Below, one piece after another: positions 1 to 63,583 of a DNA stretch of 63,583 nucleotides. The translations under genes and the position numbers were made by a program. The notes beneath the pieces were generated by a model. The model was given only the letters and a program-made list of their open reading frames with translations. It ran no database searches and was not told where the DNA came from. Source of the stretch: a virus; IMG/VR virus record IMGVR_UViG_3300036760_000302, positions 1 through 63,583 of that record; one strand, 5' to 3'. Every line of letters begins with the position of its first letter. Positions within the stretch are counted from its first letter, which is position 1.

Positions 1-127
1 CAACTGGTGATGTTTCAACAGAAATAATTAGAAAATATATTGAAGAACAAGGTTAAAATACAACATGACGTGGTCGCTTACATCCCCGAATCTAAAGATG
101 TCGGGGTTTTACACTCCCATGATAAAG
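1..127. repeat. terminal inverted repeat, left copy
   Basis: Bases 1-127 are the exact reverse complement of 63457-63583; beyond base 127 the two ends diverge. The repeat contains the first 29 codons of the gene that is complete at the right end. It is either a true terminal inverted repeat, an inverted duplication, or a fold-back assembly artefact. Confidence 0.95.
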
Positions 128-132
128 AATAA
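40..132 (+). pseudogene. truncated duplicate of the right-end 134-aa gene
   Basis: A TTG-started frame of 30 codons runs from the left inverted repeat and stops at TAA just past its boundary. It matches the N-terminus of the 134-aa protein at 63140-63544 up to ...SHDK, then ends. It is a by-product of the repeat and is unlikely to be functional. Confidence 0.6.
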
Positions 133-135
133 ATA

Positions 136-1152
136 ATGATAAAATCAGAAGCATACTTATTAGAGGTTGAAAATCTGAAAGCAATCAATAAAACCCTTTG
201 TCCTGACAAAAAAAAGACGACTGGAAAGATTGGGATATTTCTGCAAGGTCAAAATGGAGATTGCATAACCGCATCATCAGTTTTGAAATATCGAGATGTA
301 TTGTGGTCTGACAAAGAAATAGTTTGGTTTTGCAATATGCCTAATGCAGATTTTTTGAGACATAGCCCTGTTTCAGAGGTAAGACCTTATCCAAATGGAG
401 CTCAATTAATAACCTACGAAGGAAGAGAACTTGATTTTTTTGAGAGATTATGTAATGCAGAGAATAGACTTGACCAAGAAAAAAAGTTATTATTTCCTAT
501 GACGGCTGATTTAGATGATGGATACTTTCCAGCCCCATACATGATGACTCCGGAAAAAAGACACGGACTTGATTATCCGAATGTATCCAGAAGAGTTTTT
601 GGAATTGACCCAAGCTGGGAGTGGCATCCTTGCTTATATTTTTCAGACGAGGAACGCAAGATGGCTAAAGATTTTATTTCAAAATTACCTAAGCGTAAAA
701 ATGTGATGATAGAAACATTTGCCGGAAGCGGGCAGTCTTTATGGGATAATTCAATGACAGAAAAGACAATGCAATTATGCAATGAGAGGTTTGGCGAATG
801 TAATTTCATATTCACGTCACATAAATATTTAAGAACGTGTGAAAATTTTCCAGAAGGATTCTTTCAAAGAGGTGACATATTTTCTTGCGCGAGCTTCACG
901 GTGAGGCAATGCGCTTTACTTAACGACCTTTGCGACCTATTTGTGGGTGTATCTTCCGGAATTAGCTGTTCGTCATCGTATTGGGGTAGTAAGTCAGTAC
1001 CTAAAATGCAATTTTGCGGAAGCTGGGTTTGCTCGACAGTATCTCTTGCGAATGGATTTATAGAGCTTGTTACTGCTGACGAAAAGAAATTAGAAGATGC
1101 TCAATTAGAATTTTATTTAAAACTAAATCAACTCTTAAACACAATAAAATGA
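136..1152 (+). CDS. glycosyltransferase-like protein (GT9/GT-B-type fold, tentative)
   Basis: A 338-aa soluble protein. Residues 20-45 (GKIGIFLQGQNGD) resemble the N-terminal nucleotide-fold strand of heptosyltransferase-like GT-B enzymes. The C-terminal half has a second strand-loop unit (KNVMIETFAGSG, then DLFVGVSSGISC), as in the donor-binding half of GT9 proteins. It overlaps the following methyltransferase by 4 nt (ATGA), and a GT2-like gene comes next, so the three genes probably build or modify a glycan. The family is inferred from motif layout only. Substrate and target (virion, DNA or host surface) cannot be told. Confidence 0.45.
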   Translation: MIKSEAYLLEVENLKAINKTLCPDKKKTTGKIGIFLQGQNGDCITASSVLKYRDVLWSDKEIVWFCNMPNADFLRHSPVSEVRPYPNGAQLITYEGRELDFFERLCNAENRLDQEKKLLFPMTADLDDGYFPAPYMMTPEKRHGLDYPNVSRRVFGIDPSWEWHPCLYFSDEERKMAKDFISKLPKRKNVMIETFAGSGQSLWDNSMTEKTMQLCNERFGECNFIFTSHKYLRTCENFPEGFFQRGDIFSCASFTVRQCALLNDLCDLFVGVSSGISCSSSYWGSKSVPKMQFCGSWVCSTVSLANGFIELVTADEKKLEDAQLEFYLKLNQLLNTIK

Positions 1153-1826
1153 CAACCAAGCCAACCGCTAAGGCATTAAATAGGTTTCTTAAAACAAGAA
1201 ACGAAATAAATCAGTGTACGGAAATTTTACGTCAGAATAATTTAATCGAACACGGATTAGATTGTAAAAATTTTGATATAAAAGAAATTTCAGCCCATTT
1301 GACAGATGGAAATTTACTTGACATGGGAGCATCGGGAAGTTTTATCTTACACAACGCAATAAAACTAAATCTTTCCGGAAGAAAAGTTGGAATTGATTTA
1401 TCTCCGGTTGCAGCGCATGACCGAGCGGAAGGTGCTGAGTATTTTGAGGGAGATTTAATGAAAACTCCTTTTTCTGATGGGGAATTTCAGAATCTAACGT
1501 GCCTAAGTGTGATAGAACATCAGGTGGACTATAACTTACTCGCAAAAGAGTGCGCTAGATTATTGAAATCAGGAGGTCAATTATTTTTGACCTGCGATTA
1601 TTTTAATCCGAAACCCGATACATCTGCAATGAAGCTGTATTCTCTTGATTGGAACATATTGGACAAAGAGGATGTGCTTAGGCTTGTGGATGTTTTATCG
1701 AAACACGGATTGAGAATGACAAGCGAAATTGACTGGACTACTCAAGAGGCAGTCATTAATCCAACTTATTGTTCTCCGGCAAACGTGTCCTATACATTCG
1801 GAATTTTTCACTTTATAAAGCAATAA
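1149..1826 (+). CDS. class I SAM-dependent methyltransferase
   Basis: A 225-aa protein with a Methyltransf_11-like Rossmann core. Motif I is degenerate (LLDMGASGSF, about residues 57-66), motif II ends in GIDLSP, the acidic loop is EGDLMKTPF, and motif IV is CLSVIEH, followed by LLKSGGQLFLTC. These are typical of small-molecule or sugar methyltransferases. Its start overlaps the preceding glycosyltransferase-like gene by 4 nt, which suggests translational coupling. Its likely role is methylating a glycan made by its neighbours; the exact substrate is unknown. Confidence 0.75.
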   Translation: MTTKPTAKALNRFLKTRNEINQCTEILRQNNLIEHGLDCKNFDIKEISAHLTDGNLLDMGASGSFILHNAIKLNLSGRKVGIDLSPVAAHDRAEGAEYFEGDLMKTPFSDGEFQNLTCLSVIEHQVDYNLLAKECARLLKSGGQLFLTCDYFNPKPDTSAMKLYSLDWNILDKEDVLRLVDVLSKHGLRMTSEIDWTTQEAVINPTYCSPANVSYTFGIFHFIKQ

Positions 1827-1831
1827 AATAT

Positions 1832-2548
1832 ATGGAATTAAAATCTAATGAAACGGCAATAATTATTGTAGCATATAATAACGCCAGTTTTATTATTAAG
1901 CAAGCAGAATGTCTTAGGCATTTCTGTAAGGACGAATTTGATATAATTGTTATTGATAATAGTACTAATTCAGAAGCATCTGATGGAGTAAAGTATCATG
2001 CTACTAATCTTGGATGTTTGTATTTTAAAACAGAGGCATCGTCTAAGGATTCTACGGAAAGTCATGCTTTCGCTTGTAATTTTGCATACTGGAAATTCAA
2101 AGATAGCTATAAATATTTCTTCTTTACTGACCACGATAGCTTTCCTGTTAAGGATTTTTCTATAAAGAAAATCCTGAAAGACAAGATTATGGCTGGACTT
2201 GGGCAGGGAAGCAAGAAGACATATTTTTGGGCTGGATGCGTCATGTTCGATAACGCTAAGGTTGAAAAGGAGTTAATAGACTTTTCTCCTAATAGTGAAT
2301 TTGGTTTAGATACCGGAGGAAATCTTTACAGGATAATTGATAAGCATGAAAAAGAATCATTTGTGTTTTTTAATGAGGCGTATCATCAGAATCCAAATTT
2401 CAATAAATCATTCTATAATTTTTACGCAAGTATTCACGATGGATTATTTATGCACTTTGTTAATGGGAGTAACTGGGCTAGGTCAAGCGATAATGAGGAA
2501 AGAGTAAATTCTCTCTTTAATATTTTAGATGAAAAAGTAAAACAATAA
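1832..2548 (+). CDS. GT2/GT-A-like glycosyltransferase
   Basis: A 238-aa protein starting at ATG 1832 (an upstream frame exists but would overlap the methyltransferase). The N-terminus ETAIIIVAYNNASF and VIDNSTN match the nucleotide-binding start of GT-A family 2 enzymes. FFFTDHDSFPV supplies a DxD-like metal/UDP motif (DHD), followed by a long acceptor region. It lies 5 nt after the methyltransferase and completes a three-gene glycan cassette. GT2 membership is reasonably supported; donor and acceptor are unknown. Confidence 0.6.
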   Translation: MELKSNETAIIIVAYNNASFIIKQAECLRHFCKDEFDIIVIDNSTNSEASDGVKYHATNLGCLYFKTEASSKDSTESHAFACNFAYWKFKDSYKYFFFTDHDSFPVKDFSIKKILKDKIMAGLGQGSKKTYFWAGCVMFDNAKVEKELIDFSPNSEFGLDTGGNLYRIIDKHEKESFVFFNEAYHQNPNFNKSFYNFYASIHDGLFMHFVNGSNWARSSDNEERVNSLFNILDEKVKQ

Positions 2549-2791
2549 TCATTCTTTTTCCAATAAATGAGCGCATCCATGACAGTGTTTGATGTGCGGA
2601 TTTGACTTTGCTATTTTCCATATTGCGTAATTTATATTTTCGTCAGAAACCCTATCTATCACTATATTTAATAGCTCCTCATCATCTATGTCATCTGGAA
2701 TTTTCATATTGGAAGCCACGAGTGCGTTAATTGTAGCCTCTCTTTTAGCTATTGCGCACCATGCCATATCTACTACCTTAAGTTTCTTCAT
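2549..2791 (-). CDS. hypothetical protein, 80 aa
   Basis: Convergent with the glycosyltransferase and ending next to its stop. A predicted helical protein with an acidic middle (PDDIDDEELLNIVIDRV) and a C-terminal Cys/His pair cluster (HIKHCHGCAHLL) that may bind one metal ion. No family recognised. Confidence 0.5.
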   Translation of the reverse strand: MKKLKVVDMAWCAIAKREATINALVASNMKIPDDIDDEELLNIVIDRVSDENINYAIWKIAKSNPHIKHCHGCAHLLEKE

Positions 2792-2823
2792 TTGCTTTTT
2801 TTGTAAAGGTAAATAAAAAATAA

Positions 2824-3340
2824 ATGACTATGGAGATTAAAAAATGCTCAGGGACTAACGTGTATGTGATTCCAGATATGTTATCTGTGGAGCAATGTGA
2901 TTACCTTATCAAGTATTTTTCCGGTCTTAGTAAGCCTCAGATATTAGAAGATATTCCGGAGATGTAACGCTTTATGGGGTTATATCGGTAATAAACTATC
3001 CGGAATAGACTTCGTGGATGGCAGGATTGGTAAGACCTTTAAAATAGTAGGCGTAAAACCCGCTATAACCTTCTCTAAGGCGGGATTTGCATTTGGGCGA
3101 CACATTGATAGGCAATTAGGCGGGGATGTCTTTAAAATGCTGTTTTATCTTAACAAGCTATCGGCAGGAGGTGGAACAGATTTCTTTGAGCCTTATAGCG
3201 ATGAAGGAGTTTCTGTCGAAAGCAATATCGGTACTGGAGTCCTATTCGATATAGAAGTAGAACATGGTAGTCAGCAGTTTCCTTCCGGTGAAATTAAGTA
3301 CGTGATTGGTGTGAGACCCGTGATAAATTACACTCAATAA
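2824..3340 (+). pseudogene. 2OG-Fe(II) dioxygenase (prolyl-4-hydroxylase-like), frameshifted
   Basis: The first 46 codons (from ATG 2824, ...VIPDMLSVEQCDYLIKYF) end at TAA near 2962. The protein resumes in another frame (ALWGYIGNKLSG...) and runs to 3340. The second part carries the iron ligands HID (FGRHIDRQ), a distal His (VEHGSQQF) and the 2OG-binding Arg-like segment (GVRPVIN), as in phage P4H-like oxygenases. A single-base shift around 2955-2970 would restore one ~170-aa protein. It is therefore a recent pseudogene, a sequencing error or, less likely, programmed frameshifting. Confidence 0.65.
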
Positions 3341-3396
3341 TTCCGGTTTGGCGATAATATACTGATTTATTCCAACATTATTACTTTTTTATGTCA

Positions 3397-3404
3397 TTTT
3401 TACT
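3397..3404. repeat. 8-bp target-site duplication (left)
   Basis: TTTTTACT lies directly outside the left inverted repeat of the insertion sequence and recurs at 5236-5243 outside the right one. Eight base pairs is the duplication length known for IS1595-family elements. Confidence 0.9.
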
Positions 3405-3427
3405 GGTAATTATATACTATTTTACAC
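3405..3427. repeat. IS inverted repeat, left
   Basis: 23 bp, the exact reverse complement of 5213-5235; they form the outermost bases of the insertion sequence. Confidence 0.9.
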
Positions 3428-3444
3428 CGCATTGATATTTTACT

Positions 3445-3452
3445 TATATTTG
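3445..3452 (+). promoter_or_regulatory. Bacteroidetes-type -7 box (transposase promoter)
   Basis: TATATTTG matches TAnnTTTG, 22 nt before the transposase ATG and just inside the left inverted repeat. Confidence 0.6.
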
Positions 3453-3473
3453 TAGTATTAAAACCTACAATCA

Positions 3474-4421
3474 ATGGCAAAGAAAAAAGCAATTAAACAA
3501 ATCTGCTCCCTCTACGATTTATTAAAAAAGTTCCCTACGGAGAAGGACTGCATCGAATATTTCGAGCAGATAATCTGGTATGGGAAGCCAGTATCTCCAT
3601 TTGATGAGACCTCGAAGGTCTATAAATGCTCTGGCAACAAATATAAGTGCAAAAAGACTGGTAAATATTTCAATATAAAGAACGGTACTATTTTCGAGAA
3701 TAGTAATATCAAACTGCAAAAGTGGCTGATGGCTATTTACCTGATGACCTCCCACAAGAAAGGAATCAGTTCAATACAACTGGCAAGGGATATAGGCGTT
3801 ACTCAGAAATCCAGTTGGTTTATGCTCCATAGACTCCGCTACGCAATGGCTCACAGGGACTTTAAGAAGCCGTTGAGTAACATCGTTGAGTGCGATGAGG
3901 CATATATTGGTGGAAAGGAAAAGAATAGGCATCAGAATAAGAAAGGACGCGGACAAGGTTCATTCGGTAGAGAAGCATTGGATAAGGCAACTGTATTCGG
4001 GGCAGTGGAGCGAGGTGGAAAGGTTCTGGCAGAGAAAATAGTTAATGCTAATAAGGAAAATATCGAACCGATTATCTTCAAAAATATAAAGGAAGGCACA
4101 AAGATATTTACTGATGAATGGTATGGCTACCATGCGCTGAGTAAATCCTACGAACATAAGTCAATCAAACATAGTTTGAAGCAGTATGTAGATGGCGAAG
4201 TTCACACGAATACAATCGAAAATTTCTGGGCGTGCCTAAAGCGTGGATTGTATGGAATCTATCATAAGACCGACAAAGCACACTTGCAATGGTATCTGGA
4301 CGAGTTCGCTTTTCGATACAATACGAGGGACTTGAATGAACTGAAACGATGTGAGTTGTTTATCGGAGCGACTCAAGGGAGATTGAAGTATAGGCAGTTG
4401 ATAAAGAAAAAGTCTAATTAA
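3474..4421 (+). CDS. IS1595-family (ISXO2-like) transposase
   Basis: A 315-aa DDE transposase. The N-terminus has a zinc-ribbon-like part (YKCSGNKYKCKKTGKYF, about 50-66) and a helix-turn-helix stretch (GISSIQLARDIGVTQKSSWFMLHRLR). The catalytic core shows ECDEAYIGGKE (first Asp, about 140), DEWYGY (second Asp) and the family signature HTNTIENFWACLKRGLYG. It runs from an internal promoter and is complete relative to the family's usual ~300 aa. It catalyses cut-and-paste movement of the element with an 8-bp duplication. Confidence 0.95.
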   Translation: MAKKKAIKQICSLYDLLKKFPTEKDCIEYFEQIIWYGKPVSPFDETSKVYKCSGNKYKCKKTGKYFNIKNGTIFENSNIKLQKWLMAIYLMTSHKKGISSIQLARDIGVTQKSSWFMLHRLRYAMAHRDFKKPLSNIVECDEAYIGGKEKNRHQNKKGRGQGSFGREALDKATVFGAVERGGKVLAEKIVNANKENIEPIIFKNIKEGTKIFTDEWYGYHALSKSYEHKSIKHSLKQYVDGEVHTNTIENFWACLKRGLYGIYHKTDKAHLQWYLDEFAFRYNTRDLNELKRCELFIGATQGRLKYRQLIKKKSN

Positions 4422-4932
4422 ACCCTCTTTCCTTCCTCCATCTCACAATTTGTTCACTTACTTTTTTTATTTTATCAAGTAGCCTTTGGTCATAAATCTC
4501 ATCTAATTTATTGGGAATATCATAACTCCAACTTACATCTTCAATCACAGGATACTCCTCCTTACTAAATCCTAAATCTCGCATTTTATTTTCGTATTTT
4601 TTATCAGCCAATCTATACCAACTACCACTAAGCCATCGTCTTGAACTCCACCATTTATCAGAATTTTTATATTCTTTTTGAGGAACTGGTCTAATGATGT
4701 GTATTGGCATACTAATTGCACCAGAATCCGAATATTCTATATAATTAAGAAAATAATATTTATTTCCTGTTCTTCCAATTAATTTTTTATATTTTTCTAT
4801 CTTATCTTTATCAATATCTCCGCCTTTCTCCAAATAACTATCCTGCTCCATCACATCTGCCGAATGAAAATATCCGCCAGTTATAATTGCTCCGTGATTG
4901 GCGTAATAATCAGCAAAATCTCCTGTTAACAT
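4414..4932 (-). CDS. passenger hypothetical protein in the IS, 172 aa
   Basis: Antiparallel to the transposase, overlapping its 3' end by 8 nt, and inside the IS ends, so it moves with the element. It is acidic-basic mixed, rich in Tyr/Trp/Lys, with a conserved-looking core WWSSRRWLSGSWYRLADKKY. No signal peptide or membrane segment. No family recognised; passenger genes in IS1595 elements are known to be varied. Confidence 0.55.
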   Translation of the reverse strand: MLTGDFADYYANHGAIITGGYFHSADVMEQDSYLEKGGDIDKDKIEKYKKLIGRTGNKYYFLNYIEYSDSGAISMPIHIIRPVPQKEYKNSDKWWSSRRWLSGSWYRLADKKYENKMRDLGFSKEEYPVIEDVSWSYDIPNKLDEIYDQRLLDKIKKVSEQIVRWRKERGFN

Positions 4933-5040
4933 TATTGTATGGATTATACTTTGTGCGACAAAGATAATTAATATTTTAATACGGCAAAATGTTAGTAATT
5001 AATGAAGTTTACTGTTGAATATTTGTACTATTTTCGCACC

Positions 5041-5169
5041 ATGAGTAAAAAACCATCCAAGAAAATCAACTCAAAGAACGCAAAACAGCGTGGAGGAGTT
5101 ATGCAGGAAAAAGAGTTCAATGAAATCATCCAGAGAATTGTTCGGGTCAAACCGAAACAGACTAAATGA
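5041..5169 (+). CDS. small basic protein in the IS, 42 aa
   Basis: MSKKPSKKINSKNAKQRGG... is strongly basic at its N-terminus with an amphipathic C-terminal helix (EFNEIIQRIVRVKP). It sits between the 172-aa passenger gene and the right inverted repeat. It could be a small DNA- or RNA-binding protein, or a spurious frame. Confidence 0.4.
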   Translation: MSKKPSKKINSKNAKQRGGVMQEKEFNEIIQRIVRVKPKQTK

Positions 5170-5212
5170 CCTATACACTATCCGTCTTTCAATTTTTATG
5201 TTATTTCAGCAA

Positions 5213-5235
5213 GTGTAAAATAGTATATAATTACC
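5213..5235. repeat. IS inverted repeat, right
   Basis: 23 bp, reverse complement of the left IS end at 3405-3427. Confidence 0.9.
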
Positions 5236-5243
5236 TTTTTACT
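5236..5243. repeat. 8-bp target-site duplication (right)
   Basis: TTTTTACT, identical to the copy at 3397-3404. Confidence 0.9.
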
Positions 5244-5307
5244 GGTTGATTATCAGTGAATTATGAGCTTAGTAGAAAATAATTTATAAACCAAGCAACT
5301 TTTGTTA

Positions 5308-5315
5308 TACATTTG
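5308..5315 (+). promoter_or_regulatory. promoter of leader RNA 1
   Basis: TACATTTG fits TAnnTTTG. It precedes a ~250-nt untranslated-type RNA that ends in a strong terminator at 5569. Confidence 0.55.
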
Positions 5316-5413
5316 TCGTCTAAAGAGAAACAAACGCTCCGCGAGGAGTAAAACAGAAAATCAACCGAGTAATAAAACAGACAATGCTTTCACTTCAAAA
5401 AAATACAACAACA

Positions 5414-5521
5414 ATGTGGACGATAGCGGGTAAAACCTGTGTGTCAGTCATTCGCTTTAATGAAGCGGGGGACGATACAAGCGGGGCTTTCCACAAAGTT
5501 TTGTATTCTGACGAAGAATAA
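5414..5521 (+). CDS. 35-aa leader ORF of RNA 1
   Basis: ATG to TAA encodes MWTIAGKTCVSVIRFNEAGD... and ends 18 nt before the terminator stem. Part of the ORF (5481-5489) is the alternative pairing partner of the terminator, so ribosome position could decide between the two structures. It may act as a leader peptide only. Confidence 0.4.
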   Translation: MWTIAGKTCVSVIRFNEAGDDTSGAFHKVLYSDEE

Positions 5522-5539
5522 AAATACGAAACTCAAAAG

Positions 5540-5575
5540 AAGCCCCGCACAAGAAATTGTTCGGGGCTTTTTGTT
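5540..5575 (+). terminator. rho-independent terminator of leader RNA 1
   Basis: AAGCCCCG / CGGGGCTT, 8-bp stem around a 14-nt loop, followed by TTTTTGTTTT. Confidence 0.8.
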
Positions 5576-5579
5576 TTAT

Positions 5580-6533
5580 ATGGGTTTTAAATACGAGTGT
5601 GAAAAATATGGTTTAAAAATAAGATACATGAAACCGCTTTATACTAAAGAAGAATTTAAAATAGCCGAAGGGGAAGATAAATTACCATTAGAATGTTACT
5701 CCTGCGGAAATACCTTCTTAAAACTAAAGCGAGTGATTCAAAGAACCCTGCGGAATAAAAATGGATATACAGGAAAATTTTGTAGCAAAAAATGTTGTGG
5801 TGCATCAAAGAAAAGAAAATTAATATCAGCAAAGTGCGAAAACGATAAATGCAATAAAGAACACGATGGTTCTTTCGGAAGTGGTAGATTTTGCAGAAGG
5901 GCTTGCGCTAATAGCAGAGTCAAAAGCGAATCAGATAAATTAAAAATATCTGCTGGGGTCAGGAATAGCGAGGCGTTTAAGGTAAGTGTCTTAAAATTAC
6001 CCAAGAAGATTAGGAAGATGTGGCGCGATGGGAAATATAATAGCAGAAGTGAAAAATTGATAAAGGTAGTTAAGTGGAAATGCCCAGTTTGCGATTCTAT
6101 TATAATGTTAAATCCAAGCGTAGCAAGAGAAAGAAAATATTGTAGTGGAAGATGTAGAAATAAAGTGAATAATAAATTTCAGAATGGTAGTAGGTCGTAT
6201 GCCGAAAGATACTTGGAGGAAAAATTAAGCGAGTCGTTTCCGTCATTAAAAATTGAATTTAATAATAGAGAAGTATTGAGTGGAAATAAAGAGTTGGATG
6301 TGTACATACCGTCTTTGAACTTTGCGATAGAATGGAATGGAATTTATCATTACAGGGAAGTAAATAAAGAAAGTTTAGTTAAGGTAAAAAAGAGAGATTT
6401 TGATAAAAAGAAAGAGTGTAAGCGAGGCGGAATATTGCTGTATGTGATAAAAGATTTAACGAGCAGTAAGAAATTTATAAGAGAAGAAACTGATAAAATT
6501 GTTCTTGTTATACGCAGACTAATTCATGGGTGA
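5580..6533 (+). CDS. homing endonuclease, Vsr/PD-(D/E)XK-like, with zinc fingers
   Basis: Start chosen at ATG 5580 just after the terminator (the frame extends upstream through the leader RNA), giving 317 aa. Several CxxC...CxxxC zinc knuckles (LECYSCGNTF, CENDKCN, WKCPVCD) form the DNA-binding part. The C-terminal ~100 residues (AERYLEEKL, KELDVYIPSLNFAIEWNG, DFDKKKECKRGG) match the Vsr-type EDxHD/PD-(D/E)XK nuclease fold of phage homing enzymes. Its last seven sense codons and stop are encoded by the 5' part of the downstream tRNA gene at 6512, a pattern repeated with other endonucleases in this array. Confidence 0.75.
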   Translation: MGFKYECEKYGLKIRYMKPLYTKEEFKIAEGEDKLPLECYSCGNTFLKLKRVIQRTLRNKNGYTGKFCSKKCCGASKKRKLISAKCENDKCNKEHDGSFGSGRFCRRACANSRVKSESDKLKISAGVRNSEAFKVSVLKLPKKIRKMWRDGKYNSRSEKLIKVVKWKCPVCDSIIMLNPSVARERKYCSGRCRNKVNNKFQNGSRSYAERYLEEKLSESFPSLKIEFNNREVLSGNKELDVYIPSLNFAIEWNGIYHYREVNKESLVKVKKRDFDKKKECKRGGILLYVIKDLTSSKKFIREETDKIVLVIRRLIHG

Positions 6534-6596
6534 GATGGTCGGACTCCAAATCCGATGCCCGAAAGGGATGTGCGGGTTCGACTCCTGCTCTGCGTG
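6512..6596 (+). tRNA. class II tRNA with CCA anticodon (Trp?)
   Basis: An 85-nt cloverleaf: 7-bp acceptor (ACGCAGA/TCTGCGT), weak D-stem, anticodon stem TCGGA/TCCGA with loop CTCCAAA, variable-arm hairpin CCC-GAAA-GGG and a normal T-arm. The anticodon CCA reads Trp, but a long variable arm is a mark of Ser, Leu or Tyr tRNAs. One base change (CCA from CGA) would make it tRNA-Ser. Its 5' end is the coding end of the upstream endonuclease. Confidence 0.75.
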
Positions 6597-6610
6597 CAAG
6601 TAGTAAAATT

Positions 6611-6635
6611 GTTCTTTGAAAGTAAAATATTGTTT
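6611..6635 (+). promoter_or_regulatory. boxA-like leader (GTTCTTTGA...ATATTG)
   Basis: GTTCTTTGA followed by AAAATATTG. The same pair of motifs precedes other RNA genes here (7242, 8504, 19589, 20389). It resembles the boxA-type antitermination leaders seen before Bacteroidetes rRNA genes. Confidence 0.5.
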
Positions 6636-6638
6636 TTT

Positions 6639-6738
6639 TTTGGCAGGACTCCAGAAGTGGGGGTCGCACAGATGAACAACCATTACAACAACGTACAGTT
6701 CCAACGGCACTGTAATGGTGCGGAACAGTTCTCTTGCC
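6639..6738 (+). ncRNA. structured RNA a (closing stem GGCAGGA/TCTTGCC)
   Basis: A ~100-nt unit after the boxA-like leader, closed by a 7-bp acceptor-like stem. The inside contains CCATTACA/TGTAATGG and GTTCC/GGAAC pairings. It has no anticodon or T-arm, so it is not a normal tRNA. Function unknown. Confidence 0.45.
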
Positions 6739-6762
6739 GAAGATATTTAAGATGTTTGGTCA

Positions 6763-6825
6763 CGACAAGCAGTTTGACGAACTAACCGTTCCTTCATCGT
6801 CACTGGGGCGGGCTTGTCGTGTGCC
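6763..6825 (+). ncRNA. structured RNA b (closing stem CACGACAAGC)
   Basis: The 10-bp perfect inverted repeat CACGACAAGC / GCTTGTCGTG closes a ~43-nt loop, directly after structured RNA a. No T-run follows, so it is not an obvious terminator. Ends are approximate. Confidence 0.4.
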
Positions 6826-6842
6826 GGACAAAAGAATCTACT

Positions 6843-6929
6843 AAGCAGGTTTGAGATGAAAAAAAAAACAGAGCAAAGAAAATCAGCATCTCTGTAATTT
6901 GCCGTCAACCGGAGAATGTCCTGCTTAAA
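6843..6929 (+). ncRNA. structured RNA c (closing stem AAGCAGG/CCTGCTT)
   Basis: A perfect 7-bp or longer stem closes an ~87-nt unit, 7 nt before tRNA-Phe. With units a and b it forms a row of non-tRNA structured elements inside the tRNA transcript. Ends are approximate. Confidence 0.4.
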
Positions 6930-6935
6930 ATATTT

Positions 6936-7008
<73 letters not shown>

Positions 7009-7044
7009 CTTCTGCTAAACCATAATGCAGATGGATGAAGATGA

Positions 7045-7076
7045 TAAATCGTAACTGAATTGTACAATAGGTTACG
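7045..7076 (+). other. hairpin between tRNA-Phe and the mini tRNA-like RNA
   Basis: CGTAAC...GTTACG stem with a ~17-nt loop. No T-run follows; possibly a processing or spacer element. Confidence 0.35.
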
Positions 7077-7096
7077 GCTAAAACGGATTCGTCTCA

Positions 7097-7161
7097 GGCG
7101 ATGTTCATTAGGGGGCAAGTCGCGAACTTGTCAAGGGGTGAAAGTCCTCTCATCGCCACCA
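7097..7161 (+). ncRNA. mini tRNA-like RNA with encoded CCA
   Basis: GGCGATG/CATCGCC forms a 7-bp acceptor stem followed by A and a genomic CCA. An anticodon-like arm (GCAAG-TCGCGAA-CTTGT) and a T-like arm (AGGGG-TGAAAGT-CCTCT) are present, but the D-arm is missing and both the U33 equivalent and the T-loop consensus are lost. It is 65 nt. It may be a decayed tRNA or a tRNA mimic; most other tRNAs in the array lack an encoded CCA. Confidence 0.5.
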
Positions 7162-7162
7162 T

Positions 7163-7235
7163 GCCTGTGTAGCTCAGTTGGTAGAGCTCCTGACTTGTAA
7201 TCAGGGGGTCGGGGGTTCAAGTCCCTCCGCAGGCT
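7163..7235 (+). tRNA. tRNA-Thr(TGT)
   Basis: Acceptor GCCTGTG/CGCAGGC, anticodon stem CCTGA/TCAGG with loop CTTGTAA. Confidence 0.95.
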
Positions 7236-7259
7236 CGACTGGTTCTTTAAAAGTAAGAT

Positions 7260-7332
7260 TGCGATGTAACTCAGGTGGTAGAGTACAGGATTCATAAACC
7301 TGTTGTCGCGGGTTCGAGTCCCGCCATCGCAA
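7260..7332 (+). tRNA. tRNA-Met/Ile2(CAT)
   Basis: Acceptor TGCGATG/CATCGCA, loop TTCATAA with an A-A mismatch at the base of the anticodon loop; strong T-arm. Preceded by a boxA-like GTTCTTTAA at 7242. Whether it is elongator Met or lysidine-modified Ile cannot be told from sequence. Confidence 0.85.
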
Positions 7333-7348
7333 CCGGATAAAAATATAT

Positions 7349-7419
7349 TGCGGGGTGGACTGGCGTTCGGTTGCCAGCTTGGTCTCATAAACCAAAAATT
7401 GTAAGATGAGACCATTTTT
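7349..7419 (+). pseudogene. 5' half of a CAT tRNA running into a terminator
   Basis: TGCGGGG acceptor strand, a good D-arm (TGGC/GCCA) and an anticodon arm with loop CTCATAA are present, but no T-arm or 3' acceptor strand follows. Instead the anticodon-arm sequence TGGTCTCAT pairs with ATGAGACCA (7406-7414) before a T-run. A complete tRNA with a similar acceptor strand and the same anticodon loop lies after the adjacent HNH gene (7795), so this looks like the 5' relic left by the endonuclease insertion. Confidence 0.6.
7380..7419 (+). terminator. terminator made from a tRNA anticodon arm
   Basis: TGGTCTCAT / ATGAGACCA, 9 bp perfect with a 17-nt loop, then TTTTT. Confidence 0.7.
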
Positions 7420-7435
7420 GTATCTTTGAAATAAA

Positions 7436-7834
7436 ATGCCATATAAAGACAAGGATATTCAGAGAGAAAAGAATAGGGGGTATCAAAAGAAATATTATAG
7501 TAATAATAAAAAATACTATCAAAAAAAATCAAGCGACAGAAAAAAGGTTCTCGCTGTCGAATTAGAAAAAATAAAAAAGAAATTAAAATGCGAAAAATGT
7601 GGAGAGGGTCATGTGGCGACTCTGGACTTTCATCACAAAAATGCCAGTGAAAAAGAAAAAGGGGTCGGTGCGTCAATATCTAATGGATGGTCAATTAATA
7701 GAATCAAAAAAGAAATAAAAAAATGTATAGTCTTGTGCTCTAATTGCCATAGAAAATTACACTACAAGGAAAGGAAATTGAGAAAAAAAAATATTGCGGG
7801 ACAGTTGCGATGGAGTGCAATAGGAGTCTCATAA
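7436..7834 (+). CDS. HNH homing endonuclease
   Basis: A 132-aa protein. The N-terminus is a lysine/tyrosine-rich basic stretch. CEKCGEGHVATLDFHHKN supplies the first zinc pair and the HH of the HNH motif, and CIVLCSNCHRKLHYKE the second CxxC and final His. A TATCTTTG promoter box lies 8 nt upstream. The last 13 sense codons and the stop lie inside the CAT tRNA at 7795-7870, so nuclease and tRNA share sequence. Confidence 0.85.
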   Translation: MPYKDKDIQREKNRGYQKKYYSNNKKYYQKKSSDRKKVLAVELEKIKKKLKCEKCGEGHVATLDFHHKNASEKEKGVGASISNGWSINRIKKEIKKCIVLCSNCHRKLHYKERKLRKKNIAGQLRWSAIGVS

Positions 7835-7870
7835 ACTCTCTGGTCGGCAGTTCGAGTCTGCCTCCCGCTA
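7795..7870 (+). tRNA. tRNA-Met(CAT), possibly initiator
   Basis: Acceptor TGCGGGA/TCCCGCT has a mismatch at position 1-72 (T-T), an initiator-like trait, then six pairs. D-stem TTGC/GCAA, anticodon loop CTCATAA, T-stem GGCAG/CTGCC. The three G-C pairs typical of initiator anticodon stems are absent, so initiator identity is only suggested. Confidence 0.85.
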
Positions 7871-7887
7871 CGAAAGTAAAATAACAT

Positions 7888-7960
7888 TTGCGCGTAGCTC
7901 ATTCGGTAGAGCGCTACTCTGATAAAGTAGAGGTAGAAAGTTCAAATCTTTCCGTGCAAA
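7888..7960 (+). tRNA. tRNA-Ile(GAT)
   Basis: Acceptor TTGCGCG/CGTGCAA, anticodon stem CTACT/AGTAG with loop CTGATAA. Confidence 0.95.
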
Positions 7961-7968
7961 CAAAATTT

Positions 7969-8043
7969 GGACAAGTAGCTCATGGTAGGTAGAGCATCGG
8001 TCTGTTAAACCGAGTGTGGCAGGTTCGACCCCTGCCTTGTCCG
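7969..8043 (+). tRNA. tRNA-Asn(GTT)
   Basis: Acceptor GGACAAG/CTTGTCC, anticodon loop CTGTTAA, T-stem GCAGG/CCTGC. Confidence 0.95.
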
Positions 8044-8057
8044 CCAGAATAAAACAT

Positions 8058-8131
8058 GGTGATGCAGAATAATGGCGCATTTTACCTCCCTGTCACGGAG
8101 GGGATTACGGGTTCGAGTCCCGTCATCACCG
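8058..8131 (+). tRNA. tRNA-Asp(GTC)
   Basis: Acceptor GGTGATG/CATCACC, anticodon stem CCTCC/GGAGG with loop CTGTCAC. Confidence 0.93.
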
Positions 8132-8159
8132 CAAGTAAATAAAAATAAAAAAAAGTAAA

Positions 8160-8312
8160 ATGAAAAACAAAATTACAGTATCCGAGCCAGCCGAACCTTA
8201 TGAGGAAACTTGTCAGGTTAGTTTAGTGGCAGAACGCTGGGCTTTCATCCCAGAGGCAGGAGTTCGATTCTCCTACTTGATACTTAATAAATATAAGCGA
8301 GGTATAGCTTAA
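8160..8312 (+). CDS. 50-codon ORF reading through tRNA-Glu
   Basis: ATG 8160 opens MKNKITVSEPAEPYEETCQ... The frame then crosses the whole tRNA-Glu gene and stops inside tRNA-Gly. It may be fortuitous, but it is one of several short ORFs here that end inside a tRNA gene. Confidence 0.25.
   Translation: MKNKITVSEPAEPYEETCQVSLVAERWAFIPEAGVRFSYLILNKYKRGIA
8212..8282 (+). tRNA. tRNA-Glu(TTC)
   Basis: Acceptor GTCAGGT/ACTTGAT with two G-T pairs, anticodon stem CTGGG/CCCAG with loop CTTTCAT. Confidence 0.92.
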
Positions 8313-8368
8313 TCGGCAAAGCATCAGTTTTCCAAACTGAGGATGCGGTTCAAATCCGATACTTCGCT
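8297..8368 (+). tRNA. tRNA-Gly(TCC)
   Basis: Acceptor GCGAGGT/ACTTCGC, anticodon stem TCAGT/ACTGA with loop TTTCCAA. The T-stem is weak (three pairs). Confidence 0.88.
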
Positions 8369-8373
8369 CACAT

Positions 8374-8421
8374 GGCGAGTTTAAAGGGAATCCACAGTCG
8401 GGAGACTGCCTCTCGCCTCCA
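8374..8421 (+). ncRNA. 48-nt acceptor-stem mini-RNA with encoded CCA
   Basis: GGCGAG/CTCGCC closes a short RNA containing one CAGTC-GGGA-GACTG hairpin and followed by T-CCA. It lacks D- and anticodon arms. Like the element at 7097 it combines an acceptor-like stem with a genomic CCA, which hints at a tRNA-mimic class. Confidence 0.45.
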
Positions 8422-8422
8422 T

Positions 8423-8495
8423 GCGGAAGTAGCTCAGGTGGTAGAGCGTATCGTTGCCAACGATAAGGTCGTGAGTTCAAATCTCATTTTCCGCT
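8423..8495 (+). tRNA. tRNA-Gly(GCC)
   Basis: Acceptor GCGGAAG/TTTCCGC, anticodon stem TATCG/CGATA with loop TTGCCAA. Confidence 0.93.
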
Positions 8496-8503
8496 CGAAA
8501 AAG

Positions 8504-8531
8504 GCTCTTTGAAGTATTTGGCTTAATTATT
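8504..8531 (+). promoter_or_regulatory. boxA-like leader
   Basis: GCTCTTTGA, then AAGTATTTGG, the same spacing pattern as the other boxA-like leaders, just before the HNH gene at 8571. Confidence 0.4.
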
Positions 8532-8570
8532 GCATGGTATATGTGACTCGAACCATGAAATCATTAAGGT

Positions 8571-9800
8571 ATGAAAGAAAGTATATTGAGATTACATTTT
8601 GAGGGCAAAAGCTATAATGAAATAAGGGCAATTCTTGGTTGTTCTAAAGGAACGATATCTTATCACTGCGGAGTAGAGCAGAAAGATAAAAGCAGAAAAA
8701 GAAAAAGAAAAAACAGGAAGGCGCGTAGAGGAATTAATAACAGAAGAAAGAAGATTGAGGTAAAAGAGGAGATATTAATATTACGCTCAGAAGGGAAAAC
8801 ATATCCTGAAATTGAAAAAATATTAAAATGCTCTCAAGGAAGAATAGGGTATTGGATTAAAAAAGAGAAGGGAATAACCCCATCTGATATATGCGAAAAC
8901 TGCAACAGAAAACATGATGGAAATTATGGCTCTGGTAGATTTTGTTCTCATAAATGCGCTCATGTAAGAAAAGGAGGTGGAAACGGGAATGCCATTAAAT
9001 GCAGAAAAAATAAAATAGAAAAAGAATTAACGAGACTAAATACAATTCATATATGTGAAAATTGTAACAATCAACATAGCGGAAATTACGGCAGTGGAAG
9101 ATTTTGCTCTTCTAAATGTGCAAGAGGATTTTCTACAAAAGAAAACAGAAAAAATATTAATGATGCCGTATCCGAAGCAATGACTGGTAGAAAGCATTCA
9201 GAAGAAAGAAAATTAAAAATATCTCCATTATTTGTATATTATTGGAAAGGTAAAAAGAAAAATGACGAAAACAGGAAAACTAAAATAAAACGCGGGAGGG
9301 GATATAAAAGGAAATTAAATCCAAAATCTTCAAAGGATTTAGCCGGATTAATAAAATTAGATAAAAAGTGCAGATATTGTAATGAAGCGGGGAGTGTTCT
9401 TTATCATGGTAGTGTATGTAAAAAATGCAAAAGTGAATTTTATATATTATATAGAGAAGCGTGTCGTTTTAAGTTCAATGTTTATCACTATCCAGAATAC
9501 TTTGATTTATCTTTAATAGAAAAACATAAATGGTATAAAGCAAAAAATAGGGGAGATAATTTAGGGGGAGTTAGCCGAGACCACCTATATTCTGTAAGTG
9601 ACGGATTTAAAAACAAGATTAATCCTGAAATCATTAGTCATCCGGCAAACTGCGAACTATTAATACATACAGACAATCAAAAGAAGCATAGCAAGAGCAA
9701 AATAACATTAGGTGAATTGATGAAGAGGATGAAAATATGGTCGGATAGCCAAACGGTTAGGCGCACCTCTGCAAAAGGTGATAAATCAGTTCAACTCTGA
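8571..9800 (+). CDS. HNH homing endonuclease with HTH and zinc repeats
   Basis: A 409-aa protein. Two N-terminal helix-turn-helix repeats (FEGKSYNEIRAILGCSKGTISYHC and SEGKTYPEIEKILKCSQGRIGYW), then two zinc-knuckle repeats (ICENCNRKHDGNYGSGRFC and HICENCNNQHSGNYGSGRFC), a basic linker and a C-terminal HNH nuclease (CRYCNEAG...SRDHLYSVSDGF...HPANCELLIHTDNQKKH). The first HTH repeat is shared with the 12283 protein. The final 20 sense codons and the stop run into tRNA-Cys (9739-9809). Probably a tRNA-targeting or tRNA-adjacent homing enzyme. Confidence 0.85.
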   Translation: MKESILRLHFEGKSYNEIRAILGCSKGTISYHCGVEQKDKSRKRKRKNRKARRGINNRRKKIEVKEEILILRSEGKTYPEIEKILKCSQGRIGYWIKKEKGITPSDICENCNRKHDGNYGSGRFCSHKCAHVRKGGGNGNAIKCRKNKIEKELTRLNTIHICENCNNQHSGNYGSGRFCSSKCARGFSTKENRKNINDAVSEAMTGRKHSEERKLKISPLFVYYWKGKKKNDENRKTKIKRGRGYKRKLNPKSSKDLAGLIKLDKKCRYCNEAGSVLYHGSVCKKCKSEFYILYREACRFKFNVYHYPEYFDLSLIEKHKWYKAKNRGDNLGGVSRDHLYSVSDGFKNKINPEIISHPANCELLIHTDNQKKHSKSKITLGELMKRMKIWSDSQTVRRTSAKGDKSVQL

Positions 9801-9809
9801 TTCCGACCT
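9739..9809 (+). tRNA. tRNA-Cys(GCA)
   Basis: Acceptor GGTCGGA/TCCGACC, anticodon stem CACCT/AGGTG with loop CTGCAAA, T-stem ATCAG/CTGAT. Its 5' two-thirds also encodes the end of the HNH endonuclease. Confidence 0.93.
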
Positions 9810-9885
9810 CTGAATGAAAAAGCGCACGACAGCCAGTAATGGTATGTTCAAAGTTGCAAATAAGAACGTGGAGAAATCCGGTCGC

Positions 9886-9953
9886 GGTAGTTGGTGTAGT
9901 GGCGCACGCTGAGATGATGTCTCAGAGGAATGGGTTCGACCCCCTAACTATCA
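9886..9953 (+). tRNA. tRNA-like, anticodon GAT (Ile-like, divergent)
   Basis: Acceptor GGTAGTT/AACTATC pairs fully and the anticodon stem CTGAG/CTCAG holds loop ATGATGT (GAT). The D-stem is 3 bp and the T-stem has only three good pairs. It is 68 nt, probably a divergent or decaying second tRNA-Ile. The 76 nt between tRNA-Cys and this gene show nothing recognisable. Confidence 0.6.
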
Positions 9954-9956
9954 ATC

Positions 9957-10030
9957 GGGTCTTTAGCTCAGTTGGTTAGAGCATCGGTCTCATAAACCGC
10001 AGGTCACAGGTTCGAGCCCTGTAAGACCCA
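9957..10030 (+). tRNA. tRNA-Met(CAT), elongator-like
   Basis: Acceptor GGGTCTT/AAGACCC fully paired, canonical D-loop (AGTTGGTTA), anticodon loop CTCATAA. The start codon of the next HNH gene follows 3 nt later. Confidence 0.92.
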
Positions 10031-10032
10031 CG

Positions 10033-10833
10033 ATGGCAAATAAAGAAAATGAAATGGATGAGAATAAACATATATGTAATCTGACTTGGTGCGAACAGCA
10101 CAGAGAATGTTTTTATAGAAATAAAAATCAATCTGCTGTTTCATATACCGGAGAAATATTTTGTTACCATAAAAATTGGACGGAATCATTACATAAAGAG
10201 CAAGAAATAAAAACCCCAGTGATAAAGCGAGTGGAGGATAGTGATGATAGCTGGAATTTCGGACAAGCAGTTCGGGCTAAGGTGAGTCAGCCTCACTGCG
10301 AAAATCCGAGTTGTAATTCGATTGCAGATTTGAAATATAATGATAAAGTAAATCTATGCTACAAATGCTTGGATTCGCTCCGGTCGCATCGGTCGAATTA
10401 TGAACTGGCGATATATTTTGGAAGTAAAATAAAAGTGCTAAAACTGTTAAAAGTAATTCAGGAGCTTGAAGCTCCGGTTAAAGAAAAGAAAACTATCGTG
10501 GTAAGATGCTCAAACATATACTGCTGTTCGACTGAGCAAGTCACTCAGCACCATCTGATTCCTAATCCGTACAGGAAAGGAGTTATCGGTGGTGGTAAGA
10601 AGATTCCTTTGTGCTGGGGTTGCCACGTTCGGGTTCATGGTCTTAGGTTTAATCATGAGCTTGCGTTCAATTATAATACGAAGTCAGCCGTGATTAAACT
10701 TTTGGAAGAAGATACGCTGTTCAGGCTTTACAAGATGAAGGTAATTACAAATCCGCCAGCTCTTCCAAAGCGCAAGATGACGGTAGTGGCACTAAATTCA
10801 GTGCCGAGTAGAATGATAGCAGTTGCCGGATAA
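10033..10833 (+). CDS. HNH endonuclease, zinc-rich
   Basis: A 266-aa protein starting directly after a tRNA. Zinc pairs CENPSC and LCYKCL lie in the middle and CSNIYC further on; the nuclease core is QVTQHHLIPNPYRKG (HH) with PLCWGCHVRVHG (CxxCH...H). Unlike its neighbours it ends 20 nt before the next tRNA, in a perfect 9-bp hairpin. Most likely a homing endonuclease. Confidence 0.75.
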   Translation: MANKENEMDENKHICNLTWCEQHRECFYRNKNQSAVSYTGEIFCYHKNWTESLHKEQEIKTPVIKRVEDSDDSWNFGQAVRAKVSQPHCENPSCNSIADLKYNDKVNLCYKCLDSLRSHRSNYELAIYFGSKIKVLKLLKVIQELEAPVKEKKTIVVRCSNIYCCSTEQVTQHHLIPNPYRKGVIGGGKKIPLCWGCHVRVHGLRFNHELAFNYNTKSAVIKLLEEDTLFRLYKMKVITNPPALPKRKMTVVALNSVPSRMIAVAG

Positions 10834-10847
10834 AATCGTCCGGCAAC
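10822..10847 (+). other. 9-bp hairpin at the end of the HNH gene
   Basis: GTTGCCGGA / TCCGGCAAC, perfect, overlapping the HNH stop codon. No T-run follows, so it may be an mRNA-tRNA processing boundary rather than a terminator. Confidence 0.5.
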
Positions 10848-10853
10848 TATAAT

Positions 10854-10927
10854 GGGGAATTAGCTCAGTTGCTTAGAGCGCCCGCCTTGCAAGCGGGAGG
10901 TCATCGGTTGAAGTCCGATATTCTCCA
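10854..10927 (+). tRNA. tRNA-Ala(TGC)
   Basis: Acceptor GGGGAAT/ATTCTCC, anticodon stem CCCGC/GCGGG with loop CTTGCAA; T-loop TTGAAGT. Confidence 0.93.
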
Positions 10928-10951
10928 CAATAAAAAAAACGAACCAACGCT

Positions 10952-10980
10952 TTGTGGTTTAGTGAAAGTTCGTATATTTG
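10952..10980 (+). promoter_or_regulatory. Bacteroidetes-type promoter
   Basis: TTG at 10952 and TATATTTG at 10973-10980 with an 18-nt gap, 14 nt before the next HNH start codon. Confidence 0.6.
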
Positions 10981-10994
10981 TATAAAAAAAAGCC

Positions 10995-11546
10995 ATGAAG
11001 AGTAAAAGGATATTTAAAAACGGATACTATGTTGTACATAAGCCAGAGCATCCGAGAGCGTTTAACTCGAAAGGTAATAATTTGAGAGGGTATGTGTACG
11101 AGCACATAGTAGTTATGGAGGAAGATTTGGGGAGAATGATAAGGGATGATGAAGAAGTCCATCATCTTGATTTCAATAAGAGAAATAATTCTCCAGAAAA
11201 TTTAATAGTGTTGCCGAGTCCTCATCATAAGAGATTGCATCATTGGTTAATTGCTAATAAAATAAAGCCGATTCAGAAAGAGGTGTTAAGGTGTGAGGTT
11301 TGTGGCAAGCCATTGAGGTTGACTATGCAGAGTAAATATTGTAGCGAGATTTGTCGCAGGGAAGGTAAGAAGTCGAGAATAGATGAGGTGGGAATTGAGC
11401 AGATAAAAAAAGATTTGGTTGAGCTAAGGAGTCTCGTTAAGGTCGGAGCTAAATACGGATTGTCTGATAATGCTATAAAAAAATGGATGAAATTAAGATT
11501 TGGATACACGAATAAAGAAATTAGGAAAATGAAAAAGGGGGCATAA
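10995..11546 (+). CDS. HNH_3-type homing endonuclease
   Basis: A 183-aa protein. The N-terminal HNH core reads YVYEHIVVMEEDLGR, EEVHHLDFNKRNNSPENLIVLPSPHHKRLHHW. A zinc-ribbon (CEVCGKPL...YCSEIC) and a HTH-like tail (LVKVGAKYGLSDNAIKKWMK) recognise DNA. It has its own promoter box. The last codons (KKGA, stop) lie in the 5' end of tRNA-Val. Confidence 0.88.
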   Translation: MKSKRIFKNGYYVVHKPEHPRAFNSKGNNLRGYVYEHIVVMEEDLGRMIRDDEEVHHLDFNKRNNSPENLIVLPSPHHKRLHHWLIANKIKPIQKEVLRCEVCGKPLRLTMQSKYCSEICRREGKKSRIDEVGIEQIKKDLVELRSLVKVGAKYGLSDNAIKKWMKLRFGYTNKEIRKMKKGA

Positions 11547-11611
11547 CTCAGTTGGTTCAGAGTGCAATCCTTACAAGATTGAAGTCACAGGTTCGACCCC
11601 TGTTGCCCCCA
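11537..11611 (+). tRNA. tRNA-Val(TAC)
   Basis: Acceptor GGGGGCA/TGCCCCC, anticodon stem CAATC/GATTG with loop CTTACAA. It overlaps the upstream HNH ORF by 10 nt. Confidence 0.94.
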
Positions 11612-11615
11612 CGAT

Positions 11616-11645
11616 ATGTAAAGAAAAGTGGAATTTTCTTTACAT
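11616..11645 (+). repeat. 12-bp perfect inverted repeat
   Basis: ATGTAAAGAAAA / TTTTCTTTACAT with a 6-nt gap, 4 nt after tRNA-Val; TTTCTTTACAT recurs at 11665. It may be a transcript 3' end hairpin or an operator. The next ~120 nt contain two diverged copies of TCGGYAATATATTRCTGATT. Confidence 0.6.
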
Positions 11646-11767
11646 GAAAAACGGATATGTGAAGTTTCTTTACATGACAATCGGTAATATATTGCTGATT
11701 TGGATAAAAACGGAATAATCTTGTAGTAAAAAATACTAAATCGGCAATATATTACTGATTCTGGAAA

Positions 11768-11989
11768 ATGGAACTAAAATTGAAAACGGACATAGGGGAG
11801 CTCACGGCAGTATTACTGAGCGACACCATTGACGGTGGCAGTAAAACGGTCTGGACAGCTTGGATAAAGGAATATGCCGGAGCGGTAACTCAAGCTGACA
11901 GCATACAAGGGGCAATGGATAAGTTGCCGGAGATTTTGGACTTACTATTGAAAGTAGAAGCAGAACACTTAATAAACGGTAAAGATTAA
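11768..11989 (+). CDS. HicB-like domain protein, 73 aa
   Basis: The sequence WTAWIKEYAGAVTQADSIQGAMDKLPEILDLLL resembles the HicB/UPF0150 fold of antitoxins (GA.TQGE...A...l.ea). No HicA toxin is seen beside it. It may be an orphan antitoxin or regulator. A similar protein is at 17815. Confidence 0.5.
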   Translation: MELKLKTDIGELTAVLLSDTIDGGSKTVWTAWIKEYAGAVTQADSIQGAMDKLPEILDLLLKVEAEHLINGKD

Positions 11990-12000
11990 AAAAAACGACA

Positions 12001-12090
12001 ATGGAAATCATCGAAGTAGATATTGAAGGTAAGAAACGGGGCGATAAAATTCGACCTCGTAACTCAACTGGTAGAGTACCGCTCTTTTAA
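12001..12090 (+). CDS. 29-codon ORF ending in the tRNA-Lys anticodon loop
   Basis: MEIIEVDIEGKKRGDK... starts 11 nt after the HicB-like gene and terminates at the TAA of the loop CTTTTAA in tRNA-Lys. Possibly a short translated leader; low certainty. Confidence 0.25.
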   Translation: MEIIEVDIEGKKRGDKIRPRNSTGRVPLF

Positions 12091-12125
12091 AGCGGGAGTT
12101 GTGCGTTCAAATCGCATCGGGGTCA
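12053..12125 (+). tRNA. tRNA-Lys(TTT)
   Basis: Acceptor GACCTCG/CGGGGTC, anticodon stem CCGCT/AGCGG with loop CTTTTAA. Confidence 0.94.
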
Positions 12126-12135
12126 CAAACTATTA

Positions 12136-12209
12136 GGGTTTGTAGCTCAACTGCTTAGAGCATCGCACTCTTAATGCGAGGGTTGTGGGTTGGAATCCCA
12201 CCAGACCCA
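12136..12209 (+). tRNA. tRNA-Lys(CTT)
   Basis: Acceptor GGGTTTG/CAGACCC, anticodon stem TCGCA/TGCGA with loop CTCTTAA; T-loop TTGGAAT. Confidence 0.93.
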
Positions 12210-12259
12210 CTAATAAATAAAATCAATAATTGAGTTGAACCTATGCTTATTAAAATTAG

Positions 12260-12267
12260 TATATTTA
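12260..12267 (+). promoter_or_regulatory. -7 box before HNH gene
   Basis: TATATTTA, near-consensus TAnnTTTG, 16 nt before the ATG at 12283. Confidence 0.45.
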
Positions 12268-12282
12268 CTTAAAATATACTAA

Positions 12283-12942
12283 ATGGGAAAGCCAAGAAAT
12301 ATTAAAGATGAAATAATAAGACTGTATTCGTCTGGAAAATTTTATAATGAAATAGCGAAAGAACTAAAGTGCTCTAAGGGTACGGTTAGTTATCACTGTG
12401 CTGAAATAAGAATAGAAAAGGGGCTCGATAAGAACGGGCAATGGAATAATGCTGACCCTGAAAAATACATAAAGGCGTGGCAGTTATGTAGGCAAAAGAT
12501 TGTAAATCATTATGTGAAAAAATTACTATCAGAGCCATATAAAAATTTAAGTTTTGAAAGGCTTAGGAAGAGAGTGATTTATGAGCAGAAGGAAAAGTGT
12601 AATCGCTGTAAGTTGTCGGAATGGCTCGGCATGAAGATAATGCTTGAATTAGAGCATAAAGACGGAGATAGGCATAATAATAAACGAAAAAATGTGGAAG
12701 GATTATGTCCAAATTGTCATAGTCAAACAAGTACATGGAGAGGGAAGAATAAGAGGAATAAAAGAGATTTAGTATCTGACGAGAAATTGATAATTTCATT
12801 AGTTAAGCATGGTTTTAATTTTAGAAGAGCTCTAATCGAAGTAGGTCTTGCTCCTAAAGGTGGTAACTATAAGAGATGCCATAAAATAAGTAGAGCACTA
12901 AGGGGTGGTCAGAATAAATCATCGAGCACTAAAAGTTTTTAA
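12283..12942 (+). CDS. HTH-HNH homing endonuclease
   Basis: A 219-aa protein. The N-terminal HTH (KDEIIRLYSSGKFYNEIAKELKC, then SKGTVSYHC) matches the repeats of the 8571 enzyme. The nuclease core is CNRCKLSEWLG...LELEHKDGDRHNNKRKNVEGLCPNCHSQT, a classic H-N-H with two CxxC pairs. It follows two tRNA-Lys genes and has its own promoter box. Confidence 0.88.
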   Translation: MGKPRNIKDEIIRLYSSGKFYNEIAKELKCSKGTVSYHCAEIRIEKGLDKNGQWNNADPEKYIKAWQLCRQKIVNHYVKKLLSEPYKNLSFERLRKRVIYEQKEKCNRCKLSEWLGMKIMLELEHKDGDRHNNKRKNVEGLCPNCHSQTSTWRGKNKRNKRDLVSDEKLIISLVKHGFNFRRALIEVGLAPKGGNYKRCHKISRALRGGQNKSSSTKSF

Positions 12943-12983
12943 CAATCACTGAACGTAAAATAATTTGAAATAGATTTGCAGAA

Positions 12984-13190
12984 ATGTTTGAACTCATGCG
13001 CCATATCAGCTTACCTTTCAATAGGGACAGGAAAATCATTAGTTGTCAATACTGTGGCGGGATGGTTTCTTTCAGGGATAGCCATGCTAACCACGTTCTG
13101 TTCGCCTGCGACAAATGCAAGTCGCCAAAAGAAAAAAATGTAGAACCTAAAAAAGTTTATAACTTTGCCGATAATGATTTCGTATTCTAA
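12984..13190 (+). CDS. small zinc-ribbon protein, 68 aa
   Basis: Two CxxC pairs (CQYCGG and CDKCKS) about 24 residues apart suggest a zinc ribbon. Basic and short; possibly transcription or RNA related. No family recognised. The 118 nt between it and tRNA-Arg show no other gene. Confidence 0.5.
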   Translation: MFELMRHISLPFNRDRKIISCQYCGGMVSFRDSHANHVLFACDKCKSPKEKNVEPKKVYNFADNDFVF

Positions 13191-13308
13191 CCATATCATC
13201 AGCCTCAACGCTTCCTCTTTCCGTGCCCGCATCAGGCGCAGACGGTAATTCCGTCACATATTCCCTTTTGCCTTTCAACTCTTATTTATTTACAGCCTTT
13301 TTAAATCT

Positions 13309-13381
13309 GGGCTTGTAGTTCAACGGATAGAATAGAAGATTTCTAACCTTCTGATGGCGAGTTCGATTCTCCCCAAGCCTA
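13309..13381 (+). tRNA. tRNA-Arg(TCT)
   Basis: Acceptor GGGCTTG/CAAGCCT, anticodon loop TTTCTAA with an A-C mismatch at the loop base. First of four consecutive Arg tRNAs. Confidence 0.88.
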
Positions 13382-13392
13382 CCAGTGTATTT

Positions 13393-13465
13393 GCCCGCAT
13401 AGTTTAATAGGACAGAACCTCTCATTCCTAACGAGAAAATCTCAGTTCGATTCTGGGTGTGGGTG
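13393..13465 (+). tRNA. tRNA-Arg(CCT)
   Basis: Acceptor GCCCGCA/TGTGGGT with wobble pairs, anticodon loop TTCCTAA. Confidence 0.87.
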
Positions 13466-13470
13466 CAAAT

Positions 13471-13543
13471 GGGTTCGTAGTTTAACAGGATAGAATATAT
13501 CACTACGGATGATATGATGGGGATTCGACTTCCCCCGAACCCA
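13471..13543 (+). tRNA. tRNA-Arg(ACG)
   Basis: Acceptor GGGTTCG/CGAACCC, anticodon stem TATCA/TGATA with loop CTACGGA. A34 would need host TadA to make inosine. Confidence 0.92.
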
Positions 13544-13547
13544 CAAC

Positions 13548-13620
13548 GCCTTTGTAGTTTAATTGGATAGAATATCAGATTTCGGCTCTGATGGTGGAGA
13601 TTCGAGTTCTCCCGAAGGCA
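13548..13620 (+). tRNA. tRNA-Arg(TCG)
   Basis: Acceptor GCCTTTG/CGAAGGC, anticodon stem TCAGA/TCTGA with loop TTTCGGC. Confidence 0.92.
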
Positions 13621-13627
13621 CAAAAAA

Positions 13628-13659
13628 AAATCCCGAAACAAATTAATGCTTCGGGATTT
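13628..13659. terminator. bidirectional terminator between tRNA-Arg and lipoprotein gene
   Basis: AAATCCCGAA / TTCGGGATTT, 10-bp stem flanked by A- and T-rich tracts, placed between convergent units. Confidence 0.75.
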
Positions 13660-13675
13660 ATAATTATTATTGTTT

Positions 13676-14431
13676 TTATTTCAGTATTTGAAAACTTCCT
13701 TTATAAGAAACACGAATAATACCTCCACCGCTACCGATAGCATTACGCTGGACGGTGCAAATAGGATACTTTTGTTTGTCTTTATCATTTTTTCCGCACG
13801 GAGGATTTACGCTTGACGTGCAATCGTCACATCCGAATGGGAATACACCTATTTGCCCGCTATTATTACGGATACCTTTGTTCCAGATAGAATCTACCTT
13901 CGGGTACATAGAACTCGCATTCCAATCTTCTCCTCCTAAAAATTTACCGGAGATTATACAGTTAGCTCCATCTACGCAAGATATTTCAACTGTCTCTTGT
14001 GGATTTGGATACGGAGCATTGGATATATTCACGATAAACTCAAAGATGTTTATGCCGAATGGGTATCGAGGGATAGCGCAAGTTAGAGCGACTGTATCGA
14101 AAGAAAATTCACCATTGTATCCCATGCTGTCTGGCGCATAGTCAATGGTGGAGTCATGTGGAGCGAGAGTGAAGTATCCTTTGAGTGGAGCGACTGAATC
14201 AGTAATGAACGGAACTTGACCTATGTTTTGCAGGCAACCATTTGTTGCACCGAGAGATAACCATACGACTACCGCCTTGTCGGTTTCGTTTACAACTCTT
14301 ATTCTGGTAGTGGTATCAACGGCTGGCTCGGACTGCTCGTTAATTACGACAGTTTCTTTTACATTAATAGTGTTGTCGCATCCGAAGAGTGCGATGCAGA
14401 GTGCGAATAATAATAGGATTCTGTTTTTCAT
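13676..14431 (-). CDS. lipoprotein, 251 aa
   Basis: MKNRILLLFALCIALFGC is a lipoprotein signal peptide with lipobox LFGC (Cys18). The mature part is predicted beta-rich, with Cys-rich loops (CDDCTSSVNPPCG) and a Val/Thr-rich N-terminal strand. It is the only minus-strand gene in the tRNA region and sits next to a minus-strand tRNA-like sequence. Probably a host-surface protein expressed by the phage (superinfection exclusion or lysis role possible), but this is a guess. Confidence 0.7.
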   Translation of the reverse strand: MKNRILLLFALCIALFGCDNTINVKETVVINEQSEPAVDTTTRIRVVNETDKAVVVWLSLGATNGCLQNIGQVPFITDSVAPLKGYFTLAPHDSTIDYAPDSMGYNGEFSFDTVALTCAIPRYPFGINIFEFIVNISNAPYPNPQETVEISCVDGANCIISGKFLGGEDWNASSMYPKVDSIWNKGIRNNSGQIGVFPFGCDDCTSSVNPPCGKNDKDKQKYPICTVQRNAIGSGGGIIRVSYKGSFQILK

Positions 14432-14468
14432 TTTGATTGGTTTGTTTTATTTGGGTTTATGGGGTTAG

Positions 14469-14538
14469 TAGTCACGATGGGGGTTGAACCCACTAAGACA
14501 GGGTTAGAATCCCATCCCTCCTCCACCGGAGCATGACT
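14469..14538 (-). tRNA. tRNA-like sequence, anticodon TCT (Arg?), minus strand
   Basis: On the minus strand AGTCATG/CGTGACT forms a 7-bp acceptor, GTGGG-TTCAACC-CCCAT a T-arm, and GGG-ATTCTAA-CCC a short anticodon arm. The D-arm collapses to a 3-nt-loop hairpin. It is the only tRNA-like element on this strand and is likely a decayed or atypical tRNA. Confidence 0.5.
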
Positions 14539-14605
14539 ATTTCCGGCAAAGATAATCAATATTTGGATTAACAAATTTTAACATTGCCGTATTAAAGAAT
14601 ATTCC

Positions 14606-14613
14606 TATATTTA
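14606..14613 (+). promoter_or_regulatory. -7 box before pth2-like gene
   Basis: TATATTTA, 24 nt before ATG 14637. Confidence 0.45.
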
Positions 14614-14636
14614 CTTAACGAACAACAAATACTACC

Positions 14637-15047
14637 ATGAAATAGATTTCCAACACCGACAAGTTAACGATAGTCACCAGACGTGACATCACCGCAGGAT
14701 ACCAAGCCTGCCAGTCCGCACACGCTATTGCGGAGTTCATTTTCAAATACCCATTCCTTTCTTATCTCTGGCACAAACGCTCAAATTATGTAGCGTTACT
14801 TTCCGTTCAGGGAGAACCAGCACTCATGTACCTTATAAGTAAGCTCGAAGCTGAAAATATAAAGCACGTTGCATTTAAAGAGCCGGACATCGGCAATCAG
14901 ATTACAGCCGTTTGCATCGAACCATCGGATAAGGCGCGAGCTATTTGTGCCGGAATGCCGTTGGCATTAAAAGAATTTCGCTCCGAGAATAAAATCAACA
15001 AGACGACCTATAAATCATTAACCTCAGAATACCAACTCATTACATGA
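14637..15047 (+). CDS. peptidyl-tRNA hydrolase Pth2-like, with amber codon at position 3
   Basis: From ATG 14637 the frame reads Met-Lys-TAG and then stays open for ~133 codons. The protein (KLTIVTRRDITAGYQACQSAHAIAEF..., FKEPDIGNQITAVCIEP, ALKEF) follows the archaeal/eukaryal-type Pth2 fold, which hydrolyses peptidyl-tRNA to recycle tRNA. Either translation starts at ATT 14646, the TAG is read through, or the ATG-AAA-TAG is a separate mini-ORF. The same ATGAAATAGATT string recurs at the gene's 3' end (15045). The job fits the surrounding tRNA and tmRNA genes. Confidence 0.65.
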
Positions 15048-15056
15048 AATAGATTA
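15045..15056 (+). repeat. second copy of ATGAAATAGATT
   Basis: 12 nt identical to 14637-14648, overlapping the Pth2 stop codon (TGA within ATGAAA). It again forms a Met-Lys-stop mini-ORF. Confidence 0.7.
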
Positions 15057-15145
15057 TAGGAAATATCAGAGAACCGCCTTAAAGTTCATGGGCGGAATAG
15101 AAATTTAATGAATTAGCAGTAATAATATTTTAAACTTTAAAAACA

Positions 15146-15577
15146 ATGAACACAATGAAAAATGAAAATCGCGCAGAGCTTCTCGAAGCGAACAGCGCAA
15201 ATGTTGAAGTAACATTCAATAAAATCCGAGAGTATGCAAACGCCAACGGATACATCATCATGAACGCCTTGAAAGTTCCAACGAATTTGATAGGCTTAAA
15301 CAAATCTCTTCACTTCGACAGCAAGAAGAAGAAAAAGGTTCTCAGGAATTACATCAATCGCCTTAATAAGCGTATGAGTCATTCCGGTGCGAACTGCTTT
15401 CTTCATTTTCTTTTTAAGACCATCTACAAAATGGATACTGCTCCAAGTGTAGAGTTTTCTGAAAAAGAAATAAAGATTCGTTCTGCTCGTAAGGCTTGGG
15501 TGAAAGCTCGTACAGAGGCAGAGAAACTCCGAGTCCTGTACCGGACGGAAAAGGGTGATTTTTATAAGAAGAAATAA
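15146..15577 (+). CDS. hypothetical protein, 143 aa
   Basis: A highly basic, helical protein (FDSKKKKKVLRNYINRLNKRM, ARKAWVKARTEAEKLRVLYRTEKGDF). No signal peptide. Its composition and setting between the Pth2-like gene and stable RNAs would suit an RNA-binding protein, but no family is recognised. Confidence 0.6.
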   Translation: MNTMKNENRAELLEANSANVEVTFNKIREYANANGYIIMNALKVPTNLIGLNKSLHFDSKKKKKVLRNYINRLNKRMSHSGANCFLHFLFKTIYKMDTAPSVEFSEKEIKIRSARKAWVKARTEAEKLRVLYRTEKGDFYKKK

Positions 15578-15580
15578 TCC

Positions 15581-15588
15581 TATCTTTA
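15581..15588 (+). promoter_or_regulatory. -7 box of small RNA
   Basis: TATCTTTA, near-consensus, just before the terminator-ended segment 15593-15673. Confidence 0.45.
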
Positions 15589-15592
15589 CAGT

Positions 15593-15673
15593 CTCATCTC
15601 CCAGTCCGAAGTACAAGGACGTTAGTGGAGAAGGAGCTCGAAAGACGCTAACCCATGATGGTTGGCGTTTTTT
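15593..15673 (+). ncRNA. ~80-nt small RNA with own promoter and terminator
   Basis: The segment contains GTCC-GAAGTACAA-GGAC, an alternative pairing GTTAG/CTAAC, and a terminator (15646-15673). It has no ORF. Because GTTAG (15621) competes for CTAAC of the terminator stem, it could also be a regulatory leader of the following RNA. Confidence 0.45.
15646..15673 (+). terminator. terminator
   Basis: CGCTAACC / GGTTGGCG, 8 bp with one G-T, loop CATGAT, then TTTTTT. Confidence 0.75.
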
Positions 15674-15689
15674 GGTTTAAGGAAATTAC

Positions 15690-15697
15690 TATCTTTG
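15690..15697 (+). promoter_or_regulatory. promoter of tmRNA transcript
   Basis: TATCTTTG exact consensus; TTG at 15672 lies 15 nt before it. Start expected near 15704. Confidence 0.6.
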
Positions 15698-16147
15698 CAT
15701 CAGGATTTCATTTTAAGTTCTTTGCTTATTGAGTTGTATTGACAATTTGTTTGGACGAGGGTTCGTAGCCCTCCGCCTCCACCAAATTTTAGTTAGGTAA
15801 CGCTATCGGTGTATGGGGCATCTCAAGGAACACATCTAACGTCAGGTGATGATACCGTAATTTGGCGGTTGTAACTTCTTGGACTGTCTTTGCGGGAAGC
15901 TAAACATACTTCCTGATAGTTCTCAACTGACAAGATAAAAAGATGTTTCGGTAACGAAATGTTCAACACTATCCATTGATGGTGCTTGTAGGCGGGAATA
16001 ACTGACTAATATTTTATTTTTACCTCCATCAACCATGCGTTGATGAATTACGGGAGCGTTCAGTTTTACTCTGGGCGCTTCTTGCTTTTGGGGGCGAATG
16101 TTTTGACAGCGAAGATGTCGGTATGATTTTCCGGTCAATAGACTGGA

Positions 16148-16201
16148 GCGAAATCTCAACGTCTAAATGACGAAAAAATAGAGTACCGTCTGGTCGCTTA
16201 G
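16148..16201 (+). other. putative tmRNA tag reading frame
   Basis: Seventeen codons plus TAG ending NDEKIEYRLVA. The NDE core and the hydrophobic C-terminal LVA resemble known SsrA tags (NDENYALAA/LVA type). The resume codon is uncertain; a later in-frame start would shorten the tag. Confidence 0.5.
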
Positions 16202-16223
16202 AGCGATGCAGGCAAACAGTTAA

Positions 16224-16256
16224 AAACCTCTCAGCGAAAGCTCAGGGGTTTTTCTG
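16224..16256 (+). terminator. terminator of tmRNA transcript
   Basis: AACCTC...GGGGTT with inner AGC-GAAA-GCT hairpin, then TTTTTCTGTTTTT. Confidence 0.75.
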
Positions 16257-16266
16257 TTTTTATAAC

Positions 16267-16274
16267 TATCTTTA
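16267..16274 (+). promoter_or_regulatory. -7 box before lipoprotein gene
   Basis: TATCTTTA only 4 nt before ATG 16279, so the mRNA would be nearly leaderless if this box is used. Confidence 0.35.
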
Positions 16275-16278
16275 CAAA

Positions 16279-17103
16279 ATGAAAAAATATTTCATAGTAA
16301 CGATATTGCTAATTCTGATTATAGTTTCATGCGGACTGTTCAGGAGTAAGTCATCCCATTACGGAGAAGGCTCTGGATACGGCTCTGGCGGAAATTCGCA
16401 TACGGATTCTACTACCGTTAACTTTGATTCTTTATTAGGCAATGATGATATTTTCGAGAGCTTAGAGCCAGAACCTCATAAAGTAGTAATAACCTCTGGC
16501 GAGGGTTGGTATCCAAAACCTCCGAATCCTAATTTGAAAATAGTTAAGATTGAAAATACGCGGGTCATAAATAAATCCGTTGATATGTCCGATGGAAGGG
16601 TCGTGTATAAAATTCCTGAGCGAATGAAGATTCGCGAGACCAGCAAAGTCCTGCTTAGAATCTCCAAGTCTAAAGCAACGGTGAGCGTGTATGATAATCT
16701 GGACGGCACAGTTCGGACATCAGAAATTCCGGTGACGCAGACGATGGAAGTAAATCTTATTGACCCATCCCCAGCCGACAATAAATCATTTGAGATAGTG
16801 CCGGACAATAACGCGGTGCAGATAGTTGATGACGGGGAGACCTACACTGAATGGTCATGGAATGTCACTCCGGTTCGGGCTGGGAGCTCCAGCTTGAAGA
16901 TTGTAGTATCGGTAATCCGCGATGGGAATAAAAAAGACGTAGTGTATGAGGACTCGGTAGTGATTGAAAGAGACCTCCAGAATCAAATATCCTTCTTCTG
17001 GGGCAAATACTGGCAGTGGCTCATAGGAACATTCCTCCTGCCGTTTTTCTTGTGGCTGTATAAGCGAAAAAAGGATAAAAAAGAAGAAGAGAGAAATAAT
17101 TGA
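16279..17103 (+). CDS. lipoprotein with C-terminal membrane anchor, 274 aa
   Basis: MKKYFIVTILLILIIVSC is a lipoprotein signal (lipobox IVSC, Cys18), followed by a Gly/Ser linker, a beta-rich domain (about 80-230, with alternating hydrophobic strands) and a C-terminal transmembrane helix (WQWLIGTFLLPFFLWLY) with a very basic tail. Two membrane attachments suggest an envelope-spanning protein, for example exclusion or lysis control. No family recognised. Confidence 0.65.
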   Translation: MKKYFIVTILLILIIVSCGLFRSKSSHYGEGSGYGSGGNSHTDSTTVNFDSLLGNDDIFESLEPEPHKVVITSGEGWYPKPPNPNLKIVKIENTRVINKSVDMSDGRVVYKIPERMKIRETSKVLLRISKSKATVSVYDNLDGTVRTSEIPVTQTMEVNLIDPSPADNKSFEIVPDNNAVQIVDDGETYTEWSWNVTPVRAGSSSLKIVVSVIRDGNKKDVVYEDSVVIERDLQNQISFFWGKYWQWLIGTFLLPFFLWLYKRKKDKKEEERNN

Positions 17104-17112
17104 AAATAATTT

Positions 17113-17142
17113 GCTCGCGTATTAAATTAATTCCTATATTTG
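17113..17142 (+). promoter_or_regulatory. promoter of leader RNA 2
   Basis: TTG near 17111 and TATATTTG at 17135-17142 with ~21 nt between. Confidence 0.6.
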
Positions 17143-17179
17143 CCTCGTGAGGCGCAAATCTCACTATGAAAAACAGAAA

Positions 17180-17272
17180 ATGAAAAATTTATCACTATAT
17201 AGTCTATCGTTGCTCCAACAGCATCCGCAGGGATACTCAGGGCTTCATTGCTATATGGTGATTGAAAAATAA
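17180..17272 (+). CDS. 30-aa leader ORF of RNA 2
   Basis: MKNLSLYSLSLLQQHPQGY... ends 22 nt before the terminator. It contains the alternative pairing partner of the terminator stem. Probably a regulatory leader peptide. Confidence 0.35.
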   Translation: MKNLSLYSLSLLQQHPQGYSGLHCYMVIEK

Positions 17273-17293
17273 AACTTCCAACACCAAGCAGAG

Positions 17294-17327
17294 AACCCTG
17301 AGCAAGAAATTGTTTGGGGTTTTTTGT
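17294..17327 (+). terminator. terminator of leader RNA 2
   Basis: AACCC...GGGGTT stem, then TTTTTTGTTTTT. Confidence 0.7.
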
Positions 17328-17349
17328 TTTTATGTGGTCGGTTGTAATT

Positions 17350-17423
17350 CGGGGTGTAGCGCAGTCCGGTAGCGCATCTGTTTTGGGAACAGAGGGTCGT
17401 AGGTTCAAATCCTGCCACTCCGA
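17350..17423 (+). tRNA. tRNA-Pro(TGG)
   Basis: Acceptor CGGGGTG/CACTCCG, anticodon stem TCTGT/ACAGA with loop TTTGGGA. Confidence 0.94.
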
Positions 17424-17430
17424 CAAATAT

Positions 17431-17505
17431 GGTGTTGTTAGTTCAGTCGGTTAGAACGCTTGATTGTGGTTCAAGAGGTCGCCAGTTCAAATCTGGTACA
17501 ACACC
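17431..17505 (+). tRNA. tRNA-His(GTG)
   Basis: GGTGTTGT/ACAACACC gives the 8-bp acceptor with G-1 opposite C73 that identifies histidine tRNAs; loop TTGTGGT. Confidence 0.95.
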
Positions 17506-17525
17506 CAGCTAAAATAAATGACAAA

Positions 17526-17723
17526 ATGAAAATAGATATAAGTTATATCAGCACTAAGTATTACGACAGGACAAACATTGTTCAATGGATGTTCATGTTT
17601 AAAAGATACACGGCTGTAAGGGGATTTATCATGAGGGTATTTGGAATTTATTTTAATGTGAGAGAAAATAATGCGACAGAAAAATTGATAAAATTATTTA
17701 TAGAATCACGGAAGTGTGGGTGA
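17526..17723 (+). CDS. hypothetical protein, 65 aa, overlapping tRNA-Ser
   Basis: Start chosen at ATG 17526 after tRNA-His (the open frame runs back through it). Basic, hydrophobic core (WMFMFKRYTAVRGFIMRVFGIYF). The last 14 nt lie in tRNA-Ser(GCT). No family recognised. Confidence 0.45.
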   Translation: MKIDISYISTKYYDRTNIVQWMFMFKRYTAVRGFIMRVFGIYFNVRENNATEKLIKLFIESRKCG

Positions 17724-17800
17724 GTGGCTGAAACCACTCGTTTGCTAAACGAGCAATCGGCTGAATAGTCGGTTCGAGAGTTCAAATCTCTCCGCTTCCG
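17710..17800 (+). tRNA. tRNA-Ser(GCT)
   Basis: Class II; acceptor GGAAGTG/CGCTTCC, loop TTGCTAA, long variable arm. Confidence 0.95.
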
Positions 17801-17814
17801 CAAATAAAAAAAAG

Positions 17815-18045
17815 ATGAACATAGTTCTTAAAATAAAAGTAGAAGGTTACACCGCTATAATGGTGGAGGATAAAGAGGAAGGTTTGTTTACGATGTCCTG
17901 CTTGGAAAAAGGTGGAGCAATCATAACCGGAAATACGAAGGAGGAATGTCTGGAGAAATTCAAGAAGGCGATGGGGCTGGCGGTCGCGGTAGCAAAGCTG
18001 GCTGAGTTTGGAAGAAGTAGAACATTTAACTACAAAAGAAAATGA
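17815..18045 (+). CDS. HicB-like protein, 76 aa
   Basis: The pattern TMSCLEKGGAIITGNTKEECLEKFKKAMGLA resembles the HicB/UPF0150 fold (G..t.G.T.eEa...f). It overlaps the next gene by 4 nt (ATGA), so the two are coupled. No HicA toxin nearby; a regulatory or RNA-related use is possible. Confidence 0.5.
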   Translation: MNIVLKIKVEGYTAIMVEDKEEGLFTMSCLEKGGAIITGNTKEECLEKFKKAMGLAVAVAKLAEFGRSRTFNYKRK

Positions 18046-18245
18046 ACACGGAAATTGAGGACATGATAATTGATAAATGGGCTGAGGATGTAATCAGCTC
18101 GGACTCGGAGCGAGTTATTGAATACAAGAATGGTAATGAAGGATTACTCGGATACTTTGTCGGAATGACGATGAAAAAATCGAGAGGTCAGTTGGATGTG
18201 AGTAAATTAAATAAGGCGATAAAAGAAAAACTCAATAAAATATAA
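18042..18245 (+). CDS. stand-alone GatB/YqeY tail-like domain, 67 aa
   Basis: ERVIEYKNGNEGLLGYFVGMTMKKSRGQLDVSKLNKAIKEKL matches the C-terminal helical (QqY) domain of GatB/YqeY proteins (V.dyk.Gk..a.g.lvGqvMk.tkGka....v...lk.kl). In GatB this domain contacts tRNA. Here it is a separate protein within a tRNA array, coupled to a HicB-like gene, so a tRNA-binding role is plausible. Confidence 0.7.
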   Translation: MNTEIEDMIIDKWAEDVISSDSERVIEYKNGNEGLLGYFVGMTMKKSRGQLDVSKLNKAIKEKLNKI

Positions 18246-18254
18246 AAACTGAAA

Positions 18255-18365
18255 ATGGAAGCACCAGAAAAAATAGACGAGGACTCGTTCTCCGGAATAA
18301 CACATACGGAGGCGTGGCAGAGTCAGCTTTATCGCACCAGTCTTGAAAACTGGCAATCACTTTAA
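18255..18365 (+). CDS. 36-codon ORF running into tRNA-Ser(TGA)
   Basis: MEAPEKIDEDSFSGITHTEA... continues through more than half of tRNA-Ser and stops in its variable arm. Low certainty, but it fits the recurring ORF/tRNA overlap. Confidence 0.25.
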   Translation: MEAPEKIDEDSFSGITHTEAWQSQLYRTSLENWQSL

Positions 18366-18402
18366 GCTAAGTGGTTCGGGGGTTGAAATCCCTCCGCCTC
18401 CG
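18308..18402 (+). tRNA. tRNA-Ser(TGA)
   Basis: Class II; acceptor GGAGGCG/CGCCTCC, anticodon stem CCAGT/ACTGG with loop CTTGAAA. Confidence 0.95.
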
Positions 18403-18462
18403 CAAATAAATAAAAACAGGAAGTAAATAAATAAAACAAAATGAAAGACTATTATTATACAT

Positions 18463-18496
18463 AGCGGGGATTGATTGGCAAGTCCACCTTCTCCGC
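18463..18496 (+). ncRNA. mini stem-loop (GCGGGGA/TCTCCGC)
   Basis: A 7-bp acceptor-like stem closing a 20-nt loop, 8 nt before tRNA-Tyr. No T-run. Confidence 0.35.
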
Positions 18497-18504
18497 AACG
18501 CAAT

Positions 18505-18588
18505 GGGAATGCGCCAGAGTTGGAGAGCTGGGTTTGTCTGTAAAACAAATGGCTTCGGTCTAAGTGAGTTCGATTCTCACAATTCCCA
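18505..18588 (+). tRNA. tRNA-Tyr(GTA)
   Basis: Class II with variable arm; anticodon stem TTTGT/ACAAA with loop CTGTAAA; acceptor GGGAAT/ATTCCC plus one mismatch. Confidence 0.93.
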
Positions 18589-18606
18589 CAGATGAAAATA
18601 AAATAT

Positions 18607-18690
18607 GCGAGCGTGGCGGAATCGGCATACGCACTGGTCTAAGAAGCCAGCGTCCGGAAGGAATTAAGAGTTCAACTCTCTTCGCTCGCA
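18607..18690 (+). tRNA. tRNA-Leu(AAG)
   Basis: Class II; acceptor GCGAGCG/CGCTCGC, loop CTAAGAA. Confidence 0.92.
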
Positions 18691-18694
18691 CAAA

Positions 18695-18778
18695 CCGCAA
18701 GTGGTGGAATCGGCAGACACATACGCCTCAGAAGCGTATGCTCGGAAGGGCGTAAGAGTTCAAGTCTCTTCTTGCGGA
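18695..18778 (+). tRNA. tRNA-Leu(CAG)
   Basis: Class II; acceptor CCGCAAG/CTTGCGG, anticodon stem TACGC/GCGTA with loop CTCAGAA. Confidence 0.94.
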
Positions 18779-18792
18779 CGAAAAATATAAAT

Positions 18793-18876
18793 GCGAGTAT
18801 GGCGGAACTGGCAGACGCGATGGACTCAAAACCCATTGGAGTGAAATCCGTAAGAGTTCGATTCTCTTTATTCGCA
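18793..18876 (+). tRNA. tRNA-Leu(CAA)
   Basis: Class II; acceptor GCGAGTA/TATTCGC, loop CTCAAAA. Confidence 0.92.
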
Positions 18877-18892
18877 CGATAAAAAAACTAAA

Positions 18893-18973
18893 ATGAAAAC
18901 AACTGAACGATTATGTGCGAGGGAAATATCCTCGCATGGCGAAATTGGTAAACGCGCTATCCTTAAAAGGTAG
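18893..18973 (+). CDS. 26-codon ORF ending in tRNA-Leu(TAA)
   Basis: MKTTERLCAREISSHGEI... starts between tRNAs and stops at a TAG in the anticodon stem of the next tRNA. Low certainty. Confidence 0.2.
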   Translation: MKTTERLCAREISSHGEIGKRAILKR

Positions 18974-19015
18974 TGGGCAGTAATGCCCGTGTCGGTTCGA
19001 CTCCGATTGCGAGGA
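18930..19015 (+). tRNA. tRNA-Leu(TAA)
   Basis: Class II; acceptor CCTCGCA/TGCGAGG, anticodon stem CTATC/GGTAG with loop CTTAAAA. Confidence 0.94.
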
Positions 19016-19093
19016 CAGTACAAAGTAATACGATGTAATACAAAATAATACAATGAACAATTTAAACCAGCAACAGCAAGAATAAACAACGAA

Positions 19094-19151
19094 GGGGAGA
19101 ACCATCGTAAGGAGGGGTCTTGCCCTTCCGGTGATGAATATATTCTCCTCT
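19094..19151 (+). ncRNA. nested hairpin before tRNA-Gln
   Basis: GGGGAGAA pairs with TTCTCCTC, which is also the tRNA-Gln acceptor strand; inside are CCATCG/GGTGATG and GGAGGG/CCTTCC. If it folds, it would compete with the tRNA 5' end, so it could be a processing switch. Confidence 0.35.
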
Positions 19152-19214
19152 CGTCTAACGGTAGGACATCTGATTTTGGCTCAGAGAATTGCAGTTCAAA
19201 TCTGTGGGGGAGAA
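19144..19214 (+). tRNA. tRNA-Gln(TTG) copy 1
   Basis: Acceptor TCTCCTC/GGGGAGA, anticodon stem TCTGA/TCAGA with loop TTTTGGC. Confidence 0.92.
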
Positions 19215-19229
19215 CAATAGAAAAATAAT

Positions 19230-19237
19230 TATCTTTG
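19230..19237 (+). promoter_or_regulatory. -7 box between the tRNA-Gln genes
   Basis: TATCTTTG exact consensus, 15 nt before tRNA-Gln copy 2. Confidence 0.5.
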
Positions 19238-19251
19238 CGGATATTTCTTAT

Positions 19252-19324
19252 TGACCTATGGTGTAATTGGCAACACGACTGATTTTGGTTCAGTAGAGTC
19301 TAAGTTCGAGCCTTAGTGGGTCAA
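19252..19324 (+). tRNA. tRNA-Gln(TTG) copy 2
   Basis: Acceptor TGACCTA/TGGGTCA, anticodon stem ACTGA/TCAGT with loop TTTTGGT; clearly different from copy 1 outside the anticodon. Confidence 0.93.
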
Positions 19325-19362
19325 CAAGCTGGATGCTGTTAATAAGTTTTGTAAGATTGTAC

Positions 19363-19392
19363 TTGACAGATGTAATTACATTATTATCTTTG
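19363..19392 (+). promoter_or_regulatory. strong Bacteroidetes-type promoter
   Basis: TTGACA at 19363 and TATCTTTG at 19385-19392 with 19 nt between. It drives the CAT tRNA-like gene and probably the ornate RNA beyond. Confidence 0.65.
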
Positions 19393-19400
19393 TGTCATAT

Positions 19401-19515
19401 TGCGGGGGAGTGAAACGGAAATTGCTGGGTTGTGGACTTAATTGCGAGCAACTTTAGTAAGAATCATTTTAGGCTCATAACCTAAAGATAGCAAGTTCGA
19501 CTCTTGCTCCCGCTA
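19401..19515 (+). tRNA. tRNA-Met-like (CAT) with an extra internal arm
   Basis: The acceptor TGCGGGG/TCCCGCT (position 1-72 mismatch as in the 7795 gene), anticodon arm TTAGG-CTCATAA-CCTAA and T-arm GCAAG/CTTGC are good. Between the D region and the anticodon arm lie ~40 extra nt holding a GTTG...CAAC hairpin. At 115 nt it is much longer than any normal tRNA; an unspliced insert or a tRNA-like RNA. Confidence 0.6.
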
Positions 19516-19518
19516 CGA

Positions 19519-19582
19519 AAAAAAGTAAGTCTCCCCATAAAGACGAAAATACAGTGCGGGGATTTCGTGCATCTTACTTTTT
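19519..19582 (+). terminator. large hairpin with T-run
   Basis: AAAGTAAG / CTTACTTT outer stem with an inner TCCCC/GGGGA pairing, followed by TTTTTTT. A boxA-like leader follows at once, so readthrough by antitermination is conceivable. Confidence 0.55.
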
Positions 19583-19588
19583 TTTGAA

Positions 19589-19609
19589 GTTCTTTGATAA
19601 AAAAAATAT
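19589..19609 (+). promoter_or_regulatory. boxA-like leader of the ornate RNA
   Basis: GTTCTTTGA then AAATATTG, directly before structured unit 1. Confidence 0.5.
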
Positions 19610-20388
19610 TGGCTCGTGGCGGAAACGCTCCCAAAGTTGATGAGGGAAAAATAATTCAATGGGTTACTGCTCAGGATTAACAGAAGCAAGTCCCGAAAGT
19701 TTCCAGCTTTTCTTTCAAAGCTGTTCGAGCCATTATTGAGATATTGATTCGAGGCGGAGTAATGACGCTACCGAGTTAGTCGGTAAGGCGATGGTGAAAA
19801 ATCCTTAGTCGAAGGGATGAGTTCCACACCGTCCGCGCAAGCGAACGGTAAATAAGCCCCGAAGTTGGAACACGCTCAGGTGTGAGACCTGTGCCGAATC
19901 AGTCGTATTGAAATATTGATAGTTGAGTCCATCGAGCCTATTGAACTTGGTGAAGCGGATGAGCAGAAATGCGTTGACTTCGCAGACTCTCTATCAATCC
20001 CTTCGGGGAAAAGAAATTGACAGGAGGACAGTAACCAGCAAGTTCGGAGACGCACAGGCTTCGGTGGAAGAAATTCCAGTCCTCAAAAATAAAGGTTGTG
20101 CGAAAGCGTGAAACAAACCTGTCGGTGTTATTTGAAATATTGACGATAAACTGTGGTCAAGCAAGGCGTATGTTGGCTCTGCCGTTATAAAAGTGGGCGT
20201 GAGTTAGTTTGCAGTCTGTAACAGGACAAGTGGACGGAAAACTTTCGTTATCTTATTGAGTGGACATATTTGGAGTGCCGAATCTCCTTCACAGAATCGT
20301 TAATCTTATTGGTAGTAAGTAGCGGTCGGGGCTAACCGATGAACGGACGAGCGAAAGCGGTGACTCCGCGTACAGCTTGACTGCCAGT

Positions 20389-20403
20389 GTTCTTTTAAAA
20401 TAT
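20389..20403 (+). promoter_or_regulatory. boxA-like leader before unit 5
   Basis: GTTCTTTTAAAATATTG-type motif inside the noncoding region, before the unit that contains a tRNA-like T-arm (GCAGG-TTCAAAT-CCTGT). Confidence 0.45.
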
Positions 20404-20539
20404 TGTAATTGGTAGTGCTGTGTCGCAGGTTCAAATCCTGTGCATCTCTTAAAGGCGGTTAACGTGGACGGGATGTAAGCGCGAGGACGACTTAGGTTAT
20501 GGTTGGCGACAGAATATCAATTACATGAAAACTGAAAAA

Positions 20540-20577
20540 TGCTCCAGCGATATATTTCGTTGGGGCATTTTTTTTGT
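20540..20577 (+). terminator. terminator at end of ornate RNA region
   Basis: TGCTCCAGCGA / TTCGTTGGGGCA stem then TTTTTTTT. Confidence 0.8.
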
Positions 20578-20636
20578 TTCAACACCTATCCTTTTCATTG
20601 TTGAAAAGTCCGAACCGGAGTGATTTATTCATTCCG

Positions 20637-20644
20637 TATATTTA
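20637..20644 (+). promoter_or_regulatory. -7 box before cold-shock gene
   Basis: TATATTTA, 43 nt before ATG 20688, leaving an AC-rich 5' leader. Confidence 0.5.
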
Positions 20645-20687
20645 CATCCAATCAATTAATCAACAACAACAAAACAATTTAATTACA

Positions 20688-20891
20688 ATGAAAACAGGTA
20701 CAGTAAAATTTTACAATGAGTCGAAAGGATTCGGATTCATCAAGTCTGACGATGGCGGAAAAGAAGTATTCGTTCACGCCACAGGAATCGCTCAGGGCAC
20801 TCAGCTTAGAGAGAACGACAAAGTTACTTTCGAGGAAAGAGACGGAAAGAAAGGCGTTAATGCCGTGAATGTCGAACTCTGCGAAAATTAA
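20688..20891 (+). CDS. cspA-like: CspA-type cold-shock domain protein
   Basis: A 67-aa protein starting at ATG 20688 (the frame opens earlier but conserved sequence starts here). The RNP1 motif KGFGFIKS and RNP2 motif VFVHATGI identify the five-stranded OB-fold that binds single-stranded RNA or DNA. Its own promoter and a strong terminator make it a single-gene unit, next to RNA genes where an RNA chaperone would be useful. Confidence 0.95.
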
Positions 20892-20917
20892 TATTTTCCA
20901 GTTCCATGTTTGTTTAA

Positions 20918-20948
20918 AAGCCCTGACATCGCGTTAGGGCTTTTTTTT
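20918..20948 (+). terminator. terminator after cold-shock gene
   Basis: AAGCCCT / AGGGCTT then eight T. Confidence 0.85.
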
Positions 20949-20986
20949 ATATATTCGCTTCACTAACCAATAAAAACAATCATATC

Positions 20987-21238
20987 ATGGCTACTATGAC
21001 AAAAGATGAAATTACAGAAAAGGTAACTAAGGTTATTGTGGATAAACTCGGAGTTAATTCAAATGAAATTATTCCTTCTGCAAATTTTGTGAATGACCTA
21101 CGAGCAGATTCCCTTGATAACGTAGAGCTTATAATGGAATTTGAAAATGAGTTTAATTTTAAGATTCCAGACGAGGAAGCCGAAAAGTTGACGACAGTCG
21201 GAGAAGTGATTGAGTATATCATAAAAAACGTAAAATAA
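20987..21238 (+). CDS. acpP: acyl carrier protein
   Basis: An 83-aa acidic four-helix protein with the phosphopantetheine site ADSLDNVELIMEFE (Ser in DSLD) and KIPDEEAEKLTTVGEVIEYI, as in bacterial AcpP. A host synthase would attach the prosthetic group. Phage ACPs are known but their roles are unclear; membrane remodelling and lipid A or tRNA-linked chemistry are open possibilities. Confidence 0.95.
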   Translation: MATMTKDEITEKVTKVIVDKLGVNSNEIIPSANFVNDLRADSLDNVELIMEFENEFNFKIPDEEAEKLTTVGEVIEYIIKNVK

Positions 21239-21249
21239 AACCCTGACAC

Positions 21250-21468
21250 ATGAAAAACCCTGAGATTAAAATGCCGGACAAGTGCAGATATATTCGGGTA
21301 GTTTACGAGGATGGCTCGAAGCAAGAATTTAAGCCTACCTCTAAGGTCGTGGAGTACGAAGATTGCTATGAGTTCGAGGAGGCGGACGTAGAATCCAATT
21401 TCCCATCTACGGTCGTGATTGAGAAGTCCGAGCTTAGGACTATCCGGTTCGTGAAGGACGGTCAGTAA
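21250..21468 (+). CDS. hypothetical protein, 72 aa
   Basis: Acidic, beta-rich (YIRVVYEDGSKQEFKP, VVIEKSELRTIRFVKDG). It is 12 nt after acpP and ends 3 nt from the convergent minus-strand operon. Confidence 0.55.
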   Translation: MKNPEIKMPDKCRYIRVVYEDGSKQEFKPTSKVVEYEDCYEFEEADVESNFPSTVVIEKSELRTIRFVKDGQ

Positions 21469-21471
21469 GCG

Positions 21472-21990
21472 CTATCTTCTTTTTTCGATTATCTTAATCC
21501 ATAAGGAGGTATCTTGTCTGGCTGGTTTATTGCCTCCCATAAAAAGGTCAAGAAAATATCCCCATCTGAATTTAGGCATGATAAATTTTTCTCCGGTCTG
21601 AGCTAAGAATAATCCAGAGTCATCCCGAACTGTGTACTGGATATTATTCAATAGCTCAGTCACTTTAATTTCTACTTCATACCACCTTCCGGTATCAACA
21701 GTCGTCATGTAGTTCATAGTTCTGACTCTGTTGTTGTAGATATATGTATGGAGCTGAATTTTGCCCGCATATTTTTCGTCCGGTCTCCAGCAGAGGCGGA
21801 TTGAATCGTCATGAACCATGAGTCCAACCGTCCAACCATATCCTTTATTTAAATCATAGTCGTCCGTATCCAGTATAGGATAGTAGCAATTTTCGTCAAA
21901 TTTTATGCGAAATTTAAGATACTTGATGCCGAAATGAATGCTCGGCATGGACAGGCGGTTATGATGCCCTTCTTTAACTAAGAGCCACAT
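21472..21990 (-). CDS. hypothetical protein, 172 aa
   Basis: Last gene of the long minus-strand set; stop codon TAG. Beta-rich and aromatic (YGWTVGLMVHDDSIRLCWRP, DLFMGGNKPARQDTSLWIKI), compatible with a jelly-roll or lectin-like fold, but no family is recognised. It overlaps the upstream gene by 17 nt. Confidence 0.6.
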   Translation of the reverse strand: MWLLVKEGHHNRLSMPSIHFGIKYLKFRIKFDENCYYPILDTDDYDLNKGYGWTVGLMVHDDSIRLCWRPDEKYAGKIQLHTYIYNNRVRTMNYMTTVDTGRWYEVEIKVTELLNNIQYTVRDDSGLFLAQTGEKFIMPKFRWGYFLDLFMGGNKPARQDTSLWIKIIEKRR

Positions 21991-22207
21991 CTGATTTCTT
22001 AACCTTTATGAAGGATTTAGCCTGCATTAGAGGCATTATCTCGGCTGGATGGCTCTGGGCGGTATTCTCGATGTATAAGCCTGCCCTGTCCACTCCTAAA
22101 TACTTGTAGTTGCCATATTTGATGACGTACTGCTTGATGCCGACCCTTACGATGTCGCCCACGAATACTTCTTCGTCCCAGAGGTCAGTTCTTTTTGTTA
22201 TCACCAT
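21974..22207 (-). CDS. YopX-like protein, 77 aa
   Basis: Start set at ATG 22207 (MVITKRTDLWDEEVFVGDIVR) to limit overlap with the upstream gene. The D..dEEvFvGDIVR segment and following short strands match phage YopX-family proteins, whose function is unknown. Confidence 0.5.
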   Translation of the reverse strand: MVITKRTDLWDEEVFVGDIVRVGIKQYVIKYGNYKYLGVDRAGLYIENTAQSHPAEIMPLMQAKSFIKVKKSDVALS

Positions 22208-22409
22208 ATCGCTTTGAATAATCATTCCAGAATTTATAAAATCCATTATATCCAATCACAATCATCATTAATATAGGAAGTGGGATTAGTAGGTAAACTT
22301 CCTTGACGACAAGAAGAATTAGGAAGGCAATGGCAAGAATAAATAATTGAATGTAATTATTTGACCACATCAACGAGAACCAAGTGTCCCTCTTTTTATC
22401 TGGTGTCAT
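22185..22409 (-). CDS. small membrane protein, 74 aa
   Basis: Start at ATG 22409 overlapping the upstream stop. Two hydrophobic segments (YIQLFILAIAFLILLVV and YLLIPLPILMMIVIGY) and a basic C-terminal tail. It pairs with the next membrane protein. Confidence 0.55.
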   Translation of the reverse strand: MTPDKKRDTWFSLMWSNNYIQLFILAIAFLILLVVKEVYLLIPLPILMMIVIGYNGFYKFWNDYSKRYGDNKKN

Positions 22410-22678
22410 TATGCTTTGGGGTCTTTTAAGTATTCCTTCCACTCTTTGTAGAAGATGCTGTAACTAATTTTTATCATCCAGCCAGAGAAAAGTATAATTC
22501 CAAGCCACACTGAGTTGAATCCGATATTGTCGGTGATTTCGAGATAGTAAAATTCCTCAACGAAGAAATGAAAGTATAGGATTACAGATAGAGAAAGGAA
22601 TCCGCCAACAAACCATAGATGCCAGTTATCTTGTTTGATGAATTGCCACCAAGTTAATTTACTCTTTTGTTCGTTCAT
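22409..22678 (-). CDS. small membrane protein, 89 aa
   Basis: Two predicted transmembrane segments (HLWFVGGFLSLSVILYF and VWLGIILFSGWMIKI), aromatic N-terminus (KLTWWQFIKQDNWHL). Coupled to the following gene by overlap. Confidence 0.55.
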   Translation of the reverse strand: MNEQKSKLTWWQFIKQDNWHLWFVGGFLSLSVILYFHFFVEEFYYLEITDNIGFNSVWLGIILFSGWMIKISYSIFYKEWKEYLKDPKA

Positions 22679-22690
22679 GGGATTTAGATA

Positions 22691-23086
22691 TTAATAGTTG
22701 CTTACGGCAGGTTCATTGTTATTTTTTTCGGTCGCATCTATTTCAGCGCTATCCCTCTTTCTGTTAAGAATAGTAAAGGTGTCAGCTACAATTTCAACAT
22801 TGGATTTTTTATTTCCTTCTTTATCTTCCCACTTACGGGTTCTGATTTTACCTTCAAGGTAAATCTGGTCTCCCTTTTTGAGCTCAGACTTCTGAACGCT
22901 CTCAGCCAGACCACGCCACATAACGATGTTATGCCACTCTGCCTGCTCTTTTTTATCTCCGTTTTTATCTTTGAATGTTTCATTGGTGGCAAGCGGAAAG
23001 CTCGCCAAGACTACACCGCCTTCGAGGTTTTTAATTTCTGGGTTCTTGCCAAGATTTCCAACGAGAATTACTTTGTTTGCAGACAT
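22691..23086 (-). CDS. ssb: single-stranded DNA-binding protein
   Basis: A 131-aa OB-fold SSB: MSANKVILVGNLGKNPEIK, ATNE, EWHNIVMWRGLAE and GDQIYLEGKIRTRKWEDKEG are the conserved blocks. It coats ssDNA in replication and RecT recombination. The usual acidic C-terminal tip (DDDIPF type) that recruits host partners is replaced by ...EPAVSNY. It has its own promoter box (23126-23133). Confidence 0.95.
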   Translation of the reverse strand: MSANKVILVGNLGKNPEIKNLEGGVVLASFPLATNETFKDKNGDKKEQAEWHNIVMWRGLAESVQKSELKKGDQIYLEGKIRTRKWEDKEGNKKSNVEIVADTFTILNRKRDSAEIDATEKNNNEPAVSNY

Positions 23087-23125
23087 GACTGATTTGATTG
23101 TTTAGTTTGTGTTATATGGTTTATG

Positions 23126-23133
23126 CGAAGATA
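23126..23133 (-). promoter_or_regulatory. -7 box of ssb
   Basis: On the minus strand TATCTTCG (one off TAnnTTTG), 40 nt before the ssb start, in one of the few gaps of the operon. Confidence 0.45.
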
Positions 23134-23187
23134 CGGAATTAAGAGTATAGGGTAATTCACAGTAGGACTTGACTTTTCAACAGGCTT

Positions 23188-23490
23188 TTAGAAGCCGATT
23201 GAGACCCCGCTAAGGGATATTGCGTTGTCATTTACATCGTAACTGAATGTTACTGGTTGCTCGCTGATTTTATTGAGAAATGACAGCATTTTCAGCCATC
23301 TATCTTTCTCAAATTTTATTTTTGGAGAATGATTGTATCGCGAGTGACACATTATTTCTTCCGAAGAGCTGTCTTGTAAATGAAATACTATTTTATCAAT
23401 AGCCACTTCTACTTCAATGATTGGCTTGTTTATTATTTCGGTCAGTCTCTTACGCATAAGGGATGATGATACTATTACTTTAGTGCTGTG
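23188..23490 (-). CDS. hypothetical protein, 100 aa
   Basis: Start at the internal ATG 23490 (MHSTKVIVSSSLMRKRL) to avoid overlapping the upstream gene. Beta-strand-rich, ending SGVSIGF. No family recognised. Confidence 0.5.
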   Translation of the reverse strand, partial: HSTKVIVSSSLMRKRLTEIINKPIIEVEVAIDKIVFHLQDSSSEEIMCHSRYNHSPKIKFEKDRWLKMLSFLNKISEQPVTFSYDVNDNAISLSGVSIGF

Positions 23491-23504
23491 CATTTTTTTT
23501 GTTG

Positions 23505-23825
23505 TTATGAAACATTGTTTTTTCGGGAACAGCTCACAGGCGTTAAGCATTCAAGCAATTCCTCTGGGTTTTTTACTTTGTATTCATGGAATCGTTCCCG
23601 AACACAGCATTCTGGAAATACGCCTTCGCTTTCGTCAATAAATTCTGCCTTGTGATTTTTCATTAATGTATCGCAGGTATTACAAGAATATACCGTCCCT
23701 AAATCGCCATCGAATTTATTCACTTGCCTTCTCATTTCAGAACCAATCTCGAAGCTCCTTTGGCAAGCGAAGCATCTGCGAGGCTTTCTAATCTTCACTA
23801 ATTTATCTAATAAAATTTCAATCAT
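23505..23825 (-). CDS. zinc-binding protein, 106 aa
   Basis: CFACQRSFEIG and CNTCDTLM form a treble-clef-like zinc site; a third cluster ECCVRERFHEY follows. Similar small zinc proteins recur along this operon. Function unknown. Confidence 0.55.
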   Translation of the reverse strand: MIEILLDKLVKIRKPRRCFACQRSFEIGSEMRRQVNKFDGDLGTVYSCNTCDTLMKNHKAEFIDESEGVFPECCVRERFHEYKVKNPEELLECLTPVSCSRKNNVS

Positions 23826-23855
23826 GTTTTTTTTGTTTAAAAAATTTATAAGGTT

Positions 23856-23987
23856 TTATAGATGTAATACCGCTATTATCAAGATTGTCGCCCATATACA
23901 AACATCCGCCAAAAATATGACTATGTTAAATGGGTATCCTTTCTTTTCCCTGTACCAGCATATCGGGAATAATTTTCTCCAGTTCAT
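23856..23987 (-). CDS. tiny membrane protein, 43 aa
   Basis: MNWRKLFPICWYREKKG then one long hydrophobic helix (NIVIFLADVCIWATILIIAV). It fits the gap between flanking genes. Confidence 0.45.
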   Translation of the reverse strand: MNWRKLFPICWYREKKGYPFNIVIFLADVCIWATILIIAVLHL

Positions 23988-23998
23988 GTTTGAGTCGG

Positions 23999-24280
23999 TT
24001 AATAGAATATTATTGTTCCTTTTGGTGTTGCGATTTTATAGTCCGCTAAATCAAAATCCTTTTCGCCTTTATGTATGGTTCGTAATTCTTTCAGTGTCCC
24101 AACATCATCATCGTCATGCTTATTCACATAAATATCTTCTTTTTGAATCTCGTGTCCATCTAAGTCTTGGACTGGGCAATCCTCAAAGGCGATGTGAACT
24201 GGTTGCTTCATCTGCTCCTTTGTTAGCGAGCAAAGGAATGTTCTTAATTTTCCGAGTGTGTAGGTGTCTTTCTTTTTCAT
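23999..24280 (-). CDS. hypothetical protein, 93 aa
   Basis: Predicted small alpha/beta protein (LRTFLCSLTKEQMKQPVHIAFED at the start, EDIYVNKHDDDDVGTL in the middle). It overlaps the upstream nuclease gene by 4 nt. Confidence 0.55.
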   Translation of the reverse strand: MKKKDTYTLGKLRTFLCSLTKEQMKQPVHIAFEDCPVQDLDGHEIQKEDIYVNKHDDDDVGTLKELRTIHKGEKDFDLADYKIATPKGTIIFY

Positions 24281-25041
24281 TGTTTTTCATTTAATGATTT
24301 GAGTGAGTTTGAAACTTTTTCAAGAATTGTTTTGGCGGTATCTTCCATTCCAAGTAGTTGTTTCTTTATAGACTCGATTCCTCCGGTGTCGTGAAGGAGC
24401 TTAAATAGCTCTCCCATTTTTTTAGGGTCTCCCCAGAAATGGTCAGTCGCTAATCTGTCGAGATAGACTCCAGATGCTTTCTCGAACTCACCTACGTTCT
24501 TTTTTATTTCATTCAATTCGTTTGTGAGTCTTATTACCCGCATCTCGCTGTCGTCTATTGCATACTTCTTGGCTTGCTCTATTTCGCTTTTTATGGAATC
24601 ACGATGAACGTAACCGCTTTTATCGGTTGCTCTTTTTAGCATGGCACACATAAAACTTCTGCTGATGGGTTTAGGCTTTAATGTGGGAGCTGGCTTCTTG
24701 GTGAACACTCTGTCGCCTTTTATGCAAAGCCATCCCCAGCTCTTAGGTATCTCTTCAATCTTGGCAACTTTATCGTCAGTAGTTAATAGCCAGAAATAAT
24801 CGCAATATTGAAATATATTTTCTGCCTTCTTTGGATTCTTTAATTCGTTTAGCCAGTCACCTCTATGCCTCTTGAGCTCAATTCCATTCATCGCAAGACC
24901 TCTGGATGGATAAAGGTTCACTGCAATATAATCAGCCGACCGAGATGCGTCATGTCCGGCTTTGTCTCGAACTTCTTGCAATAAAACGTATTCGTTTGCG
25001 GAGAATCTCCCTCGTAGTATTGAGTAAATATCTTGCGCCAT
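24277..25041 (-). CDS. PD-(D/E)XK nuclease-like protein, 254 aa
   Basis: The N-terminal ~110 residues (HDASRSADYIAVNLYP, NGIELKRHRGDWLNELKNPKKAENIFQYCDYFWLLT) carry the D...ExK core of MmcB/RecB-like nucleases (D in SADYIAV, E-x-K in IELKR). The C-terminal half is a long coiled-coil (MRVIRLTNELNEIKKNVGEFEK). Likely a DNA repair or host-DNA-degrading enzyme. Confidence 0.65.
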   Translation of the reverse strand: MAQDIYSILRGRFSANEYVLLQEVRDKAGHDASRSADYIAVNLYPSRGLAMNGIELKRHRGDWLNELKNPKKAENIFQYCDYFWLLTTDDKVAKIEEIPKSWGWLCIKGDRVFTKKPAPTLKPKPISRSFMCAMLKRATDKSGYVHRDSIKSEIEQAKKYAIDDSEMRVIRLTNELNEIKKNVGEFEKASGVYLDRLATDHFWGDPKKMGELFKLLHDTGGIESIKKQLLGMEDTAKTILEKVSNSLKSLNEKQ

Positions 25042-25046
25042 TTTGC

Positions 25047-25343
25047 TTATGCGCTTTTATATTCTTTAGTAATTCCAATTTCGCCACATTTTTCTTTTAA
25101 TCTATCAACCTCTTTTGAGTAATTTATCTTCTGCTTTATTGCGGTCTCGTATTTTTCTTTCCAAGTAGCAATCAATTCCTCCTCGCTCGGTAATTCAACT
25201 TCTTCCAGATACCACTCAGGGAGCTCATCTGCTACCCATTTACCGCAGAACACCTCTATTGTGCCAAGATTAGTGTCGTATTCTCCGTCTGCTGGCACGT
25301 CATCTTTTTCGTTTACGATTACTTTTTTGTAAATTGATTCCAT
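25047..25343 (-). CDS. hypothetical protein, 98 aa
   Basis: Acidic N-terminal beta part (VNEKDDVPADGEYDTNLGTIEVF) and a C-terminal coiled coil (KYETAIKQKINYSKEVDRLKEK). Function unknown. Confidence 0.55.
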   Translation of the reverse strand: MESIYKKVIVNEKDDVPADGEYDTNLGTIEVFCGKWVADELPEWYLEEVELPSEEELIATWKEKYETAIKQKINYSKEVDRLKEKCGEIGITKEYKSA

Positions 25344-25348
25344 GATTT

Positions 25349-25852
25349 TTAAAATAAACTTGATTGATTTTTGTCCGACTCTGGCTTTTCTTTTTTCTTA
25401 GACCATTTCTTTTTAATGACTGGTGGTTCAACATATTTTACAATCGGTTTTTCCTCTTTCTTTACTTCCACTTTTGGCGCTTCCGGTTCTACTGGCTTTG
25501 CCGGAGCAGACTTGGATTTAGATGTCGGTGTAGCAGGGGTAGGTGCGTTTGCTGTTTCTTTGACGCGAGGTGTGTCATATAATCTCAAATTCCCATCTGT
25601 GACATCTTTTTCGTGTTGTTTTTTAAGGTCATGCACTCTATTCTTGATGTCAGAAGTATCGGCTGGCTTCTTATTGGTTTTAATCCATTCTTTGTAATCC
25701 CTGTCTCTGAGAAATTTTACCAACTCAGTCTTGTCGCCATTAAATTTTTTAAGCATAGCATCTTCCGATTCATCTTTTTGTAGATAAGTATTTATGGCGT
25801 GCTGAAACGTGCCACTCAATATCGCTTCGCTATTTGATTCGCTAACCGCCAT
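25349..25852 (-). CDS. hypothetical protein with disordered Pro/Lys tail, 167 aa
   Basis: Start at ATG 25852 (MAVSESNSEAILSGTFQHAI). Residues 1-90 are helical; the rest is a Pro/Ala/Lys/Glu-rich linker (SKSAPAKPVEPEAPKVEVKK) ending KPESDKNQSSLF, a short hydrophobic tip like those that bind sliding clamps or SSB partners. Confidence 0.55.
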   Translation of the reverse strand: MAVSESNSEAILSGTFQHAINTYLQKDESEDAMLKKFNGDKTELVKFLRDRDYKEWIKTNKKPADTSDIKNRVHDLKKQHEKDVTDGNLRLYDTPRVKETANAPTPATPTSKSKSAPAKPVEPEAPKVEVKKEEKPIVKYVEPPVIKKKWSKKKEKPESDKNQSSLF

Positions 25853-26216
25853 AGTTGTTTCCAAATTTATCAGCAAGCATTAAACTGAAATTTGCCACGT
25901 CAGTGCATTCGTTTATGATGCGCTTATTGTCTTTGCTGGCGATAGCCTCAGCGAGCTCTTTCCGTTCTTGAGTTAGGCGCATGGAAAGATATTGAAGGTC
26001 ACACCTCCTCCATCCTCCCTTGTGGTCATTCCTTTTAAGGGTTTCCTCCATCCGTTCCGCATACCACTTTACGGCTGGTCTTACTGGAAGTCTCTCGGAA
26101 AGATTAGTCATGCCATACTCCATAGCGTGCTGTATCGCTTTTAGGATGTTGGCTTCTGTGATGTCCTTTCCCTCGTTTGTGAATTGGTTAAAAACTTGTC
26201 TTGCTCTTTGTTCCAT
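25842..26216 (-). CDS. MazG-like nucleotide pyrophosphohydrolase
   Basis: 124 aa. LTQERKELAEAIASKDNKRIINECTDVANFSLMLAD gives the E..E...E..D motif of all-alpha NTP-PPases. Such enzymes remove non-canonical or signalling nucleotides; in phages they may alter host stress signalling. It overlaps the following gene by 11 nt. Confidence 0.7.
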   Translation of the reverse strand: MEQRARQVFNQFTNEGKDITEANILKAIQHAMEYGMTNLSERLPVRPAVKWYAERMEETLKRNDHKGGWRRCDLQYLSMRLTQERKELAEAIASKDNKRIINECTDVANFSLMLADKFGNNYGG

Positions 26217-26227
26217 GATACTGTGAT

Positions 26228-26647
26228 TTATTGTTGTTGTTCTGATTTTTCTTTAGCTTGCTTTTCTATCAGCTTATTGAATCTGGTAATGTATTTTTGA
26301 AAGAAAGCATCCGATTCTTCTTTCGGACAAAGTTGTTTGTATGCAATGTCCACCAGAGCTCTATGAATGCCTTGATAGCCGGATATTTGTTTTTGCTGAA
26401 ATAGACCGACTCTTACAAATACGACCTTATATCCTGAATAAGATGTATAAAAACTGTCGCAGTGGTCTAACCTGTATTCTACCAGAGTGCCTTTGTAGTT
26501 ACCAATCCAAGACACTATAACTTTTTCAGCTCCAAAATAGTCTCCGGTGAACTGACCAGCCACATCTCCTGCCTCCAGATACTCCTTTATCTTGGCGAAT
26601 GCTTTAACTTTTGACTCCTTGATTTCCTTTCCCGTGAAACTTCCCAT
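26228..26647 (-). CDS. hypothetical protein, 139 aa
   Basis: Alternating strands and aromatic residues (GNYKGTLVEYRLDHCDSFYTSYSGYKVVFVRVG) with a basic, Gln-rich C-terminus. No family recognised. Confidence 0.55.
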   Translation of the reverse strand: MGSFTGKEIKESKVKAFAKIKEYLEAGDVAGQFTGDYFGAEKVIVSWIGNYKGTLVEYRLDHCDSFYTSYSGYKVVFVRVGLFQQKQISGYQGIHRALVDIAYKQLCPKEESDAFFQKYITRFNKLIEKQAKEKSEQQQ

Positions 26648-26654
26648 GCGTGAA

Positions 26655-27164
26655 TTATTTTACTATTTGAAATGATATTCTTTTTTCTATACCGCAATGA
26701 CTGACGCGACTCCATGCGTCCTCGATGTCGTAGATGCCTATATCATCAGGATTATTAGTGTATCCACAACCGTTAGCTCCCCAGTATGCGCCCCATTGAC
26801 CACTATGGATACGGACTTTTGCTTTAGGGTTATCTGCAACCATTTTCTCCATACGAGCTCGCCATTCTTTTCTCGCTTCTGATTCGTGAATGAGGCTCAT
26901 ACAACGCGGTTCGCCTTCATATAGGTACGCATCTTCTTTCTTCCGTCTTTTTGCCCGCACGTCAATATATCTGGCATCTCTTGGAAGCAGATAATGGAAT
27001 CTTGAATAGAATATTCGCCTTGCTTTATGGCTACTATCCTTGACATCAACATGAATGACCTGACCTTCTATCGCCTCCGGATGGGTGTTCTCTTCGGTCT
27101 TATGAATTGAGTCTTTGTGTGCGACCCAAAATGCCTTCCTTACTAATGGATATTTTTTATTCAT
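26655..27164 (-). CDS. hypothetical protein, 169 aa
   Basis: Contains a striking aromatic/Gly stretch (HSGQWGAYWGANGCGYTNN) and a conserved-looking ending IEDAWSRVSHCGIEKRISF. The compact repeats of Trp/Gly suggest a beta-sheet fold. Function unknown; overlaps the upstream gene by 8 nt. Confidence 0.55.
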   Translation of the reverse strand: MNKKYPLVRKAFWVAHKDSIHKTEENTHPEAIEGQVIHVDVKDSSHKARRIFYSRFHYLLPRDARYIDVRAKRRKKEDAYLYEGEPRCMSLIHESEARKEWRARMEKMVADNPKAKVRIHSGQWGAYWGANGCGYTNNPDDIGIYDIEDAWSRVSHCGIEKRISFQIVK

Positions 27165-27405
27165 TGTTGGATATGTTTCTTTTCTTGCATAATGCCTGAA
27201 TGCAGGGTTTACCGCAGTTAGTGCATTTTATTTCTTTTTCACCCGACACAAATCTTAGGTCGTCATTTGTCCAGCCAGAGAACTTACTACAACTCGCGCA
27301 AATGATTTCATCAGTTATAACAATCTTTGGTTTTTCTAATATTTTTTTTCTCGCTTCTTTCTTTCTTACTTCTTCCCTTCTTTGATTAGAGTACCTTTTT
27401 GTCAT
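27157..27405 (-). CDS. zinc-ribbon protein, 82 aa
   Basis: A very basic N-terminus, then CASCSKFSGW and CTNCGKPC, two CxxC pairs as in zinc ribbons. Possibly nucleic-acid binding. Confidence 0.55.
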   Translation of the reverse strand: MTKRYSNQRREEVRKKEARKKILEKPKIVITDEIICASCSKFSGWTNDDLRFVSGEKEIKCTNCGKPCIQALCKKRNISNNE

Positions 27406-27407
27406 AT

Positions 27408-27809
27408 TTATTTAGAGTTAGGATTTTTATTGTTGTCGTCATCGTCCCTTATCACTTTTATAAGAGGTGTTGGGGTTATTCCATGCGATAGAATGTATTT
27501 TGCTTTAGTGTAGAATTGAATGACGGACTGATTAGTCTCTTCTTTTAACACATCCTCAATCATGTCAAACATAAGCATCTTGATAAGCTCAGTTATGTCA
27601 TTCGGGTTTTTTACGTTGTATTTTCCAATATCAAACTCCCCTCCGAACTTAATGCAATATTCGAGCTCCGAATTAATCTCCTGCATTTTCTTTGTCGCCT
27701 GAGCTTCATTTCCTCTATTCTTGTCTGGGTGAAATTGAATAGCGAGCTTCTTCCACTTCTTCTTGAGAGTGTCCTTGTCATCGTTTATGTCGAAATATTT
27801 TAAGTCCAT
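27408..27809 (-). CDS. J-domain (DnaJ-like) protein, 133 aa
   Basis: The N-terminal 60 residues (YFDINDDKDTLKKKWKKLAIQFHPDKNRGNEAQATKKMQEINSE, given here in part) contain the HPD motif that stimulates DnaK ATPase. The rest lacks the G/F and zinc domains of full DnaJ. It may recruit host DnaK for replication initiation, as in other phages. Stop overlaps the neighbouring start region. Confidence 0.85.
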   Translation of the reverse strand: MDLKYFDINDDKDTLKKKWKKLAIQFHPDKNRGNEAQATKKMQEINSELEYCIKFGGEFDIGKYNVKNPNDITELIKMLMFDMIEDVLKEETNQSVIQFYTKAKYILSHGITPTPLIKVIRDDDDNNKNPNSK

Positions 27810-28288
27810 TAGGATTTAAGCCACTTTGCTTTATGTTTTAGGTATTTGTGAGTTTCTTCCCAGTTAGGGAATTTCTCAGTACCGAAATGAATATGCTCTC
27901 CCTTGAACTCAGATACGCCATGATTCAGGTTGTCATCTACCAGAAAATGACCGATTGCTAAATCTTTCCTATGGGTTAGTATTAATTTTCTTTCAGCGTA
28001 TTTACCAAAGTAATTAGCGAGCCAAATTCGTTTACCGGAATAGCTTTCAGGAACTTCCCATACTGGAGTTGAGAGGAAGTATATGTCGAAATCATTAGAT
28101 AGGTCTATTATCGAATCTACCGCTCCTTCCATTGGCTCAAGGCTATGGAACATCATGGGATTGGCTTTAAATAGGTCGCCAACATCTGTATGAAATACTT
28201 TAGGGTCTAAGTCCGGTCTGAGTTTGTTGATTGCCTTGCCAAGATTAGCGATTGTTCCGTCAAGGTCAATATAAAGTATATTTTTCAT
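27809..28288 (-). CDS. 5'(3')-deoxyribonucleotidase-like HAD phosphatase
   Basis: Start at ATG 28288 (MKNILYIDLDGTIANL). DxDGT gives the nucleophile and acid Asp; LSTPVWE is motif II; HFLVDDNLNHG is the metal-binding motif IV of NT5C-type enzymes. It hydrolyses deoxynucleoside monophosphates and so may balance the phage dNTP pool. Confidence 0.85.
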   Translation of the reverse strand: MKNILYIDLDGTIANLGKAINKLRPDLDPKVFHTDVGDLFKANPMMFHSLEPMEGAVDSIIDLSNDFDIYFLSTPVWEVPESYSGKRIWLANYFGKYAERKLILTHRKDLAIGHFLVDDNLNHGVSEFKGEHIHFGTEKFPNWEETHKYLKHKAKWLKS

Positions 28289-28295
28289 TGTTTTG

Positions 28296-28757
28296 TTATT
28301 TTTTGCCCGCATCGTATTTTCTGTCAACCCTTATATGTTCCTTTATGCCGAGCCTTGCTATGACTCCGGTAATTTCTTTATACAGGTTTGATGTTTCCCT
28401 GACTTTGAGCGTTTTGAATTTTTTCTTGCCAACCCATTTCTCGCATTTCCATCTGACTTCTTTTGAGTAATCCGAGTTATAGAAGTCATCATATTTTATT
28501 TCGATGATATTGAAGTGCTCATCTATGATGATGGAGATGGGGCAGGTAGTCATCCGGTCGAACCCTCCGCCCCAATCTCCATGTCCAGATGTCGTGCGAC
28601 CAATGGCGACTTCGATTCTGCGATTGTCAAATATCTCCGGCTTATTTACATCGCTGTAACCATACCCGTTCATGATGTAGAAGTCGCGCTGACCGATATG
28701 CTTCATTAGCTTTTCTACATCCAGCTTGTCGCTTCTAAGGAAATCAAATATGCCCAT
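28296..28757 (-). CDS. hypothetical protein, 153 aa
   Basis: Alpha/beta protein with GRTTSGHGDWGGGFDRMTTCP, a Gly-rich loop that looks conserved, and a basic C-terminus (RVDRKYDAGKK). No family recognised. Confidence 0.55.
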   Translation of the reverse strand: MGIFDFLRSDKLDVEKLMKHIGQRDFYIMNGYGYSDVNKPEIFDNRRIEVAIGRTTSGHGDWGGGFDRMTTCPISIIIDEHFNIIEIKYDDFYNSDYSKEVRWKCEKWVGKKKFKTLKVRETSNLYKEITGVIARLGIKEHIRVDRKYDAGKK

Positions 28758-28759
28758 AG

Positions 28760-29737
28760 TTATACTTTTACTTTGTTGGTGATTTCCGATTTTCTCATCT
28801 CGCCAATACCGAGCTGTTTGGCGATGTCCTTGAACTGTAAATCACACGTAGAATCTATCCAGTCATCTACGAAATATAACTTCCTGCTTCCATTGATTGC
28901 GCCAAATAATATCGGGTCTTTTTCATCCTCTTTTTCTTTTTTGGTCTTGGCGCTCCCTTTGTTGTCTGGGTCATAATGGAGAATTAGAAAGTTGTCGAAT
29001 ATTTTATGTGTATCGAGCTCCTTTTTCTTTTTCAATACAGAATCAGGTATAACTCGTGTAAAGTTTTTAATCCAGTCAAGGCGAAGTCCGCGCTTGGTTT
29101 GTTTTACAAACTTCACTAACTGCTCTTCGGTTACAACTTTTGTATAGCCCAGACCATAAAGCTGACTTTCGTATCCAATAAGTTCAATTTCATTCAAGAG
29201 CTTTTCTTCAAGAGCGTTTTGTCCTAAATCAATGGCATTTTGAACCAAGACTCTATAACTTTCAATTCTCTCATCAATTTTTTCCAGTTGCTCTTTGGTG
29301 TGCTTTATTGAAACGAAAAATGATTCAATACTTCGAGTTGGCTTGTTTTTATACTTCTTGGTGAATGCCCAGAGATATAATTTCGTCAGTGGAGCAAATC
29401 GGACACCGCCCCTGCGATAGTCCTCTCGTAGCTCAAGATTACTGATGAGTTGTTGTCTTTGGAGTTCGGATTTTATTTCGTATGAAACTCCGTCCCAATA
29501 ATGCGGGTCTCCCTCGATTATACCAGCTATATTGAAGTCTCTGGGTGGATTCACGGAAGAATCTCCAACACCTTCGCCAATGAATCTGGTGGGTTCTCCT
29601 TCCATACTGCCGTCAGCCCCTACTGTAAAAGTAGTCCAGTTGCCGGATTTTTTTTCTTTTGATTTATGCTTTAGTAGTGAGCGGTCAATAACGAAGTCGT
29701 CAAAGACTTGTAGTTCGTTTGTGGTTTTGTTAATCAT
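28760..29737 (-). CDS. hypothetical protein, 325 aa
   Basis: One of the longer unknown proteins of the operon. The central 150 residues are helical and possibly coiled (HTKEQLEKIDERIESYRVLVQNAI); the end has LILHYDPDNKGS and a Lys/Glu-rich linker. No catalytic motif seen. Replication or virion-related roles cannot be told apart. Confidence 0.6.
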   Translation of the reverse strand: MINKTTNELQVFDDFVIDRSLLKHKSKEKKSGNWTTFTVGADGSMEGEPTRFIGEGVGDSSVNPPRDFNIAGIIEGDPHYWDGVSYEIKSELQRQQLISNLELREDYRRGGVRFAPLTKLYLWAFTKKYKNKPTRSIESFFVSIKHTKEQLEKIDERIESYRVLVQNAIDLGQNALEEKLLNEIELIGYESQLYGLGYTKVVTEEQLVKFVKQTKRGLRLDWIKNFTRVIPDSVLKKKKELDTHKIFDNFLILHYDPDNKGSAKTKKEKEDEKDPILFGAINGSRKLYFVDDWIDSTCDLQFKDIAKQLGIGEMRKSEITNKVKV

Positions 29738-29742
29738 GATAA

Positions 29743-29964
29743 TTATTTTTTAAGGTTAGTATCTTCCATGTCAGTCCCAGTCCAGTCCCAGTCCCAGCTT
29801 CCATCTTCATTAGTTTTTCTTTTTGGAATAGGAGTGTTGTATAGCCTTGATATTCTTATGAGGTCTGACACTCCTACTGGAGCTCCGACTTTATCGTACT
29901 CTTTCATGTGAAGGACAAATCCTTTGTAGTCTGGTTTTAGTAGATTGCTGGTTTCGATAGTCAT
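29743..29964 (-). CDS. hypothetical protein, 73 aa
   Basis: Start at ATG 29964 (MTIETSNLLKPDYKGFVL). Ends in a Trp/Asp repeat (DGSWDWDWTGTDMEDTNL). Function unknown. Confidence 0.5.
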   Translation of the reverse strand: MTIETSNLLKPDYKGFVLHMKEYDKVGAPVGVSDLIRISRLYNTPIPKRKTNEDGSWDWDWTGTDMEDTNLKK

Positions 29965-29987
29965 GTAATTTATTTTTTTTTGTTGGA

Positions 29988-30308
29988 TTAAGCCTTGCGT
30001 CCCCATGTAGGGAACGGAGGAAACATTTCGTGTCTATTTTTAATGAGCGATGCAAGTGTTATTCTCCCAGCAGTAATTTCCTTTGCATGGTTAATGCAAG
30101 GTGCGAATCCCGTAAATTCTCCCTTTATACAGCCAGCCTTATATCTTAGCTTGTCATCTTGAGAGGGAATCTTTCTTTCTCGGAGTAATGCAGGAGGTTG
30201 GTCGCAAAATGCTTTTACGCAACACTCAGGGTATCCTAAGTCTTTTCCAAGTGGCGCATTTTCATTGAACCAATCTTCCTGATGCTTTTTTAATGTTTCT
30301 GAGTCCAT
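29988..30308 (-). CDS. Cys-containing hypothetical protein, 106 aa
   Basis: LGYPECCVKAFCDQPP and later GCIKGEFTGFAPCINHAKE supply five Cys and a His that could bind zinc. The PECCVKAF / CxxHA pattern resembles small phage proteins of unknown function. Confidence 0.55.
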   Translation of the reverse strand: MDSETLKKHQEDWFNENAPLGKDLGYPECCVKAFCDQPPALLRERKIPSQDDKLRYKAGCIKGEFTGFAPCINHAKEITAGRITLASLIKNRHEMFPPFPTWGRKA

Positions 30309-30321
30309 TGCTTTTGGTGTG

Positions 30322-30534
30322 TTAAAATTTATGATATACTTCTTCTATGACATAGTAGTTGTCTTTTTCTTGAGGTAATAATTCTAACGCCTTCATTACT
30401 TCTTTCTCGGAATGATAAAAGACAGCCCATCGGACATCTTCGTTAAAGACTACTTCATCGCCATTAACTCTTTTTAGATATGACCATTTGAAGGTGGAAG
30501 TGCTGAATGATTTGATGACAAAATGTTTTCTCAT
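30322..30534 (-). CDS. hypothetical protein, 70 aa
   Basis: Basic, beta-alpha (MRKHFVIKSFSTSTFKWSYL, HSEKEVMKALELLPQEK). Function unknown. Confidence 0.5.
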   Translation of the reverse strand: MRKHFVIKSFSTSTFKWSYLKRVNGDEVVFNEDVRWAVFYHSEKEVMKALELLPQEKDNYYVIEEVYHKF

Positions 30535-30558
30535 GTTAGTTTTTATATAGTTGAATTT

Positions 30559-31320
30559 TTATTCAAGGACAGTAGCTTTATTGCTTATCAGGGTGTTGAA
30601 TCCGTTCTTAATCGAATCGTATTGCTTAATATACTTTGACTCGATACCGAATATTACCGAATCTTCTGTCTTGGCTGGTAATATCTCCAGCACCTCAAAT
30701 GTCCAATCACTCAGCTTACTGTTGTTTCTCAGGTATATCCCAAACGGACTACTGCTATGGGTTAAGTGATTCCACCACCGGAAGAATGGCGCATTCCTTG
30801 TCTTTCCGATGTAGCACTTGCTGGTTGCCTTTTCCGTTATCTTATAGATGTAGTTTGGAGAATCTTTACTTACATGATACTCGTCATCTGGATACTCTAC
30901 GTCTTTGTAGTATTCTTTCTTGTGCTCATTCAGGCAATAATCCTCTTCACCGCAGAACACTTTTCCGCCAAATAGTTTTTCATATTTTCTTGGTCTATGT
31001 AAATATGTGTTTTCATATTTTTGCCCGCAATGACAACACTTCCAGCTTGTATCCTTAACGACCTGTTCTTTTTCCCATTCATATAACGGGAAAATCACTA
31101 CATAGAAAAACTGAGCGGTGTCTTTTGTTTCCTTTTGATATACTTTATTGTCAGGGAAGAATTGCGGATACTTTTGTAATAGAAATTGCTTCACCTCGTC
31201 TTTGTCCTTTGCCATAATTAATCTTTCCGCCACTATATTTTCAGAGCCAAATTCAACTTGGTTGATTGACTTCACTACTCTTATAAATGCCTTGAAGTAT
31301 TTTTTATCTTGCTTCTTCAT
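30559..31320 (-). CDS. zinc/GIY-YIG endonuclease, 253 aa
   Basis: The N-terminal domain is unknown. CCHCGQKYENT...FCGEEDYCLNEH is a zinc site (about 92-132), and the C-terminal ~95 residues (YIYKITEKATSKCYIGKTRNAPFFRWWNHL, given in part) form a GIY-YIG nuclease with the catalytic Arg region and a late Glu (FGIESKYI). It sits 2 nt after dnaB, so it may be a free-standing homing enzyme acting near replication genes. Confidence 0.75.
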   Translation of the reverse strand: MKKQDKKYFKAFIRVVKSINQVEFGSENIVAERLIMAKDKDEVKQFLLQKYPQFFPDNKVYQKETKDTAQFFYVVIFPLYEWEKEQVVKDTSWKCCHCGQKYENTYLHRPRKYEKLFGGKVFCGEEDYCLNEHKKEYYKDVEYPDDEYHVSKDSPNYIYKITEKATSKCYIGKTRNAPFFRWWNHLTHSSSPFGIYLRNNSKLSDWTFEVLEILPAKTEDSVIFGIESKYIKQYDSIKNGFNTLISNKATVLE

Positions 31321-31322
31321 TT

Positions 31323-33260
31323 TTAGAAATCGTCCTCTATGCTATTGGTTTTTGGTTCGCCTGTATTTTGGTGTGATGATGATGGTTGTGGACTGCTTTG
31401 GTCTGGTTGATTGTTAAATAATGAGTACGAGGGCTCTACGAATTTAGATAAGTGAGGAATGAACATTAGGTTTTCTATTCCAATTCTTCCGTTACGATGC
31501 TTTGCGATTACTATTTCTGCCAAGCCCTGAGTAGAGTTTCCGTTCTCGTCCTCCAGTATGCCATAATACTCCGGTCTGTGGATAAATGCAACAAGGTCGG
31601 CATCTTGCTCTATCTGACCGGATTCGCGCAGGTCTGATAGTTGGGGTCTTTTAGCAGTTCCACCTCTTTGCTCAAGCATACGGCTTAACTGTGACAGTGC
31701 TATGATTGGAATATTTAGTTCTTTAGCAATCGCCTTGAGCGACCTTGAAATCAATCCAACCTCTTGCTCTCTATTCCCTTTTCCTTCTCCGCCAACCATT
31801 AGTTGCAGGTAGTCAATGACAATCATTGAAATATCATGCTGAGACTTCAATCTCTTCGCTTTTGCCTTGAACTCAAACAGCGATAAGGATGGGGTGTCAT
31901 CAATAAATAGCGGAGAGTGCGCGAGTTCAGTTATTTTTTCATTTAAAAACTGAAATTCTTCTGTACTGACCTGACCCTGCCTTAATTTCTCGCTGGAGAA
32001 CTCAGTCTCAGATGCAATTAATCTCATTACTAATTGCAGGGATGTCATTTCGAGACTAAATATTGCGACTGGTTTTTTAAATCTTACCGATGCGTTTCTG
32101 GCAAGAGCCATCATAAGGGCGGTATTATGAACCACCGTACAATCTTCAAGTAAGAATAATCTATTTCCGTCTAAGGTAAATCCATAATATATATCAACTA
32201 TATCTTGCTCAACACTAATTGGTGTTAATGCCTGCACTTCAATATCGCGTATATCAACCCTGTATCCCTTGTAATTATTTTTCCATTCGGATGATTTTTT
32301 CAAATACTCCCTAACTTCAATATTCGCTACATCTCCAGAATTGTTTTTTAAGGACAATATGTGGCTTTCATTAACCCTATAATCTATCCCGTGAAGTTGC
32401 TTCACATTATACATCATTTCCCTGCCAGATGTCGTAGATAGAACATTTCGAGGAGTAGAGTCATTGCCCATTAGTACGTCTCCTGTTTTTATATCCTCTA
32501 CATTTTTAATACAGCCATCGTACATCATTATTCTTGTTCCCTTCCCAAAACATTTTCCCATTGCCGGACGTGCCCCAAGAATAATCAAGTCTGAGTTCTG
32601 CCAGCCTCCGGTAATTGCATCGAGCCTTGTGAATCCAGATGGGATACCTTGAAATGTCTGGTCTCTGGAATCTTCTATTTGCTTTATGGCTTTTCCGAGA
32701 AGGGACTGAATGGTCTCGTAGTTCTTTCGGATGTTATCCTGACTTACGGAGAATAACTCATTCTCAGATTTTTCCATCAACTCAAATACGTCTGTTGAGT
32801 CCTCGTAAGAATTTTGAAGGATGTTAGTGCAAACTCTTATGAGTTCTCTTTGTAAAAATTTTTCTATTATTATTCGTGCATGAACTTCTACGTTTGCTGA
32901 TGATGCGATTCTATTTGTAAGCTGGGTGACGTAAAATGCTCCTCCTGCATTTTCGAGATTACCTTCTTTTTTTAATCTTTGAGTGACAGTTAAAATGTCA
33001 ATAGCGTCCGAATCGTTGAATAGGGATTGAATAGCGGTGTATATTAATATATGCGCTTCTTTGTAGAAGGTAGCTGGCTTTAAGATGTCAATTACATTGG
33101 CAAGTGCGCCTTTGTCCAGCATGATAGCGCCCAGCACAGCTTCTTCTAAGTCAACTGCGGATGGTGGTAGCTTGCCGAGTCCTATTAATTGCTGTGGAGT
33201 GATAGAGATTTTATTTCTCTTCCTTTTATCCCTAATATCTTTATTGTTGCCAGATTCCAT
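31323..33260 (-). CDS. dnaB: replicative DNA helicase DnaB with mini-intein
   Basis: 645 aa including an intein. N-domain (PPSAVDLEEAVLGAIMLDKG) and RecA-type C-domain (SGFTRLDAITGGW, Walker A GARPAMGK-T split by the intein, VIDYLQLM Walker B, SQLSRMLEQRGG, DLRESGQIEQDADLV) are complete. After splicing it would be ~502 aa, near the usual size. It unwinds the replication fork. An HNH endonuclease gene lies 6 nt upstream and a GIY-YIG gene 2 nt downstream. Confidence 0.96.
   Translation of the reverse strand: MESGNNKDIRDKRKRNKISITPQQLIGLGKLPPSAVDLEEAVLGAIMLDKGALANVIDILKPATFYKEAHILIYTAIQSLFNDSDAIDILTVTQRLKKEGNLENAGGAFYVTQLTNRIASSANVEVHARIIIEKFLQRELIRVCTNILQNSYEDSTDVFELMEKSENELFSVSQDNIRKNYETIQSLLGKAIKQIEDSRDQTFQGIPSGFTRLDAITGGWQNSDLIILGARPAMGKCFGKGTRIMMYDGCIKNVEDIKTGDVLMGNDSTPRNVLSTTSGREMMYNVKQLHGIDYRVNESHILSLKNNSGDVANIEVREYLKKSSEWKNNYKGYRVDIRDIEVQALTPISVEQDIVDIYYGFTLDGNRLFLLEDCTVVHNTALMMALARNASVRFKKPVAIFSLEMTSLQLVMRLIASETEFSSEKLRQGQVSTEEFQFLNEKITELAHSPLFIDDTPSLSLFEFKAKAKRLKSQHDISMIVIDYLQLMVGGEGKGNREQEVGLISRSLKAIAKELNIPIIALSQLSRMLEQRGGTAKRPQLSDLRESGQIEQDADLVAFIHRPEYYGILEDENGNSTQGLAEIVIAKHRNGRIGIENLMFIPHLSKFVEPSYSLFNNQPDQSSPQPSSSHQNTGEPKTNSIEDDF
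32124..32552 (-). mobile_element. mini-intein in the DnaB Walker A motif, 143 aa
   Basis: Inserted after GARPAMGK. It starts CFGKGTRIMMYDG (Cys1, block A), has a block-B-like DYRVNESHILSL, block F EQDIVDIYYGFTLDGN and ends VVHN before Thr+1. No homing endonuclease domain is present. The P-loop is a classic intein site in helicases. Splicing is needed to make active DnaB. Confidence 0.93.
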
Positions 33261-33266
33261 TATTAC

Positions 33267-33800
33267 TTATTTTATATGTCCCCATCTTTCTCCGCATCTC
33301 ACTCTATCAATATGTTTTATTGAAACGCCAAACATTTCTGATAATTCTTTTCTCGACATAATGTATCTCGAATTTCTAATGACACTTACATCTTCTTTTG
33401 TCAATTTATGAGCTCCATTATTTTGTCCAAAATTACGAGCAACTAAATTATTTTTTGAAGCGTGTTCTGAATTTTCTTTATGGGTCGTCCATTCTAAATT
33501 CTTCCAATGTGGATTATATTTATCCCCATCCTTGTGATTTACTTCTGGTTTATTATGCGGATTTGGAATAAAATGCTTTGCAACTAAAACATGAATTGAT
33601 GTCTTTGTTGGCTTTTTATTTTTGTAAAGATTTACGAATAAATATCTATCCTTTATTGGTATCAGTGTTTTTTTTGGAAATACGACTTTTCCCCACCTTC
33701 CTTTGTCTATAATTTTCTCTAAGCTCTTAGCTCTGCCAAATCTGCTAATCCGATACAGTCCTTCGTATCCAATTATGTCCTTCCAAATCCCCCTTTTCAT
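33267..33800 (-). CDS. NUMOD4-HNH homing endonuclease
   Basis: 177 aa. WKDIIGYEGLYRISRFGRAKSL is the NUMOD4 DNA-binding motif; VNHKDGDKYNPHWKNLEWTT is the HNH_3 core; a C-terminal HTH-like part (LSEMFGVSIKHIDRVRCGERW) completes it. It stands directly upstream of intein-bearing dnaB and may supply the cutting activity that the mini-intein lacks. Confidence 0.9.
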   Translation of the reverse strand: MKRGIWKDIIGYEGLYRISRFGRAKSLEKIIDKGRWGKVVFPKKTLIPIKDRYLFVNLYKNKKPTKTSIHVLVAKHFIPNPHNKPEVNHKDGDKYNPHWKNLEWTTHKENSEHASKNNLVARNFGQNNGAHKLTKEDVSVIRNSRYIMSRKELSEMFGVSIKHIDRVRCGERWGHIK

Positions 33801-33802
33801 AA

Positions 33803-34579
33803 TTATTTATTTTTCTTCTTAGTTTTTTCTATTTTTGGTACGCTGGTCATATTGATGATATTCTTTCTGTAACCATCTGATATTTTTTCTACTGCATCTT
33901 TCAGTAAGCCCTTTGGTAAATTAGGCAGGTCGAAATTTTCACCTTTGTTGTTTGCGTGATTCCTTTCTCTTTCGTTAAACTTATTTTTAATGTGCTGGTC
34001 AATCCAGCCGAATATAATAGAGCCGTCAATGTGATTGTAAACGCTGTTGTCTTTTGTGGAATGAGACTTGGCTTTCTTGAAAATATAAACCAGCTCATCA
34101 ATGAATAATTTGTTTCCGCATTCGTCAATTATTTGCTCGGCAATTTCTACTATCTGATAGTTATTTAAACCGTCCTTTACGTTGAAGTAGCTATTTACGT
34201 TCACCAGTAGTAGTCGTATGATTTCCGCAACTTCCGGTCTCCCAAGACTTCTTACAAGGTGATTGATATTCCGGCTCTTCGTGGTTACTCTTTGAACAAT
34301 ATCAACATTTCCGTTTTTTCCTACAACTTTATTTTCAATCGTCACATCCTTTGACGCTTTCTCGTAAATCTCTAATTCGCTTTGCTTAATATCAATCCGA
34401 CTGAACACCTCCATTGTTTTCTTGTGCGCTCTATCTTCAAGTAGCTCCCTCTGCTGGTTAGATATAGCTACCTGAGCTTGCTTAACCTCTCTGGATGCCT
34501 CCAGTAGTGCCGGAACAAGTGACAAGGGCTTTTGCCCTATTAGAATGGCGAGGTCTTTTGCGTTTGGTTTATCAGGCAT
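33803..34579 (-). CDS. hypothetical protein, 258 aa (possible helicase-loader/replication accessory)
   Basis: Start set at ATG 34579 (MPDKPNAKDLAILIGQKPLS); a TTG four codons upstream is an alternative. All-helical, with a long coiled coil (residues 25-70) and a C-terminal domain (YQIVEIAEQIIDECGNKLFIDELVYIFKKAK). A similar plan is seen in replication proteins encoded beside dnaB in Bacteroidetes elements. The role is inferred from position only. Confidence 0.5.
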   Translation of the reverse strand: MPDKPNAKDLAILIGQKPLSLVPALLEASREVKQAQVAISNQQRELLEDRAHKKTMEVFSRIDIKQSELEIYEKASKDVTIENKVVGKNGNVDIVQRVTTKSRNINHLVRSLGRPEVAEIIRLLLVNVNSYFNVKDGLNNYQIVEIAEQIIDECGNKLFIDELVYIFKKAKSHSTKDNSVYNHIDGSIIFGWIDQHIKNKFNERERNHANNKGENFDLPNLPKGLLKDAVEKISDGYRKNIINMTSVPKIEKTKKKNK

Positions 34580-34591
34580 GATACTATCCAA

Positions 34592-34813
34592 TTAGTTTTC
34601 GTTTCCGAAATTATGTCCAACCTTTTCAAATTCAAAATGCTGTTCCGCATTATTGATGGTCAGAAATACTTCATTGAAGTCTGTATGTTCTTGGTCTGGA
34701 CTTACGCGAGTGTATCCGGCAAAACAAGCGTATGCTTCATCGCAAACTACGCATTGCCATTTTTTGCCCTCGCGGATGATGACATCATTTTTCTTGAATG
34801 TTGCTTTTTTCAT
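34592..34813 (-). CDS. hypothetical protein, 73 aa
   Basis: Start at ATG 34813 (MKKATFKKNDVIIREGKKW). Has CVVCDEAYACFAGY, a possible metal site. Function unknown. Confidence 0.5.
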   Translation of the reverse strand: MKKATFKKNDVIIREGKKWQCVVCDEAYACFAGYTRVSPDQEHTDFNEVFLTINNAEQHFEFEKVGHNFGNEN

Positions 34814-34814
34814 A

Positions 34815-35153
34815 TTATAAATATTTAGGAAAGTTGGAGAGATTCGGAGTTTCAATATTGTCCCAAGTCCAGAGATGGTAAGTGTGGCTTCCGTTTTTGA
34901 AGTCGGATTTTTTAGGATACACCTCTACTGCAATAACATCTTCTCCCAGTATGCGATTTTTAATTTCATATAAGTCCATGAAATCATGTACTGGTGCATC
35001 GTCAACTCTGTGGATTCTTAGGTGAGTATATTTATTAATCTTATTTAAGACCATTTCGTATATCCCGTCTCCGGCTCTATAACATCTCCCGTTCTTTAAA
35101 TGCGGGTAGCGTTCAATGTCAAGCGCTGTTGGTGTAAATTCAATGTATTCCAT
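34815..35153 (-). CDS. hypothetical protein, 112 aa
   Basis: Acidic, beta-rich (YEIKNRILGEDVIAVEVYPKK). No motif recognised; ends 1 nt before the next start. Confidence 0.5.
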   Translation of the reverse strand: MEYIEFTPTALDIERYPHLKNGRCYRAGDGIYEMVLNKINKYTHLRIHRVDDAPVHDFMDLYEIKNRILGEDVIAVEVYPKKSDFKNGSHTYHLWTWDNIETPNLSNFPKYL

Positions 35154-35155
35154 TC

Positions 35156-35644
35156 TTAATGATTCATTACTGATGAGTAGGATGGCTTCTTGCCTGAGCC
35201 AGTTTTACTGCTACTGTTTATCCTGTTTGATAGTATCTGACTGAGTATTTTTCTGAATTGCTTATTGATACCCCATGTTGTGAATTGATTCTTTTTCCAC
35301 CAGTCATCCATTCCGTTCATGAAAAGCTCGAAAAATTCCGCTACTGATATTTCGCCATACTGGTCTGGATTCTCAGCCATCTCTTGTTTTATCTGCACGA
35401 TAAGTCCGTCAATTTCGTTGTCCTGATTTTTTGTAAATACATATCGAGTTCCTTTTGATGCAACATGGTGTTTCTGGAATATTTCTTTTATAGATACTCT
35501 TTCATTATCCTGTGGCGTATCAGCGTTACTGATGAAATCTACAATACCTTCAAGAGCTCTTATTGCTTCGATAGATGGAGGGGTTTTCCTCTTCTCTAAC
35601 GCAATAGATTGCTGGCACTTTTTTAATACACGTTGTAAATCCAT
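35156..35644 (-). CDS. hypothetical protein, 162 aa
   Basis: Helical, with a winged-helix-like middle (ISVAEFFELFMNGMDDWWKKNQFTTWGINKQF) and a basic disordered tail. Close to dnaB and recT; a DNA-binding role is possible but unproven. Its start lies 12 nt from an inverted-repeat cassette. Confidence 0.55.
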   Translation of the reverse strand: MDLQRVLKKCQQSIALEKRKTPPSIEAIRALEGIVDFISNADTPQDNERVSIKEIFQKHHVASKGTRYVFTKNQDNEIDGLIVQIKQEMAENPDQYGEISVAEFFELFMNGMDDWWKKNQFTTWGINKQFRKILSQILSNRINSSSKTGSGKKPSYSSVMNH

Positions 35645-35655
35645 GTTTCCTCTAT

Positions 35656-35691
35656 AATAATATTAGGTAACTATATACTTATCTGACCCAA
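35656..35691. repeat. 36-bp inverted repeat, left copy
   Basis: Exact reverse complement of 35847-35882 (core GGTAACTATATACTTATC). Together they bound a 227-bp cassette holding one small gene. Confidence 0.92.
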
Positions 35692-35700
35692 TATGGGAAA

Positions 35701-35832
35701 TTATGGATGATATTCATTTTTGCACATTACACATACTCCAACGCTGTTAAACCTCCCATGTGGCTTACATTTACAATAAGCGGAGCGAATCTTAGGCTTT
35801 ACCTTTGCTTTCTTTTTACTCGGTTTTTTCAT
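35701..35832 (-). CDS. 43-aa zinc-finger-like protein in inverted-repeat cassette
   Basis: MKKPSKKKAKVKPKIRSAYC... has a basic start and CKCKPHGRF...VCVMCKNEYH (four or five Cys plus His), a small zinc ribbon. It lies wholly between the two 36-bp inverted repeats, so it is carried by a possible mobile or invertible unit. Confidence 0.5.
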   Translation of the reverse strand: MKKPSKKKAKVKPKIRSAYCKCKPHGRFNSVGVCVMCKNEYHP

Positions 35833-35846
35833 GTGTTTTTTTTGAT

Positions 35847-35882
35847 TTGGGTCAGATAAGTATATAGTTACCTAATATTATT
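35847..35882. repeat. 36-bp inverted repeat, right copy
   Basis: Partner of 35656-35691. It overlaps the last codons of the 70-aa membrane protein gene, which therefore also recur in the left copy. Confidence 0.92.
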
Positions 35883-36064
35883 TGCATCAAGTATCTCCAG
35901 ACGATAAAGACAATAATCCAAAGGACTACGTTGATTATCACGAACTGAGCAAATACCGTTTCACTTTCTTTTTTAAAATATTTATTTGATGCCATTTTTA
36001 ATACGACCCATAGTACGCTGGTAATCAAGGCTACGCTTATTATGAAGGATATAAAATAGTTCAT
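35852..36064 (-). CDS. small membrane protein, 70 aa
   Basis: Two hydrophobic helices (YFISFIISVALITSVLWVVL and FVIINVVLWIIVFIVW) with a short basic loop. Start overlaps the recT stop (ATGA). Its C-terminus is encoded by the inverted repeat. Confidence 0.55.
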   Translation of the reverse strand: MNYFISFIISVALITSVLWVVLKMASNKYFKKESETVFAQFVIINVVLWIIVFIVWRYLMQIILGNYILI

Positions 36065-37167
36065 CAGTCAATTTTTGGATTATTGAAAAATTCCATCATT
36101 CCACCTCTTTTTTTGCCCGCACCGAATTTACTGCTACTCATCATGATGCTTGAATTTTCATCATCAATCATAATTGCTCGTTGGATGTATTCCGGTAGCG
36201 TAGTTCCTTTTGGCAGGAATTTATAATGACTTCTGATTGCACACTTCTTGTACATATCTGTTTTCCATTCGGTATAGAAATAGTCGCTCTCGCCTCCGGT
36301 ACTCATTTGTTCTATTTTCGCGAGCTTCCATATCTCCATGAAGTGATAATGCTTTGTTCCGTCATTCAGTATGGCGACAGAATAAGCTCCGGCAATTTGG
36401 CGTGCATTATTTTCAGCTTCGGTCTTAGCAACTTTTGGCTTATGGGTAATTTTATTCTCGGCTGGAAGATACTCGAACTCATAGTCATCTTCATAAACTA
36501 TATGAGCGTCCATAACTTTTATACTACCGCTATCTGTCAAGGACTTGATTAATCCGCGATAGGTGAGCTCGAATACGCATTTGCCGTCTTTGGCTTTAAG
36601 GTATGCAAGTTTTAAAGCTGGATTAATTGTGCTCTTGGTTCTGCCTATGTCAATGATTGCGGAAACTATCGAGTCTTGATGACAATTTTTGAGAGTTGGA
36701 TTTTCGTGGAAGATGGAATAAACGTATGACATCTCGGTGTCAGCTTGACTCTCAGCCATTCCTTCGACTACCAGTATTTGCCTTGCCTTCTCTACTTGGT
36801 TCTGCCAGTGAGGTGTAGAGCCGGAAATGGTAGTGGATTCGTTAGGCTCTAATACAATAGGTGATGATGAGATTATTTTAATGGGCTTGTCGCTATTATT
36901 TTTTATGTCGAATCGTTGTCCTGCTGATGATGCGTGAGGTAATGCAACCGTAGTCTGAGTCTCGGATTCCTTTTTTAATTTCCAAATCATTGTGTTGATA
37001 GAACCCTCAGACCTATTAAGCTGGGACGATAGCCAATCTACTGGCTTATTTATATTGTGCTGGATGAAATCAATCTCATCCTGCTTCCACCGCTTGTTGT
37101 GAGATTTTCCTGTAAAACCTGTTAGATTTAGTTGAGAGGTATAAGGCATTATTTTTTTCTGTTTCAT
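36064..37167 (-). CDS. recT: RecT-family single-strand annealing protein (portion of fusion or internal start)
   Basis: ESQADTEMSYVYSIFHENPTLKNC, CVFELTYRGLIKSLTDSG and RQIAGAYSVAILNDGTKHYHFME are RecT core blocks. It anneals complementary ssDNA, working with the SSB and the RecB-like nuclease at 40320. ATG 37167 (MKQKKIMPYTSQ) would give a 367-aa protein with an extra N-terminal SANT-like domain not typical of RecT. Confidence 0.85.
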   Translation of the reverse strand: MKQKKIMPYTSQLNLTGFTGKSHNKRWKQDEIDFIQHNINKPVDWLSSQLNRSEGSINTMIWKLKKESETQTTVALPHASSAGQRFDIKNNSDKPIKIISSSPIVLEPNESTTISGSTPHWQNQVEKARQILVVEGMAESQADTEMSYVYSIFHENPTLKNCHQDSIVSAIIDIGRTKSTINPALKLAYLKAKDGKCVFELTYRGLIKSLTDSGSIKVMDAHIVYEDDYEFEYLPAENKITHKPKVAKTEAENNARQIAGAYSVAILNDGTKHYHFMEIWKLAKIEQMSTGGESDYFYTEWKTDMYKKCAIRSHYKFLPKGTTLPEYIQRAIMIDDENSSIMMSSSKFGAGKKRGGMMEFFNNPKID

Positions 37168-38571
37168 TTTTTTTAGTTGTAAAAAAAATCCACCAAAGTG
37201 ATACATTTTTTCGACACTTTTTATAGAATAAACCTTTTTTGAATCTTCAATTTTAACTCGTGTGCCTTTGTCTTGCATCCCGCCAACTGAAAATATTTTT
37301 CCGTTAATCCAAATCAAATCTTTTGGCTGAATAGCATATCGTTGCTTTCGGATTGAAGGCGAAAATCCTTTTCTGTTTAATTGAATCGCCCTGTTATTTC
37401 TATGCTTTTGTTGAATTGTAATTGACCCGTATCGCTCTTGTGTTGCTCCGCCAGCAATAACAAACGCATCAGTGGCGTGGGATTTTTCTAATCCCAGTTT
37501 TTGTCTTTCAACGAAAGTTTTGTATCCAAAGGTGATATTTACATCTGGAATATCTTGTTTGAATTTATGTTGGATGATGGACATAAATGTATTTGCTTTA
37601 TACTCTTTTGGAGTAAATAATTTTAATCCATTATTATGCAATTTCTTGTGACACTTCTTATGAATTATCGCCAAGTTTTCTGAACGGTCAGAGCCCTGTT
37701 CGTGACGCTCTTTGCAGTGATGAATATGCGATGGATTTCCTTTTGTAAATTCTTTGTGGCACAACTGGCATAAACCATGTTCTCGCGCCATCAGATATGC
37801 TCTCATATTTTGGTAGCCATACAAATCTCCTTGCTGATAACCAATGCCATTAATGTCTGGATTTATAATTTTAGCGATGTCAAAATTGCCAGTTTCGATT
37901 GTGACTTTTGAAATTGGCAGAATTGATTTTGCATTCTTGATTAGCGTCAAATGAGCGTCATATCTCCTTTGAATTGATGGTGGAAGCCAACCTTCTTTTT
38001 GATTCCCTCGATTCAAAAATCTTGATTTTCGATACCATAATTTGTTTCTCTTTAACCTGCGATACATTCTTCTTTCGGTCAGCCTACTTGATGTTTTGCT
38101 GTCAAGCGTAATTGTTTGAGACAATACTTCTTTCGTTGAGGTAATGGCTGACATTCCAACATTGTTAAATCCGGAATCAACTCCAAGTCTGATTTCTTGC
38201 GCCTGATTCTCGCACTCAAAATTTAATTTAATAGTGAATGGATACAATTTAATAACCTTAGCGCGATTACCGTTAAGTAATTTTTTCGCTTTTGCTGGAG
38301 TGCATGGCATTAAAGTGCGTCCTTCAATACTAATTACATACACAATGGCTTTAAGCCTCTCTGTATGTTGAGATAAATCCACTTCGGGATTGTTAAAACA
38401 GGTTTTTGAGCCTGACACACTAAGAGTTTCCTCTTTGTTTAATGACAGACCACAGTTGCTACGGACTTGTGGAGCATCCGTAGGTGTGTTCTTTTTAGTT
38501 CTCTGTTTTAACTTCTGCTTCATTGTTTCCAATTTACGCTCCCTAATCAACCTGTTACCCTTAAACCTCAC
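36064..38571 (-). CDS. IscB RNA-guided nuclease fused in frame to RecT recombinase, 835 aa
   Basis: IscB part: PLMP-type domain (EGRTLMPCTPAKAKKLL), RuvC-I LGVDSG (Asp132), arginine-rich bridge (about 165-205), RuvC-II VTIETGNFD (Glu226), HNH with CQLC and IHHC...KKCHKKLH, RuvC-III SHATDAF (Asp368) and a C-terminal target-interaction domain (IWINGKIFSVGG). The frame then reads FFLQLKK-M469 into RecT: a SANT/Myb-like helix trio (about 493-535), a linker and the RecT core (595-800). The IscB start is probably GTG 38343, with omega-RNA before it. RecT could start alone at ATG 37167 or 37149. T8 and A8 tracts at the junction make a sequencing indel possible. Confidence 0.85.
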   Translation of the reverse strand: MRFKGNRLIRERKLETMKQKLKQRTKKNTPTDAPQVRSNCGLSLNKEETLSVSGSKTCFNNPEVDLSQHTERLKAIVYVISIEGRTLMPCTPAKAKKLLNGNRAKVIKLYPFTIKLNFECENQAQEIRLGVDSGFNNVGMSAITSTKEVLSQTITLDSKTSSRLTERRMYRRLKRNKLWYRKSRFLNRGNQKEGWLPPSIQRRYDAHLTLIKNAKSILPISKVTIETGNFDIAKIINPDINGIGYQQGDLYGYQNMRAYLMAREHGLCQLCHKEFTKGNPSHIHHCKERHEQGSDRSENLAIIHKKCHKKLHNNGLKLFTPKEYKANTFMSIIQHKFKQDIPDVNITFGYKTFVERQKLGLEKSHATDAFVIAGGATQERYGSITIQQKHRNNRAIQLNRKGFSPSIRKQRYAIQPKDLIWINGKIFSVGGMQDKGTRVKIEDSKKVYSIKSVEKMYHFGGFFLQLKKMKQKKIMPYTSQLNLTGFTGKSHNKRWKQDEIDFIQHNINKPVDWLSSQLNRSEGSINTMIWKLKKESETQTTVALPHASSAGQRFDIKNNSDKPIKIISSSPIVLEPNESTTISGSTPHWQNQVEKARQILVVEGMAESQADTEMSYVYSIFHENPTLKNCHQDSIVSAIIDIGRTKSTINPALKLAYLKAKDGKCVFELTYRGLIKSLTDSGSIKVMDAHIVYEDDYEFEYLPAENKITHKPKVAKTEAENNARQIAGAYSVAILNDGTKHYHFMEIWKLAKIEQMSTGGESDYFYTEWKTDMYKKCAIRSHYKFLPKGTTLPEYIQRAIMIDDENSSIMMSSSKFGAGKKRGGMMEFFNNPKID

Positions 38572-38760
38572 GGCTCAAGCCCTTTCTTTTGGATTGGGTG
38601 ATTGACTCCTTTGCTCCATTTTTAATCAAATCCTTTTTTTTAATCCGTATCTCAATAAAAGAGTAGGCAAGTAGCGACACCAATTCCTTCACACCGATGG
38701 CTGTCGGAAGGTGGAACGATGCCACTACCGCCTACAAGACGTTAGGAGTATCCTAAATAA
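38345..38760 (-). ncRNA. probable omega-RNA (HEARO-type) region upstream of iscB
   Basis: Read on the minus strand, the region before the IscB GTG holds a long imperfect stem around 38655-38745 (a GTAGGC...GCCTAC closing pair), a hairpin CTACGGA/TCCGTAG near 38470 and CAGG/CCTG near 38400. IscB systems encode their guide RNA directly upstream of the gene with the guide at its 5' end. The region overlaps the extended N-terminal frame, which is thus probably untranslated. Exact ends are unknown. Confidence 0.5.
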
Positions 38761-38810
38761 ATTTTGTTGTTGTTTGCCATCGGTATTCAGTGAATCAGAA
38801 TGCAATTATA

Positions 38811-39119
38811 TCAATAATTATTTCGCTTATATGCTTTGTTGAAAACTTTAAGAGCCTCCAGAGCCCTTTCGGTTTTTATTTTAGAAGAAATGTTCATAAC
38901 CTCCCTAAAAATAGCCTTGTTTTTTTTGATAAAATCCTTGTCTGCGTCATTTATTTTTCGTAAAGATTTACCATCGTTCACAAACATTGATATGTTACCA
39001 CAGTAGGCGCAAACATTGAGGTCATTGTTGCTGGGCTTTTCAATGTTTCGGGTCTCTGATTCAATGTTCCTGCCTTGCTCTTTTCCGCAGTCAGGACATA
39101 TTGGTGTATTGTCGGTCAT
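38811..39119 (-). CDS. double zinc-ribbon protein, 102 aa
   Basis: CPDCGKEQG and CAYCGNIS give two CxxC knuckles, followed by a helical Lys-rich tail (KTERALEALKVFNKAYKRN). Function unknown. Confidence 0.55.
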   Translation of the reverse strand: MTDNTPICPDCGKEQGRNIESETRNIEKPSNNDLNVCAYCGNISMFVNDGKSLRKINDADKDFIKKNKAIFREVMNISSKIKTERALEALKVFNKAYKRNNY

Positions 39120-39134
39120 GTTTTTTTGTATTGG

Positions 39135-39422
39135 TTATTCCGCTAACTCGTGTAGCTCCATAAAGATGTCATCCTTACACGGATAAAATTCGCCTTTTAT
39201 TCCTTTAACCACCCAGTCGCCAACGACCGCAGTCGCAAATGAATCTTTAGTGTCAATAGTCTTGATTTGAACATAGTCTCCGGTCGGATTATCTTCTGAC
39301 GGTTCTAATACCGGACTATCAATGACAGCTCCACTTGACCACTGGAATAACTCGCGTCCGTTATTTACGGTGTATCGAATTGCTTCAATAATAGCTGGCT
39401 TCTTTCTGAATTTTTGTACCAT
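39135..39422 (-). CDS. conserved phage-type small protein, 95 aa
   Basis: FRKKPAIIEAIRYTVNNG at the start and GDWVVKGIKGEFYPCKDDIFMELHE at the end match a widespread small phage protein (PGDwIikG.kGE.ypckpdiF). No role is known. Confidence 0.7.
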   Translation of the reverse strand: MVQKFRKKPAIIEAIRYTVNNGRELFQWSSGAVIDSPVLEPSEDNPTGDYVQIKTIDTKDSFATAVVGDWVVKGIKGEFYPCKDDIFMELHELAE

Positions 39423-39427
39423 GATAT

Positions 39428-39646
39428 TTATTTTGATTTCTTATTGAAATTTTGATACTCCTCTTCGGTTATTTCTGTTGCGAATGTGATGTGGTGTTGA
39501 TTGTGTGTCGTCTCTAATGTCGCTCCCTCTTCTTCTAAGTCTTTAATGAACTCTGCCGGAGGTTGAGTGGTTACGCAAGTGTGGTGGCTTGCGCTGGAAG
39601 AATTTCCGTAATGGTATCCGTAGCTTATGAGATAGTATTTATTCAT
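39428..39646 (-). CDS. hypothetical protein, 72 aa
   Basis: Start at ATG 39646 (MNKYYLISYGYHYGNSSSAS), since the longer frame overlaps the upstream gene. Beta-rich with ITEEEYQNF at the end. Function unknown. Confidence 0.5.
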   Translation of the reverse strand: MNKYYLISYGYHYGNSSSASHHTCVTTQPPAEFIKDLEEEGATLETTHNQHHITFATEITEEEYQNFNKKSK

Positions 39647-39656
39647 ATCGTTTTTT

Positions 39657-40310
39657 TTAAAGTACAACTTCAAATTCGTCAATGATGAGCCAGATACATC
39701 CGGCTCTGTTTTCAACTCTAATTTTTGTCTTTTTCTTTTTTTCTTTTAGAGCCCTCATCATTCCCTCCAGCTTCTTAGCGTCCTTTCGCATGAGAGCTAC
39801 ATAAGTCACGTTCTCTATTTCAGCTCTTAGGATTGGCGATATACCCTCCATTATTTTTCTGACGAACTTCGATTTGATTTCAATATCTCTTTTGGAGTTC
39901 ATCTTGATGTCCGGCAGTCCTATAATTCCATTTTCATCCACCGTGCATTCCTGAGCGAGAATTTGTCCGTCCTTGCAGGCGAGAATAAATGGCTTTACAT
40001 CTCCCTTTCCATCTATAATAGACCTTGTAAGGTTAGAGAGCATTTCAATGGCGAGCTCTTTACTTACAATAGGGGATAAGCTGGGATTGACAATAGCTTC
40101 GGTGGAATTTCCCATCACGCCTTTGATTTCTTTTATGTAAGTCCTTGATTTATCGGAAGAGCCTACTTGTTCTCCGTTTATTTCATCGAATGGAATGGCT
40201 AACCCCTCGACATATATTTTACCGCCTTCGACTTTCTCGATAATTCCATTCTCCTCGTTGAATACAACTCCGGCATCTGTTACTATTGTTACTTTTTGTC
40301 CAGCTTTCAT
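39657..40310 (-). CDS. hypothetical protein, 217 aa
   Basis: The N-terminal 50 residues look like a small SH3-type barrel (GQKVTIVTDAGVVFNEENGIIEKVEGGKIYVEG). The middle (KPFILACKDGQILAQECTV) and a basic C-terminal part follow. Between the nuclease and recT; no family recognised. Confidence 0.55.
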   Translation of the reverse strand: MKAGQKVTIVTDAGVVFNEENGIIEKVEGGKIYVEGLAIPFDEINGEQVGSSDKSRTYIKEIKGVMGNSTEAIVNPSLSPIVSKELAIEMLSNLTRSIIDGKGDVKPFILACKDGQILAQECTVDENGIIGLPDIKMNSKRDIEIKSKFVRKIMEGISPILRAEIENVTYVALMRKDAKKLEGMMRALKEKKKKTKIRVENRAGCIWLIIDEFEVVL

Positions 40311-40319
40311 TTGTTTTGT

Positions 40320-41510
40320 TTAATAATGTACGATTTGTAGTAATGGAATATCTGTAAAGCTCTTGCAGGTTTTATTGATTGGGCAGTCAGCGCATTCTTT
40401 TACATCTGGAATCGCTTTAAATCCCTCTTCGATGAACTTGTCAAGCATCTTGCTGGAGTTCCTCATTACGTTTTCGAGCTGAGGGAATCTATCTTCGTCA
40501 ATGACCACCTTAATGAATAAGCAGTCGTATTCGTTTGTGTTGGAGAAAACTGTAAAGTAGAATGGAATGTCTTTTCCGTAGAGCTTGCGCCAGAGCCACT
40601 TGTAGAACACTGGCTGAATCATTATCTTATCTTTCTCTGAAAGCGCATTTACGTCCCAGCCCATATCGTCAAAACGATTCCCTATAAGTCCGGTACTCTT
40701 GATGTCAATGATTGCTTCTTCTCCGTCCACTTGAGCCAGAATGTCGGCTACTCCTTTTTTATCTTGATACTTCAATTCGAGTCCGGTCTTGAGTATTTTT
40801 ATTCCGTGAGCTTTTACGGTTCGCTTAAAGCGCTCGGCTTGAATGACCATTCGGGCGTATGGAGCAGTGAGCTCGCCAAGAATAATTTTTTCTTCAATCT
40901 TATCTTTTGCCCGCTTGCCGTTTTTCAGTTTCTTCCCTTTTTTTATGATGACCTTCTCTATTTTACCCTTTTTGCGTTCCGGCTCAGGAATTTTTCCGTC
41001 TCTTGGAAGAGCTCCGGTGCATAGATACTCGAAGTAGTTTCCTAACTTCTGGACACCGCCCGAAGGGAATGGAATCTTTTTAATATACTGCGCTTCAAAT
41101 TGTAAGCCACACAACCTACCCTCAGCATACTCGTAAATCGCTTTTAAGAGGGACTGGCTAATATTGAGCTTAATGACTTGCTTGGAATCATCCTTGATTT
41201 TGTCGTCCGGCTTCTCTTTCGCCTTCTCCATTAATGTTAATTCAGATTTATCCGCCCATATATACTTTGAGTTCTCCTTTAATTGCTTTGAAATGAGCTC
41301 TGGGTCTTTTTCGTTCGGCAGTAAGTAGGCTTCTTTTGTAAAGCCATGATGATGTTGTATGACATATCTGCCATGAACTATCGCCCAGATATAAGTTCCT
41401 TGTACCGGAACAAATACTCTGCCTCCGTTGATATTCACTTTCGGATTCGGGGAAAAAGAAACTTTGTCGCCTCGCTTTAAAATTATTTTATTTGATTCCG
41501 ACTCACTCAT
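40320..41510 (-). CDS. RecB/Cas4-like PD-(D/E)XK nuclease, 396 aa
   Basis: KGVADILAQ (metal Asp) and EEAIIDIKSTG (D-x-K) form the nuclease core, about residues 254-273. The C-terminal DVKECADCPINKTCKSF Cys cluster may hold an Fe-S or zinc site as in Cas4/AddB. The N-terminal ~90 residues are a small beta domain. Proximity to RecT suggests a 5'-3' exonuclease partner, like RecE with RecT. Confidence 0.8.
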   Translation of the reverse strand: MSESESNKIILKRGDKVSFSPNPKVNINGGRVFVPVQGTYIWAIVHGRYVIQHHHGFTKEAYLLPNEKDPELISKQLKENSKYIWADKSELTLMEKAKEKPDDKIKDDSKQVIKLNISQSLLKAIYEYAEGRLCGLQFEAQYIKKIPFPSGGVQKLGNYFEYLCTGALPRDGKIPEPERKKGKIEKVIIKKGKKLKNGKRAKDKIEEKIILGELTAPYARMVIQAERFKRTVKAHGIKILKTGLELKYQDKKGVADILAQVDGEEAIIDIKSTGLIGNRFDDMGWDVNALSEKDKIMIQPVFYKWLWRKLYGKDIPFYFTVFSNTNEYDCLFIKVVIDEDRFPQLENVMRNSSKMLDKFIEEGFKAIPDVKECADCPINKTCKSFTDIPLLQIVHY

Positions 41511-41511
41511 T

Positions 41512-41940
41512 CTACTTATTATTTATTTCTGATAGAAGATTTGTAATAATACTTTGAGCTCCTTTGAGAAACGCGGTTTGCGATACTTCTTTTTTGCAAT
41601 AGTGGGATATAATATCCTCTGTGTCAGTTTTGCGAATAGATATTCCTTTCTTACCCATGTCATCAAACATGATGATACGCCCGTTCGCATGGATGAAGTC
41701 TCTGCCTTTTATGAAACTGGAAACTTCTATGCAGTAAACGTATGTAGTCCACTTAATATCATCTACGCCATTTGGGATTGCGAAGTATTTTTTCTCGTAC
41801 TTCTCTTTTAACTCCGCGAGGATTAACGGCTCTTCCAATTTCTCAGCCTTGTCTCTTGCTTTAACGAAAATAGCCCGATGCTTACTGGCTATCTTTTTAA
41901 GAGACTCGATTTTACGCTTTATTTTCTTTTCCTTGCTCAT
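41512..41940 (-). CDS. hypothetical protein, 142 aa
   Basis: Start at ATG 41940 (MSKEKKIKRKIESLKKIASK). Basic coiled-coil N-terminus, mixed alpha/beta middle. It overlaps the end of the upstream membrane-protein gene. Confidence 0.55.
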   Translation of the reverse strand: MSKEKKIKRKIESLKKIASKHRAIFVKARDKAEKLEEPLILAELKEKYEKKYFAIPNGVDDIKWTTYVYCIEVSSFIKGRDFIHANGRIIMFDDMGKKGISIRKTDTEDIISHYCKKEVSQTAFLKGAQSIITNLLSEINNK

Positions 41941-42526
41941 GTTCACCCTTAATAAGATTTTGATTTATGAAGTCATTGTATTTTTCTTTTTCGACATATC
42001 CGGTAAGACTTCCGTTATTATCTCTTATAGCTATAAATCCCTGACTTTCCTTTACTCTGATAGCTATATTTATTCTCCTAATAACTTCAATTCTCTCCTC
42101 TTCTTCTTTTATTCTTTCCTTCTCCTTCATCCTGTCATCATTAAATGAAATAATCATAACCGATAGCATCATGCCAAAGAAAGTGCCAAAATAAATATTA
42201 AGTGAAAGTTCCGTGTTAGACCAACTGTCGCCAGTCTTTTTGTCTCCAACAAAAAATATTGATATAACGCCAATTATCAGTAGGATTATTCCAATTATAT
42301 TGAATGAGTCAGTCGTTTTCTCGTATTTGAATATATATTTCTGACTTATCATTCCGAAAAATCCTAATAGCCCTCCAAGAAAACCTATACTTCCAATATG
42401 AATACCCAGAAATGGAAACGTAGAGAAGATGAATACGGATATTAATATGGTCTCAGCAGGATTGTGGCTTGTCCAGACTAAAGCATTTATCGGAGACATT
42501 AATATTTTTTCTGTGGTCTTACTCAT
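41912..42526 (-). CDS. membrane protein, 204 aa
   Basis: About four hydrophobic segments in residues 20-125 (ETILISVFIFSTFPFLGI, GFLGGLLGFFGM, NIIGIILLIIGVISIFF, IYFGTFFGMMLSVMIIS), then a charged coiled coil (RMKEKERIKEEEERIEVIRRI). Cytoplasmic tail likely. Function unknown. Confidence 0.6.
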   Translation of the reverse strand: MSKTTEKILMSPINALVWTSHNPAETILISVFIFSTFPFLGIHIGSIGFLGGLLGFFGMISQKYIFKYEKTTDSFNIIGIILLIIGVISIFFVGDKKTGDSWSNTELSLNIYFGTFFGMMLSVMIISFNDDRMKEKERIKEEEERIEVIRRINIAIRVKESQGFIAIRDNNGSLTGYVEKEKYNDFINQNLIKGEHEQGKENKA

Positions 42527-42529
42527 TGG

Positions 42530-42766
42530 TTATTCTCTATTTCGATTTGCCACGCTAAAAGATTGCAAGTAACTATCTGCTTTATCCGTTAGTGAAAATC
42601 TCCAGTCAGCATTTCCGCCAAGCAGAGCGAAATTATTTAGGTATCCGCCTCTTACTAATTCCCAAATTAATTCCATATCGGTATCATCATTGTTTTTCCG
42701 GCTACTGATTTCTCCATTATTTAATCCCTCTAAGATTAAATGCTGTCTGTGAGTTGGTTCTGTCAT
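42530..42766 (-). CDS. small winged-helix-like protein, 78 aa
   Basis: MTEPTHRQHLILEGLNNGEI and LVRGGYLNNFALLGGNADWRFSLTDKAD resemble short winged-helix regulators (helix, turn, strand with TdKA). The assignment is weak. Confidence 0.45.
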   Translation of the reverse strand: MTEPTHRQHLILEGLNNGEISSRKNNDDTDMELIWELVRGGYLNNFALLGGNADWRFSLTDKADSYLQSFSVANRNRE

Positions 42767-42771
42767 ATTGT

Positions 42772-43365
42772 TTAATTTACGGTATCATCAAATGGGTTTC
42801 CGGTTACATCTCCGGATTTGAGTTCAATGTACTCCAGCTCTCCCATCGTTCCATCTGGTTTCTTTTTTCTTCCGTAGGCTTGGATAGGAGTTTTTTCGTA
42901 CTCGCCCGCTTTACCAATATGCTTGACCATGAATATCATGGGTTGTTCAAATCCTGCTTTCTTTACAGATGCTCTAACCTCTTCTTCGTTGTCCCAAACC
43001 GGATACCCCATATCTACTTTTTTAAAATAATACGCCTCCATTTTGGAATCATAAAATAATTTTTCTCCCAAATGATTTTCGAGGTGATATATTGGTTTAT
43101 TTTTTGGTAATGACGAGATTCCTTTTTCGCCAGAAGCAATAGCCTCATCCATAAGCTCCTGATTGGTTCGGACATAAGCCTTACAACCTCCGCGCTCAAC
43201 CTTTTTCTCGCGAATAAATTTTAATGCGTCCTGCTCGGTCTCAAACTGAGTGATGTCAGACGTGATTCCGCCAACAGCTATTTCGATTCCGGTTGGTCTG
43301 TCAATAAGCCAGCCTCTCGTTCCGTCACTGCTTCTGATTAGTTTTATGCAATAGAATGCTCCCAT
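42772..43365 (-). CDS. hypothetical protein, 197 aa
   Basis: Mixed alpha/beta, with repeated small domains (GTRGWLIDRPTGIEIAVGG, FETEQDALKFIREKK, PVWDNEEEVRASVKKAG). The EA/DALKFI pattern recurs in other proteins of this operon. No family recognised. Confidence 0.55.
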   Translation of the reverse strand: MGAFYCIKLIRSSDGTRGWLIDRPTGIEIAVGGITSDITQFETEQDALKFIREKKVERGGCKAYVRTNQELMDEAIASGEKGISSLPKNKPIYHLENHLGEKLFYDSKMEAYYFKKVDMGYPVWDNEEEVRASVKKAGFEQPMIFMVKHIGKAGEYEKTPIQAYGRKKKPDGTMGELEYIELKSGDVTGNPFDDTVN

Positions 43366-43586
43366 TGTTTTATAAGATTTGGATTTTCGATTAGTTCTGA
43401 TTTCATGGTCATGTAGCGATGTTTTTTACCGCACCGCATACATTCTTTTTCGTAAAAAGTAGTAGTAATTTCACTCACCCATTTTCTATTGAATGGGATT
43501 AAGAGTGGAAGATAATTATTTTGCTCAGATAATTTCTCTGTCGAAAAGAGATGCGGTCTGAATATGCAACGAAAAAATTTTACCAT
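43344..43586 (-). CDS. hypothetical protein, 80 aa
   Basis: Basic, with ECMRCGKKHRYMTM (one CxxC). Overlaps the following gene by 22 nt. Function unknown. Confidence 0.45.
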   Translation of the reverse strand: MVKFFRCIFRPHLFSTEKLSEQNNYLPLLIPFNRKWVSEITTTFYEKECMRCGKKHRYMTMKSELIENPNLIKQWEHSIA

Positions 43587-43598
43587 TGATATGTATTG

Positions 43599-43991
43599 TT
43601 ATTTTTTTAAATCTACTGCTCTAAATTCCTTCTCTCCGAAAGAAGAACGAACGCTGTCATCTTTTTCATTTTCCCTGATTATTCTATCTAAAGCATTGTC
43701 TCTTGCATTTCTCTTTACATACGCTTTGCGTTTTGTCCATTCCGACCAATGCGGAACTTTCTTCCCCTTATCTGCATACAAGTCCCATCCGAAAGTACGG
43801 GGATATACATACCTGCGCTCTTCAATGATGAAAAGTTTCTTCTGTTTAATAGGCGGTTTACCTACAACTCCGGTCTCCATAGAGAGGTCGTTGGCGATTT
43901 TGCGAACACGTTTATTAGCCCAGTGCTTTTCGTACTTATTGCTGGCATCTCTGCCCATCTTTTTTAAACTTGTTCCGAGAGAGCGCTTCAT
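43599..43991 (-). CDS. basic hypothetical protein, 130 aa
   Basis: Very Lys/Arg-rich throughout (TKRKAYVKRNARDNALDRII). It might bind nucleic acid. It overlaps the upstream gene by 4 nt. Confidence 0.5.
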   Translation of the reverse strand: MKRSLGTSLKKMGRDASNKYEKHWANKRVRKIANDLSMETGVVGKPPIKQKKLFIIEERRYVYPRTFGWDLYADKGKKVPHWSEWTKRKAYVKRNARDNALDRIIRENEKDDSVRSSFGEKEFRAVDLKK

Positions 43992-44224
43992 GGTGCTGGA
44001 TTGATATTTTTATTTTTGAGCCACTCCTCTAATTCTTCAAGAGGAAATGACATTGAAGTTGTCTGCTTTGTATTTATGTTGAATTTCCTGACGTGAATTT
44101 CTGAGCCACTAAATGTTTTGTGCAAATAATCAAATATGGTAATCCGGTAAGTGTCATTTTCGTATTCAGTCCAGTTGGTGTCTTTTCTGGTCTCAGCGAA
44201 TCCGTATTTGGTTAAGTCAATCAT
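43988..44224 (-). CDS. hypothetical protein, 78 aa
   Basis: Small alpha/beta protein (YENDTYRITIFDYLHKTFSG, FPLEELEEWLKNKN). Function unknown. Confidence 0.5.
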   Translation of the reverse strand: MIDLTKYGFAETRKDTNWTEYENDTYRITIFDYLHKTFSGSEIHVRKFNINTKQTTSMSFPLEELEEWLKNKNINPAP

Positions 44225-44240
44225 TTACTTCAATTAAGGT

Positions 44241-44615
44241 TTATCCTACTACGCCCATTACTCCTTTTATGCCGATGGAATGCGGATTGATTTTATCCAC
44301 CTTCCCTATTATCAATCCATTTTCCATAGCAATATCTCCTCCAATTAAATATGAACAGTTTTCTCGCATTTCAAATACCGGATTCTTGATTTTTAAATCC
44401 TTAATTGTGTCATCTTTCTTTGGTGGATTTTCTTGCAAGTGCTCCCTGATGAACATAATTGTATCACTGAACTTTGAAAGATGCTCCGGCAATGGCTTGT
44501 CTTTGTCCGTACCATCCATCCTGTCGAGTTCATTCCACAGGTCAATCATTTTCATGACTATGGGTAATTCGTTTCCAGAATACCCCATGCTTCCTCTTAG
44601 TCCTGCCCAGCTCAT
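44241..44615 (-). CDS. hypothetical protein, 124 aa
   Basis: Helical first half (PIVMKMIDLWNELDRMDG) and a Gly/Ile-rich end (GGDIAMENGLIIGKVDKI). Function unknown. Confidence 0.5.
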   Translation of the reverse strand: MSWAGLRGSMGYSGNELPIVMKMIDLWNELDRMDGTDKDKPLPEHLSKFSDTIMFIREHLQENPPKKDDTIKDLKIKNPVFEMRENCSYLIGGDIAMENGLIIGKVDKINPHSIGIKGVMGVVG

Positions 44616-44629
44616 AGATTTTGTGTTTT

Positions 44630-44851
44630 TTATTGTTCGGTTAGTATTCTTGATTCACTTGCAGATTTTGTCGCAGTTTTAGTCTCTATATATTCGACTA
44701 TAATCGCTGGCATATTTTTCCATGAGCCGGAAGCGATAGACTGCTCACAGTATAATATCTGTGATGCGTAAGATATTTTATCCCAAACTTCCATTGGCTT
44801 GAAATGATTCCTGTGTAGGCTTAGTGCATCGTATAGTAGTTTCGCTTCCAT
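44630..44851 (-). CDS. hypothetical protein, 73 aa
   Basis: Short helical protein (LLYDALSLHRNHFKPMEVWDK). No motif recognised. Confidence 0.45.
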   Translation of the reverse strand: MEAKLLYDALSLHRNHFKPMEVWDKISYASQILYCEQSIASGSWKNMPAIIVEYIETKTATKSASESRILTEQ

Positions 44852-44858
44852 GTTACGC

Positions 44859-45461
44859 TTATTTCATTTTTTTAATTGTGAGTACGGGGTGAATCTCTCC
44901 TCCGAATGGTGGTGCGCCTTTGACATTGTGAAGTTTATCGAAAAAGAACGAGCCAGTTATTTTGTATTCTCCTTTCAGCACTTTTTTCTTCGGCAGTTTA
45001 TATGCTTCAAAATCTTCTCTACATTTTTGAAACTTAGGGGCGTACTTAGTTCCTTTTACTGCCGGACAGTTCGGGTCTGGGATTTCTGCGACAAATGTCT
45101 TGGTGGTGTCTTTCAGGTCGAACAATACGAGATGAATGTCTCCGTCCTCTTCATTACTATACTCCCTGATACCGCAATTAAGTTGGAACGTATAGAACTC
45201 TGCTCCGAATCTCGGCACAGTAGCTCCTATCTTTCTGTCCGGCTTTAATGAGCGTAATGAATCAATACTGGTTTTAATAGATTTGAAGTTGACTTTTTTC
45301 GCATCAACATCTGTGAGGGTTTTCACGCCCCAGCGATTCACTCCGCATTTTTCCGGCTCTTGCTGAAACGGGAAAATCATCGAAGCGAAGATTACGGCAA
45401 TAATAAAAAATTGCACACATAATATGTATGGATGCAATAATACGAGTAGATACTTTTTCAT
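44859..45461 (-). CDS. membrane-anchored protein, 200 aa
   Basis: One N-terminal transmembrane segment (YILCVQFFIIAVIFASMIF) as signal anchor, then a soluble beta-rich domain with several Cys. The stop is near a KKMK tail. It overlaps the GIY-YIG gene by 4 nt. Confidence 0.6.
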   Translation of the reverse strand: MKKYLLVLLHPYILCVQFFIIAVIFASMIFPFQQEPEKCGVNRWGVKTLTDVDAKKVNFKSIKTSIDSLRSLKPDRKIGATVPRFGAEFYTFQLNCGIREYSNEEDGDIHLVLFDLKDTTKTFVAEIPDPNCPAVKGTKYAPKFQKCREDFEAYKLPKKKVLKGEYKITGSFFFDKLHNVKGAPPFGGEIHPVLTIKKMK

Positions 45462-45967
45462 TGTTGTTGTGTTTGTTTAATATAAAATTCACTATTAGGA
45501 TTTTGCGAATGATATTTCCTGACTTCTTCGATTATAAATTGTAGTTGATTGGGGATGCTTCTTTTGTTTTCCCTTGCAAGATTAGCGACATATTCATATT
45601 CTTCAAGCGTTGGATTTTTTATTCTCAAATCTCGAACAATACTATTCTTAACTATCTTAAATTTCATTTTTACTCTTGAAGAAACATTAGTATGCGTAAA
45701 GTTGAGTAAATTAAATCCCCATGCCATGAACTGATGAATCCAGTATCTTTCCCAGTAATTAACCTCGCTTCTATTGACTGAATCAATTATTTCTATGATT
45801 GGTTTTTTCTTTCGATTAAATAGCTTCTTTGCCCATCTCGATACTCTTGCATTTGCATCCGTATTGTGACTATTGAGTCTTTGGTGTAATGGCTTTATGG
45901 TCTTGCCTACATACTTTATTTTCTTCGTATATGGACAGGCGAGCGAGTATATAAATGCTTTTGCCAT
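45458..45967 (-). CDS. GIY-YIG homing endonuclease
   Basis: 169 aa. AFIYSLACPYTKKIKYVGKTIKPLHQRLNSH (shown in part) carries the GIY-YIG strands and catalytic Arg; EVNYWERYWIHQFM holds the Glu. The C-terminal part is a DNA-binding helix (TLEEYEYVANLARENKRSI). Translation is coupled to the upstream gene (TAATG). Confidence 0.85.
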   Translation of the reverse strand: MAKAFIYSLACPYTKKIKYVGKTIKPLHQRLNSHNTDANARVSRWAKKLFNRKKKPIIEIIDSVNRSEVNYWERYWIHQFMAWGFNLLNFTHTNVSSRVKMKFKIVKNSIVRDLRIKNPTLEEYEYVANLARENKRSIPNQLQFIIEEVRKYHSQNPNSEFYIKQTQQQ

Positions 45968-46146
45968 TATTTAGCTTTGTATTTCTTTATTACGTCCTCC
46001 GCGCCTTCTCTGAGCAGAAAAGCCACGCTTCTTTTGTGCTCGGCTTTAATTGCAAGAAGGTGCATATACTGTTCTTCTTGAAGAGCAGTCCGGCAGATGA
46101 TTCTACCTTGCTTATCGGTCTTTCTCTTTTTCTTGGTGTCCTTCAT
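45967..46146 (-). CDS. ribbon-helix-helix-like protein, 59 aa
   Basis: MKDTKKKRKTDKQGRIICRT... then a strand and two helices (EEQYMHLLAIKAEHKRSVAFL), the size and pattern of an Arc/CopG-type DNA-binding protein. It has its own -7 box and shares TAATG with the GIY-YIG gene. Confidence 0.5.
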   Translation of the reverse strand: MKDTKKKRKTDKQGRIICRTALQEEQYMHLLAIKAEHKRSVAFLLREGAEDVIKKYKAK

Positions 46147-46177
46147 ATTGGAAATGTAAAAATCCCACTAATGAGTA

Positions 46178-46185
46178 CAAATGTA
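46178..46185 (-). promoter_or_regulatory. -7 box inside the minus-strand operon
   Basis: TACATTTG on the minus strand matches TAnnTTTG, in a 76-nt gap before the 59-aa gene. Confidence 0.45.
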
Positions 46186-46222
46186 GTCATTGGGTTTGAG
46201 ATAATAATGAGTGTTAATAACT

Positions 46223-46618
46223 TTAGGGGTTGACTATTTTTAGATACTCCTTCATAGCCTCAAACTTCTCCTCAATAGTCCGGTAATTATTGGAGTTGAT
46301 GATGGACTTGATTTTCTTCTTAGACCCCCTGCCGATGATGTCGTCCGGTTTATGAACCTCCTTGTACTGGTCGTACCGCCTTTCGAGGTCTGCATGGTCT
46401 GTAACGAGCCTGTCGTATTCTCGCTTTAAGCCGTCATACATGATTTTATAGTTGAGCAGGACGGCATGAGAGAATCCTTTAGGGGTCAGGATGTATCTTT
46501 CGCCCTTTTCCGAGACCCAGACCATATTTTCGGGGTCGTCAGGGTTATCCTTCCTAAGTCCGTTAAAACGGGCTATAATGAGGTAGGGGAGCATTACATC
46601 TGGGTTCTGCGTATCCAT
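46223..46618 (-). CDS. hypothetical protein, 131 aa
   Basis: Start at ATG 46618 (MDTQNPDVMLPYLIIARFNG); the longer frame overlaps the upstream gene. Winged-helix-like start (ERYILTPKGFSHAVLLNYK) then a coiled coil (YDRLVTDHADLERRYDQYKE). Possible DNA-binding protein. Confidence 0.5.
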   Translation of the reverse strand: MDTQNPDVMLPYLIIARFNGLRKDNPDDPENMVWVSEKGERYILTPKGFSHAVLLNYKIMYDGLKREYDRLVTDHADLERRYDQYKEVHKPDDIIGRGSKKKIKSIINSNNYRTIEEKFEAMKEYLKIVNP

Positions 46619-46635
46619 GTTGTGTGTGTTTTGAT

Positions 46636-46848
46636 TTAGCCTATAATCCTTACTTTCTTGCACAGGTAAACCATTGGGGTTGTATGGGAGATGTAGTTTG
46701 TGTCCTCCTCTTTTGCCAGCACCCATCTTTCCGCCTCCGGCTTGTCATAGGTCTCTCTAATCATCTTGTCTCCTTCCTGATAAGTGACTAATTGTGTCTC
46801 CAGCACTTTGTATGTTGGAACTAATCGGTAGTAAAGTTTTTTCAGCAT
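46636..46848 (-). CDS. hypothetical protein, 70 aa
   Basis: MLKKLYYRLVPTYKVLETQL, basic and beta-rich. Function unknown. Confidence 0.5.
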   Translation of the reverse strand: MLKKLYYRLVPTYKVLETQLVTYQEGDKMIRETYDKPEAERWVLAKEEDTNYISHTTPMVYLCKKVRIIG

Positions 46849-46853
46849 ATTGA

Positions 46854-47558
46854 TTATTGATTTGGCGACTCCTTGTATTCCATATCGCTGGGACTGTCGG
46901 CATCCTTTATTTTTATTTCTTTAATTTTAGTGTAGTCTAATGAGTTTAGTAGCTTCATAAAGTACCTCACCTTATCTTCCTCTATCGGAGTAAGCTGTCT
47001 GCCTCTAAAGCCTTCCGAATTTGGAGAGCCAGATGGTTGACCTGATGACGGTGATGATGATGGTTGTTGTTCTGATTTTTGTACAGCAAATGATTGACTG
47101 CCTTCAAATGGGTGACTACTCCTGTTGATATTACTGTAACCACCCTTATTTGATGTGAACTCGGAATAATGTTTATTAAAGAAAGAGGTTAACAATAACT
47201 TCCTCTCACGATTATAGGCTCGCCAAAAGAATTTATACTTCTGCCGTACTTCTATATATTCCATGTCGGTCAATATCACTTCAAGTATTAACTTGGATGA
47301 GATTTGCTTGACCATTATTTGAGCATTTGGATTTACAGCTTTAATAATTCTTTCCAACATTACGCTTCCTTCATTCAAAGTGGTGCGCTCAAATGTGCGA
47401 AGCCCGTCCGAGATTTGATGCTCCTCTAAGTTGTATTCCTTTAGGAGTGCAACTAATTTTTCTTTAGCGTTATCTTTTTCTCCTTCAACCCCTCGCTCGG
47501 CAAGAGCTTTTAATTTCTTTGCCAGTTTAATGGCTTTTTCTCTGCTCATTTCGCTCAT
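46854..47558 (-). CDS. DUF2786-like protein, 234 aa
   Basis: The first 45 residues (REKAIKLAKKLKALAERGVEGEKDNAKEKLVALLKEYNL, shown in part) match DUF2786: K...kLlaLA..g....E...A......Ll.ky.l. A second domain and a Ser/Pro-rich linker (QPSSSPSSGQPSGSPNS) follow. Role unknown. Confidence 0.65.
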   Translation of the reverse strand: MSEMSREKAIKLAKKLKALAERGVEGEKDNAKEKLVALLKEYNLEEHQISDGLRTFERTTLNEGSVMLERIIKAVNPNAQIMVKQISSKLILEVILTDMEYIEVRQKYKFFWRAYNRERKLLLTSFFNKHYSEFTSNKGGYSNINRSSHPFEGSQSFAVQKSEQQPSSSPSSGQPSGSPNSEGFRGRQLTPIEEDKVRYFMKLLNSLDYTKIKEIKIKDADSPSDMEYKESPNQ

Positions 47559-47573
47559 GTCGCTATCGGATAA

Positions 47574-47984
47574 TTACTGTTGGTGTGATTGTTCTTCTTT
47601 ATGGAGCGGTGGATACGATTCCTCATAACATGAGATGCAATATTTTGAAAAGCCATTTGTATCATGCGGACATCCCTTTTTCGCGCAGACTATATGTCCG
47701 TCAACATTAACATCATCTGTCTTACATCTTTTTTCATAGCACTCTTGGCAAATCATCATTCCTCCGCTCAGGTCAGTATAATCCGTATGGTCTTTATTCC
47801 ATCTCCTGCTCGCCCATTGGTCATCTTGAATCGGATACTCTTTCAGAATATCATCTTCGTTGTTTAAGTCAACCAGAAGGTGATTGTCCGCGTCTGGGTC
47901 GTGCGCGAAATCTTTCTTACATATAGGGCAGTCGCTATTCCTAATCCACTTCACAAAATCTACCGCATCATTTTTATCTTTCAT
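47574..47984 (-). CDS. zinc-binding protein, 136 aa
   Basis: Start at ATG 47984 (MKDKNDAVDFVKWIRNSDC). Three zinc-type clusters: CPICKKDF, ICQECYEKRC and CAKKGCPH...YCISCYEES. A multi-ribbon protein of unknown role. Confidence 0.55.
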   Translation of the reverse strand: MKDKNDAVDFVKWIRNSDCPICKKDFAHDPDADNHLLVDLNNEDDILKEYPIQDDQWASRRWNKDHTDYTDLSGGMMICQECYEKRCKTDDVNVDGHIVCAKKGCPHDTNGFSKYCISCYEESYPPLHKEEQSHQQ

Positions 47985-47985
47985 A

Positions 47986-48183
47986 TTATTTTTTGGTTTT
48001 AAATCGTACAACAAAAGAATTGAATCCGCTTGCTATGTATGTCCTTTCTGAGAGCGACAAGCATCTAATCTCAAATATGTCGTCCTTCATCATTCTTATG
48101 TAGCTCTTGCTAACTGGCACAGTTCCGCTCCCATCTCTGCTAATTTGGCTGACGAACTCCAATTTTCTTCCTTTGACTTGCAT
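47986..48183 (-). CDS. hypothetical protein, 65 aa
   Basis: Small, beta-rich (DDIFEIRCLSLSERTYIASG). Function unknown. Confidence 0.5.
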   Translation of the reverse strand: MQVKGRKLEFVSQISRDGSGTVPVSKSYIRMMKDDIFEIRCLSLSERTYIASGFNSFVVRFKTKK

Positions 48184-48188
48184 GATTG

Positions 48189-49145
48189 TTATTTATTTAA
48201 TCGTTGTTGAATTTCTGTCCGGAGCATCACCATCCCGTTCTGTAAGATATTCCTCCAGTTTACTTTATCCTGAGTAACGACAGAGCCGTCTCCAATCTGG
48301 CAGTAGGCGTTTGCTAATTTCAGTATTTCTTCATCGGTTGGAAGAATAAGTTGCTTGGCTTCCAGTTCCTTGAGTTTGTTCTGATATATCTCCTCGCACT
48401 CTCTGGCTTCATTTCTTTCTGAATAGGCGCTGTCTCGCTCGTCAGCGTAGGTCTCAGCTTCTTTTTGGGAATCCTTTAAACTAACCGAAAGCCTTTTTAT
48501 TTCCCACTCCAGTTCTTTTGTACGTTCACTTTGTATTTGAGCATTAAACGCTTCCTCTGCTTCAAAATTTATCTTGCCGTATGTGTCCGTATCAGCCTGA
48601 CTTGTGGCTATGTCGTAATTTTTGTATCCGTATTTTTTAGATGCTTCTTGTTGAAAGTGTTCGATTGACTTATATCCTTTACTCTCGTATTCCTCTCGGA
48701 TAAGTTTTTCATGGTAGCTATTGGAAGTAGCGAGCCAATTTTTGCCCGCTTGCGGATTTGGAGAAACATTATCAACCAGTATGCAGTTCTCCCACCACTC
48801 AAGGTCTCTTTTTTCTAATGCTTTAGCGGTCATCTGTTCGGCAAGGGCAAAGCAATCTCTGACTTTGTATTCTGAATCAGAGAATATAATATGAGAGAAG
48901 TGAGTTGTCGTGATTTCTCCGGCTGGAATTATAGAGCTGAGATATTGCGATAGGGTCATTTCGTCCAGCCAGTATTCTACATGGTCAAACTCGGAGTCAT
49001 CGTCATGAAACTTCTTTCTGCTAATGTCAAATCTTAATTGTTCGATTGACTGATTACCACTGTTGGAAAACTTAATGGTGTACCATCCATTAGCTGTCGG
49101 TAGTTCACCTTTAGCGACATATTTTTTTACAAAAATTGTATCCAT
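48189..49145 (-). CDS. hypothetical protein, 318 aa
   Basis: The N-terminal ~110 residues form a small beta domain (GELPTANGWYTIKFSNSGN) of a kind common in phage proteins. A C-terminal coiled coil of ~80 residues (ELEWEIKRLSVSLKDSQKEAETY) follows. Its start overlaps the next upstream stop by 1 nt. No catalytic motif. Confidence 0.6.
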   Translation of the reverse strand: MDTIFVKKYVAKGELPTANGWYTIKFSNSGNQSIEQLRFDISRKKFHDDDSEFDHVEYWLDEMTLSQYLSSIIPAGEITTTHFSHIIFSDSEYKVRDCFALAEQMTAKALEKRDLEWWENCILVDNVSPNPQAGKNWLATSNSYHEKLIREEYESKGYKSIEHFQQEASKKYGYKNYDIATSQADTDTYGKINFEAEEAFNAQIQSERTKELEWEIKRLSVSLKDSQKEAETYADERDSAYSERNEARECEEIYQNKLKELEAKQLILPTDEEILKLANAYCQIGDGSVVTQDKVNWRNILQNGMVMLRTEIQQRLNK

Positions 49146-49429
49146 TACTTGCGTTTTTTTAATCGGGTCATGTTGAATGAAAATGGTTTCACGGGTATAT
49201 TTTGGTCAAAGAATCTGATAAATTCCCTTGCTTTCTCCGGCATTCTATACACTTTGTTGGGTGTCACGCATCCCACATGGATTACGCTTCTGCTGACCAG
49301 AATATCATCTCTCTTTTTAATCCTTTTCACCGCACAGGCGATAGGACAGCGTTCGGCTATATCCAGCTTGCTTCTTCTTAAAAGGAGTTTTGCTTTTTTG
49401 ATGTCTGATTTTGTTACTGTTATTTTCAT
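49145..49429 (-). CDS. basic hypothetical protein, 94 aa
   Basis: KSDIKKAKLLLRRSKLDIAERCPIACAVKR is basic with a Cys pair; the end RLKKRK is basic. Possibly nucleic-acid binding. Confidence 0.5.
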   Translation of the reverse strand: MKITVTKSDIKKAKLLLRRSKLDIAERCPIACAVKRIKKRDDILVSRSVIHVGCVTPNKVYRMPEKAREFIRFFDQNIPVKPFSFNMTRLKKRK

Positions 49430-49444
49430 GGTTGTTTATTTTTT

Positions 49445-49975
49445 TTATTTGATTAGTTTAAGTAGGTCGTCAACAATGCAGTCTATCAATGCTGACTCTG
49501 CTTCTTCGTATGTTTTGTATTTGACATCGTGCTCGTACCCTGCGCCATTTCGAGATAAGATAGTAAAGCTGAACCATTCTTGCTCAAAATTACCATCTCT
49601 ACTGTATGACCAGTCAATACTGTATCTGTACCCTTTAATGTCCCTCAGCCATTTCAGGACAAAAGAGATGGTAGGAGTCGGGTTCTTGGAAGTTGTGTTA
49701 ATTGGAAACCCCAGCTTCTTTATCTTCTCGTGTTGCTCCGGTGTTGTTCGGGGTAACTCGATTGTGGGTGGAGTATTTTTAGATGTCAGCTTGTCAAACC
49801 ACTTTTGAGTTATTTCCAGCTCTTCTCTTTCCCATAAAGAATATAAGTCGTCCAGTAAATCTTTTATCTTGGTACTTCCGCTCTTTAGAAAGTTTCTCAC
49901 AACTTCTCCTTTGTCAACTCCTCCATAATGAGGGTGGAGCTTTAATAGGCTGAGTAATTCTGATTCTGGTGTCAT
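49445..49975 (-). CDS. hypothetical protein, 176 aa (paralogue family A)
   Basis: The C-terminal ~90 residues (ISFVLKWLRDIKGYRYSIDW, EWFSFTILSR, YKTYEEAESALIDCIV) share the plan LKWLR / aromatic strand / FeEAEsA....l with the 50421 gene, so the two are paralogues. The N-terminal half is a helical extension. Confidence 0.55.
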   Translation of the reverse strand: MTPESELLSLLKLHPHYGGVDKGEVVRNFLKSGSTKIKDLLDDLYSLWEREELEITQKWFDKLTSKNTPPTIELPRTTPEQHEKIKKLGFPINTTSKNPTPTISFVLKWLRDIKGYRYSIDWSYSRDGNFEQEWFSFTILSRNGAGYEHDVKYKTYEEAESALIDCIVDDLLKLIK

Positions 49976-49980
49976 TTTTT

Positions 49981-50424
49981 TTATTGCTTTGGTTTTTTGA
50001 AATCCTTAATCACATTCATTTGTTTGTCGTAGTATGTAGTCTCCCATGTAGGATGACAATTTTGAGCATGGGTTGTTCCCTCCATTATAACATTGAAATT
50101 AAGCGATGAGTTACCGCCAACTACAATACCCTTTTTTCCGGCAACGTCTATTGTCATGCCCATGCGAACAAATTCCATCCCGCGCCTTTCGCAGATGTCA
50201 TTAAATCGTTCGACATCTTCAAAAAAGTCTGATGGTTTCATTGCACCGAGAGACTTTACGTGGATGGCTTTGAACCAATCTTTATACGGTTCGTCTGAGT
50301 CCATGTTTCTGTAAAATTGGTATCGAGCCTTTGATGGCGATAACGCTACAACGGTTTCGGTCAGATGTTCGCCACTGTTGAAATAATTTTTAACAGTGCA
50401 TTCGTAAGTTTTTAGTGCCTTCAT
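49981..50424 (-). CDS. hypothetical protein, 147 aa
   Basis: Starts KALKTYECTVKNYFNSGEHLTETVVALSPSKARYQFYR, similar to small phage proteins with a RYQFYR helix. It lies between the two family A paralogues. Function unknown. Confidence 0.5.
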   Translation of the reverse strand: MKALKTYECTVKNYFNSGEHLTETVVALSPSKARYQFYRNMDSDEPYKDWFKAIHVKSLGAMKPSDFFEDVERFNDICERRGMEFVRMGMTIDVAGKKGIVVGGNSSLNFNVIMEGTTHAQNCHPTWETTYYDKQMNVIKDFKKPKQ

Positions 50425-50816
50425 TTTTTATTTTTGATTAAATAGTCCAGCATAAGGTCGAGACCAGCACTTTCAGCTTCTTCAAATGATTTGAATTGCA
50501 GTCTCCCGTCCTCCGGTATTCCTATAACAGAACTTTCTTTGATGTGTCCGATAGCGAAAGTCCAGAACGGATTGTATGAGTTCCAGCCACCGCCAACGAT
50601 GATGTGAAGATTCTTTTCTTCTCTAAGCCATTTCAAAGCAACTACTGTCTCCGGTGCTGAGTATTGATTCTTTTCATTACTTTGATTGTAATTATCCTCA
50701 TCGTGTAGTCCATTGTGTCCGGAAACTTCTCCGTACATTTTTCTGCAACCCCAGTTAAATCCGAGTTGTTTTAATTTCATAGATTGAGGTTCTGTCGTAT
50801 AGGATAGTCTGCTCAT
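50421..50816 (-). CDS. hypothetical protein, 131 aa (paralogue family A)
   Basis: VVALKWLREEKNLHIIVGGG and FKSFEEAESAGLDLMLDYL align by eye with the 49445 protein. Overlaps the downstream gene by 4 nt. Confidence 0.55.
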   Translation of the reverse strand: MSRLSYTTEPQSMKLKQLGFNWGCRKMYGEVSGHNGLHDEDNYNQSNEKNQYSAPETVVALKWLREEKNLHIIVGGGWNSYNPFWTFAIGHIKESSVIGIPEDGRLQFKSFEEAESAGLDLMLDYLIKNKK

Positions 50817-50817
50817 G

Positions 50818-51315
50818 TTATTCGCAATGTTTTTTATAATTTTCTAAATACGCTTCGATATTTTTACTGCCTACCGGATTTGCGGAATGAATTTTATAAT
50901 CAGGGAGTAGTCGCTTATTAATCCGGCAGAACTCGCATAAATATTTGGCTGAATCGTATCCTGTCTTTTCGGTAAAGTTAGCGTTGAGCGGGTCTGGTGG
51001 ATTCCTGTGTCCTCCGTTTTCAAAGTAGTATTTTATGTGAACATCGGCAAGGTCATGGTCGAAGCTGAGTTTTTTCGGAAACTTACCTTTCCTGAAATTA
51101 TCCTCAATACATTTTACGAATTGTTCATGACTTCGCACTACCACCCATTTTTTACTGAGATACTCCTTGTCCTCGTAGTAGTTAAATACATCTTTCGGGA
51201 TACGCTTATCATCTAAGAATAATAAATAATTATCCTCGTGGAATAATTTCCAATACGGAATCGTTCTCATGAACACCCAAACACCTTCTAATATGTCATT
51301 GAATTTTTTTTTCAT
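50818..51315 (-). CDS. cyclic-phosphate processing receiver-like protein
   Basis: Start at ATG 51315, coupled (ATGA) to the upstream zinc-ribbon gene; 165 aa. LLFLDDKRIPKD, WVVVRSHEQFVKCIEDNF, KLSFDHDLAD, GYDSAKYLCEFC and KIHSANPVGSKNIEAYL are the blocks of the cREC receiver domain linked by sequence surveys to cyclic or terminal phosphate processing. It could act on RNA ends or cyclic-nucleotide defence signals. Confidence 0.7.
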   Translation of the reverse strand: MKKKFNDILEGVWVFMRTIPYWKLFHEDNYLLFLDDKRIPKDVFNYYEDKEYLSKKWVVVRSHEQFVKCIEDNFRKGKFPKKLSFDHDLADVHIKYYFENGGHRNPPDPLNANFTEKTGYDSAKYLCEFCRINKRLLPDYKIHSANPVGSKNIEAYLENYKKHCE

Positions 51316-51470
51316 ACAATACCGTATTGTTTTCTGTTCTTTTTCTGCTCTGCTTTGAGTGCGGAGTAGCATCTTTGGCATTTGCCTTTTATGCTATGTG
51401 TCGTTTTAGTCCCGCATTTGCAGACGATTTCTTTCTTTGTCTTAGTTCTGTTTAGTGGGTCAAGTTCCAT
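51312..51470 (-). CDS. zinc-ribbon protein, 52 aa
   Basis: MELDPLNRTKTKKEIVCKCG... with CKCG and CQRC knuckles and a basic tail. Overlaps the cREC gene start by 4 nt. Confidence 0.5.
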   Translation of the reverse strand: MELDPLNRTKTKKEIVCKCGTKTTHSIKGKCQRCYSALKAEQKKNRKQYGIV

Positions 51471-51481
51471 GATTCAGTGTT

Positions 51482-51973
51482 TTATTTTTTGCCTTTCCCG
51501 ATTCCGCTCGCCAGTACATATATTGTTCCTCCGATGATTGCAACTCCGGCAACCGCCAGAAGTATTATGATGACGGTGTAGTAGCTATATAAGTCAGACC
51601 GTATCTCCTTGTGCGTAACATCATCAATAAACTGCTGGCAGTTGAAGTGCCACGTTTTATACTTACCCTTCCAGCATTTTTGTGCAACTGCCTGAATCCG
51701 CTCAGTAGATGCTCCGGTGTGATAGATTCCAACAAGAGTCTTTCCGACCATGTAGTCCTTGAAGGGTCGCTTGTCAAGACTCCCCATTTCATCGTTCCTA
51801 TTCTCTGGGTGTAAATCATAAACTACTTTTTCTCCGTCCTCAACCGCTACAATACTTAGATGGGCAAACTTTAATATTTTGTCCATGAAAATATCCTTAG
51901 CCGGATTTCGTCTCGTTACCAGAATTGTTCCTTCGCGTACAAGCTCTACCTCTTCAACTATTTCTTCTTCCAC
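51482..51973 (-). CDS. LRAT/NlpC-like papain-fold protein with membrane tail
   Basis: Start uncertain; GTG 51973 avoids overlap (an ATG at 52051 would overlap the upstream gene). Has LSIVAVEDGEKVVYDLHPE, VGIYHTGAS and WHFNCQQFIDDV; the H...NC(xx)F order suits permuted papain-fold (LRAT-like) hydrolases or acyltransferases. A C-terminal hydrophobic helix (YTVIIILLAVAGVAIIGGTI) anchors it. The substrate might be a lipid or peptide. Confidence 0.55.
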   Translation of the reverse strand: MEEEIVEEVELVREGTILVTRRNPAKDIFMDKILKFAHLSIVAVEDGEKVVYDLHPENRNDEMGSLDKRPFKDYMVGKTLVGIYHTGASTERIQAVAQKCWKGKYKTWHFNCQQFIDDVTHKEIRSDLYSYYTVIIILLAVAGVAIIGGTIYVLASGIGKGKK

Positions 51974-51983
51974 AAATTCGATA

Positions 51984-52433
51984 TTATTTGAAATTCTTTT
52001 TAACAACTTCGTCTTTCCAGTACAATTCAATCCCGACCCGATTGCAGTCACTTATAAAATCATCAAGCGTCTGCGGTAGCGGAAGTCTCACTCCGGTTTC
52101 GGGGCGATTCTTGTCAACTCTTATCACATAGCAGTCACTCTGAAAATAAATGCAGTTGTCTTTTACATTCGTAAAGTCGCTACCGAACTCGGACTTCATC
52201 CAGTATTTGAATAGGATAACTCCTTCTGCCTCCAGCCACGTTTCGTAATCCTTGTCGCGCATAGAGGAGAAGTCTTTGGCGTGTACCGGACAAACTTCGC
52301 CAATAGGATTAGCTACGATATTAAAATTGAATGGTTGAGAATAAAATCCAGCTACCGTAAACAGATTCATTGAATGCTTGTCTGGCTCAAGCAATTTGTC
52401 TTTCACTATTTGTAGAAATGGTTTTGCTTGCAT
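51984..52433 (-). CDS. hypothetical protein, 149 aa
   Basis: Mixed fold (GVILFKYWMKSEFGSDFTNV, CIYFQSDCYVIRVDKNRP). No motif recognised; immediately upstream of the papain-like gene. Confidence 0.55.
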   Translation of the reverse strand: MQAKPFLQIVKDKLLEPDKHSMNLFTVAGFYSQPFNFNIVANPIGEVCPVHAKDFSSMRDKDYETWLEAEGVILFKYWMKSEFGSDFTNVKDNCIYFQSDCYVIRVDKNRPETGVRLPLPQTLDDFISDCNRVGIELYWKDEVVKKNFK

Positions 52434-52437
52434 AAGG

Positions 52438-52785
52438 CTATTCTTCTAATAATTTTTGTTCCTGTTTTATTTTGTTAGACCCTGAGCTTGGTTTATTAAA
52501 TCCGATGGTGATACTGTTGAGCCACTCCAAGATAATAACTTCTGCATAGGATATAGCCTCAATAGCGGTCTCAAATCTTTTTTCTTGTTGTTCGTCCGTG
52601 AAGGGAAAGTAACTACGAGGGGAAATGGCGTACCAACTATTCTTCCCGTTCCAGACTTGACCTAATGATGGAACATATCTGGCTACCACAACAGCTTTTC
52701 TCATCGTTCCCAGATGGAGTATATAGTCATGTCCGTCAGGAGTCCATCTGTCTGGAGCTTTTTTATTTTGTTCTACTTCATTCAT
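52438..52785 (-). CDS. hypothetical protein, 115 aa
   Basis: Aromatic strands (QVWNGKNSWYAISPRSYFPF) then a helix (FETAIEAISYAEVIILEWL). The layout is reminiscent of the family A paralogues. It overlaps the downstream gene by 4 nt. Confidence 0.5.
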   Translation of the reverse strand: MNEVEQNKKAPDRWTPDGHDYILHLGTMRKAVVVARYVPSLGQVWNGKNSWYAISPRSYFPFTDEQQEKRFETAIEAISYAEVIILEWLNSITIGFNKPSSGSNKIKQEQKLLEE

Positions 52786-52982
52786 TGTAAATTATTATTT
52801 TTAGCAATCCTTCCAAGTATTTTTTCTAATTGTCTTTTTCGTGAATGGCTTTTTGCTTCGCTCATCATCCCTTCCAAGCGACAAATATCTCCATACAGCT
52901 CAACATTTTTCGTTAAAACTACTGGCTTTGAAAATTCAGTTGAGGCGCTAATCCTCTCTAAGTATTTTTCTGATAGTTTCAT
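52782..52982 (-). CDS. hypothetical protein, 66 aa
   Basis: Helical, basic (GMMSEAKSHSRKRQLEKILG). Overlaps both neighbours by 4 nt. Confidence 0.5.
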   Translation of the reverse strand: MKLSEKYLERISASTEFSKPVVLTKNVELYGDICRLEGMMSEAKSHSRKRQLEKILGRIAKNNNLQ

Positions 52983-53161
52983 TTTATTTCTTCTTTTTGT
53001 TCAACAGGAATTTGCGAATCTTTTTCCTTGCAGATATTATACCACGCATATATGAACTGTCCTTGACGGTTATATCCGAACAGCGCATCCATTTCATTCT
53101 TCACTAAGTTATATTTCACATGATGACCATTAGGAAAGTAAGTGTGTGATATTTTTATCAT
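52979..53161 (-). CDS. hypothetical protein, 60 aa
   Basis: YNLVKNEMDALFGYNRQGQF is its core. Coupled by ATGA overlap at both ends. Confidence 0.45.
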   Translation of the reverse strand: MIKISHTYFPNGHHVKYNLVKNEMDALFGYNRQGQFIYAWYNICKEKDSQIPVEQKEEIK

Positions 53162-53289
53162 CTTCCTTTGTATTTATAACTGGTTTTGTATGCCGGACAT
53201 TTCTGATGTGACTTGCATGATAAAGAGGCGGTGATAATTGATATAGCTAATAATAGCATGACGAGCACTCTCTTTTTTAAAGTTTTCAT
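53158..53289 (-). CDS. small lipoprotein, 43 aa
   Basis: MKTLKKRVLVMLLLAISII... with lipobox SLSC, then a short basic tail. Overlaps the upstream membrane peptide gene by 4 nt. Confidence 0.5.
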   Translation of the reverse strand: MKTLKKRVLVMLLLAISIITASLSCKSHQKCPAYKTSYKYKGR

Positions 53290-53429
53290 CGTAAGAACAG
53301 GCATTTATATTTCCACCACTTGAAATCCCATAGAGCAATGAAGAGATTGAATGTTGTTCTGAAAATAATATCTATCAGATGCCAAATGAATGTAAGAATG
53401 TAGAATATGAGTATGATAATGTATTTCAT
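53286..53429 (-). CDS. small membrane protein, 47 aa
   Basis: MKYIIILIFYILTFIWHL is one hydrophobic helix, followed by an aromatic-basic tail (WDFKWWKYKCLFLR). Confidence 0.45.
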   Translation of the reverse strand: MKYIIILIFYILTFIWHLIDIIFRTTFNLFIALWDFKWWKYKCLFLR

Positions 53430-53430
53430 G

Positions 53431-53694
53431 TTAGTTGAGTTTTCCGGTTTTGTACATTGATTTATTCATCAGGTCATTGAAAAATTCTTTCTTGGCATTC
53501 TTTCCGGTCGGCATAACAACAATATGTCCTGACGGGACGTGTTTCTCGACTCTATAAAAAACTTCCTCATTGATTGGCTCTCCGTTGCTGTCATGCTTGA
53601 AGCCTCTGAATCGAGTAAGAACCATCCCGATGATTTCATCGAGCATGGGCTGTAATTCTTCCTTTGGAATATCCTCGTACTTCTTGTGGTTCAT
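53431..53694 (-). CDS. hypothetical protein, 87 aa
   Basis: KKYEDIPKEELQPMLDEIIG and VEKHVPSGHIVVMPTGKNAK. Function unknown; overlaps the upstream gene by 4 nt. Confidence 0.5.
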   Translation of the reverse strand: MNHKKYEDIPKEELQPMLDEIIGMVLTRFRGFKHDSNGEPINEEVFYRVEKHVPSGHIVVMPTGKNAKKEFFNDLMNKSMYKTGKLN

Positions 53695-54011
53695 ATCCGA
53701 TTTAATGTAAATGATTGTCCGTGTTTTACAATAGCGTACTTTCCTTCAATTCCAGAGCCGTCAATTACTACCGGAGAAAATTTCGCTGAGGACTTATAAA
53801 TCTTTTTCTTGTACTTCTGCTTGTGCTTCGATATTTTATATGCGTTTTCGTTGTCGCCAGAAGGAATCCTTAACTTCACAACTCCATCCTTGTACGAGAA
53901 TAGTATCTTGTTGGAGTCAATGAGTTTGATGGCGGACTTATTTAAGTGAGCCTCGAACAAATTGTTTGAGTGAACCTTTCTTTTAGCAATCGTAATTGTT
54001 GGTGTTTTCAT
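53691..54011 (-). CDS. hypothetical protein, 106 aa
   Basis: Basic, beta-rich (LFSYKDGVVKLRIPSGDN, YAIVKHGQSFTL). Function unknown. Confidence 0.5.
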   Translation of the reverse strand: MKTPTITIAKRKVHSNNLFEAHLNKSAIKLIDSNKILFSYKDGVVKLRIPSGDNENAYKISKHKQKYKKKIYKSSAKFSPVVIDGSGIEGKYAIVKHGQSFTLNRI

Positions 54012-54265
54012 TATAGTTTAATTATTTCATTTCTTACATCAGTCCAAAATTCATAGTGACCAGATTGCTCGTAATTTCTATCATCCACGTTCCATTGTGA
54101 TTCTGCATCGTTCATAATTTCAATTACGCAGACCAGAGTAGATTTCTTAGCATTCTCCAAATCAATACCTTCGAGTACCGCCAATATATTAGCCGACTCT
54201 TGGTCTTGGAACTGCAAGAATTTTTTAACCAACTCTTCCGCTTTTTCTTTTGATGTTTGTGTCAT
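54011..54265 (-). CDS. hypothetical protein, 84 aa (paralogue family B)
   Basis: SKEKAEELVKKFLQF, VCVIEIMNDAESQWNVDDRN and YEFWTDVRNEI match the plan of the next gene (ERAYELRERF, CLDEIVNAHYEF, YYDSVKSELEKL): a duplicated small helical protein known in Bacteroidetes phages. Confidence 0.55.
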   Translation of the reverse strand: MTQTSKEKAEELVKKFLQFQDQESANILAVLEGIDLENAKKSTLVCVIEIMNDAESQWNVDDRNYEQSGHYEFWTDVRNEIIKL

Positions 54266-54495
54266 AGTTTTTCCAGTTCTGATTTTACGGAATCATAATA
54301 TCTTCTCTCTTCCACTCCAAGACCGTAATCTTTGAACTCGTAATGAGCATTTACGATTTCATCCAGACATTCCAGCGCAAGGCTTTTAGCCAGAGCTGTA
54401 TGTGCATCAAAGTGCATTAGGCGGGTCGGAATCATTTTATAGAATCGCTCCCTGAGCTCGTATGCTCTTTCTTTTGGTGTTAATTTTACTTCCAT
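54262..54495 (-). CDS. hypothetical protein, 77 aa (paralogue family B)
   Basis: Tandem paralogue of the 54011 gene, overlapping it by 4 nt. LTPKERAYELRERFYKMIP then ALECLDEIVNAH and a C-terminal helix. Confidence 0.55.
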   Translation of the reverse strand: MEVKLTPKERAYELRERFYKMIPTRLMHFDAHTALAKSLALECLDEIVNAHYEFKDYGLGVEERRYYDSVKSELEKL

Positions 54496-54503
54496 GTCCG
54501 AGA

Positions 54504-54746
54504 TTATTTTATTGTGTCGCCTTCTTTGTATAGTATGCTAAAGCATTTAGGCATTACAAGTTCGATAGCAAAGCTGTCATTCCTTATGACATATAGCTCG
54601 CTAAAGGCATCATTGTTATTCTTTTTGAGCACCCTGTATCCTCTGTACTTATTGATTGGAAACTTATGGTTTACTTCGGTGTTACTATCCGAGCATGAAG
54701 CAAGGAATATAATCGAGAATAGGAAAAGTGTTATGATGTTTTTCAT
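54504..54746 (-). CDS. lipoprotein, 80 aa
   Basis: MKNIITLFLFSIIFLASC is a lipoprotein signal (lipobox LASC). The mature part is beta-rich (YRGYRVLKKNNNDAFSELYV). Function unknown. Confidence 0.6.
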   Translation of the reverse strand: MKNIITLFLFSIIFLASCSDSNTEVNHKFPINKYRGYRVLKKNNNDAFSELYVIRNDSFAIELVMPKCFSILYKEGDTIK

Positions 54747-54756
54747 TTTTATTTAT

Positions 54757-55296
54757 TTATTTTGTACCGTTTCGTTCTTCTTCAAATTTTATTCTTCTCT
54801 TTGTTAGTCTGCTATTGTATTTAGCGATTGCGCCTTCAAAGACTTGGATGGTTTGTTCATAATTAAGCTCTGTCGGCAGAATGGAGTTTGGATTTGCTTT
54901 AAGGAACTCTAATTGCTTTACCATCACATACTGCATTTTCTTTTTGCAGTTAGATATAATCATGGTTGCAAACTCTTCTTTGATTGCCTCTATTCGCTCG
55001 AACTCGGCTATGTCCGGCAACTGCTCCTGTGCTTTAAGCCAGACCTGCTCTGCTATTACTGGGTTATTAATCGGAGCTAATTGCTTTTTCTTCTTCTCCT
55101 TAATTTCGGTGAAGATGACTCCGGTTTCCTTGTCTTTGCAGATAATCGTTCCGACCCTTACATGGAAATCACAATCAATGATGCTTTCGCCCTCAACGAA
55201 ATCATCCTTCTTTGGCTTTTCGCCAATGATGATGTCGCGGATGATTTTTATTTCATCCACTGTTTCGGTCTCAGGCGCTTTTACTTCGTCTGTCAT
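54757..55296 (-). CDS. hypothetical protein, 179 aa
   Basis: The N-terminal half is beta-rich (IIDCDFHVRVGTIICKDKETGVIF); the C-terminal half is helical with a Cys pair (MIISNCKKKMQYVMVKQLEF). Directly downstream of the DUF932 gene; possibly functionally linked. Confidence 0.55.
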   Translation of the reverse strand: MTDEVKAPETETVDEIKIIRDIIIGEKPKKDDFVEGESIIDCDFHVRVGTIICKDKETGVIFTEIKEKKKKQLAPINNPVIAEQVWLKAQEQLPDIAEFERIEAIKEEFATMIISNCKKKMQYVMVKQLEFLKANPNSILPTELNYEQTIQVFEGAIAKYNSRLTKRRIKFEEERNGTK

Positions 55297-55301
55297 TTTT
55301 T

Positions 55302-56543
55302 TTAGTTCTGTGGTAGATGAGTTAGCTCAAGTTGTCCGGTTTTCTTTTGGCGTACAAATGGTTTGTCGAAGTCGTCAATCTTCTCCATTATAGTCATGGC
55401 TTGAGATTCTAAGTCGTAGCGCTCATCAGCGTCCGCATTTTTGTGCGCGTAGTATGTGAGTGCTTGTGCTACTCCGAACGGAGAAACGTCTGCTCCTTTT
55501 ACGAAGTAGTCGAGAATATTTTTTTCTTTCTCTTCGCCCATGTTGAATGAAGCGCAAACATTTTTTACAGTATCAAATGGGTTTTTCAATTCCTTACTTG
55601 CAAGTCTTTCCAGCTTGTTTATTTTCGCTCCGAGATATTCTTTGGAGGTATAAGTTCGGATATTGTCTTTAATCTGAGATATGATAAGCTCACGATTTTT
55701 CTCTTTAGTCTCTTCGCTCCACTTGATTTCAGAGAACTCTTCCATCTCAGCTCCTAAGTGCTTCTTTTGGAAGGCATCTTCAATGAAAGTGAATCCGTTA
55801 TCGCAGGCGAGAATGGTCGCTCTGGGGGATATTGAGAACTGACCGTGACCGACCTCAGAATTGGTGATAACAAAGCCGGATACGACCCCTGTATTGCCCT
55901 TTCCGCTTCCGTCAGGGACACGATACTGCTTTAAGAGGTTCGGAGCTTGCATTTCGATAGAAGGGGCTGAGAATCGAGCATAAAAGCGTTTCTCGGTGAT
56001 TTCTCCTTTGATGTCGAAGAACTTAGGGTCAATGCCAGACCTCTGGATAGCTTCAAGGCACGCAAAGAGGATGTCATAGTTGTCAATGGTGTTAAACCTG
56101 TCCGATAATAATGCCCTTACAACTCCTTCTCCTTTGGCTGGGTCAATGAAGGTTCTAACCAGATAATTCTTTTCTCCGCCTCCCTTGAACCAATGACTGA
56201 CGTTGTGGTCGAGGAGCTTTACATTTTCTTTGCTGTGCATCTTATCGTAATACCTTTTTGGGATTCCCAGCTTCTCAGATATATGCTGATGACAAACATC
56301 GAGCGGGAGTAATGAAATCCTGCGCTCTGTTTCCGCCAAATCATTCGGAACAGAAATGCCAGTCCCTACCAATAGGTCATGAAGGGCTTTACTTTCAGCA
56401 TTGTAATTTACAATACGGAGCTCTCCGTTCTTCATTTCAATGAAGGCTGATGGAACAACAAAATCTTTTTTGATTTTGACTTGATTCTTTAAGTCCTCTA
56501 CAAGTTTTTGTAGGTCAAGATTCTTTTCTGATTTTGTTTTCAT
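55302..56543 (-). CDS. DUF932 / phage-plasmid-like protein, 413 aa
   Basis: LPLDVCHQHISEKLGIPKRYYDKM, LVRTFIDPAKGEGVVRALLSDRFNTIDNYDIL and GFVITNSEVGHGQFSISPRATILACDNGF are the hallmarks of DUF932 (TIGR03299-like) proteins common in phages and plasmids. Motif segments are quoted in part. The biochemical role is not established. Confidence 0.8.
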   Translation of the reverse strand: MKTKSEKNLDLQKLVEDLKNQVKIKKDFVVPSAFIEMKNGELRIVNYNAESKALHDLLVGTGISVPNDLAETERRISLLPLDVCHQHISEKLGIPKRYYDKMHSKENVKLLDHNVSHWFKGGGEKNYLVRTFIDPAKGEGVVRALLSDRFNTIDNYDILFACLEAIQRSGIDPKFFDIKGEITEKRFYARFSAPSIEMQAPNLLKQYRVPDGSGKGNTGVVSGFVITNSEVGHGQFSISPRATILACDNGFTFIEDAFQKKHLGAEMEEFSEIKWSEETKEKNRELIISQIKDNIRTYTSKEYLGAKINKLERLASKELKNPFDTVKNVCASFNMGEEKEKNILDYFVKGADVSPFGVAQALTYYAHKNADADERYDLESQAMTIMEKIDDFDKPFVRQKKTGQLELTHLPQN

Positions 56544-56555
56544 GAAATAGTTGGA

Positions 56556-57290
56556 TTAGTTTTGTTCCTGATATACGGCATTCTTTTCTTTGATGCTCAC
56601 GATATGGCGGTAAAGAGACGCGGTGAAGTCCTTACGGTTCTGTTCCGAGTCATCTCCGAATCCTTCAAACCACAGTTCGGCTTCATCCAGACAAAGAACA
56701 GCAAGGTCTTTATCGGTATTGATTTTTCCTTCCGCTTTTTTCTGTTCGTAAATCTCCACGCTTCCGGTGAAGTCATTCCATTCTTTTTTAGAGCTGTTAT
56801 AGAATTTTCTATCCTTCCTTCCGGTCTCCACATATTCGAGAGCTTGCTTGGTTCTGCGAGTACCATCGGCATCCATTGACTCAGAGATAATGGCAGTCAC
56901 CTCTTCTTTAGTCCATCCGTGATAGGTGTTATGGACGTTGCAGGCTTTTTGACATTCCTCGAAGGTGTTAAATTCTGTTTTGAGGGGATTATCTTCAACG
57001 GAAATGTAGCCACCGTCTTTGAGAACATCTGCTCCGACCCACTTACTGTTCTTCTTCAAAACCGGATACTGTACATATACGGTTTTTCCTTCGTCAATAA
57101 CAGGATAGCCGAACTTTTCTATTGTATTAGACTTATTGCTGATTATCGCAGAAGATTTTTTGCCCGCATTCGATTTTGTGCGTTTTACAACCTTCGCTTT
57201 TCTGACTTTTTTGGGTGTATTTTTTGACTTTGTTTTTGATACAGGCTTCCTCGAAGTCTTTACCTTTTTTGCATCCTTTTTCTTTTTCAT
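56556..57290 (-). CDS. hypothetical protein with Lys/Arg-rich N-terminus, 244 aa
   Basis: Residues 1-50 are almost all Lys, Arg, Ser and Pro (histone-tail-like; KKKKDAKKVKTSRKPVSKTK), then an ordered domain (GYPVIDEGKTVYVQYPVLKK; GWTKEEVTAIISESMD). It could bind DNA or RNA. A GCGGGCAAAAA motif occurs both in its leader and in its coding region. Confidence 0.55.
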   Translation of the reverse strand: MKKKKDAKKVKTSRKPVSKTKSKNTPKKVRKAKVVKRTKSNAGKKSSAIISNKSNTIEKFGYPVIDEGKTVYVQYPVLKKNSKWVGADVLKDGGYISVEDNPLKTEFNTFEECQKACNVHNTYHGWTKEEVTAIISESMDADGTRRTKQALEYVETGRKDRKFYNSSKKEWNDFTGSVEIYEQKKAEGKINTDKDLAVLCLDEAELWFEGFGDDSEQNRKDFTASLYRHIVSIKEKNAVYQEQN

Positions 57291-57365
57291 GATACGAATT
57301 TATATTTTTTTGCCCGCTTGGGTTAATTGTTGATAACTATTTTTGCCCTCTTTTGAAAATACTGA

Positions 57366-57785
57366 TTATTTAACATCTGTTATTCTGGGTAATCTCCCAG
57401 CTTCCAGTATTGGTAAATTAGCTTCTGTGGGCACATAGATGACATTATTAGACTTATCAATGTTGTCAATCCAGAACCAGTGTAGGTAAGCATCGGTTAA
57501 GGATTGTCCGATAATCTGGTTGCTCCGAGCAATACCGTGCGCCCTGATTGTGTCTGCTTGTGCAAGAAGTGATGCGCTTTCCATTTTCGCTTTTGCTTCT
57601 GCTACTGCAACTTCTTTTGATGCTTGTGCGTGAGCTAACAATGATTCTCCATCCAGTCGTGCTGAATAGACTGAATACTGTGGACATCCCCACATACATA
57701 GAATGATAAATCCTACTACGAAGAATAGGACGAAGGACGTGAATCCTAAAATACTTCCGGTTGAATACTCGCTGTCGTTTGACAT
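57366..57785 (-). CDS. membrane protein, 139 aa
   Basis: An N-terminal transmembrane helix (GFTSFVLFFVVGFIILCMW), then an Ala/Lys/Glu coiled coil (ASKEVAVAEAKAKMESASLL) and a C-terminal soluble part. The coil followed by NQIIGQSLTDAYLHWFWI resembles the end of SPFH/prohibitin proteins, but the domain itself is absent. Confidence 0.6.
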   Translation of the reverse strand: MSNDSEYSTGSILGFTSFVLFFVVGFIILCMWGCPQYSVYSARLDGESLLAHAQASKEVAVAEAKAKMESASLLAQADTIRAHGIARSNQIIGQSLTDAYLHWFWIDNIDKSNNVIYVPTEANLPILEAGRLPRITDVK

Positions 57786-57804
57786 GATATTTGGTTTTAA
57801 ATTG

Positions 57805-57954
57805 TTATTGTTGATTTATTTTTAAAGAGTCGCAGATTTTCTTTTGCTTTACGGTTAGTTGATTGTATGGGATAAATACATAATTATTGTTGTATTCATC
57901 ATTGGGGTTATCCCATTCCAATCCATCTACCGTTACACTCTCGGTCAAGGTCAA
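57805..57954 (-). CDS. possible small ORF, 49 codons, overlapping the next gene
   Basis: A +1-frame TTG-started ORF (...VTVDGLEWDNPNDEYNNNY) overlaps the end of the 144-aa gene and fills the gap. It could be a real small protein, a frameshifted extension, or chance. Confidence 0.25.
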   Translation of the reverse strand: MTLTESVTVDGLEWDNPNDEYNNNYVFIPYNQLTVKQKKICDSLKINQQ

Positions 57955-58342
57955 TTAACTTCTTCTGCTCCATAAAAAATCCGGTGCGCTCTGCTTCAAT
58001 GGATGACATTAAATCCTTGTATAGTGATACATCGAAAGTAGGATTGCTTTCCTGAATCCATTTCATAAGCGTTCCGCCTTTTTCATTTCCGTATCGTCCT
58101 TCGATAAGGGCTGGATAGATTTCTTTGAACGCATTCTTGTATTGGTCTGCCACCTGTGCTTTCTGTGAAATTATTTTCCAGAGCTTATCGTAAAATGCCT
58201 CGCATACTTTTTGCTGGGCTTCAATGTGATTCTTTAGTGAAATCTCTGAGTTACTCGAAGAGACATACGTGAGTGCTGTGATGAGTCCCAAGAACCCGAT
58301 GATGAGTCCGGTTAAGATGAGAGCTTTGATTTTTGTTGTCAT
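57908..58342 (-). CDS. signal-anchored protein, 144 aa
   Basis: One N-terminal hydrophobic segment (ALILTGLIIGFLGLITALTYV), then a helical periplasmic or cytoplasmic domain (IEAQQKVCEAFYDKLWKIIS). The size and LemA-like helix pattern recall LemA family proteins; not certain. Confidence 0.55.
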   Translation of the reverse strand: MTTKIKALILTGLIIGFLGLITALTYVSSSNSEISLKNHIEAQQKVCEAFYDKLWKIISQKAQVADQYKNAFKEIYPALIEGRYGNEKGGTLMKWIQESNPTFDVSLYKDLMSSIEAERTGFFMEQKKLIDLDRECNGRWIGMG

Positions 58343-58376
58343 TGTTGTTGGTTTTTATTGGTTGATTTTTGATTTT

Positions 58377-58817
58377 TTATACTCTTGAGAGGTAGAGATA
58401 TGCTTTATGGTACTGTTCAATCCGGTCAAGGTCTTTCTTGCCTATACCTTTTAAGCGGGTGATGTCGCTATTATCTTTTAGGTCAGCGAGCTTAACTGTT
58501 AGGGCATCTTCATTGAGTGCGATAGGCTTTATGTAGTCGTGATAAGGAATGCTTTTGTCGTGCGTTAGTATTCCGACCGCAGTGACCACACGCTCTTCAA
58601 ATCCCATTTTGTATAGGTCTGCAAGCGTAACTGGTTCTGGGTCGTCTTTGGTATCTTCGACCACATCATGCAGAACAGCGATTATCATACGGATGGTATG
58701 TGGAGAGACAGAAAACATCACACGGATACAATGAAGCATATACGGCTGTCCACCTTTATCGGTTCTGCTTTCAAAAACTTTTGATGCGAGTGCGATTGCT
58801 TTCCCTAATTGACTCAT
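58377..58817 (-). CDS. HD-domain (p)ppGpp hydrolase-like protein
   Basis: 146 aa. GQPYMLHCIRVM (H), AVLHDVVEDTKDDP (HD...ED) and VKLADLKDNSDITR (D..DN) are the metal ligands of RelA/SpoT-type HD hydrolases, as in stand-alone MESH1-like enzymes. It may degrade (p)ppGpp to blunt the host stringent response. Overlaps the upstream HNH gene by 4 nt. Confidence 0.8.
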   Translation of the reverse strand: MSQLGKAIALASKVFESRTDKGGQPYMLHCIRVMFSVSPHTIRMIIAVLHDVVEDTKDDPEPVTLADLYKMGFEERVVTAVGILTHDKSIPYHDYIKPIALNEDALTVKLADLKDNSDITRLKGIGKKDLDRIEQYHKAYLYLSRV

Positions 58818-60079
58818 AGGCGATGGGTGTTTTTTCTTTTTTGTTTAAAATATTCCTCTCGTGCTTTTTTATTATTTGCAAGTATCCATGCGTTTTTAAG
58901 ACTTCCGAAATATCGAATATAACTTACGGAATGGTATTCGCTCGAATGCTTGTATATGTCCCATCCAGACGGAATTTTATTTATCTGAACAAACAATTCT
59001 TTTAAATACAATAGCATTTTTTCTTTTTTTAATTCTCTTTTAGTTTTTATTTCGTATTTGCTAATCAGTACAGGTCTTAGTTCTGTCAGCATAGGGACGC
59101 TTATTCCTAATTTTATAGCTTCTTCTGATGAGGGTATTCTGCCTATTTTTTTGCATAATGGCAATATTTTACTTATAAATTCATTCCTTCTGCCATTTTT
59201 TCTTTTCTGGGAATTTTTATTTTTGTATGATTTGTATTCAGTATTAATGATTTCACCTACAATCCCCCTAACTCTTTCGACTGATATATTGTATTTTCTG
59301 GCAATTTCCAAATGCGTCATTCCTTTGGTATAGTCGTTAGTAATTTTTCTATCTCTATCATCTCTTTCTTCTTTTGTAATATATGGTTTTCCCATCTCAA
59401 GTCTTTTGTTGGTGTACTCTTCTTCTCGCACCTTCTTCTTGCTTTTATGTGTATCTTCTGTATGCTTCGATGGAAATTTCCTTTTTACCATTAATTTCTG
59501 TATGTCAAACTTTTGAATTGCTCCTTTAAATCTTTTTGCTATTACAGAGCAAGCGTAAATAAACTCATTATGTAAGAGATTATTTTTCATAAAATTTACA
59601 CTATCATCTACCCATTGCATATTTTTTATGTCCCCATACTGTCCGCCTCTTGATTTTGGGATGATATGGTCTATTGAAGCATTCCTGCCTATTATTAACT
59701 TTATTTCTGTATATGGACATACTCCCTTTTGATTATTAAATAAATTCAACAATTCTTGCCACCTACTTGCAGTCCTGAAATACTTGAGTGATGAAGCCTT
59801 TAGTATGCACGTTTCACAGCATATTCTTCCTTTTAGTATTTTATTTTTACCGCACCATGTACAAATGCCAGATAGTAGATTTTCTTTTTTCTTTTCATGT
59901 TGGTACTCCCTGTATTTTTCTCTACATTTTGGACACATTGTAATCTTACTATTCCGCCTTAATTTTTTCTTTCGACAGCTCGTGCAGATTCCGAGTCGTA
60001 ACATTTTTTGTCGCGCTCTTCTTGAGTATAGGGAATTAGCTACCCTTCGATACTTTTTAGGAATTGTTTTTCCGTTCAT
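58814..60079 (-). CDS. HNH endonuclease with zinc ribbons, 421 aa
   Basis: N-terminal zinc clusters (CTSCRKKKLR, CPKCREKY, CTWCGKNK...CETC), HNH core (CPYTEIKLIIGRNASIDHIIPKSRGGQ...NMQWV), then HTH repeats (THLEIARKYNISVERVRGIV) and a C-terminal tail. Probably a homing endonuclease. A structured inverted-repeat region lies upstream. Confidence 0.8.
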   Translation of the reverse strand: MNGKTIPKKYRRVANSLYSRRARQKMLRLGICTSCRKKKLRRNSKITMCPKCREKYREYQHEKKKENLLSGICTWCGKNKILKGRICCETCILKASSLKYFRTASRWQELLNLFNNQKGVCPYTEIKLIIGRNASIDHIIPKSRGGQYGDIKNMQWVDDSVNFMKNNLLHNEFIYACSVIAKRFKGAIQKFDIQKLMVKRKFPSKHTEDTHKSKKKVREEEYTNKRLEMGKPYITKEERDDRDRKITNDYTKGMTHLEIARKYNISVERVRGIVGEIINTEYKSYKNKNSQKRKNGRRNEFISKILPLCKKIGRIPSSEEAIKLGISVPMLTELRPVLISKYEIKTKRELKKEKMLLYLKELFVQINKIPSGWDIYKHSSEYHSVSYIRYFGSLKNAWILANNKKAREEYFKQKRKNTHRL

Positions 60080-60112
60080 GCTTGTCGGATATAAATGCCA
60101 GCTACGGCTATG

Positions 60113-60218
60113 TGCTTAACGACTCATTCCAAAAGGAAGGAATCCATAGCTTTCGCTGACAAAAAAAAAGAAAAGATATTTTAGTTGAAGTATTTCATTG
60201 GAAATGAATCGTTAAGCA
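60113..60218 (-). other. 18-bp imperfect inverted repeat region upstream of HNH gene
   Basis: TGCTTAACGACTCATTCC (60113-60130) is nearly the reverse complement of GGAAATGAATCGTTAAGCA (60200-60218), enclosing a smaller TTCC/GGAA hairpin and a poly-A/T tract. No ORF. It is the only noncoding gap above 100 nt in this part of the operon; possibly a leader RNA or element boundary. Confidence 0.55.
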
Positions 60219-60248
60219 TTGCAAATATAATAAATATATCATTAGCTG

Positions 60249-60956
60249 TTATTTAATAATTTCTTCTTCTGACCCTTGAACGGATGATGCGCTATCTTGC
60301 TTGAATGTCTCCATCCTCTCTAATCTCAAGAAAACTTGCCTTTCAAATTTTTGCCCTAAGAAATGAAGATAGGTGCTGTTTGCGCTAATTATTTCCTTAA
60401 CCGGAAAAACATATTTTCCATAATCATCTTCTAAAAGTATTTTATCGAAAGCAGTTGTCGGCACTGAGAAAAAATGATGATTAAATCCATACGCATTGAA
60501 TTTTCTGAACAAATGTTTAGCTCGTTCACGTTTTACGGCAAATACTTTTTGTTTCGGGTCAATTACTCCCAGCTTCCGGTGTTCTCCTTTTGCCAGACGT
60601 AGATAGACAGTAGCTCCTTTCGAGTACAGCCTATTCCCGTGCGTATCGGTCATGTCGTATTCTTTGTACGAGACTGGTTGAGATATTTTTGTGTTCTCTC
60701 TTTTTGATGAGGCGTTTTCCGAAATGTCATTTTTGTATTCAGACTTGACCTGCTTCCATACGCTGATGATTTCTTCAATGTCGGTCAGCTTTTTATTGAC
60801 CATTTCATTTAAAAGCTCCTTTGCGGTCATAACTTCATAGTCGAGCCCGTTATTTTTCAAATCGCCTTTCAAAGTATGGGCGATGAAAAAATTCACATCT
60901 TCATCCGGTTTTTTGATGTAGATGTTTCGGATATGTTCAAGTAACTTCGAGTCCAT
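60249..60956 (-). CDS. hypothetical protein, 235 aa
   Basis: Helical first part (DEDVNFFIAHTLKGDLKNNG, LTDIEEIISVWKQVKSEY) and a beta-rich second part (NRLYSKGATVYLRLAKGEHRKLGVI shown in part, HFFSVPTTAFDKILL). No family recognised. Confidence 0.55.
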   Translation of the reverse strand: MDSKLLEHIRNIYIKKPDEDVNFFIAHTLKGDLKNNGLDYEVMTAKELLNEMVNKKLTDIEEIISVWKQVKSEYKNDISENASSKRENTKISQPVSYKEYDMTDTHGNRLYSKGATVYLRLAKGEHRKLGVIDPKQKVFAVKRERAKHLFRKFNAYGFNHHFFSVPTTAFDKILLEDDYGKYVFPVKEIISANSTYLHFLGQKFERQVFLRLERMETFKQDSASSVQGSEEEIIK

Positions 60957-60957
60957 T

Positions 60958-61329
60958 TTATCTAAGGTGTTCGGTGATGAGTTTATATATTGCCAGATGC
61001 GCTACTTCAATAAGTGGGTTTCGGCTCGGCAAATATATCAACTGCTTTTTATGTAGATGTTTCACATCGGCAATGACTACGAAATTAAAATCGGTATTCT
61101 TCATAGTTCCCATTTCATAGGAATATCTGCCGGACGATTTTAATTTTTCGTACACCTTCATGAGTGAGTCCCACGATGAGTGATATGTAAGGCTCTGGGC
61201 TCGGTAGTGACCCTTTTCGCTCAGTCCGAACACTCTGCCCTGCTTATCAATTTTACCTCCCATGAACAAGGCGATTGCCATGTTCATGTCGGCAGTAGTT
61301 GGCTCGCTTGTCTTTGTTGTAGTTGTCAT
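60958..61329 (-). CDS. hypothetical protein, 123 aa
   Basis: Thr-rich start (MTTTTKTSEPTTADMNMAIA), then FMGGKIDKQGRVFGLSEKGH and WDSLMKVYEKLKSSGRY. A small phage-type protein; function unknown. Confidence 0.5.
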   Translation of the reverse strand: MTTTTKTSEPTTADMNMAIALFMGGKIDKQGRVFGLSEKGHYRAQSLTYHSSWDSLMKVYEKLKSSGRYSYEMGTMKNTDFNFVVIADVKHLHKKQLIYLPSRNPLIEVAHLAIYKLITEHLR

Positions 61330-61354
61330 GTCAATTATTTTTTGCCTGTATTTT

Positions 61355-62059
61355 TTAATGTAACTTCTTTTTATCGTCCGGTGGAGAGCCTAAGAGCATC
61401 GTTCCTTTACTGATTGTATTTAAAAGTGCCGGAGTAGAGCCACAATATTTACCGATGTTTTTCATTAGCTGATTCATCCCCTCGTAAAAGTTTTTCATAA
61501 ATAGCTCCGACTCTTCCGAGTATGGAATGATTTTGAAATAGTCTGGGCGATACCTTGCGTGCCTTAAACTTTTTCCGTCCGCGTCATTGATATAATCAAT
61601 CCTCCCGTTATTGTTGTACTCGGTGGCAACCCAGTATTTGAATCTAATAAAAGAATATCCTTCATCCTGATAATCTCCGCCTCTTGACCATCTAATGTCG
61701 TCCGACTTGTATTCAAAGTCAGCAACAATAACTTTTCTTTTAGCGGTCTTAGCTTTTTCATAGAAGGAGACATATTCCTTCAATAGTTTCTCCAGTTCAG
61801 ATTGACTGGCGGTTACGAGCCTTTTCTGAGTAACGTCCACTCCGCCATATTGATATTCGCCTCCACTGCTCGGTGAGTTAGATTTTCTTGGATGCCTTAA
61901 ATCCAACTCCACTTGCTTCTCGGCAATAAATAATTCCGCAATACAGAACATACTGGTCGGTAATGAAAGATAGAAGCTGTCTCCATTAGTTTCATAATGG
62001 ATGGCTGTAACTTTCTTTTCGTTACCGATGTAATAGTTTATGTTTTTTATTTTAGGCAT
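61355..62059 (-). CDS. hypothetical protein, 234 aa
   Basis: Start at ATG 62059, next to the upstream stop (the frame is open further back). Contains NPSS-type loops, WVATEYNNNG, and a helix LEKLLKEYVSFYEKAKTAKR. No family recognised. Confidence 0.55.
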   Translation of the reverse strand: MPKIKNINYYIGNEKKVTAIHYETNGDSFYLSLPTSMFCIAELFIAEKQVELDLRHPRKSNSPSSGGEYQYGGVDVTQKRLVTASQSELEKLLKEYVSFYEKAKTAKRKVIVADFEYKSDDIRWSRGGDYQDEGYSFIRFKYWVATEYNNNGRIDYINDADGKSLRHARYRPDYFKIIPYSEESELFMKNFYEGMNQLMKNIGKYCGSTPALLNTISKGTMLLGSPPDDKKKLH

Positions 62060-62244
62060 TACTTTATTTCTTCCAGAACATTCTTTGGTACATCTTTCCA
62101 CTCCTGCAACGACCTGACCTCCATAATCTGCTCCCATGACAGAGCTGACGGATTTACACTCCAGCCTTTTAACTCACAGTAGTCGAATGCGATTTGACCG
62201 CGCCTGCGGATTACTTCATCATGTTGTTCTTGATTGAAGCTCAT
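62059..62244 (-). CDS. hypothetical protein, 61 aa
   Basis: MSFNQEQHDEVIRRRGQIAF..., helical. Overlaps the upstream gene by 4 nt and the downstream start by 1 nt. Confidence 0.5.
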   Translation of the reverse strand: MSFNQEQHDEVIRRRGQIAFDYCELKGWSVNPSALSWEQIMEVRSLQEWKDVPKNVLEEIK

Positions 62245-62429
62245 GGGGTGGGGTATTTAATTTCCAAGTTACCTTTCTTGAGTGCTTCGAGATTTTCTTT
62301 CCATCCAGAGACGAGCGCGGAGTCTGCTTGGTAGTTCATTTCCTGCTCTTCTTTTTCTCGGCACTCTATCGCCATTCTTAAAGCGATTTCCAGATTGCCC
62401 TTGTGGATAGTTGAATTTTCTTTTGACAT
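62241..62429 (-). CDS. hypothetical protein, 62 aa
   Basis: IALRMAIECREKEEQEMNYQ, acidic helix; related in style to the preceding small proteins. Confidence 0.5.
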   Translation of the reverse strand: MSKENSTIHKGNLEIALRMAIECREKEEQEMNYQADSALVSGWKENLEALKKGNLEIKYPTP

Positions 62430-62430
62430 T

Positions 62431-63123
62431 TTATTTTATTTTAGATAAATGTTGATTCATCATTTCACGGCAAGTCGCTTCATAATTTGAAATGAACATA
62501 TCCTTGTCAGCGATGCTTCGATTGCGGAGATTTGAAATTTTAGACTGCAACATTTTTTCATCACCGCCCATGCAATTAAATCTCAAATCGTCTTGCTGGT
62601 CTCCATCAATAATGACTTCTACGATTGATAGAGGAGATTCGTGCGCTACGATTTCTGCTTTAGATGGAGCTGTTGGTTCTGCTGTCTCAGCGATATAGGC
62701 TTTTCCGTTTGGAGATAGAACCATTTCTACTGAATATTCTTTTTGTGGCTCGATGCTAAGTGTCTCTGGAGCGATTACGATTTGTCCGTCAAAGGTGCTG
62801 ACCATATTTTCAACATAGTCATTTGTTTTTTCGTTGTGCATCCTTTTGCCTTTCTTGAATACAAGATTGGCTTTTGTGACCGGAGTTTTATCAGCCTTGC
62901 TGACATCGTATGCTTTTTCTTCGTGCGATAATGACATCTCGCAGGTGTATGATACTCCTGTTCTGATGTTGAATTTTATATCGGCATAAACGATTTTGCC
63001 ATCGAATTTACTGATGAATACATCTTTCGTGTGTCCGGTTTTCTTGTTCGTCCATTTTCCTGTGCGAAAAATTAACTTTGCAGTTTTTGTTTCCGGTGCT
63101 GTGCTTGCTACTTGGGTTTCCAT
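62431..63123 (-). CDS. hypothetical protein with two internal repeats, 230 aa
   Basis: Residues 10-70 (KLIFRTGKWTNKKTGHTKDV...SYTCEMSLSHEEKAYDVSKA) and 75-140 (LVFKKGKRMHNEKTNDYVEN...EYSVEMVLSPNGKAYIAETA) are a tandem repeat of one small beta domain. A helical C-terminus follows. Possibly nucleic-acid or protein binding. Confidence 0.6.
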   Translation of the reverse strand: METQVASTAPETKTAKLIFRTGKWTNKKTGHTKDVFISKFDGKIVYADIKFNIRTGVSYTCEMSLSHEEKAYDVSKADKTPVTKANLVFKKGKRMHNEKTNDYVENMVSTFDGQIVIAPETLSIEPQKEYSVEMVLSPNGKAYIAETAEPTAPSKAEIVAHESPLSIVEVIIDGDQQDDLRFNCMGGDEKMLQSKISNLRNRSIADKDMFISNYEATCREMMNQHLSKIK

Positions 63124-63139
63124 AGATTATTTATTTGAT

Positions 63140-63544
63140 TTATTTTCCTTTTCTGAATGAAGTTTTCTTATCGAAGCCTTTTGATACAATTTTCTGAATG
63201 TCAGTTCTATTGTCAATGATAACTTTTTCTCTGCTGATGAAGTTTGAAATCATGATGTACATATCGTTTGGAGATATGATTTGACCGATGCCAAAATCCG
63301 ACAGGCGGACATTCTTAACCATTGCCTCAAGAGCTCTTCTGCGGAAGCTATTGGTATCAATGAGGCATACAGGGCAGTTTTCTTTTTCATTCACATCGGT
63401 TTTGCGTAGATGGAGGGCGCTGTCAGAATAATTATTTCTCATGTATTGCCTTGAAACTTTATCATGGGAGTGTAAAACCCCGACATCTTTAGATTCGGGG
63501 ATGTAAGCGACCACGTCATGTTGTATTTTAACCTTGTTCTTCAA
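63140..63544 (-). CDS. hypothetical protein, 134 aa, starting in the terminal inverted repeat
   Basis: TTG start within the repeat. KENCPVCLIDTNSFRRRALEAM has a CxxC pair; VRLSDFGIGQIISPNDMYIMI follows. Its first 29 codons are duplicated at the left end of the window. An upstream start beyond the window cannot be ruled out. Confidence 0.55.
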   Translation of the reverse strand: MKNKVKIQHDVVAYIPESKDVGVLHSHDKVSRQYMRNNYSDSALHLRKTDVNEKENCPVCLIDTNSFRRRALEAMVKNVRLSDFGIGQIISPNDMYIMISNFISREKVIIDNRTDIQKIVSKGFDKKTSFRKGK

Positions 63545-63583
63545 TATATTTTCTAATTATTTCTGTTGAAACATCACCAGTTG
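63457..63583. repeat. terminal inverted repeat, right copy
   Basis: Exact reverse complement of bases 1-127. Confidence 0.95.

What the first reader, a model, noticed from the sequence alone, without database searches (positions are those of the whole stretch)
36064..38571. IscB RNA-guided nuclease fused in frame to a RecT recombinase
One uninterrupted 835-codon frame joins a catalytically complete IscB (RuvC D132, E226, D368; HNH HH and CxxC pairs) to a RecT annealing protein with a SANT-like domain between. A guided nickase or nuclease linked to a strand-annealing protein would be a natural cut-and-anneal machine. Alternatively IscB has simply inserted just before recT and reads through, with RecT starting at ATG 37167 or 37149. 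Homopolymers (T8 and A8) at the join mean a one-base error could create or destroy the fusion.
Basis: partly seen in the sequence, partly recalled or inferred. Interest (0 to 1): 0.92.

Follow-up and report, generated by a model that had tools for sequence, protein, structure and literature searches.

The report
Phage IscB element abutting recT
A small RNA-guided DNA-cutting element (IscB with its guide RNA) has settled directly in front of a phage's recT recombination gene, and the two genes read as one protein only because of the exact length of two runs of identical bases, so the 'fusion' is more likely an accident of reading than a purpose-built machine.

Summary
The open frame is real: minus strand 38571 to 36064, 835 codons, no stop. 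Its first 75 codons, however, overlap the HEARO/omegaRNA gene (38606-38373), so the protein probably starts near GTG 38343 (759 aa at most). The IscB part is complete (invariant D56, E150, H208/H209, D292; NCBIfam guided_IscB 289 bits) and so is RecT (TIGR00616; model matches A118 RecT). IscB directly in front of another gene is the normal layout: 56 of 65 close relatives have an ORF starting within 100 nt of the IscB stop, 8 in an exact ATGA stop/start overlap. None of 155 related IscB frames runs beyond 451 codons and none lies near recT, so the fusion is unique to this record. It depends on a T8 and an A8 run. One T fewer gives GGFFYN*, the family's usual end; one A fewer gives a stop overlapping recT's ATG. 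The phage uses A-rich leaders with few Shine-Dalgarno motifs, and ATG 37167 is the best of 22 in-frame ATGs. Best reading: an IscB-omegaRNA homing-type element at recT's start, RecT made separately; the read-through reflects a one-base run-length difference (real change, slippage-dependent, or sequence error). A functional cut-and-anneal fusion is not excluded but unsupported.

The parts
38607..38622 (-). Putative guide (16 nt, AAAATGGAGCAAAGGA) directly 5' of the omegaRNA scaffold; contains a start-like ATG at 38619
   Evidence: Position by analogy with known IscB omegaRNAs (guide 5' of scaffold; established knowledge); sequence; ATG 38619 leader score 2.63. Not shown functionally.
38373..38606 (-). 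HEARO / omegaRNA scaffold
   Evidence: Rfam RF02033, 109.4 bits, full-length 1-211; fold z-score -3.59
37177..38343 (-). iscB, RNA-guided nuclease, residues 1-389 (probable start GTG 38343)
   Evidence: NCBIfam guided_IscB 288.9 bits; invariant catalytic residues; PDB IscB matches by sequence and fold
37828..38343 (-). RRXRR (PLMP/RuvC) part of IscB
   Evidence: Pfam PF14239, 180.5 bits
37633..37770 (-). HNH domain of IscB
   Evidence: Pfam PF01844, 29.8 bits
37181..37188 (-). T8 run (coding strand) at the IscB C-terminus; one T fewer gives GGFFYN*
37167..37174 (-). A8 run ending in the A of recT's ATG; one A fewer gives LQLKK* with an ATGA overlap
36064..37167 (-). recT, RecT-family ssDNA annealing protein, 367 aa from ATG 37167
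   Evidence: TIGR00616 60 bits, PHROG 148, fold match to A118 RecT 7ub2 E=5e-8; start leader
36955..37110 (-). Weak helix-turn-helix / SANT-like segment in the RecT N-terminal extension
   Evidence: PHROG 323 E=1.4e-4; low model confidence
36199..36720 (-). RecT core
   Evidence: Pfam PF03837 62.5 bits; most of it at pLDDT 80-95

Best explanation
This is a phage-borne IscB-omegaRNA (HEARO) element, more like a homing element than a complete transposon, lodged directly at the 5' end of the phage's recT gene. Inferred mechanism: the omegaRNA carries a guide taken from the sequence just left of the element; IscB loaded with it cuts copies of the recT region that lack the element, and repair from the element-bearing copy spreads it. 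RecT is a separate, ordinary strand-annealing protein started at ATG 37167, whose A-rich leader is the 3' end of iscB. In this one record iscB has no stop before recT because of the length of one of two adjacent homopolymer runs, by a real one-base change or a consensus error. A fused product, if made, is most likely incidental. Shown: omegaRNA, IscB and RecT are present, apparently intact and adjacent, and the fusion is unique and run-length dependent. Inferred: guide use, cleavage, homing, separate RecT translation.
For: Full-length HEARO RNA in front of IscB. Complete IscB and RecT. 155 of 155 closed related IscB frames are at most 451 codons and none is near recT; 79 of 79 viral ones stop at their own C-terminus. 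In 22 of 35 aligned relatives the last residue falls at window IscB position 387-391, most often 389, exactly where the neighbouring frame GGFFYN* ends. 56 of 65 close relatives have a same-strand ORF starting within 100 nt of the IscB stop, 8 in an exact ATGA overlap. ATG 37167 has the best leader of 22 in-frame ATGs, above 97% of other ATGs. Other homing-type genes nearby: Hint domain in DnaB, NUMOD4-HNH, GIY-YIG.
Against: No element-free relative was found, so the insertion boundary and the original recT start are not demonstrated. The right end has no recognised transposon hairpin. The predicted IscB start GTG 38343 has a poor leader score. Guide use and cutting are not testable here. Homopolymers of 8-9 inside other open frames of this contig speak against a simple consensus error.
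Confidence: 0.78

Rival explanations
1. The frame is a real and used IscB-RecT fusion: the guided nuclease makes the break and the tethered RecT anneals the ends to the element-bearing copy, improving homing.
For: Frame open over both intact parts; catalytic residues and RecT core kept; functional logic is attractive.
Against: Unique among 155 closed related frames; family-typical stop in the next frame; strong own start for RecT; the join lies between two homopolymers.
Confidence: 0.07
2. Slippage-set dual expression: transcripts vary in the T8 and A8 runs, so the locus makes IscB alone, RecT alone and a minor fusion, and this ratio is used.
For: Bacterial IS elements use slippage on A9, and A8 in some organisms, to make ORF fusions (PMC1088944); here most other run lengths end IscB near the join (frames).
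Against: No conserved run in relatives; runs of 8 are at or below the usual slippage length; the phage has 32 runs of 8 or more, so such runs are common.
Confidence: 0.1
3. The fusion does not exist in the phage: the run length in the record is a consensus error.
For: One base in T8 or A8 decides; the family-typical C-terminus appears in the next frame; only one record exists.
Against: Other 8-9 base runs lie inside open frames of the same contig, including a T8 in the NUMOD4-HNH gene, without breaking them. This outcome is one of the variants allowed by the best explanation.
Confidence: 0.35
4. IscB carries a recoded copy of the recT start as rescue: the left flank ATG GAG CAA AGG would be the old start and ATG AAA CAG AAA the recoded one.
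For: L115 shows such a duplication clearly (MILYLCGMHG / MIFYLCGMHG; p=0.0025); the old-start ATG 38619 has a good leader (2.63).
Against: In the window the flank comparison is not significant (p=0.42).
Confidence: 0.12

Closest known systems
IscB / HEARO (OMEGA) RNA-guided nucleases, e.g. OgeuIscB (PDB 7utn, 8csz) and HEARO enzymes of PMC9755519
   Same: PLMP/RuvC-HNH nuclease with all catalytic residues and a HEARO/omegaRNA directly upstream
   Different: No stop before the downstream gene; shorter (about 389 aa) than OgeuIscB (496 aa); no TnpA or right-end hairpin seen here
Phage homing endonucleases (HNH, GIY-YIG) beside replication and recombination genes
   Same: Selfish nuclease inserted at a conserved recombination gene, leaving it intact; other such genes lie nearby
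   Different: Target set by a guide RNA instead of protein-DNA contacts (inferred)
RecT family ssDNA annealing proteins (E. coli Rac RecT, phage A118 RecT)
   Same: Core sequence and fold
   Different: About 115-residue N-terminal extension with a weak helix-turn-helix-like segment, absent from the relatives compared
IS elements that make ORF fusions by transcriptional slippage (PMC1088944)
   Same: A mobile-element gene joined to the next frame across a homopolymer
   Different: No conserved run in relatives; the downstream gene is a phage gene, not part of the element

Membership tests
IscB (OMEGA nuclease) | PLMP + RuvC (D, E, D) + HNH catalytic residues | tested here: met
   D56, E150, H208/H209, D292 invariant; guided_IscB 288.9 bits vs cut-off 175; Foldseek 8csz E=2.9e-22
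IscB (OMEGA nuclease) | omegaRNA (HEARO) adjacent upstream, same strand | tested here: met
   RF02033 at 38606-38373, 109.4 bits
IscB (OMEGA nuclease) | RNA-guided DNA cleavage next to a TAM | not testable with these tools
   Needs biochemistry
Homing element | Element-free allele with the guide target intact in a relative | tested here: inconclusive
   No close relative; one 16-nt match followed by ATGA upstream of an unrelated recT (L249), flanks not similar
IS200/IS605 transposon | TnpA or right-end hairpin | not tested
   No systematic search was made; several relatives show a hairpin-like sequence behind the IscB stop, while here iscB abuts recT directly
RecT family | RecT core sequence and fold | tested here: met
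   TIGR00616 60 bits vs cut-off 52.65; PF03837; 7ub2 E=5e-8
IscB-RecT fusion protein family | Same fusion in independent relatives | tested here: not met
   0 of 155 closed frames extended, 0 loci with recT

The most novel reading that the evidence does not exclude
A natural RNA-guided nuclease that is physically joined, in all or a slippage-set fraction of molecules, to a strand-annealing recombinase, so that cutting and annealing at the homing target are coupled.
Probability: 0.08. Interest if true: 0.85.

Novelty: new member of a known kind. Interest (0 to 1): 0.35.

Why it matters
If only the best explanation holds, it adds a phage IscB-omegaRNA element at a recombination gene and shows where this IscB group tends to sit: directly at the start of the next gene, sometimes in an exact ATGA stop/start overlap. 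It also warns against reading single-contig fusions across homopolymers as new machines. If the fusion were used, it would be a natural precedent for a guided nuclease joined to an annealing protein.

Tried and rejected
(1) Close relatives of recT, of iscB by single-protein query, and of the upstream nuclease: none in viral contigs; megablast of 15 kb against phages: none. (2) Recoded duplication of the recT start: not significant in the window (p=0.42), although L115 shows a clear case (p=0.0025). (3) The argument that recT lost its Shine-Dalgarno sequence and therefore needs the fusion: dropped, because this phage hardly uses Shine-Dalgarno motifs and has A-rich leaders. (4) L249 as the empty site: the 16-mer plus ATGA sits at the end of an exonuclease-like gene 0.8 kb before a recT, but the flanks are unlike and L249 is 62% GC; kept only as a lead. 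(5) A mixed IscB+RecT alignment for a model of the whole fusion was not used because its RecT rows showed only 13-18% identity and appeared to align to IscB. (6) RecT in the records of 30 close IscBs: none at E <= 0.001. (7) A short ORF left of the element (ending KNGAKE) as a truncated upstream gene: not supported beyond the 16-nt guide. (8) Papers naming an IscB-RecT fusion: none evident in the search.

Full report
What was checked. The coordinates carry an open frame only on the minus strand: 38571 (GTG) to 36064, 835 codons. Pfam places RRXRR at 77-248, HNH at 268-313 and RecT at 618-791. The window is a 63,583-base virus record.

Where the protein begins. Rfam's HEARO model matches 38606-38373 over its full length with 109.4 bits (gathering score 83; again in a scan of the whole window). 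The strand folds better than all of 200 shuffles (z = -3.59). The likely start is GTG 38343, giving at most 759 aa. NCBIfam's guided_IscB model matches from the first residue.

IscB. The part is complete: 288.9 bits to guided_IscB, PDB IscB hits by sequence, and an AF2 model of moderate confidence (mean pLDDT 73) whose best structural matches are IscB-omegaRNA complexes (8csz, E = 2.9e-22). D56, E150, H208, H209 and D292 are invariant in the alignments. Codon-position divergence from the closest relative (0.32/0.19/0.51 for L089) is what a protein under purifying selection gives.

RecT. The part matches TIGR00616 above its cut-off and PHROG 148, RecT-like ssDNA annealing protein. The AF2 model has pLDDT of about 80-95 over most of the core, and its one PDB match with E below 0.001 is RecT of phage A118 (7ub2, E = 5e-8). 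The first ~115 residues are low-confidence; a helix-turn-helix/SANT-like segment is only weakly supported (PHROG 323, E = 1.4e-4; no Pfam match).

Is the fusion found elsewhere? No. All 79 viral relatives of the IscB end at their own C-terminus. Adding 80 loci from bacterial and archaeal genomes, the 155 frames that reach a stop are at most 451 codons long, and none lies beside a recT by sequence or by profile. In the phage collection no record covers 80% of the fusion.

Why the window's frame runs on. The window reads GGT GGA TTT TTT TTA CAA CTA AAA AAA ATG AAA CAG. In an alignment with 35 relatives the last residue falls at window IscB position 387-391 in 22 cases, most often 389, with ends such as FGGLSWN*, FGSLTYNN*, FGTFSNN*. 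The neighbouring frame in the window reads GGFFYN*, which would end at exactly 389. So one T fewer in T8 gives a family-typical end. One A fewer in A8 gives LQLKK* with its TGA overlapping recT's ATG (ATGA). Changes of a single base in either run remove the fusion; changes that cancel, or of three bases, keep it. The ATGA overlap is itself a common arrangement: 8 of 65 close relatives have exactly this overlap with the next gene, and 56 of 65 have an ORF of 60 or more codons starting within 100 nt of the IscB stop. I cannot tell from sequence alone which run changed.

Which start does RecT use? The phage's minus-strand genes, 61 ATG starts, show A-rich, G-poor leaders and few Shine-Dalgarno motifs. 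ATG 37167 scores 3.39, above 97% of other ATGs, at the 41st percentile of the gene starts used to build the model, and best of the 22 in-frame ATGs; 37149 scores 1.89. Its leader is the 3' end of iscB. This supports independent translation of RecT and removes an early argument of mine that RecT would depend on the fusion.

Error, mutation or slippage? Reads were not available. Other runs of 8-9 lie inside open frames of this contig, including a T8 inside the NUMOD4-HNH gene, so I do not call it an error. Bacterial IS elements do use slippage on A9, and on A8 in some organisms, to make fusions (PMC1088944), so a minor fused product cannot be excluded.

How it most likely works. Shown: omegaRNA, IscB and RecT are present, apparently intact and adjacent; RecT has a good start of its own; the fusion is unique in the collections searched and run-length dependent. 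Inferred: the guide is the ~16 nt left of the omegaRNA; the ATGA at recT's start would fit an NTGA-type TAM such as that reported for the related IsrB (PMC9581776); IscB cuts element-free copies and spreads by repair, as a homing element would. The neighbourhood supports such a life: a Hint/intein domain in dnaB, a NUMOD4-HNH gene and a GIY-YIG gene lie within about 8 kb.

Search for the empty site. It failed: no close relative of recT or of the upstream nuclease gene is in the collections. The exact 16-nt guide occurs in 24 viral contigs. Only one, L249, is followed by ATGA, and it lies at the end of an exonuclease-like gene 0.8 kb before a recT. The protein sequence beyond the 16 nt is not similar (p = 0.85), so I keep it as a lead only.

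Verdict. Observation confirmed, with corrections of strand and start. The object is a new member of a known kind (phage IscB/HEARO element) in an unusual but probably accidental reading-frame relation to recT.

Noticed in passing
6512-19325 +: 33 tRNA genes covering all 20 amino acids (ARAGORN), an unusually full set for a virus record.
   Followed up: no
31323-33260 -: DnaB helicase gene holding a Hint/intein-like insertion (PF05203) at the Walker A motif (GK/T).
   Followed up: no
30559-31320 - and 33267-33800 -: A GIY-YIG gene and a NUMOD4-HNH gene flank the intein-bearing dnaB: a cluster of homing-type elements in the replication region.
   Followed up: partly
5439-6533 +: A further HNH/homing endonuclease-like gene (PHROG 559, PHROG 3339) next to the tRNA cluster.
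   Followed up: no
21472-63544 -: Genes have A-rich, G-poor leaders and few Shine-Dalgarno motifs, hinting at a host of the Bacteroidota type (host not tested).
   Followed up: partly
40320-41510 -: PD-(D/E)XK nuclease about 2 kb upstream of the IscB element, possibly the exonuclease partner of RecT; no relatives found.
   Followed up: partly
L115 3697-3728 and about 5160-5200: IscB element flanked by two versions of the same gene start (MILYLCGMHG before the omegaRNA, MIFYLCGMHGSGT after IscB), p=0.0025: a possible natural recoded rescue.
   Followed up: partly
L112 2529-2777 and 3711-3971: Two HEARO RNAs in a row, only the second directly in front of the IscB that was matched.
   Followed up: no
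L249, reverse strand near 10813-10828: Exact copy of the window's 16-nt guide followed by ATGA at the end of an exonuclease-like gene 0.8 kb before a recT, in an unrelated 62% GC virus; probably chance.
   Followed up: yes

What the first reader, a model, noticed from the sequence alone, without database searches (positions are those of the whole stretch)
38345..38760. Probable omega-RNA/HEARO upstream of the phage IscB
The 5' 76 codons of the IscB frame do not look like protein, and the DNA carries strong minus-strand hairpins directly before the expected GTG start. This is where IscB guide RNAs lie. The guide should be at the RNA 5' end, near or beyond 38750.
Basis: partly seen in the sequence, partly recalled or inferred. 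Interest (0 to 1): 0.7.

Follow-up and report, generated by a model that had tools for sequence, protein, structure and literature searches.

The report
Phage IscB guide RNA inside recT
A bacterial virus carries a compact RNA-guided DNA-cutting system whose guide RNA spells out the gene start into which the system has inserted itself, so it can probably cut empty copies of that site and copy itself in; in this viral lineage the guide RNA also overlaps the start of the nuclease gene.

Summary
Rfam HEARO (RF02033) matches full length at 38606-38373 (-), 109.4 bits against a cut-off of 83. Relatives in 24 other phage IscB loci show overwhelming base-pair covariation (34 of 42 pairs; score 0.663, shuffled 0.226). 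The nuclease is an intact IscB. Two details need correcting. First, the guide is not near 38750: conservation starts abruptly at 38606, so the guide is the flank just 5' of it, 38622-38607 (AAAATGGAGCAAAGGA), which overlaps a start codon. The 38663-38735 hairpin is not part of the family RNA. An empty site found for a clade member (L107 versus L212) shows that the element begins at HEARO position 1 and ends in the last IscB codons. Second, the upstream frame is not merely non-protein: in the viral clade it is kept open through the RNA (0 stops in 18 sequences; 73 and 65 in the other frames; spacings multiples of three), although amino acids are unselected. IscB translation therefore probably starts inside the omega-RNA. 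The window element sits in codon 5 of an HTH-recT gene, and the IscB frame runs into RecT. That fusion hangs on one T of a T8 run. Best reading: an RNA-guided homing element; a variant of a known kind.

The parts
38373..38606 (-). HEARO / omega-RNA scaffold (Rfam RF02033, model 1-211 complete)
   Evidence: cmscan 109.4 bits, GA 83; covariation with 24 relatives
38607..38622 (-). predicted 16-nt guide AAAATGGAGCAAAGGA (up to 38630 if a 24-nt guide is used)
   Evidence: immediately 5' of HEARO position 1, where conservation stops; empty-site comparison in a clade member puts the element end at HEARO position 1; 5' spacer of HEARO RNAs is the guide (PMC9755519)
38617..38619 (-). ATG, probable original start codon of the interrupted HTH-recT gene (M-E-Q-R, then the element)
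   Evidence: translation; joined flanks are in frame with RecT (coordinates); inference
38521..38523 (-). ATG inside the omega-RNA, probable IscB start codon in this clade
   Evidence: in-frame ATG at -57 to -61 codons in 21 of 23 loci, frame open
38341..38343 (-). GTG at the conserved IscB core start (alternative start codon)
   Evidence: position; IscB family match starts at residue 77
37180..38523 (-). IscB: RRXRR/PLMP region, RuvC I-III, HNH, C-terminal domain; catalytic D57, E151, H209, H210, D293 (core numbering) all present
   Evidence: NCBIfam guided_IscB 286 bits, PDB IscB alignments, invariant in 23 loci
37181..37188 (-). T8 run; with T7 the IscB frame would stop at TAA 37175-37173 like its relatives, with T8 it runs on into RecT
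   Evidence: forms a perfect inverted repeat with the following A8
37178..37179 (-). probable right end of the element (between 37179 and 37178; alternative: after TAA 37173)
   Evidence: homology with the right end of the L107 element defined by empty site L212; inference
37165..37167 (-). ATG, possible re-start codon of the HTH-RecT part
   Evidence: phage starts lack Shine-Dalgarno motifs
36958..37128 (-). helix-turn-helix-like segment between IscB and RecT
   Evidence: phrog_323, E = 1e-4 for this segment and 3e-5 for the longer piece 36880-37179
36199..36720 (-). RecT ssDNA-annealing domain (PF03837, phrog_148); the gene ends at 36064
38663..38735 (-). large hairpin upstream of the element; not part of the HEARO family; probably a feature of the recT leader
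   Evidence: fold; no conservation in other IscB loci; unique in the window

Best explanation
The region is the omega-RNA (HEARO RNA) of a phage IscB, and RNA plus nuclease form a compact RNA-guided homing element. SHOWN: the RNA fold, the intact IscB directly downstream, the exact 5' boundary at 38606, absence of a Y1 TnpA transposase, membership of a virus-only clade with a different insertion site in each phage, and, for one member, an empty site matching the flank used as guide. INFERRED: the transcript from 38622 (or further 5') to 38373 is bound by IscB; its first 16-24 nt, copied from the DNA that flanked the insertion, direct IscB to uninterrupted copies of the HTH-recT gene (guide AAAATGGAGCAAAGGA over the start codon, with a target-adjacent motif in the right flank). 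IscB breaks the empty allele of a co-infecting phage and recombination copies the element in. The filled allele is safe because HEARO sequence replaces the adjacent motif. The element splits recT after codon 4; the IscB frame continues into recT, so RecT is made as an IscB fusion or by restarting at ATG 37167. In this clade IscB is probably translated from an ATG inside its own omega-RNA, so one transcript serves as guide RNA or as mRNA.
For: HEARO hit over the gathering score. Covariation: 34/42 pairs with two-sided changes, 246 cells against 69 in shuffles, score 0.663 against 0.226 shuffled and 0.07-0.13 for slid helices; RNAalifold alone finds 30/32 covarying pairs. HEARO at or over the gathering score upstream of IscB in 29 of 32 viral loci scanned. 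Sharp 5' boundary. Empty site: L212 reads ...AAAAATATTCCAGTTGAACTGGATGT|GGAGGA... where L107 reads ...GAACTGGACGT|[1425-nt element starting with HEARO position 1]|GGAGGA.... IscB catalytic residues invariant in 23 loci. No TnpA in the window or in the clade's records apart from one broken fragment. Viral-only clade of 25 rows (100/98) with L088+L089 as sister (98/91). Frame kept open in the RNA. Literature: the 5' spacer of HEARO RNAs is the reprogrammable guide, and over 16% of HEARO-encoding fragments look viral (PMC9755519).
Against: No transcript or cleavage data. No empty allele of the window's own site was found: no recT relative in viral contigs by close search, and the 24 exact guide matches there lie in loci without a recT or IscB match and are about what chance gives. 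The homing step is inferred from one clade member (L107/L212), itself a long branch and one of the exceptions to the open-frame rule. The target-adjacent motif of this IscB is unknown. Some clade members keep a right-end hairpin like an IS200/IS605 end, so transposition in trans is possible. The overlap of ORF and RNA rests on comparative frame statistics, without proteomics.
Confidence: 0.78

Rival explanations
1. The omega-RNA is longer and starts upstream of the 38663-38735 hairpin, so the guide lies near or beyond 38750.
For: The hairpin is strong (z -5.1) and lies close upstream on the same strand.
Against: No conservation upstream of 38606 in 21 loci; 5' flanks do not align; the empty site of L107 puts the element end at HEARO position 1; a guide at 38750 would not spell the insertion junction.
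Confidence: 0.04
2. IscB and RecT really are one polypeptide: an RNA-guided nuclease tethered through an HTH to a ssDNA-annealing protein, which would couple cutting to homologous copying.
For: One open frame 38571-36064 without stops; joined flanks keep recT in frame; in L107 the IscB stop is supplied by flanking DNA, so run-on into the target gene is built into such elements; T8 and A8 form a perfect inverted repeat, as expected if T8 is correct.
Against: With one T fewer IscB would end FGGFFYN-stop, exactly where close relatives stop; all other clade members examined stop near there; homopolymer length in a metagenome contig is not verified; RecT could restart at ATG 37167.
Confidence: 0.3
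3. A non-autonomous IS200/IS605-type passenger mobilised by TnpA in trans; omega-RNA and IscB only help to retain it (peel-and-paste with donor-joint cleavage).
For: Some clade members have right-end hairpins resembling the hairpin at the 5' end of HEARO; C. difficile phage relatives have tnpA next to iscB (L007; L117 record).
Against: No TnpA in the window or in the clade's records except a broken fragment; no right-end hairpin in the window or in L107; contig ends and hosts are unseen, so trans supply cannot be excluded.
Confidence: 0.15
4. A decayed relic: RNA and nuclease no longer work.
For: The first apical hairpin of HEARO is weak in the window; the frame at the IscB end differs from relatives.
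Against: All catalytic and zinc-binding residues are intact, there is no stop in IscB, and the core RNA helices are intact.
Confidence: 0.07
5. An ordinary protein-coding 5' end with no functional RNA.
For: The frame is open for 76 codons and conserved as a frame.
Against: HEARO hit, massive covariation and neutral synonymous ratio.
Confidence: 0.01

Closest known systems
HEARO RNA / omega-RNA of IscB (Rfam RF02033)
   Same: Full-length model match above the gathering score, same helices, immediately 5' of an IscB gene, guide expected directly 5' of position 1.
   Different: In this viral clade (and in six archaeal, chlamydial and other relatives) the iscB reading frame is kept open through the RNA from an ATG inside it; canonical HEARO loci have stops there and an ATG at the core (MVYV).
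OgeuIscB and other characterised IscB nucleases
   Same: RRXRR/PLMP, split RuvC with inserted HNH, all catalytic residues, TAM-side C-terminal domain.
   Different: N-terminal extension encoded within the omega-RNA; no solved IscB aligns with it; in the window the C-terminal end runs into HTH-RecT.
IS200/IS605-family iscB elements with TnpA (e.g. Clostridioides phage pCD1602_4, L007)
   Same: HEARO plus iscB in the same order; flank-derived guide.
   Different: No tnpA and, in the window, no recognisable right-end hairpin.
Phage homing endonucleases (HNH, GIY-YIG) and homing introns or inteins
   Same: Inserted in or next to conserved phage genes, cut the empty allele, self-protected when filled.
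   Different: Specificity is given by RNA taken from the insertion site, not by protein.
TnpB with reRNA overlapping the 3' end of its ORF
   Same: Guide RNA nested in the nuclease ORF.
   Different: Here it is the 5' end of an IscB ORF and the guide is at the RNA 5' end.

Membership tests
HEARO / omega-RNA (RF02033) | covariance-model score over the curated gathering score | tested here: met
   109.4 bits against 83, model 1-211 complete
HEARO / omega-RNA (RF02033) | conserved base-paired structure supported by covariation | tested here: met
HEARO / omega-RNA (RF02033) | lies directly upstream of an IscB gene on the same strand | tested here: met
   same in 29 of 32 viral loci scanned
HEARO / omega-RNA (RF02033) | guide at the 5' end, taken from DNA flanking the insertion | tested here: inconclusive
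   boundary at position 1; met for clade member L107 by empty site L212; no empty site for the window itself
HEARO / omega-RNA (RF02033) | RNA expressed and bound by IscB | not testable with these tools
   no transcript data
IscB nuclease | RRXRR/PLMP, RuvC I-III and HNH with catalytic residues | tested here: met
IscB nuclease | RNA-guided DNA cleavage next to a target-adjacent motif | not testable with these tools
   needs biochemistry
IS200/IS605 transposon | Y1 TnpA transposase | tested here: not met
   no PF01797 match in the record; none over the cut-off in the 21 clade records searched, only a broken fragment in G016
IS200/IS605 transposon | right-end hairpin | tested here: not met
   only the A8/T8 repeat near the right end, no hairpin resembling those of L088, L090, L094 or L100
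homing endonuclease element | target is the uninterrupted insertion site | tested here: inconclusive
   shown for L107/L212 only
RecT fusion | single open frame from IscB to RecT | tested here: inconclusive
   open as given, but depends on the T8 run

The most novel reading that the evidence does not exclude
In this viral lineage the omega-RNA is nested inside the iscB coding sequence (start codon within the RNA, frame conserved, peptide unconstrained), so guide RNA and mRNA are alternative uses of one transcript. In the window phage the nuclease is in addition fused in frame to the RecT annealing protein whose gene it targets, giving a self-spreading RNA-guided nuclease-recombinase.
Probability: 0.25. 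Interest if true: 0.85.

Novelty: new variant of a known kind. Interest (0 to 1): 0.6.

Why it matters
It turns a suspected omega-RNA into a defined guide with a predicted target (the start of an HTH-recT gene) and gives, for this clade, a filled/empty pair that fixes both element ends. That makes RNA-guided homing between phages directly testable. The conserved open frame through the omega-RNA suggests that translation and guide-RNA folding compete on the same transcript, a possible way to tune nuclease dose. A nuclease reading into RecT would be a natural template for coupling cutting to recombination.

Tried and rejected
Close relatives of the RecT, the IscB or the HTH piece in viral contigs by single-sequence patterns: none. 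DNA similarity to known phages: none. Empty site of the window through its guide: 24 exact 16-mer matches in viral contigs, about chance, none in a locus with a RecT or IscB match. Empty site of L091 through its left flank: only itself. Similarity between left and right flanks of the element as a target duplication: not significant, 103 of 1000 shuffles as good. Shine-Dalgarno argument for locating the recT start: dropped, because the phage shows no Shine-Dalgarno usage (9 of 65 genes, background 0.16). True conserved N-terminal protein domain: rejected by the neutral synonymous ratio, while frame conservation was kept. The upstream hairpin as part of the guide RNA: rejected. Searches in open literature for phage IscB homing, IscB-RecT and ORF-overlapping omega-RNA found nothing on point; the library lacks most subscription papers.

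Full report
OBSERVATION. The window is a 63,583-base virus record. On its minus strand an 835-aa frame (38571-36064) contains IscB (NCBIfam guided_IscB, 286 bits, cut-off 175, residues 77-373; Pfam RRXRR 180 bits and HNH) followed by RecT (PF03837 60 bits; phrog_148). Rfam HEARO matches 38606-38373 over its whole length with 109.4 bits (cut-off 83). The stretch 38346-38780 folds better than all 100 shuffles (z -4.2).

RELATIVES. A two-sequence IscB alignment found 37 viral loci with up to 64% identity and 61 loci in bacterial and archaeal genomes. HEARO at or over the gathering score lies directly upstream of IscB in 29 of the 32 viral loci scanned. In a tree of 77 sequences the window groups with L088 and L089 (98/91) inside a clade of 25 rows that are all viral (100/98). 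Sampling is pattern-based, so 'viral-only' holds for what was fetched. None of the clade records searched has a TnpA over the cut-off, and only one has a broken fragment. The C. difficile phage relatives, which lie outside the clade, do have tnpA (record of L117).

THE RNA IS REAL. On an alignment of 25 loci (A4) RNAalifold predicts 32 pairs, 30 of them with compensatory changes. For 42 named pairs, 92.8% of cells pair, 34 pairs show changes on both sides, and the covariation score is 0.663 against 0.226 in shuffles and at most 0.13 when the helices are slid by 1-3 columns.

THE GUIDE. Anchored at HEARO position 1, conservation is high from +1 and absent over the 40 bases upstream in 21 loci. 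The strong hairpin at 38735-38663 (z -5.1) is unique in the window, has no counterpart in other loci and does not belong to the RNA family. The guide is thus 38622-38607, AAAATGGAGCAAAGGA, extendable to 38630; published HEARO enzymes use the 5' spacer as guide, and MG35-1 prefers 24 bp (PMC9755519). A scan for the left flank of the clade member L107 found L212, a related phage (83% identical flank) without the element...CCAGTTGAACTGGATGT|GGAGGA... against ...CCAGTTGAACTGGACGT|[1425 nt]|GGAGGA.... The element starts exactly at HEARO position 1 (one base ambiguous) and ends within the last IscB codons, the IscB stop being supplied by flanking DNA. This is direct comparative evidence that the guide is the left flank of the insertion site and that GGAGGA in the right flank occupies the place of the target-adjacent motif.

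THE WINDOW SITE. Left of the element stands ATG GAG CAA AGG A (38619-38607; MEQR). By homology with L107 the right end lies after TTTTTTTTAC (37179), followed by AACTAAAAAAAATGAAACAG. Joining the flanks reads ATG GAG CAA AGG AAA CTA AAA AAA ATG AAA CAG AAA AAA ATA ATG CCT ..., in frame with the HTH-like segment (phrog_323, E 3e-5) and RecT. The other plausible end, after TAA 37173, is also in frame. The element therefore most likely interrupts codon 5 of an HTH-recT gene (inference; no empty allele of this site was found). As given, the IscB frame continues into RecT. With one T fewer in the T8 run (37188-37181) IscB would end FGGFFYN-stop, as its relatives do. Whether T8 is true, an assembly slip or a slippage site cannot be settled here. 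The A8/T8 inverted repeat is mild support for T8.

NUCLEASE. The RuvC and HNH residues D57, E151, H209, H210, D293 and three cysteines are invariant in 23 loci and align with those of solved IscBs.

THE FRAME THROUGH THE RNA. In the viral clade the IscB frame has no stop over the 56 codons before the core in 22 of 23 loci, against 101 and 97 stops in the other frames; L107 is the exception. Most members lack an ATG at the core. An in-frame ATG lies 57-61 codons upstream in 21 of 23. The spacings ATG-to-TTAAA (75, 78, 81) and TTAAA-to-core (96 to 120) are multiples of three except in L107, whereas the spacing from the RNA 5' end to the ATG is not (one TTAAA landmark, in L096, was misassigned by the pattern). 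Between ATG and the HEARO end there are 0 stops in 18 sequences against 73 and 65 in the other frames; resampling columns gives 12.3 +- 3.2, 0 of 2000 as low (this null ignores base pairing). Yet synonymous changes are not in excess (0.232 against 0.219 expected; core 0.671). So the frame is selected to stay open but its amino acids are not. The simplest reading is that translation of IscB starts at the ATG inside the omega-RNA (38523 in the window) and the RNA dictates the peptide. Six archaeal, chlamydial and other relatives (L126-L131) show the same open frame, while loci with ATG at the core generally have stops. Solved IscBs do not align with the extension.

MECHANISM. Shown: structured RNA, boundary, intact nuclease, flank-matching empty site in one member. 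Inferred: RNA binding, cleavage of empty alleles, homing by recombination, self-protection by loss of the adjacent motif, and RecT production as fusion or by restart.

CLASSIFICATION. A member of the HEARO/IscB kind. Variant features: no transposase, viral clade, omega-RNA nested in the ORF, and run-on into the target gene. Viral HEARO systems as such are known (over 16% of fragments in PMC9755519), which limits the novelty.

Noticed in passing
window 31323-33260 (-): The DnaB helicase carries an in-frame insert of about 140 aa after GARPAMGK (CFGKGTRIMM...CTVVHNTA) that looks like a mini-intein; a second kind of selfish insert in a replication gene of the same phage.
   Followed up: no
window 6512-19325 (+): 33 tRNA genes interspersed with HNH-type endonuclease and other small ORFs, covering most amino acids.
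   Followed up: no
window 38663-38735 (-): Strong 73-nt hairpin (z -5.1) in the leader before the interrupted recT start; unique in the window and not a known Rfam family; function unknown.
   Followed up: partly
window, all genes: No Shine-Dalgarno usage (9 of 65 genes, at background) and A-rich start regions, pointing to a Bacteroidota-like host (the host is inference).
   Followed up: partly
L114 3654-3734 and L106 113-193: An IscB element inserted inside an HNH gene (left flank encodes RRDGYRCRHCGS), with the IscB frame running through a right-end hairpin: one selfish nuclease interrupting another.
   Followed up: partly
L102 3736-5821: A clade member sits beside a tRNA array in another phage.
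   Followed up: no
window 3474-4421 (+): ORF resembling an IS1595-type transposase near the contig start (by eye from the translation; no family search run).
   Followed up: no
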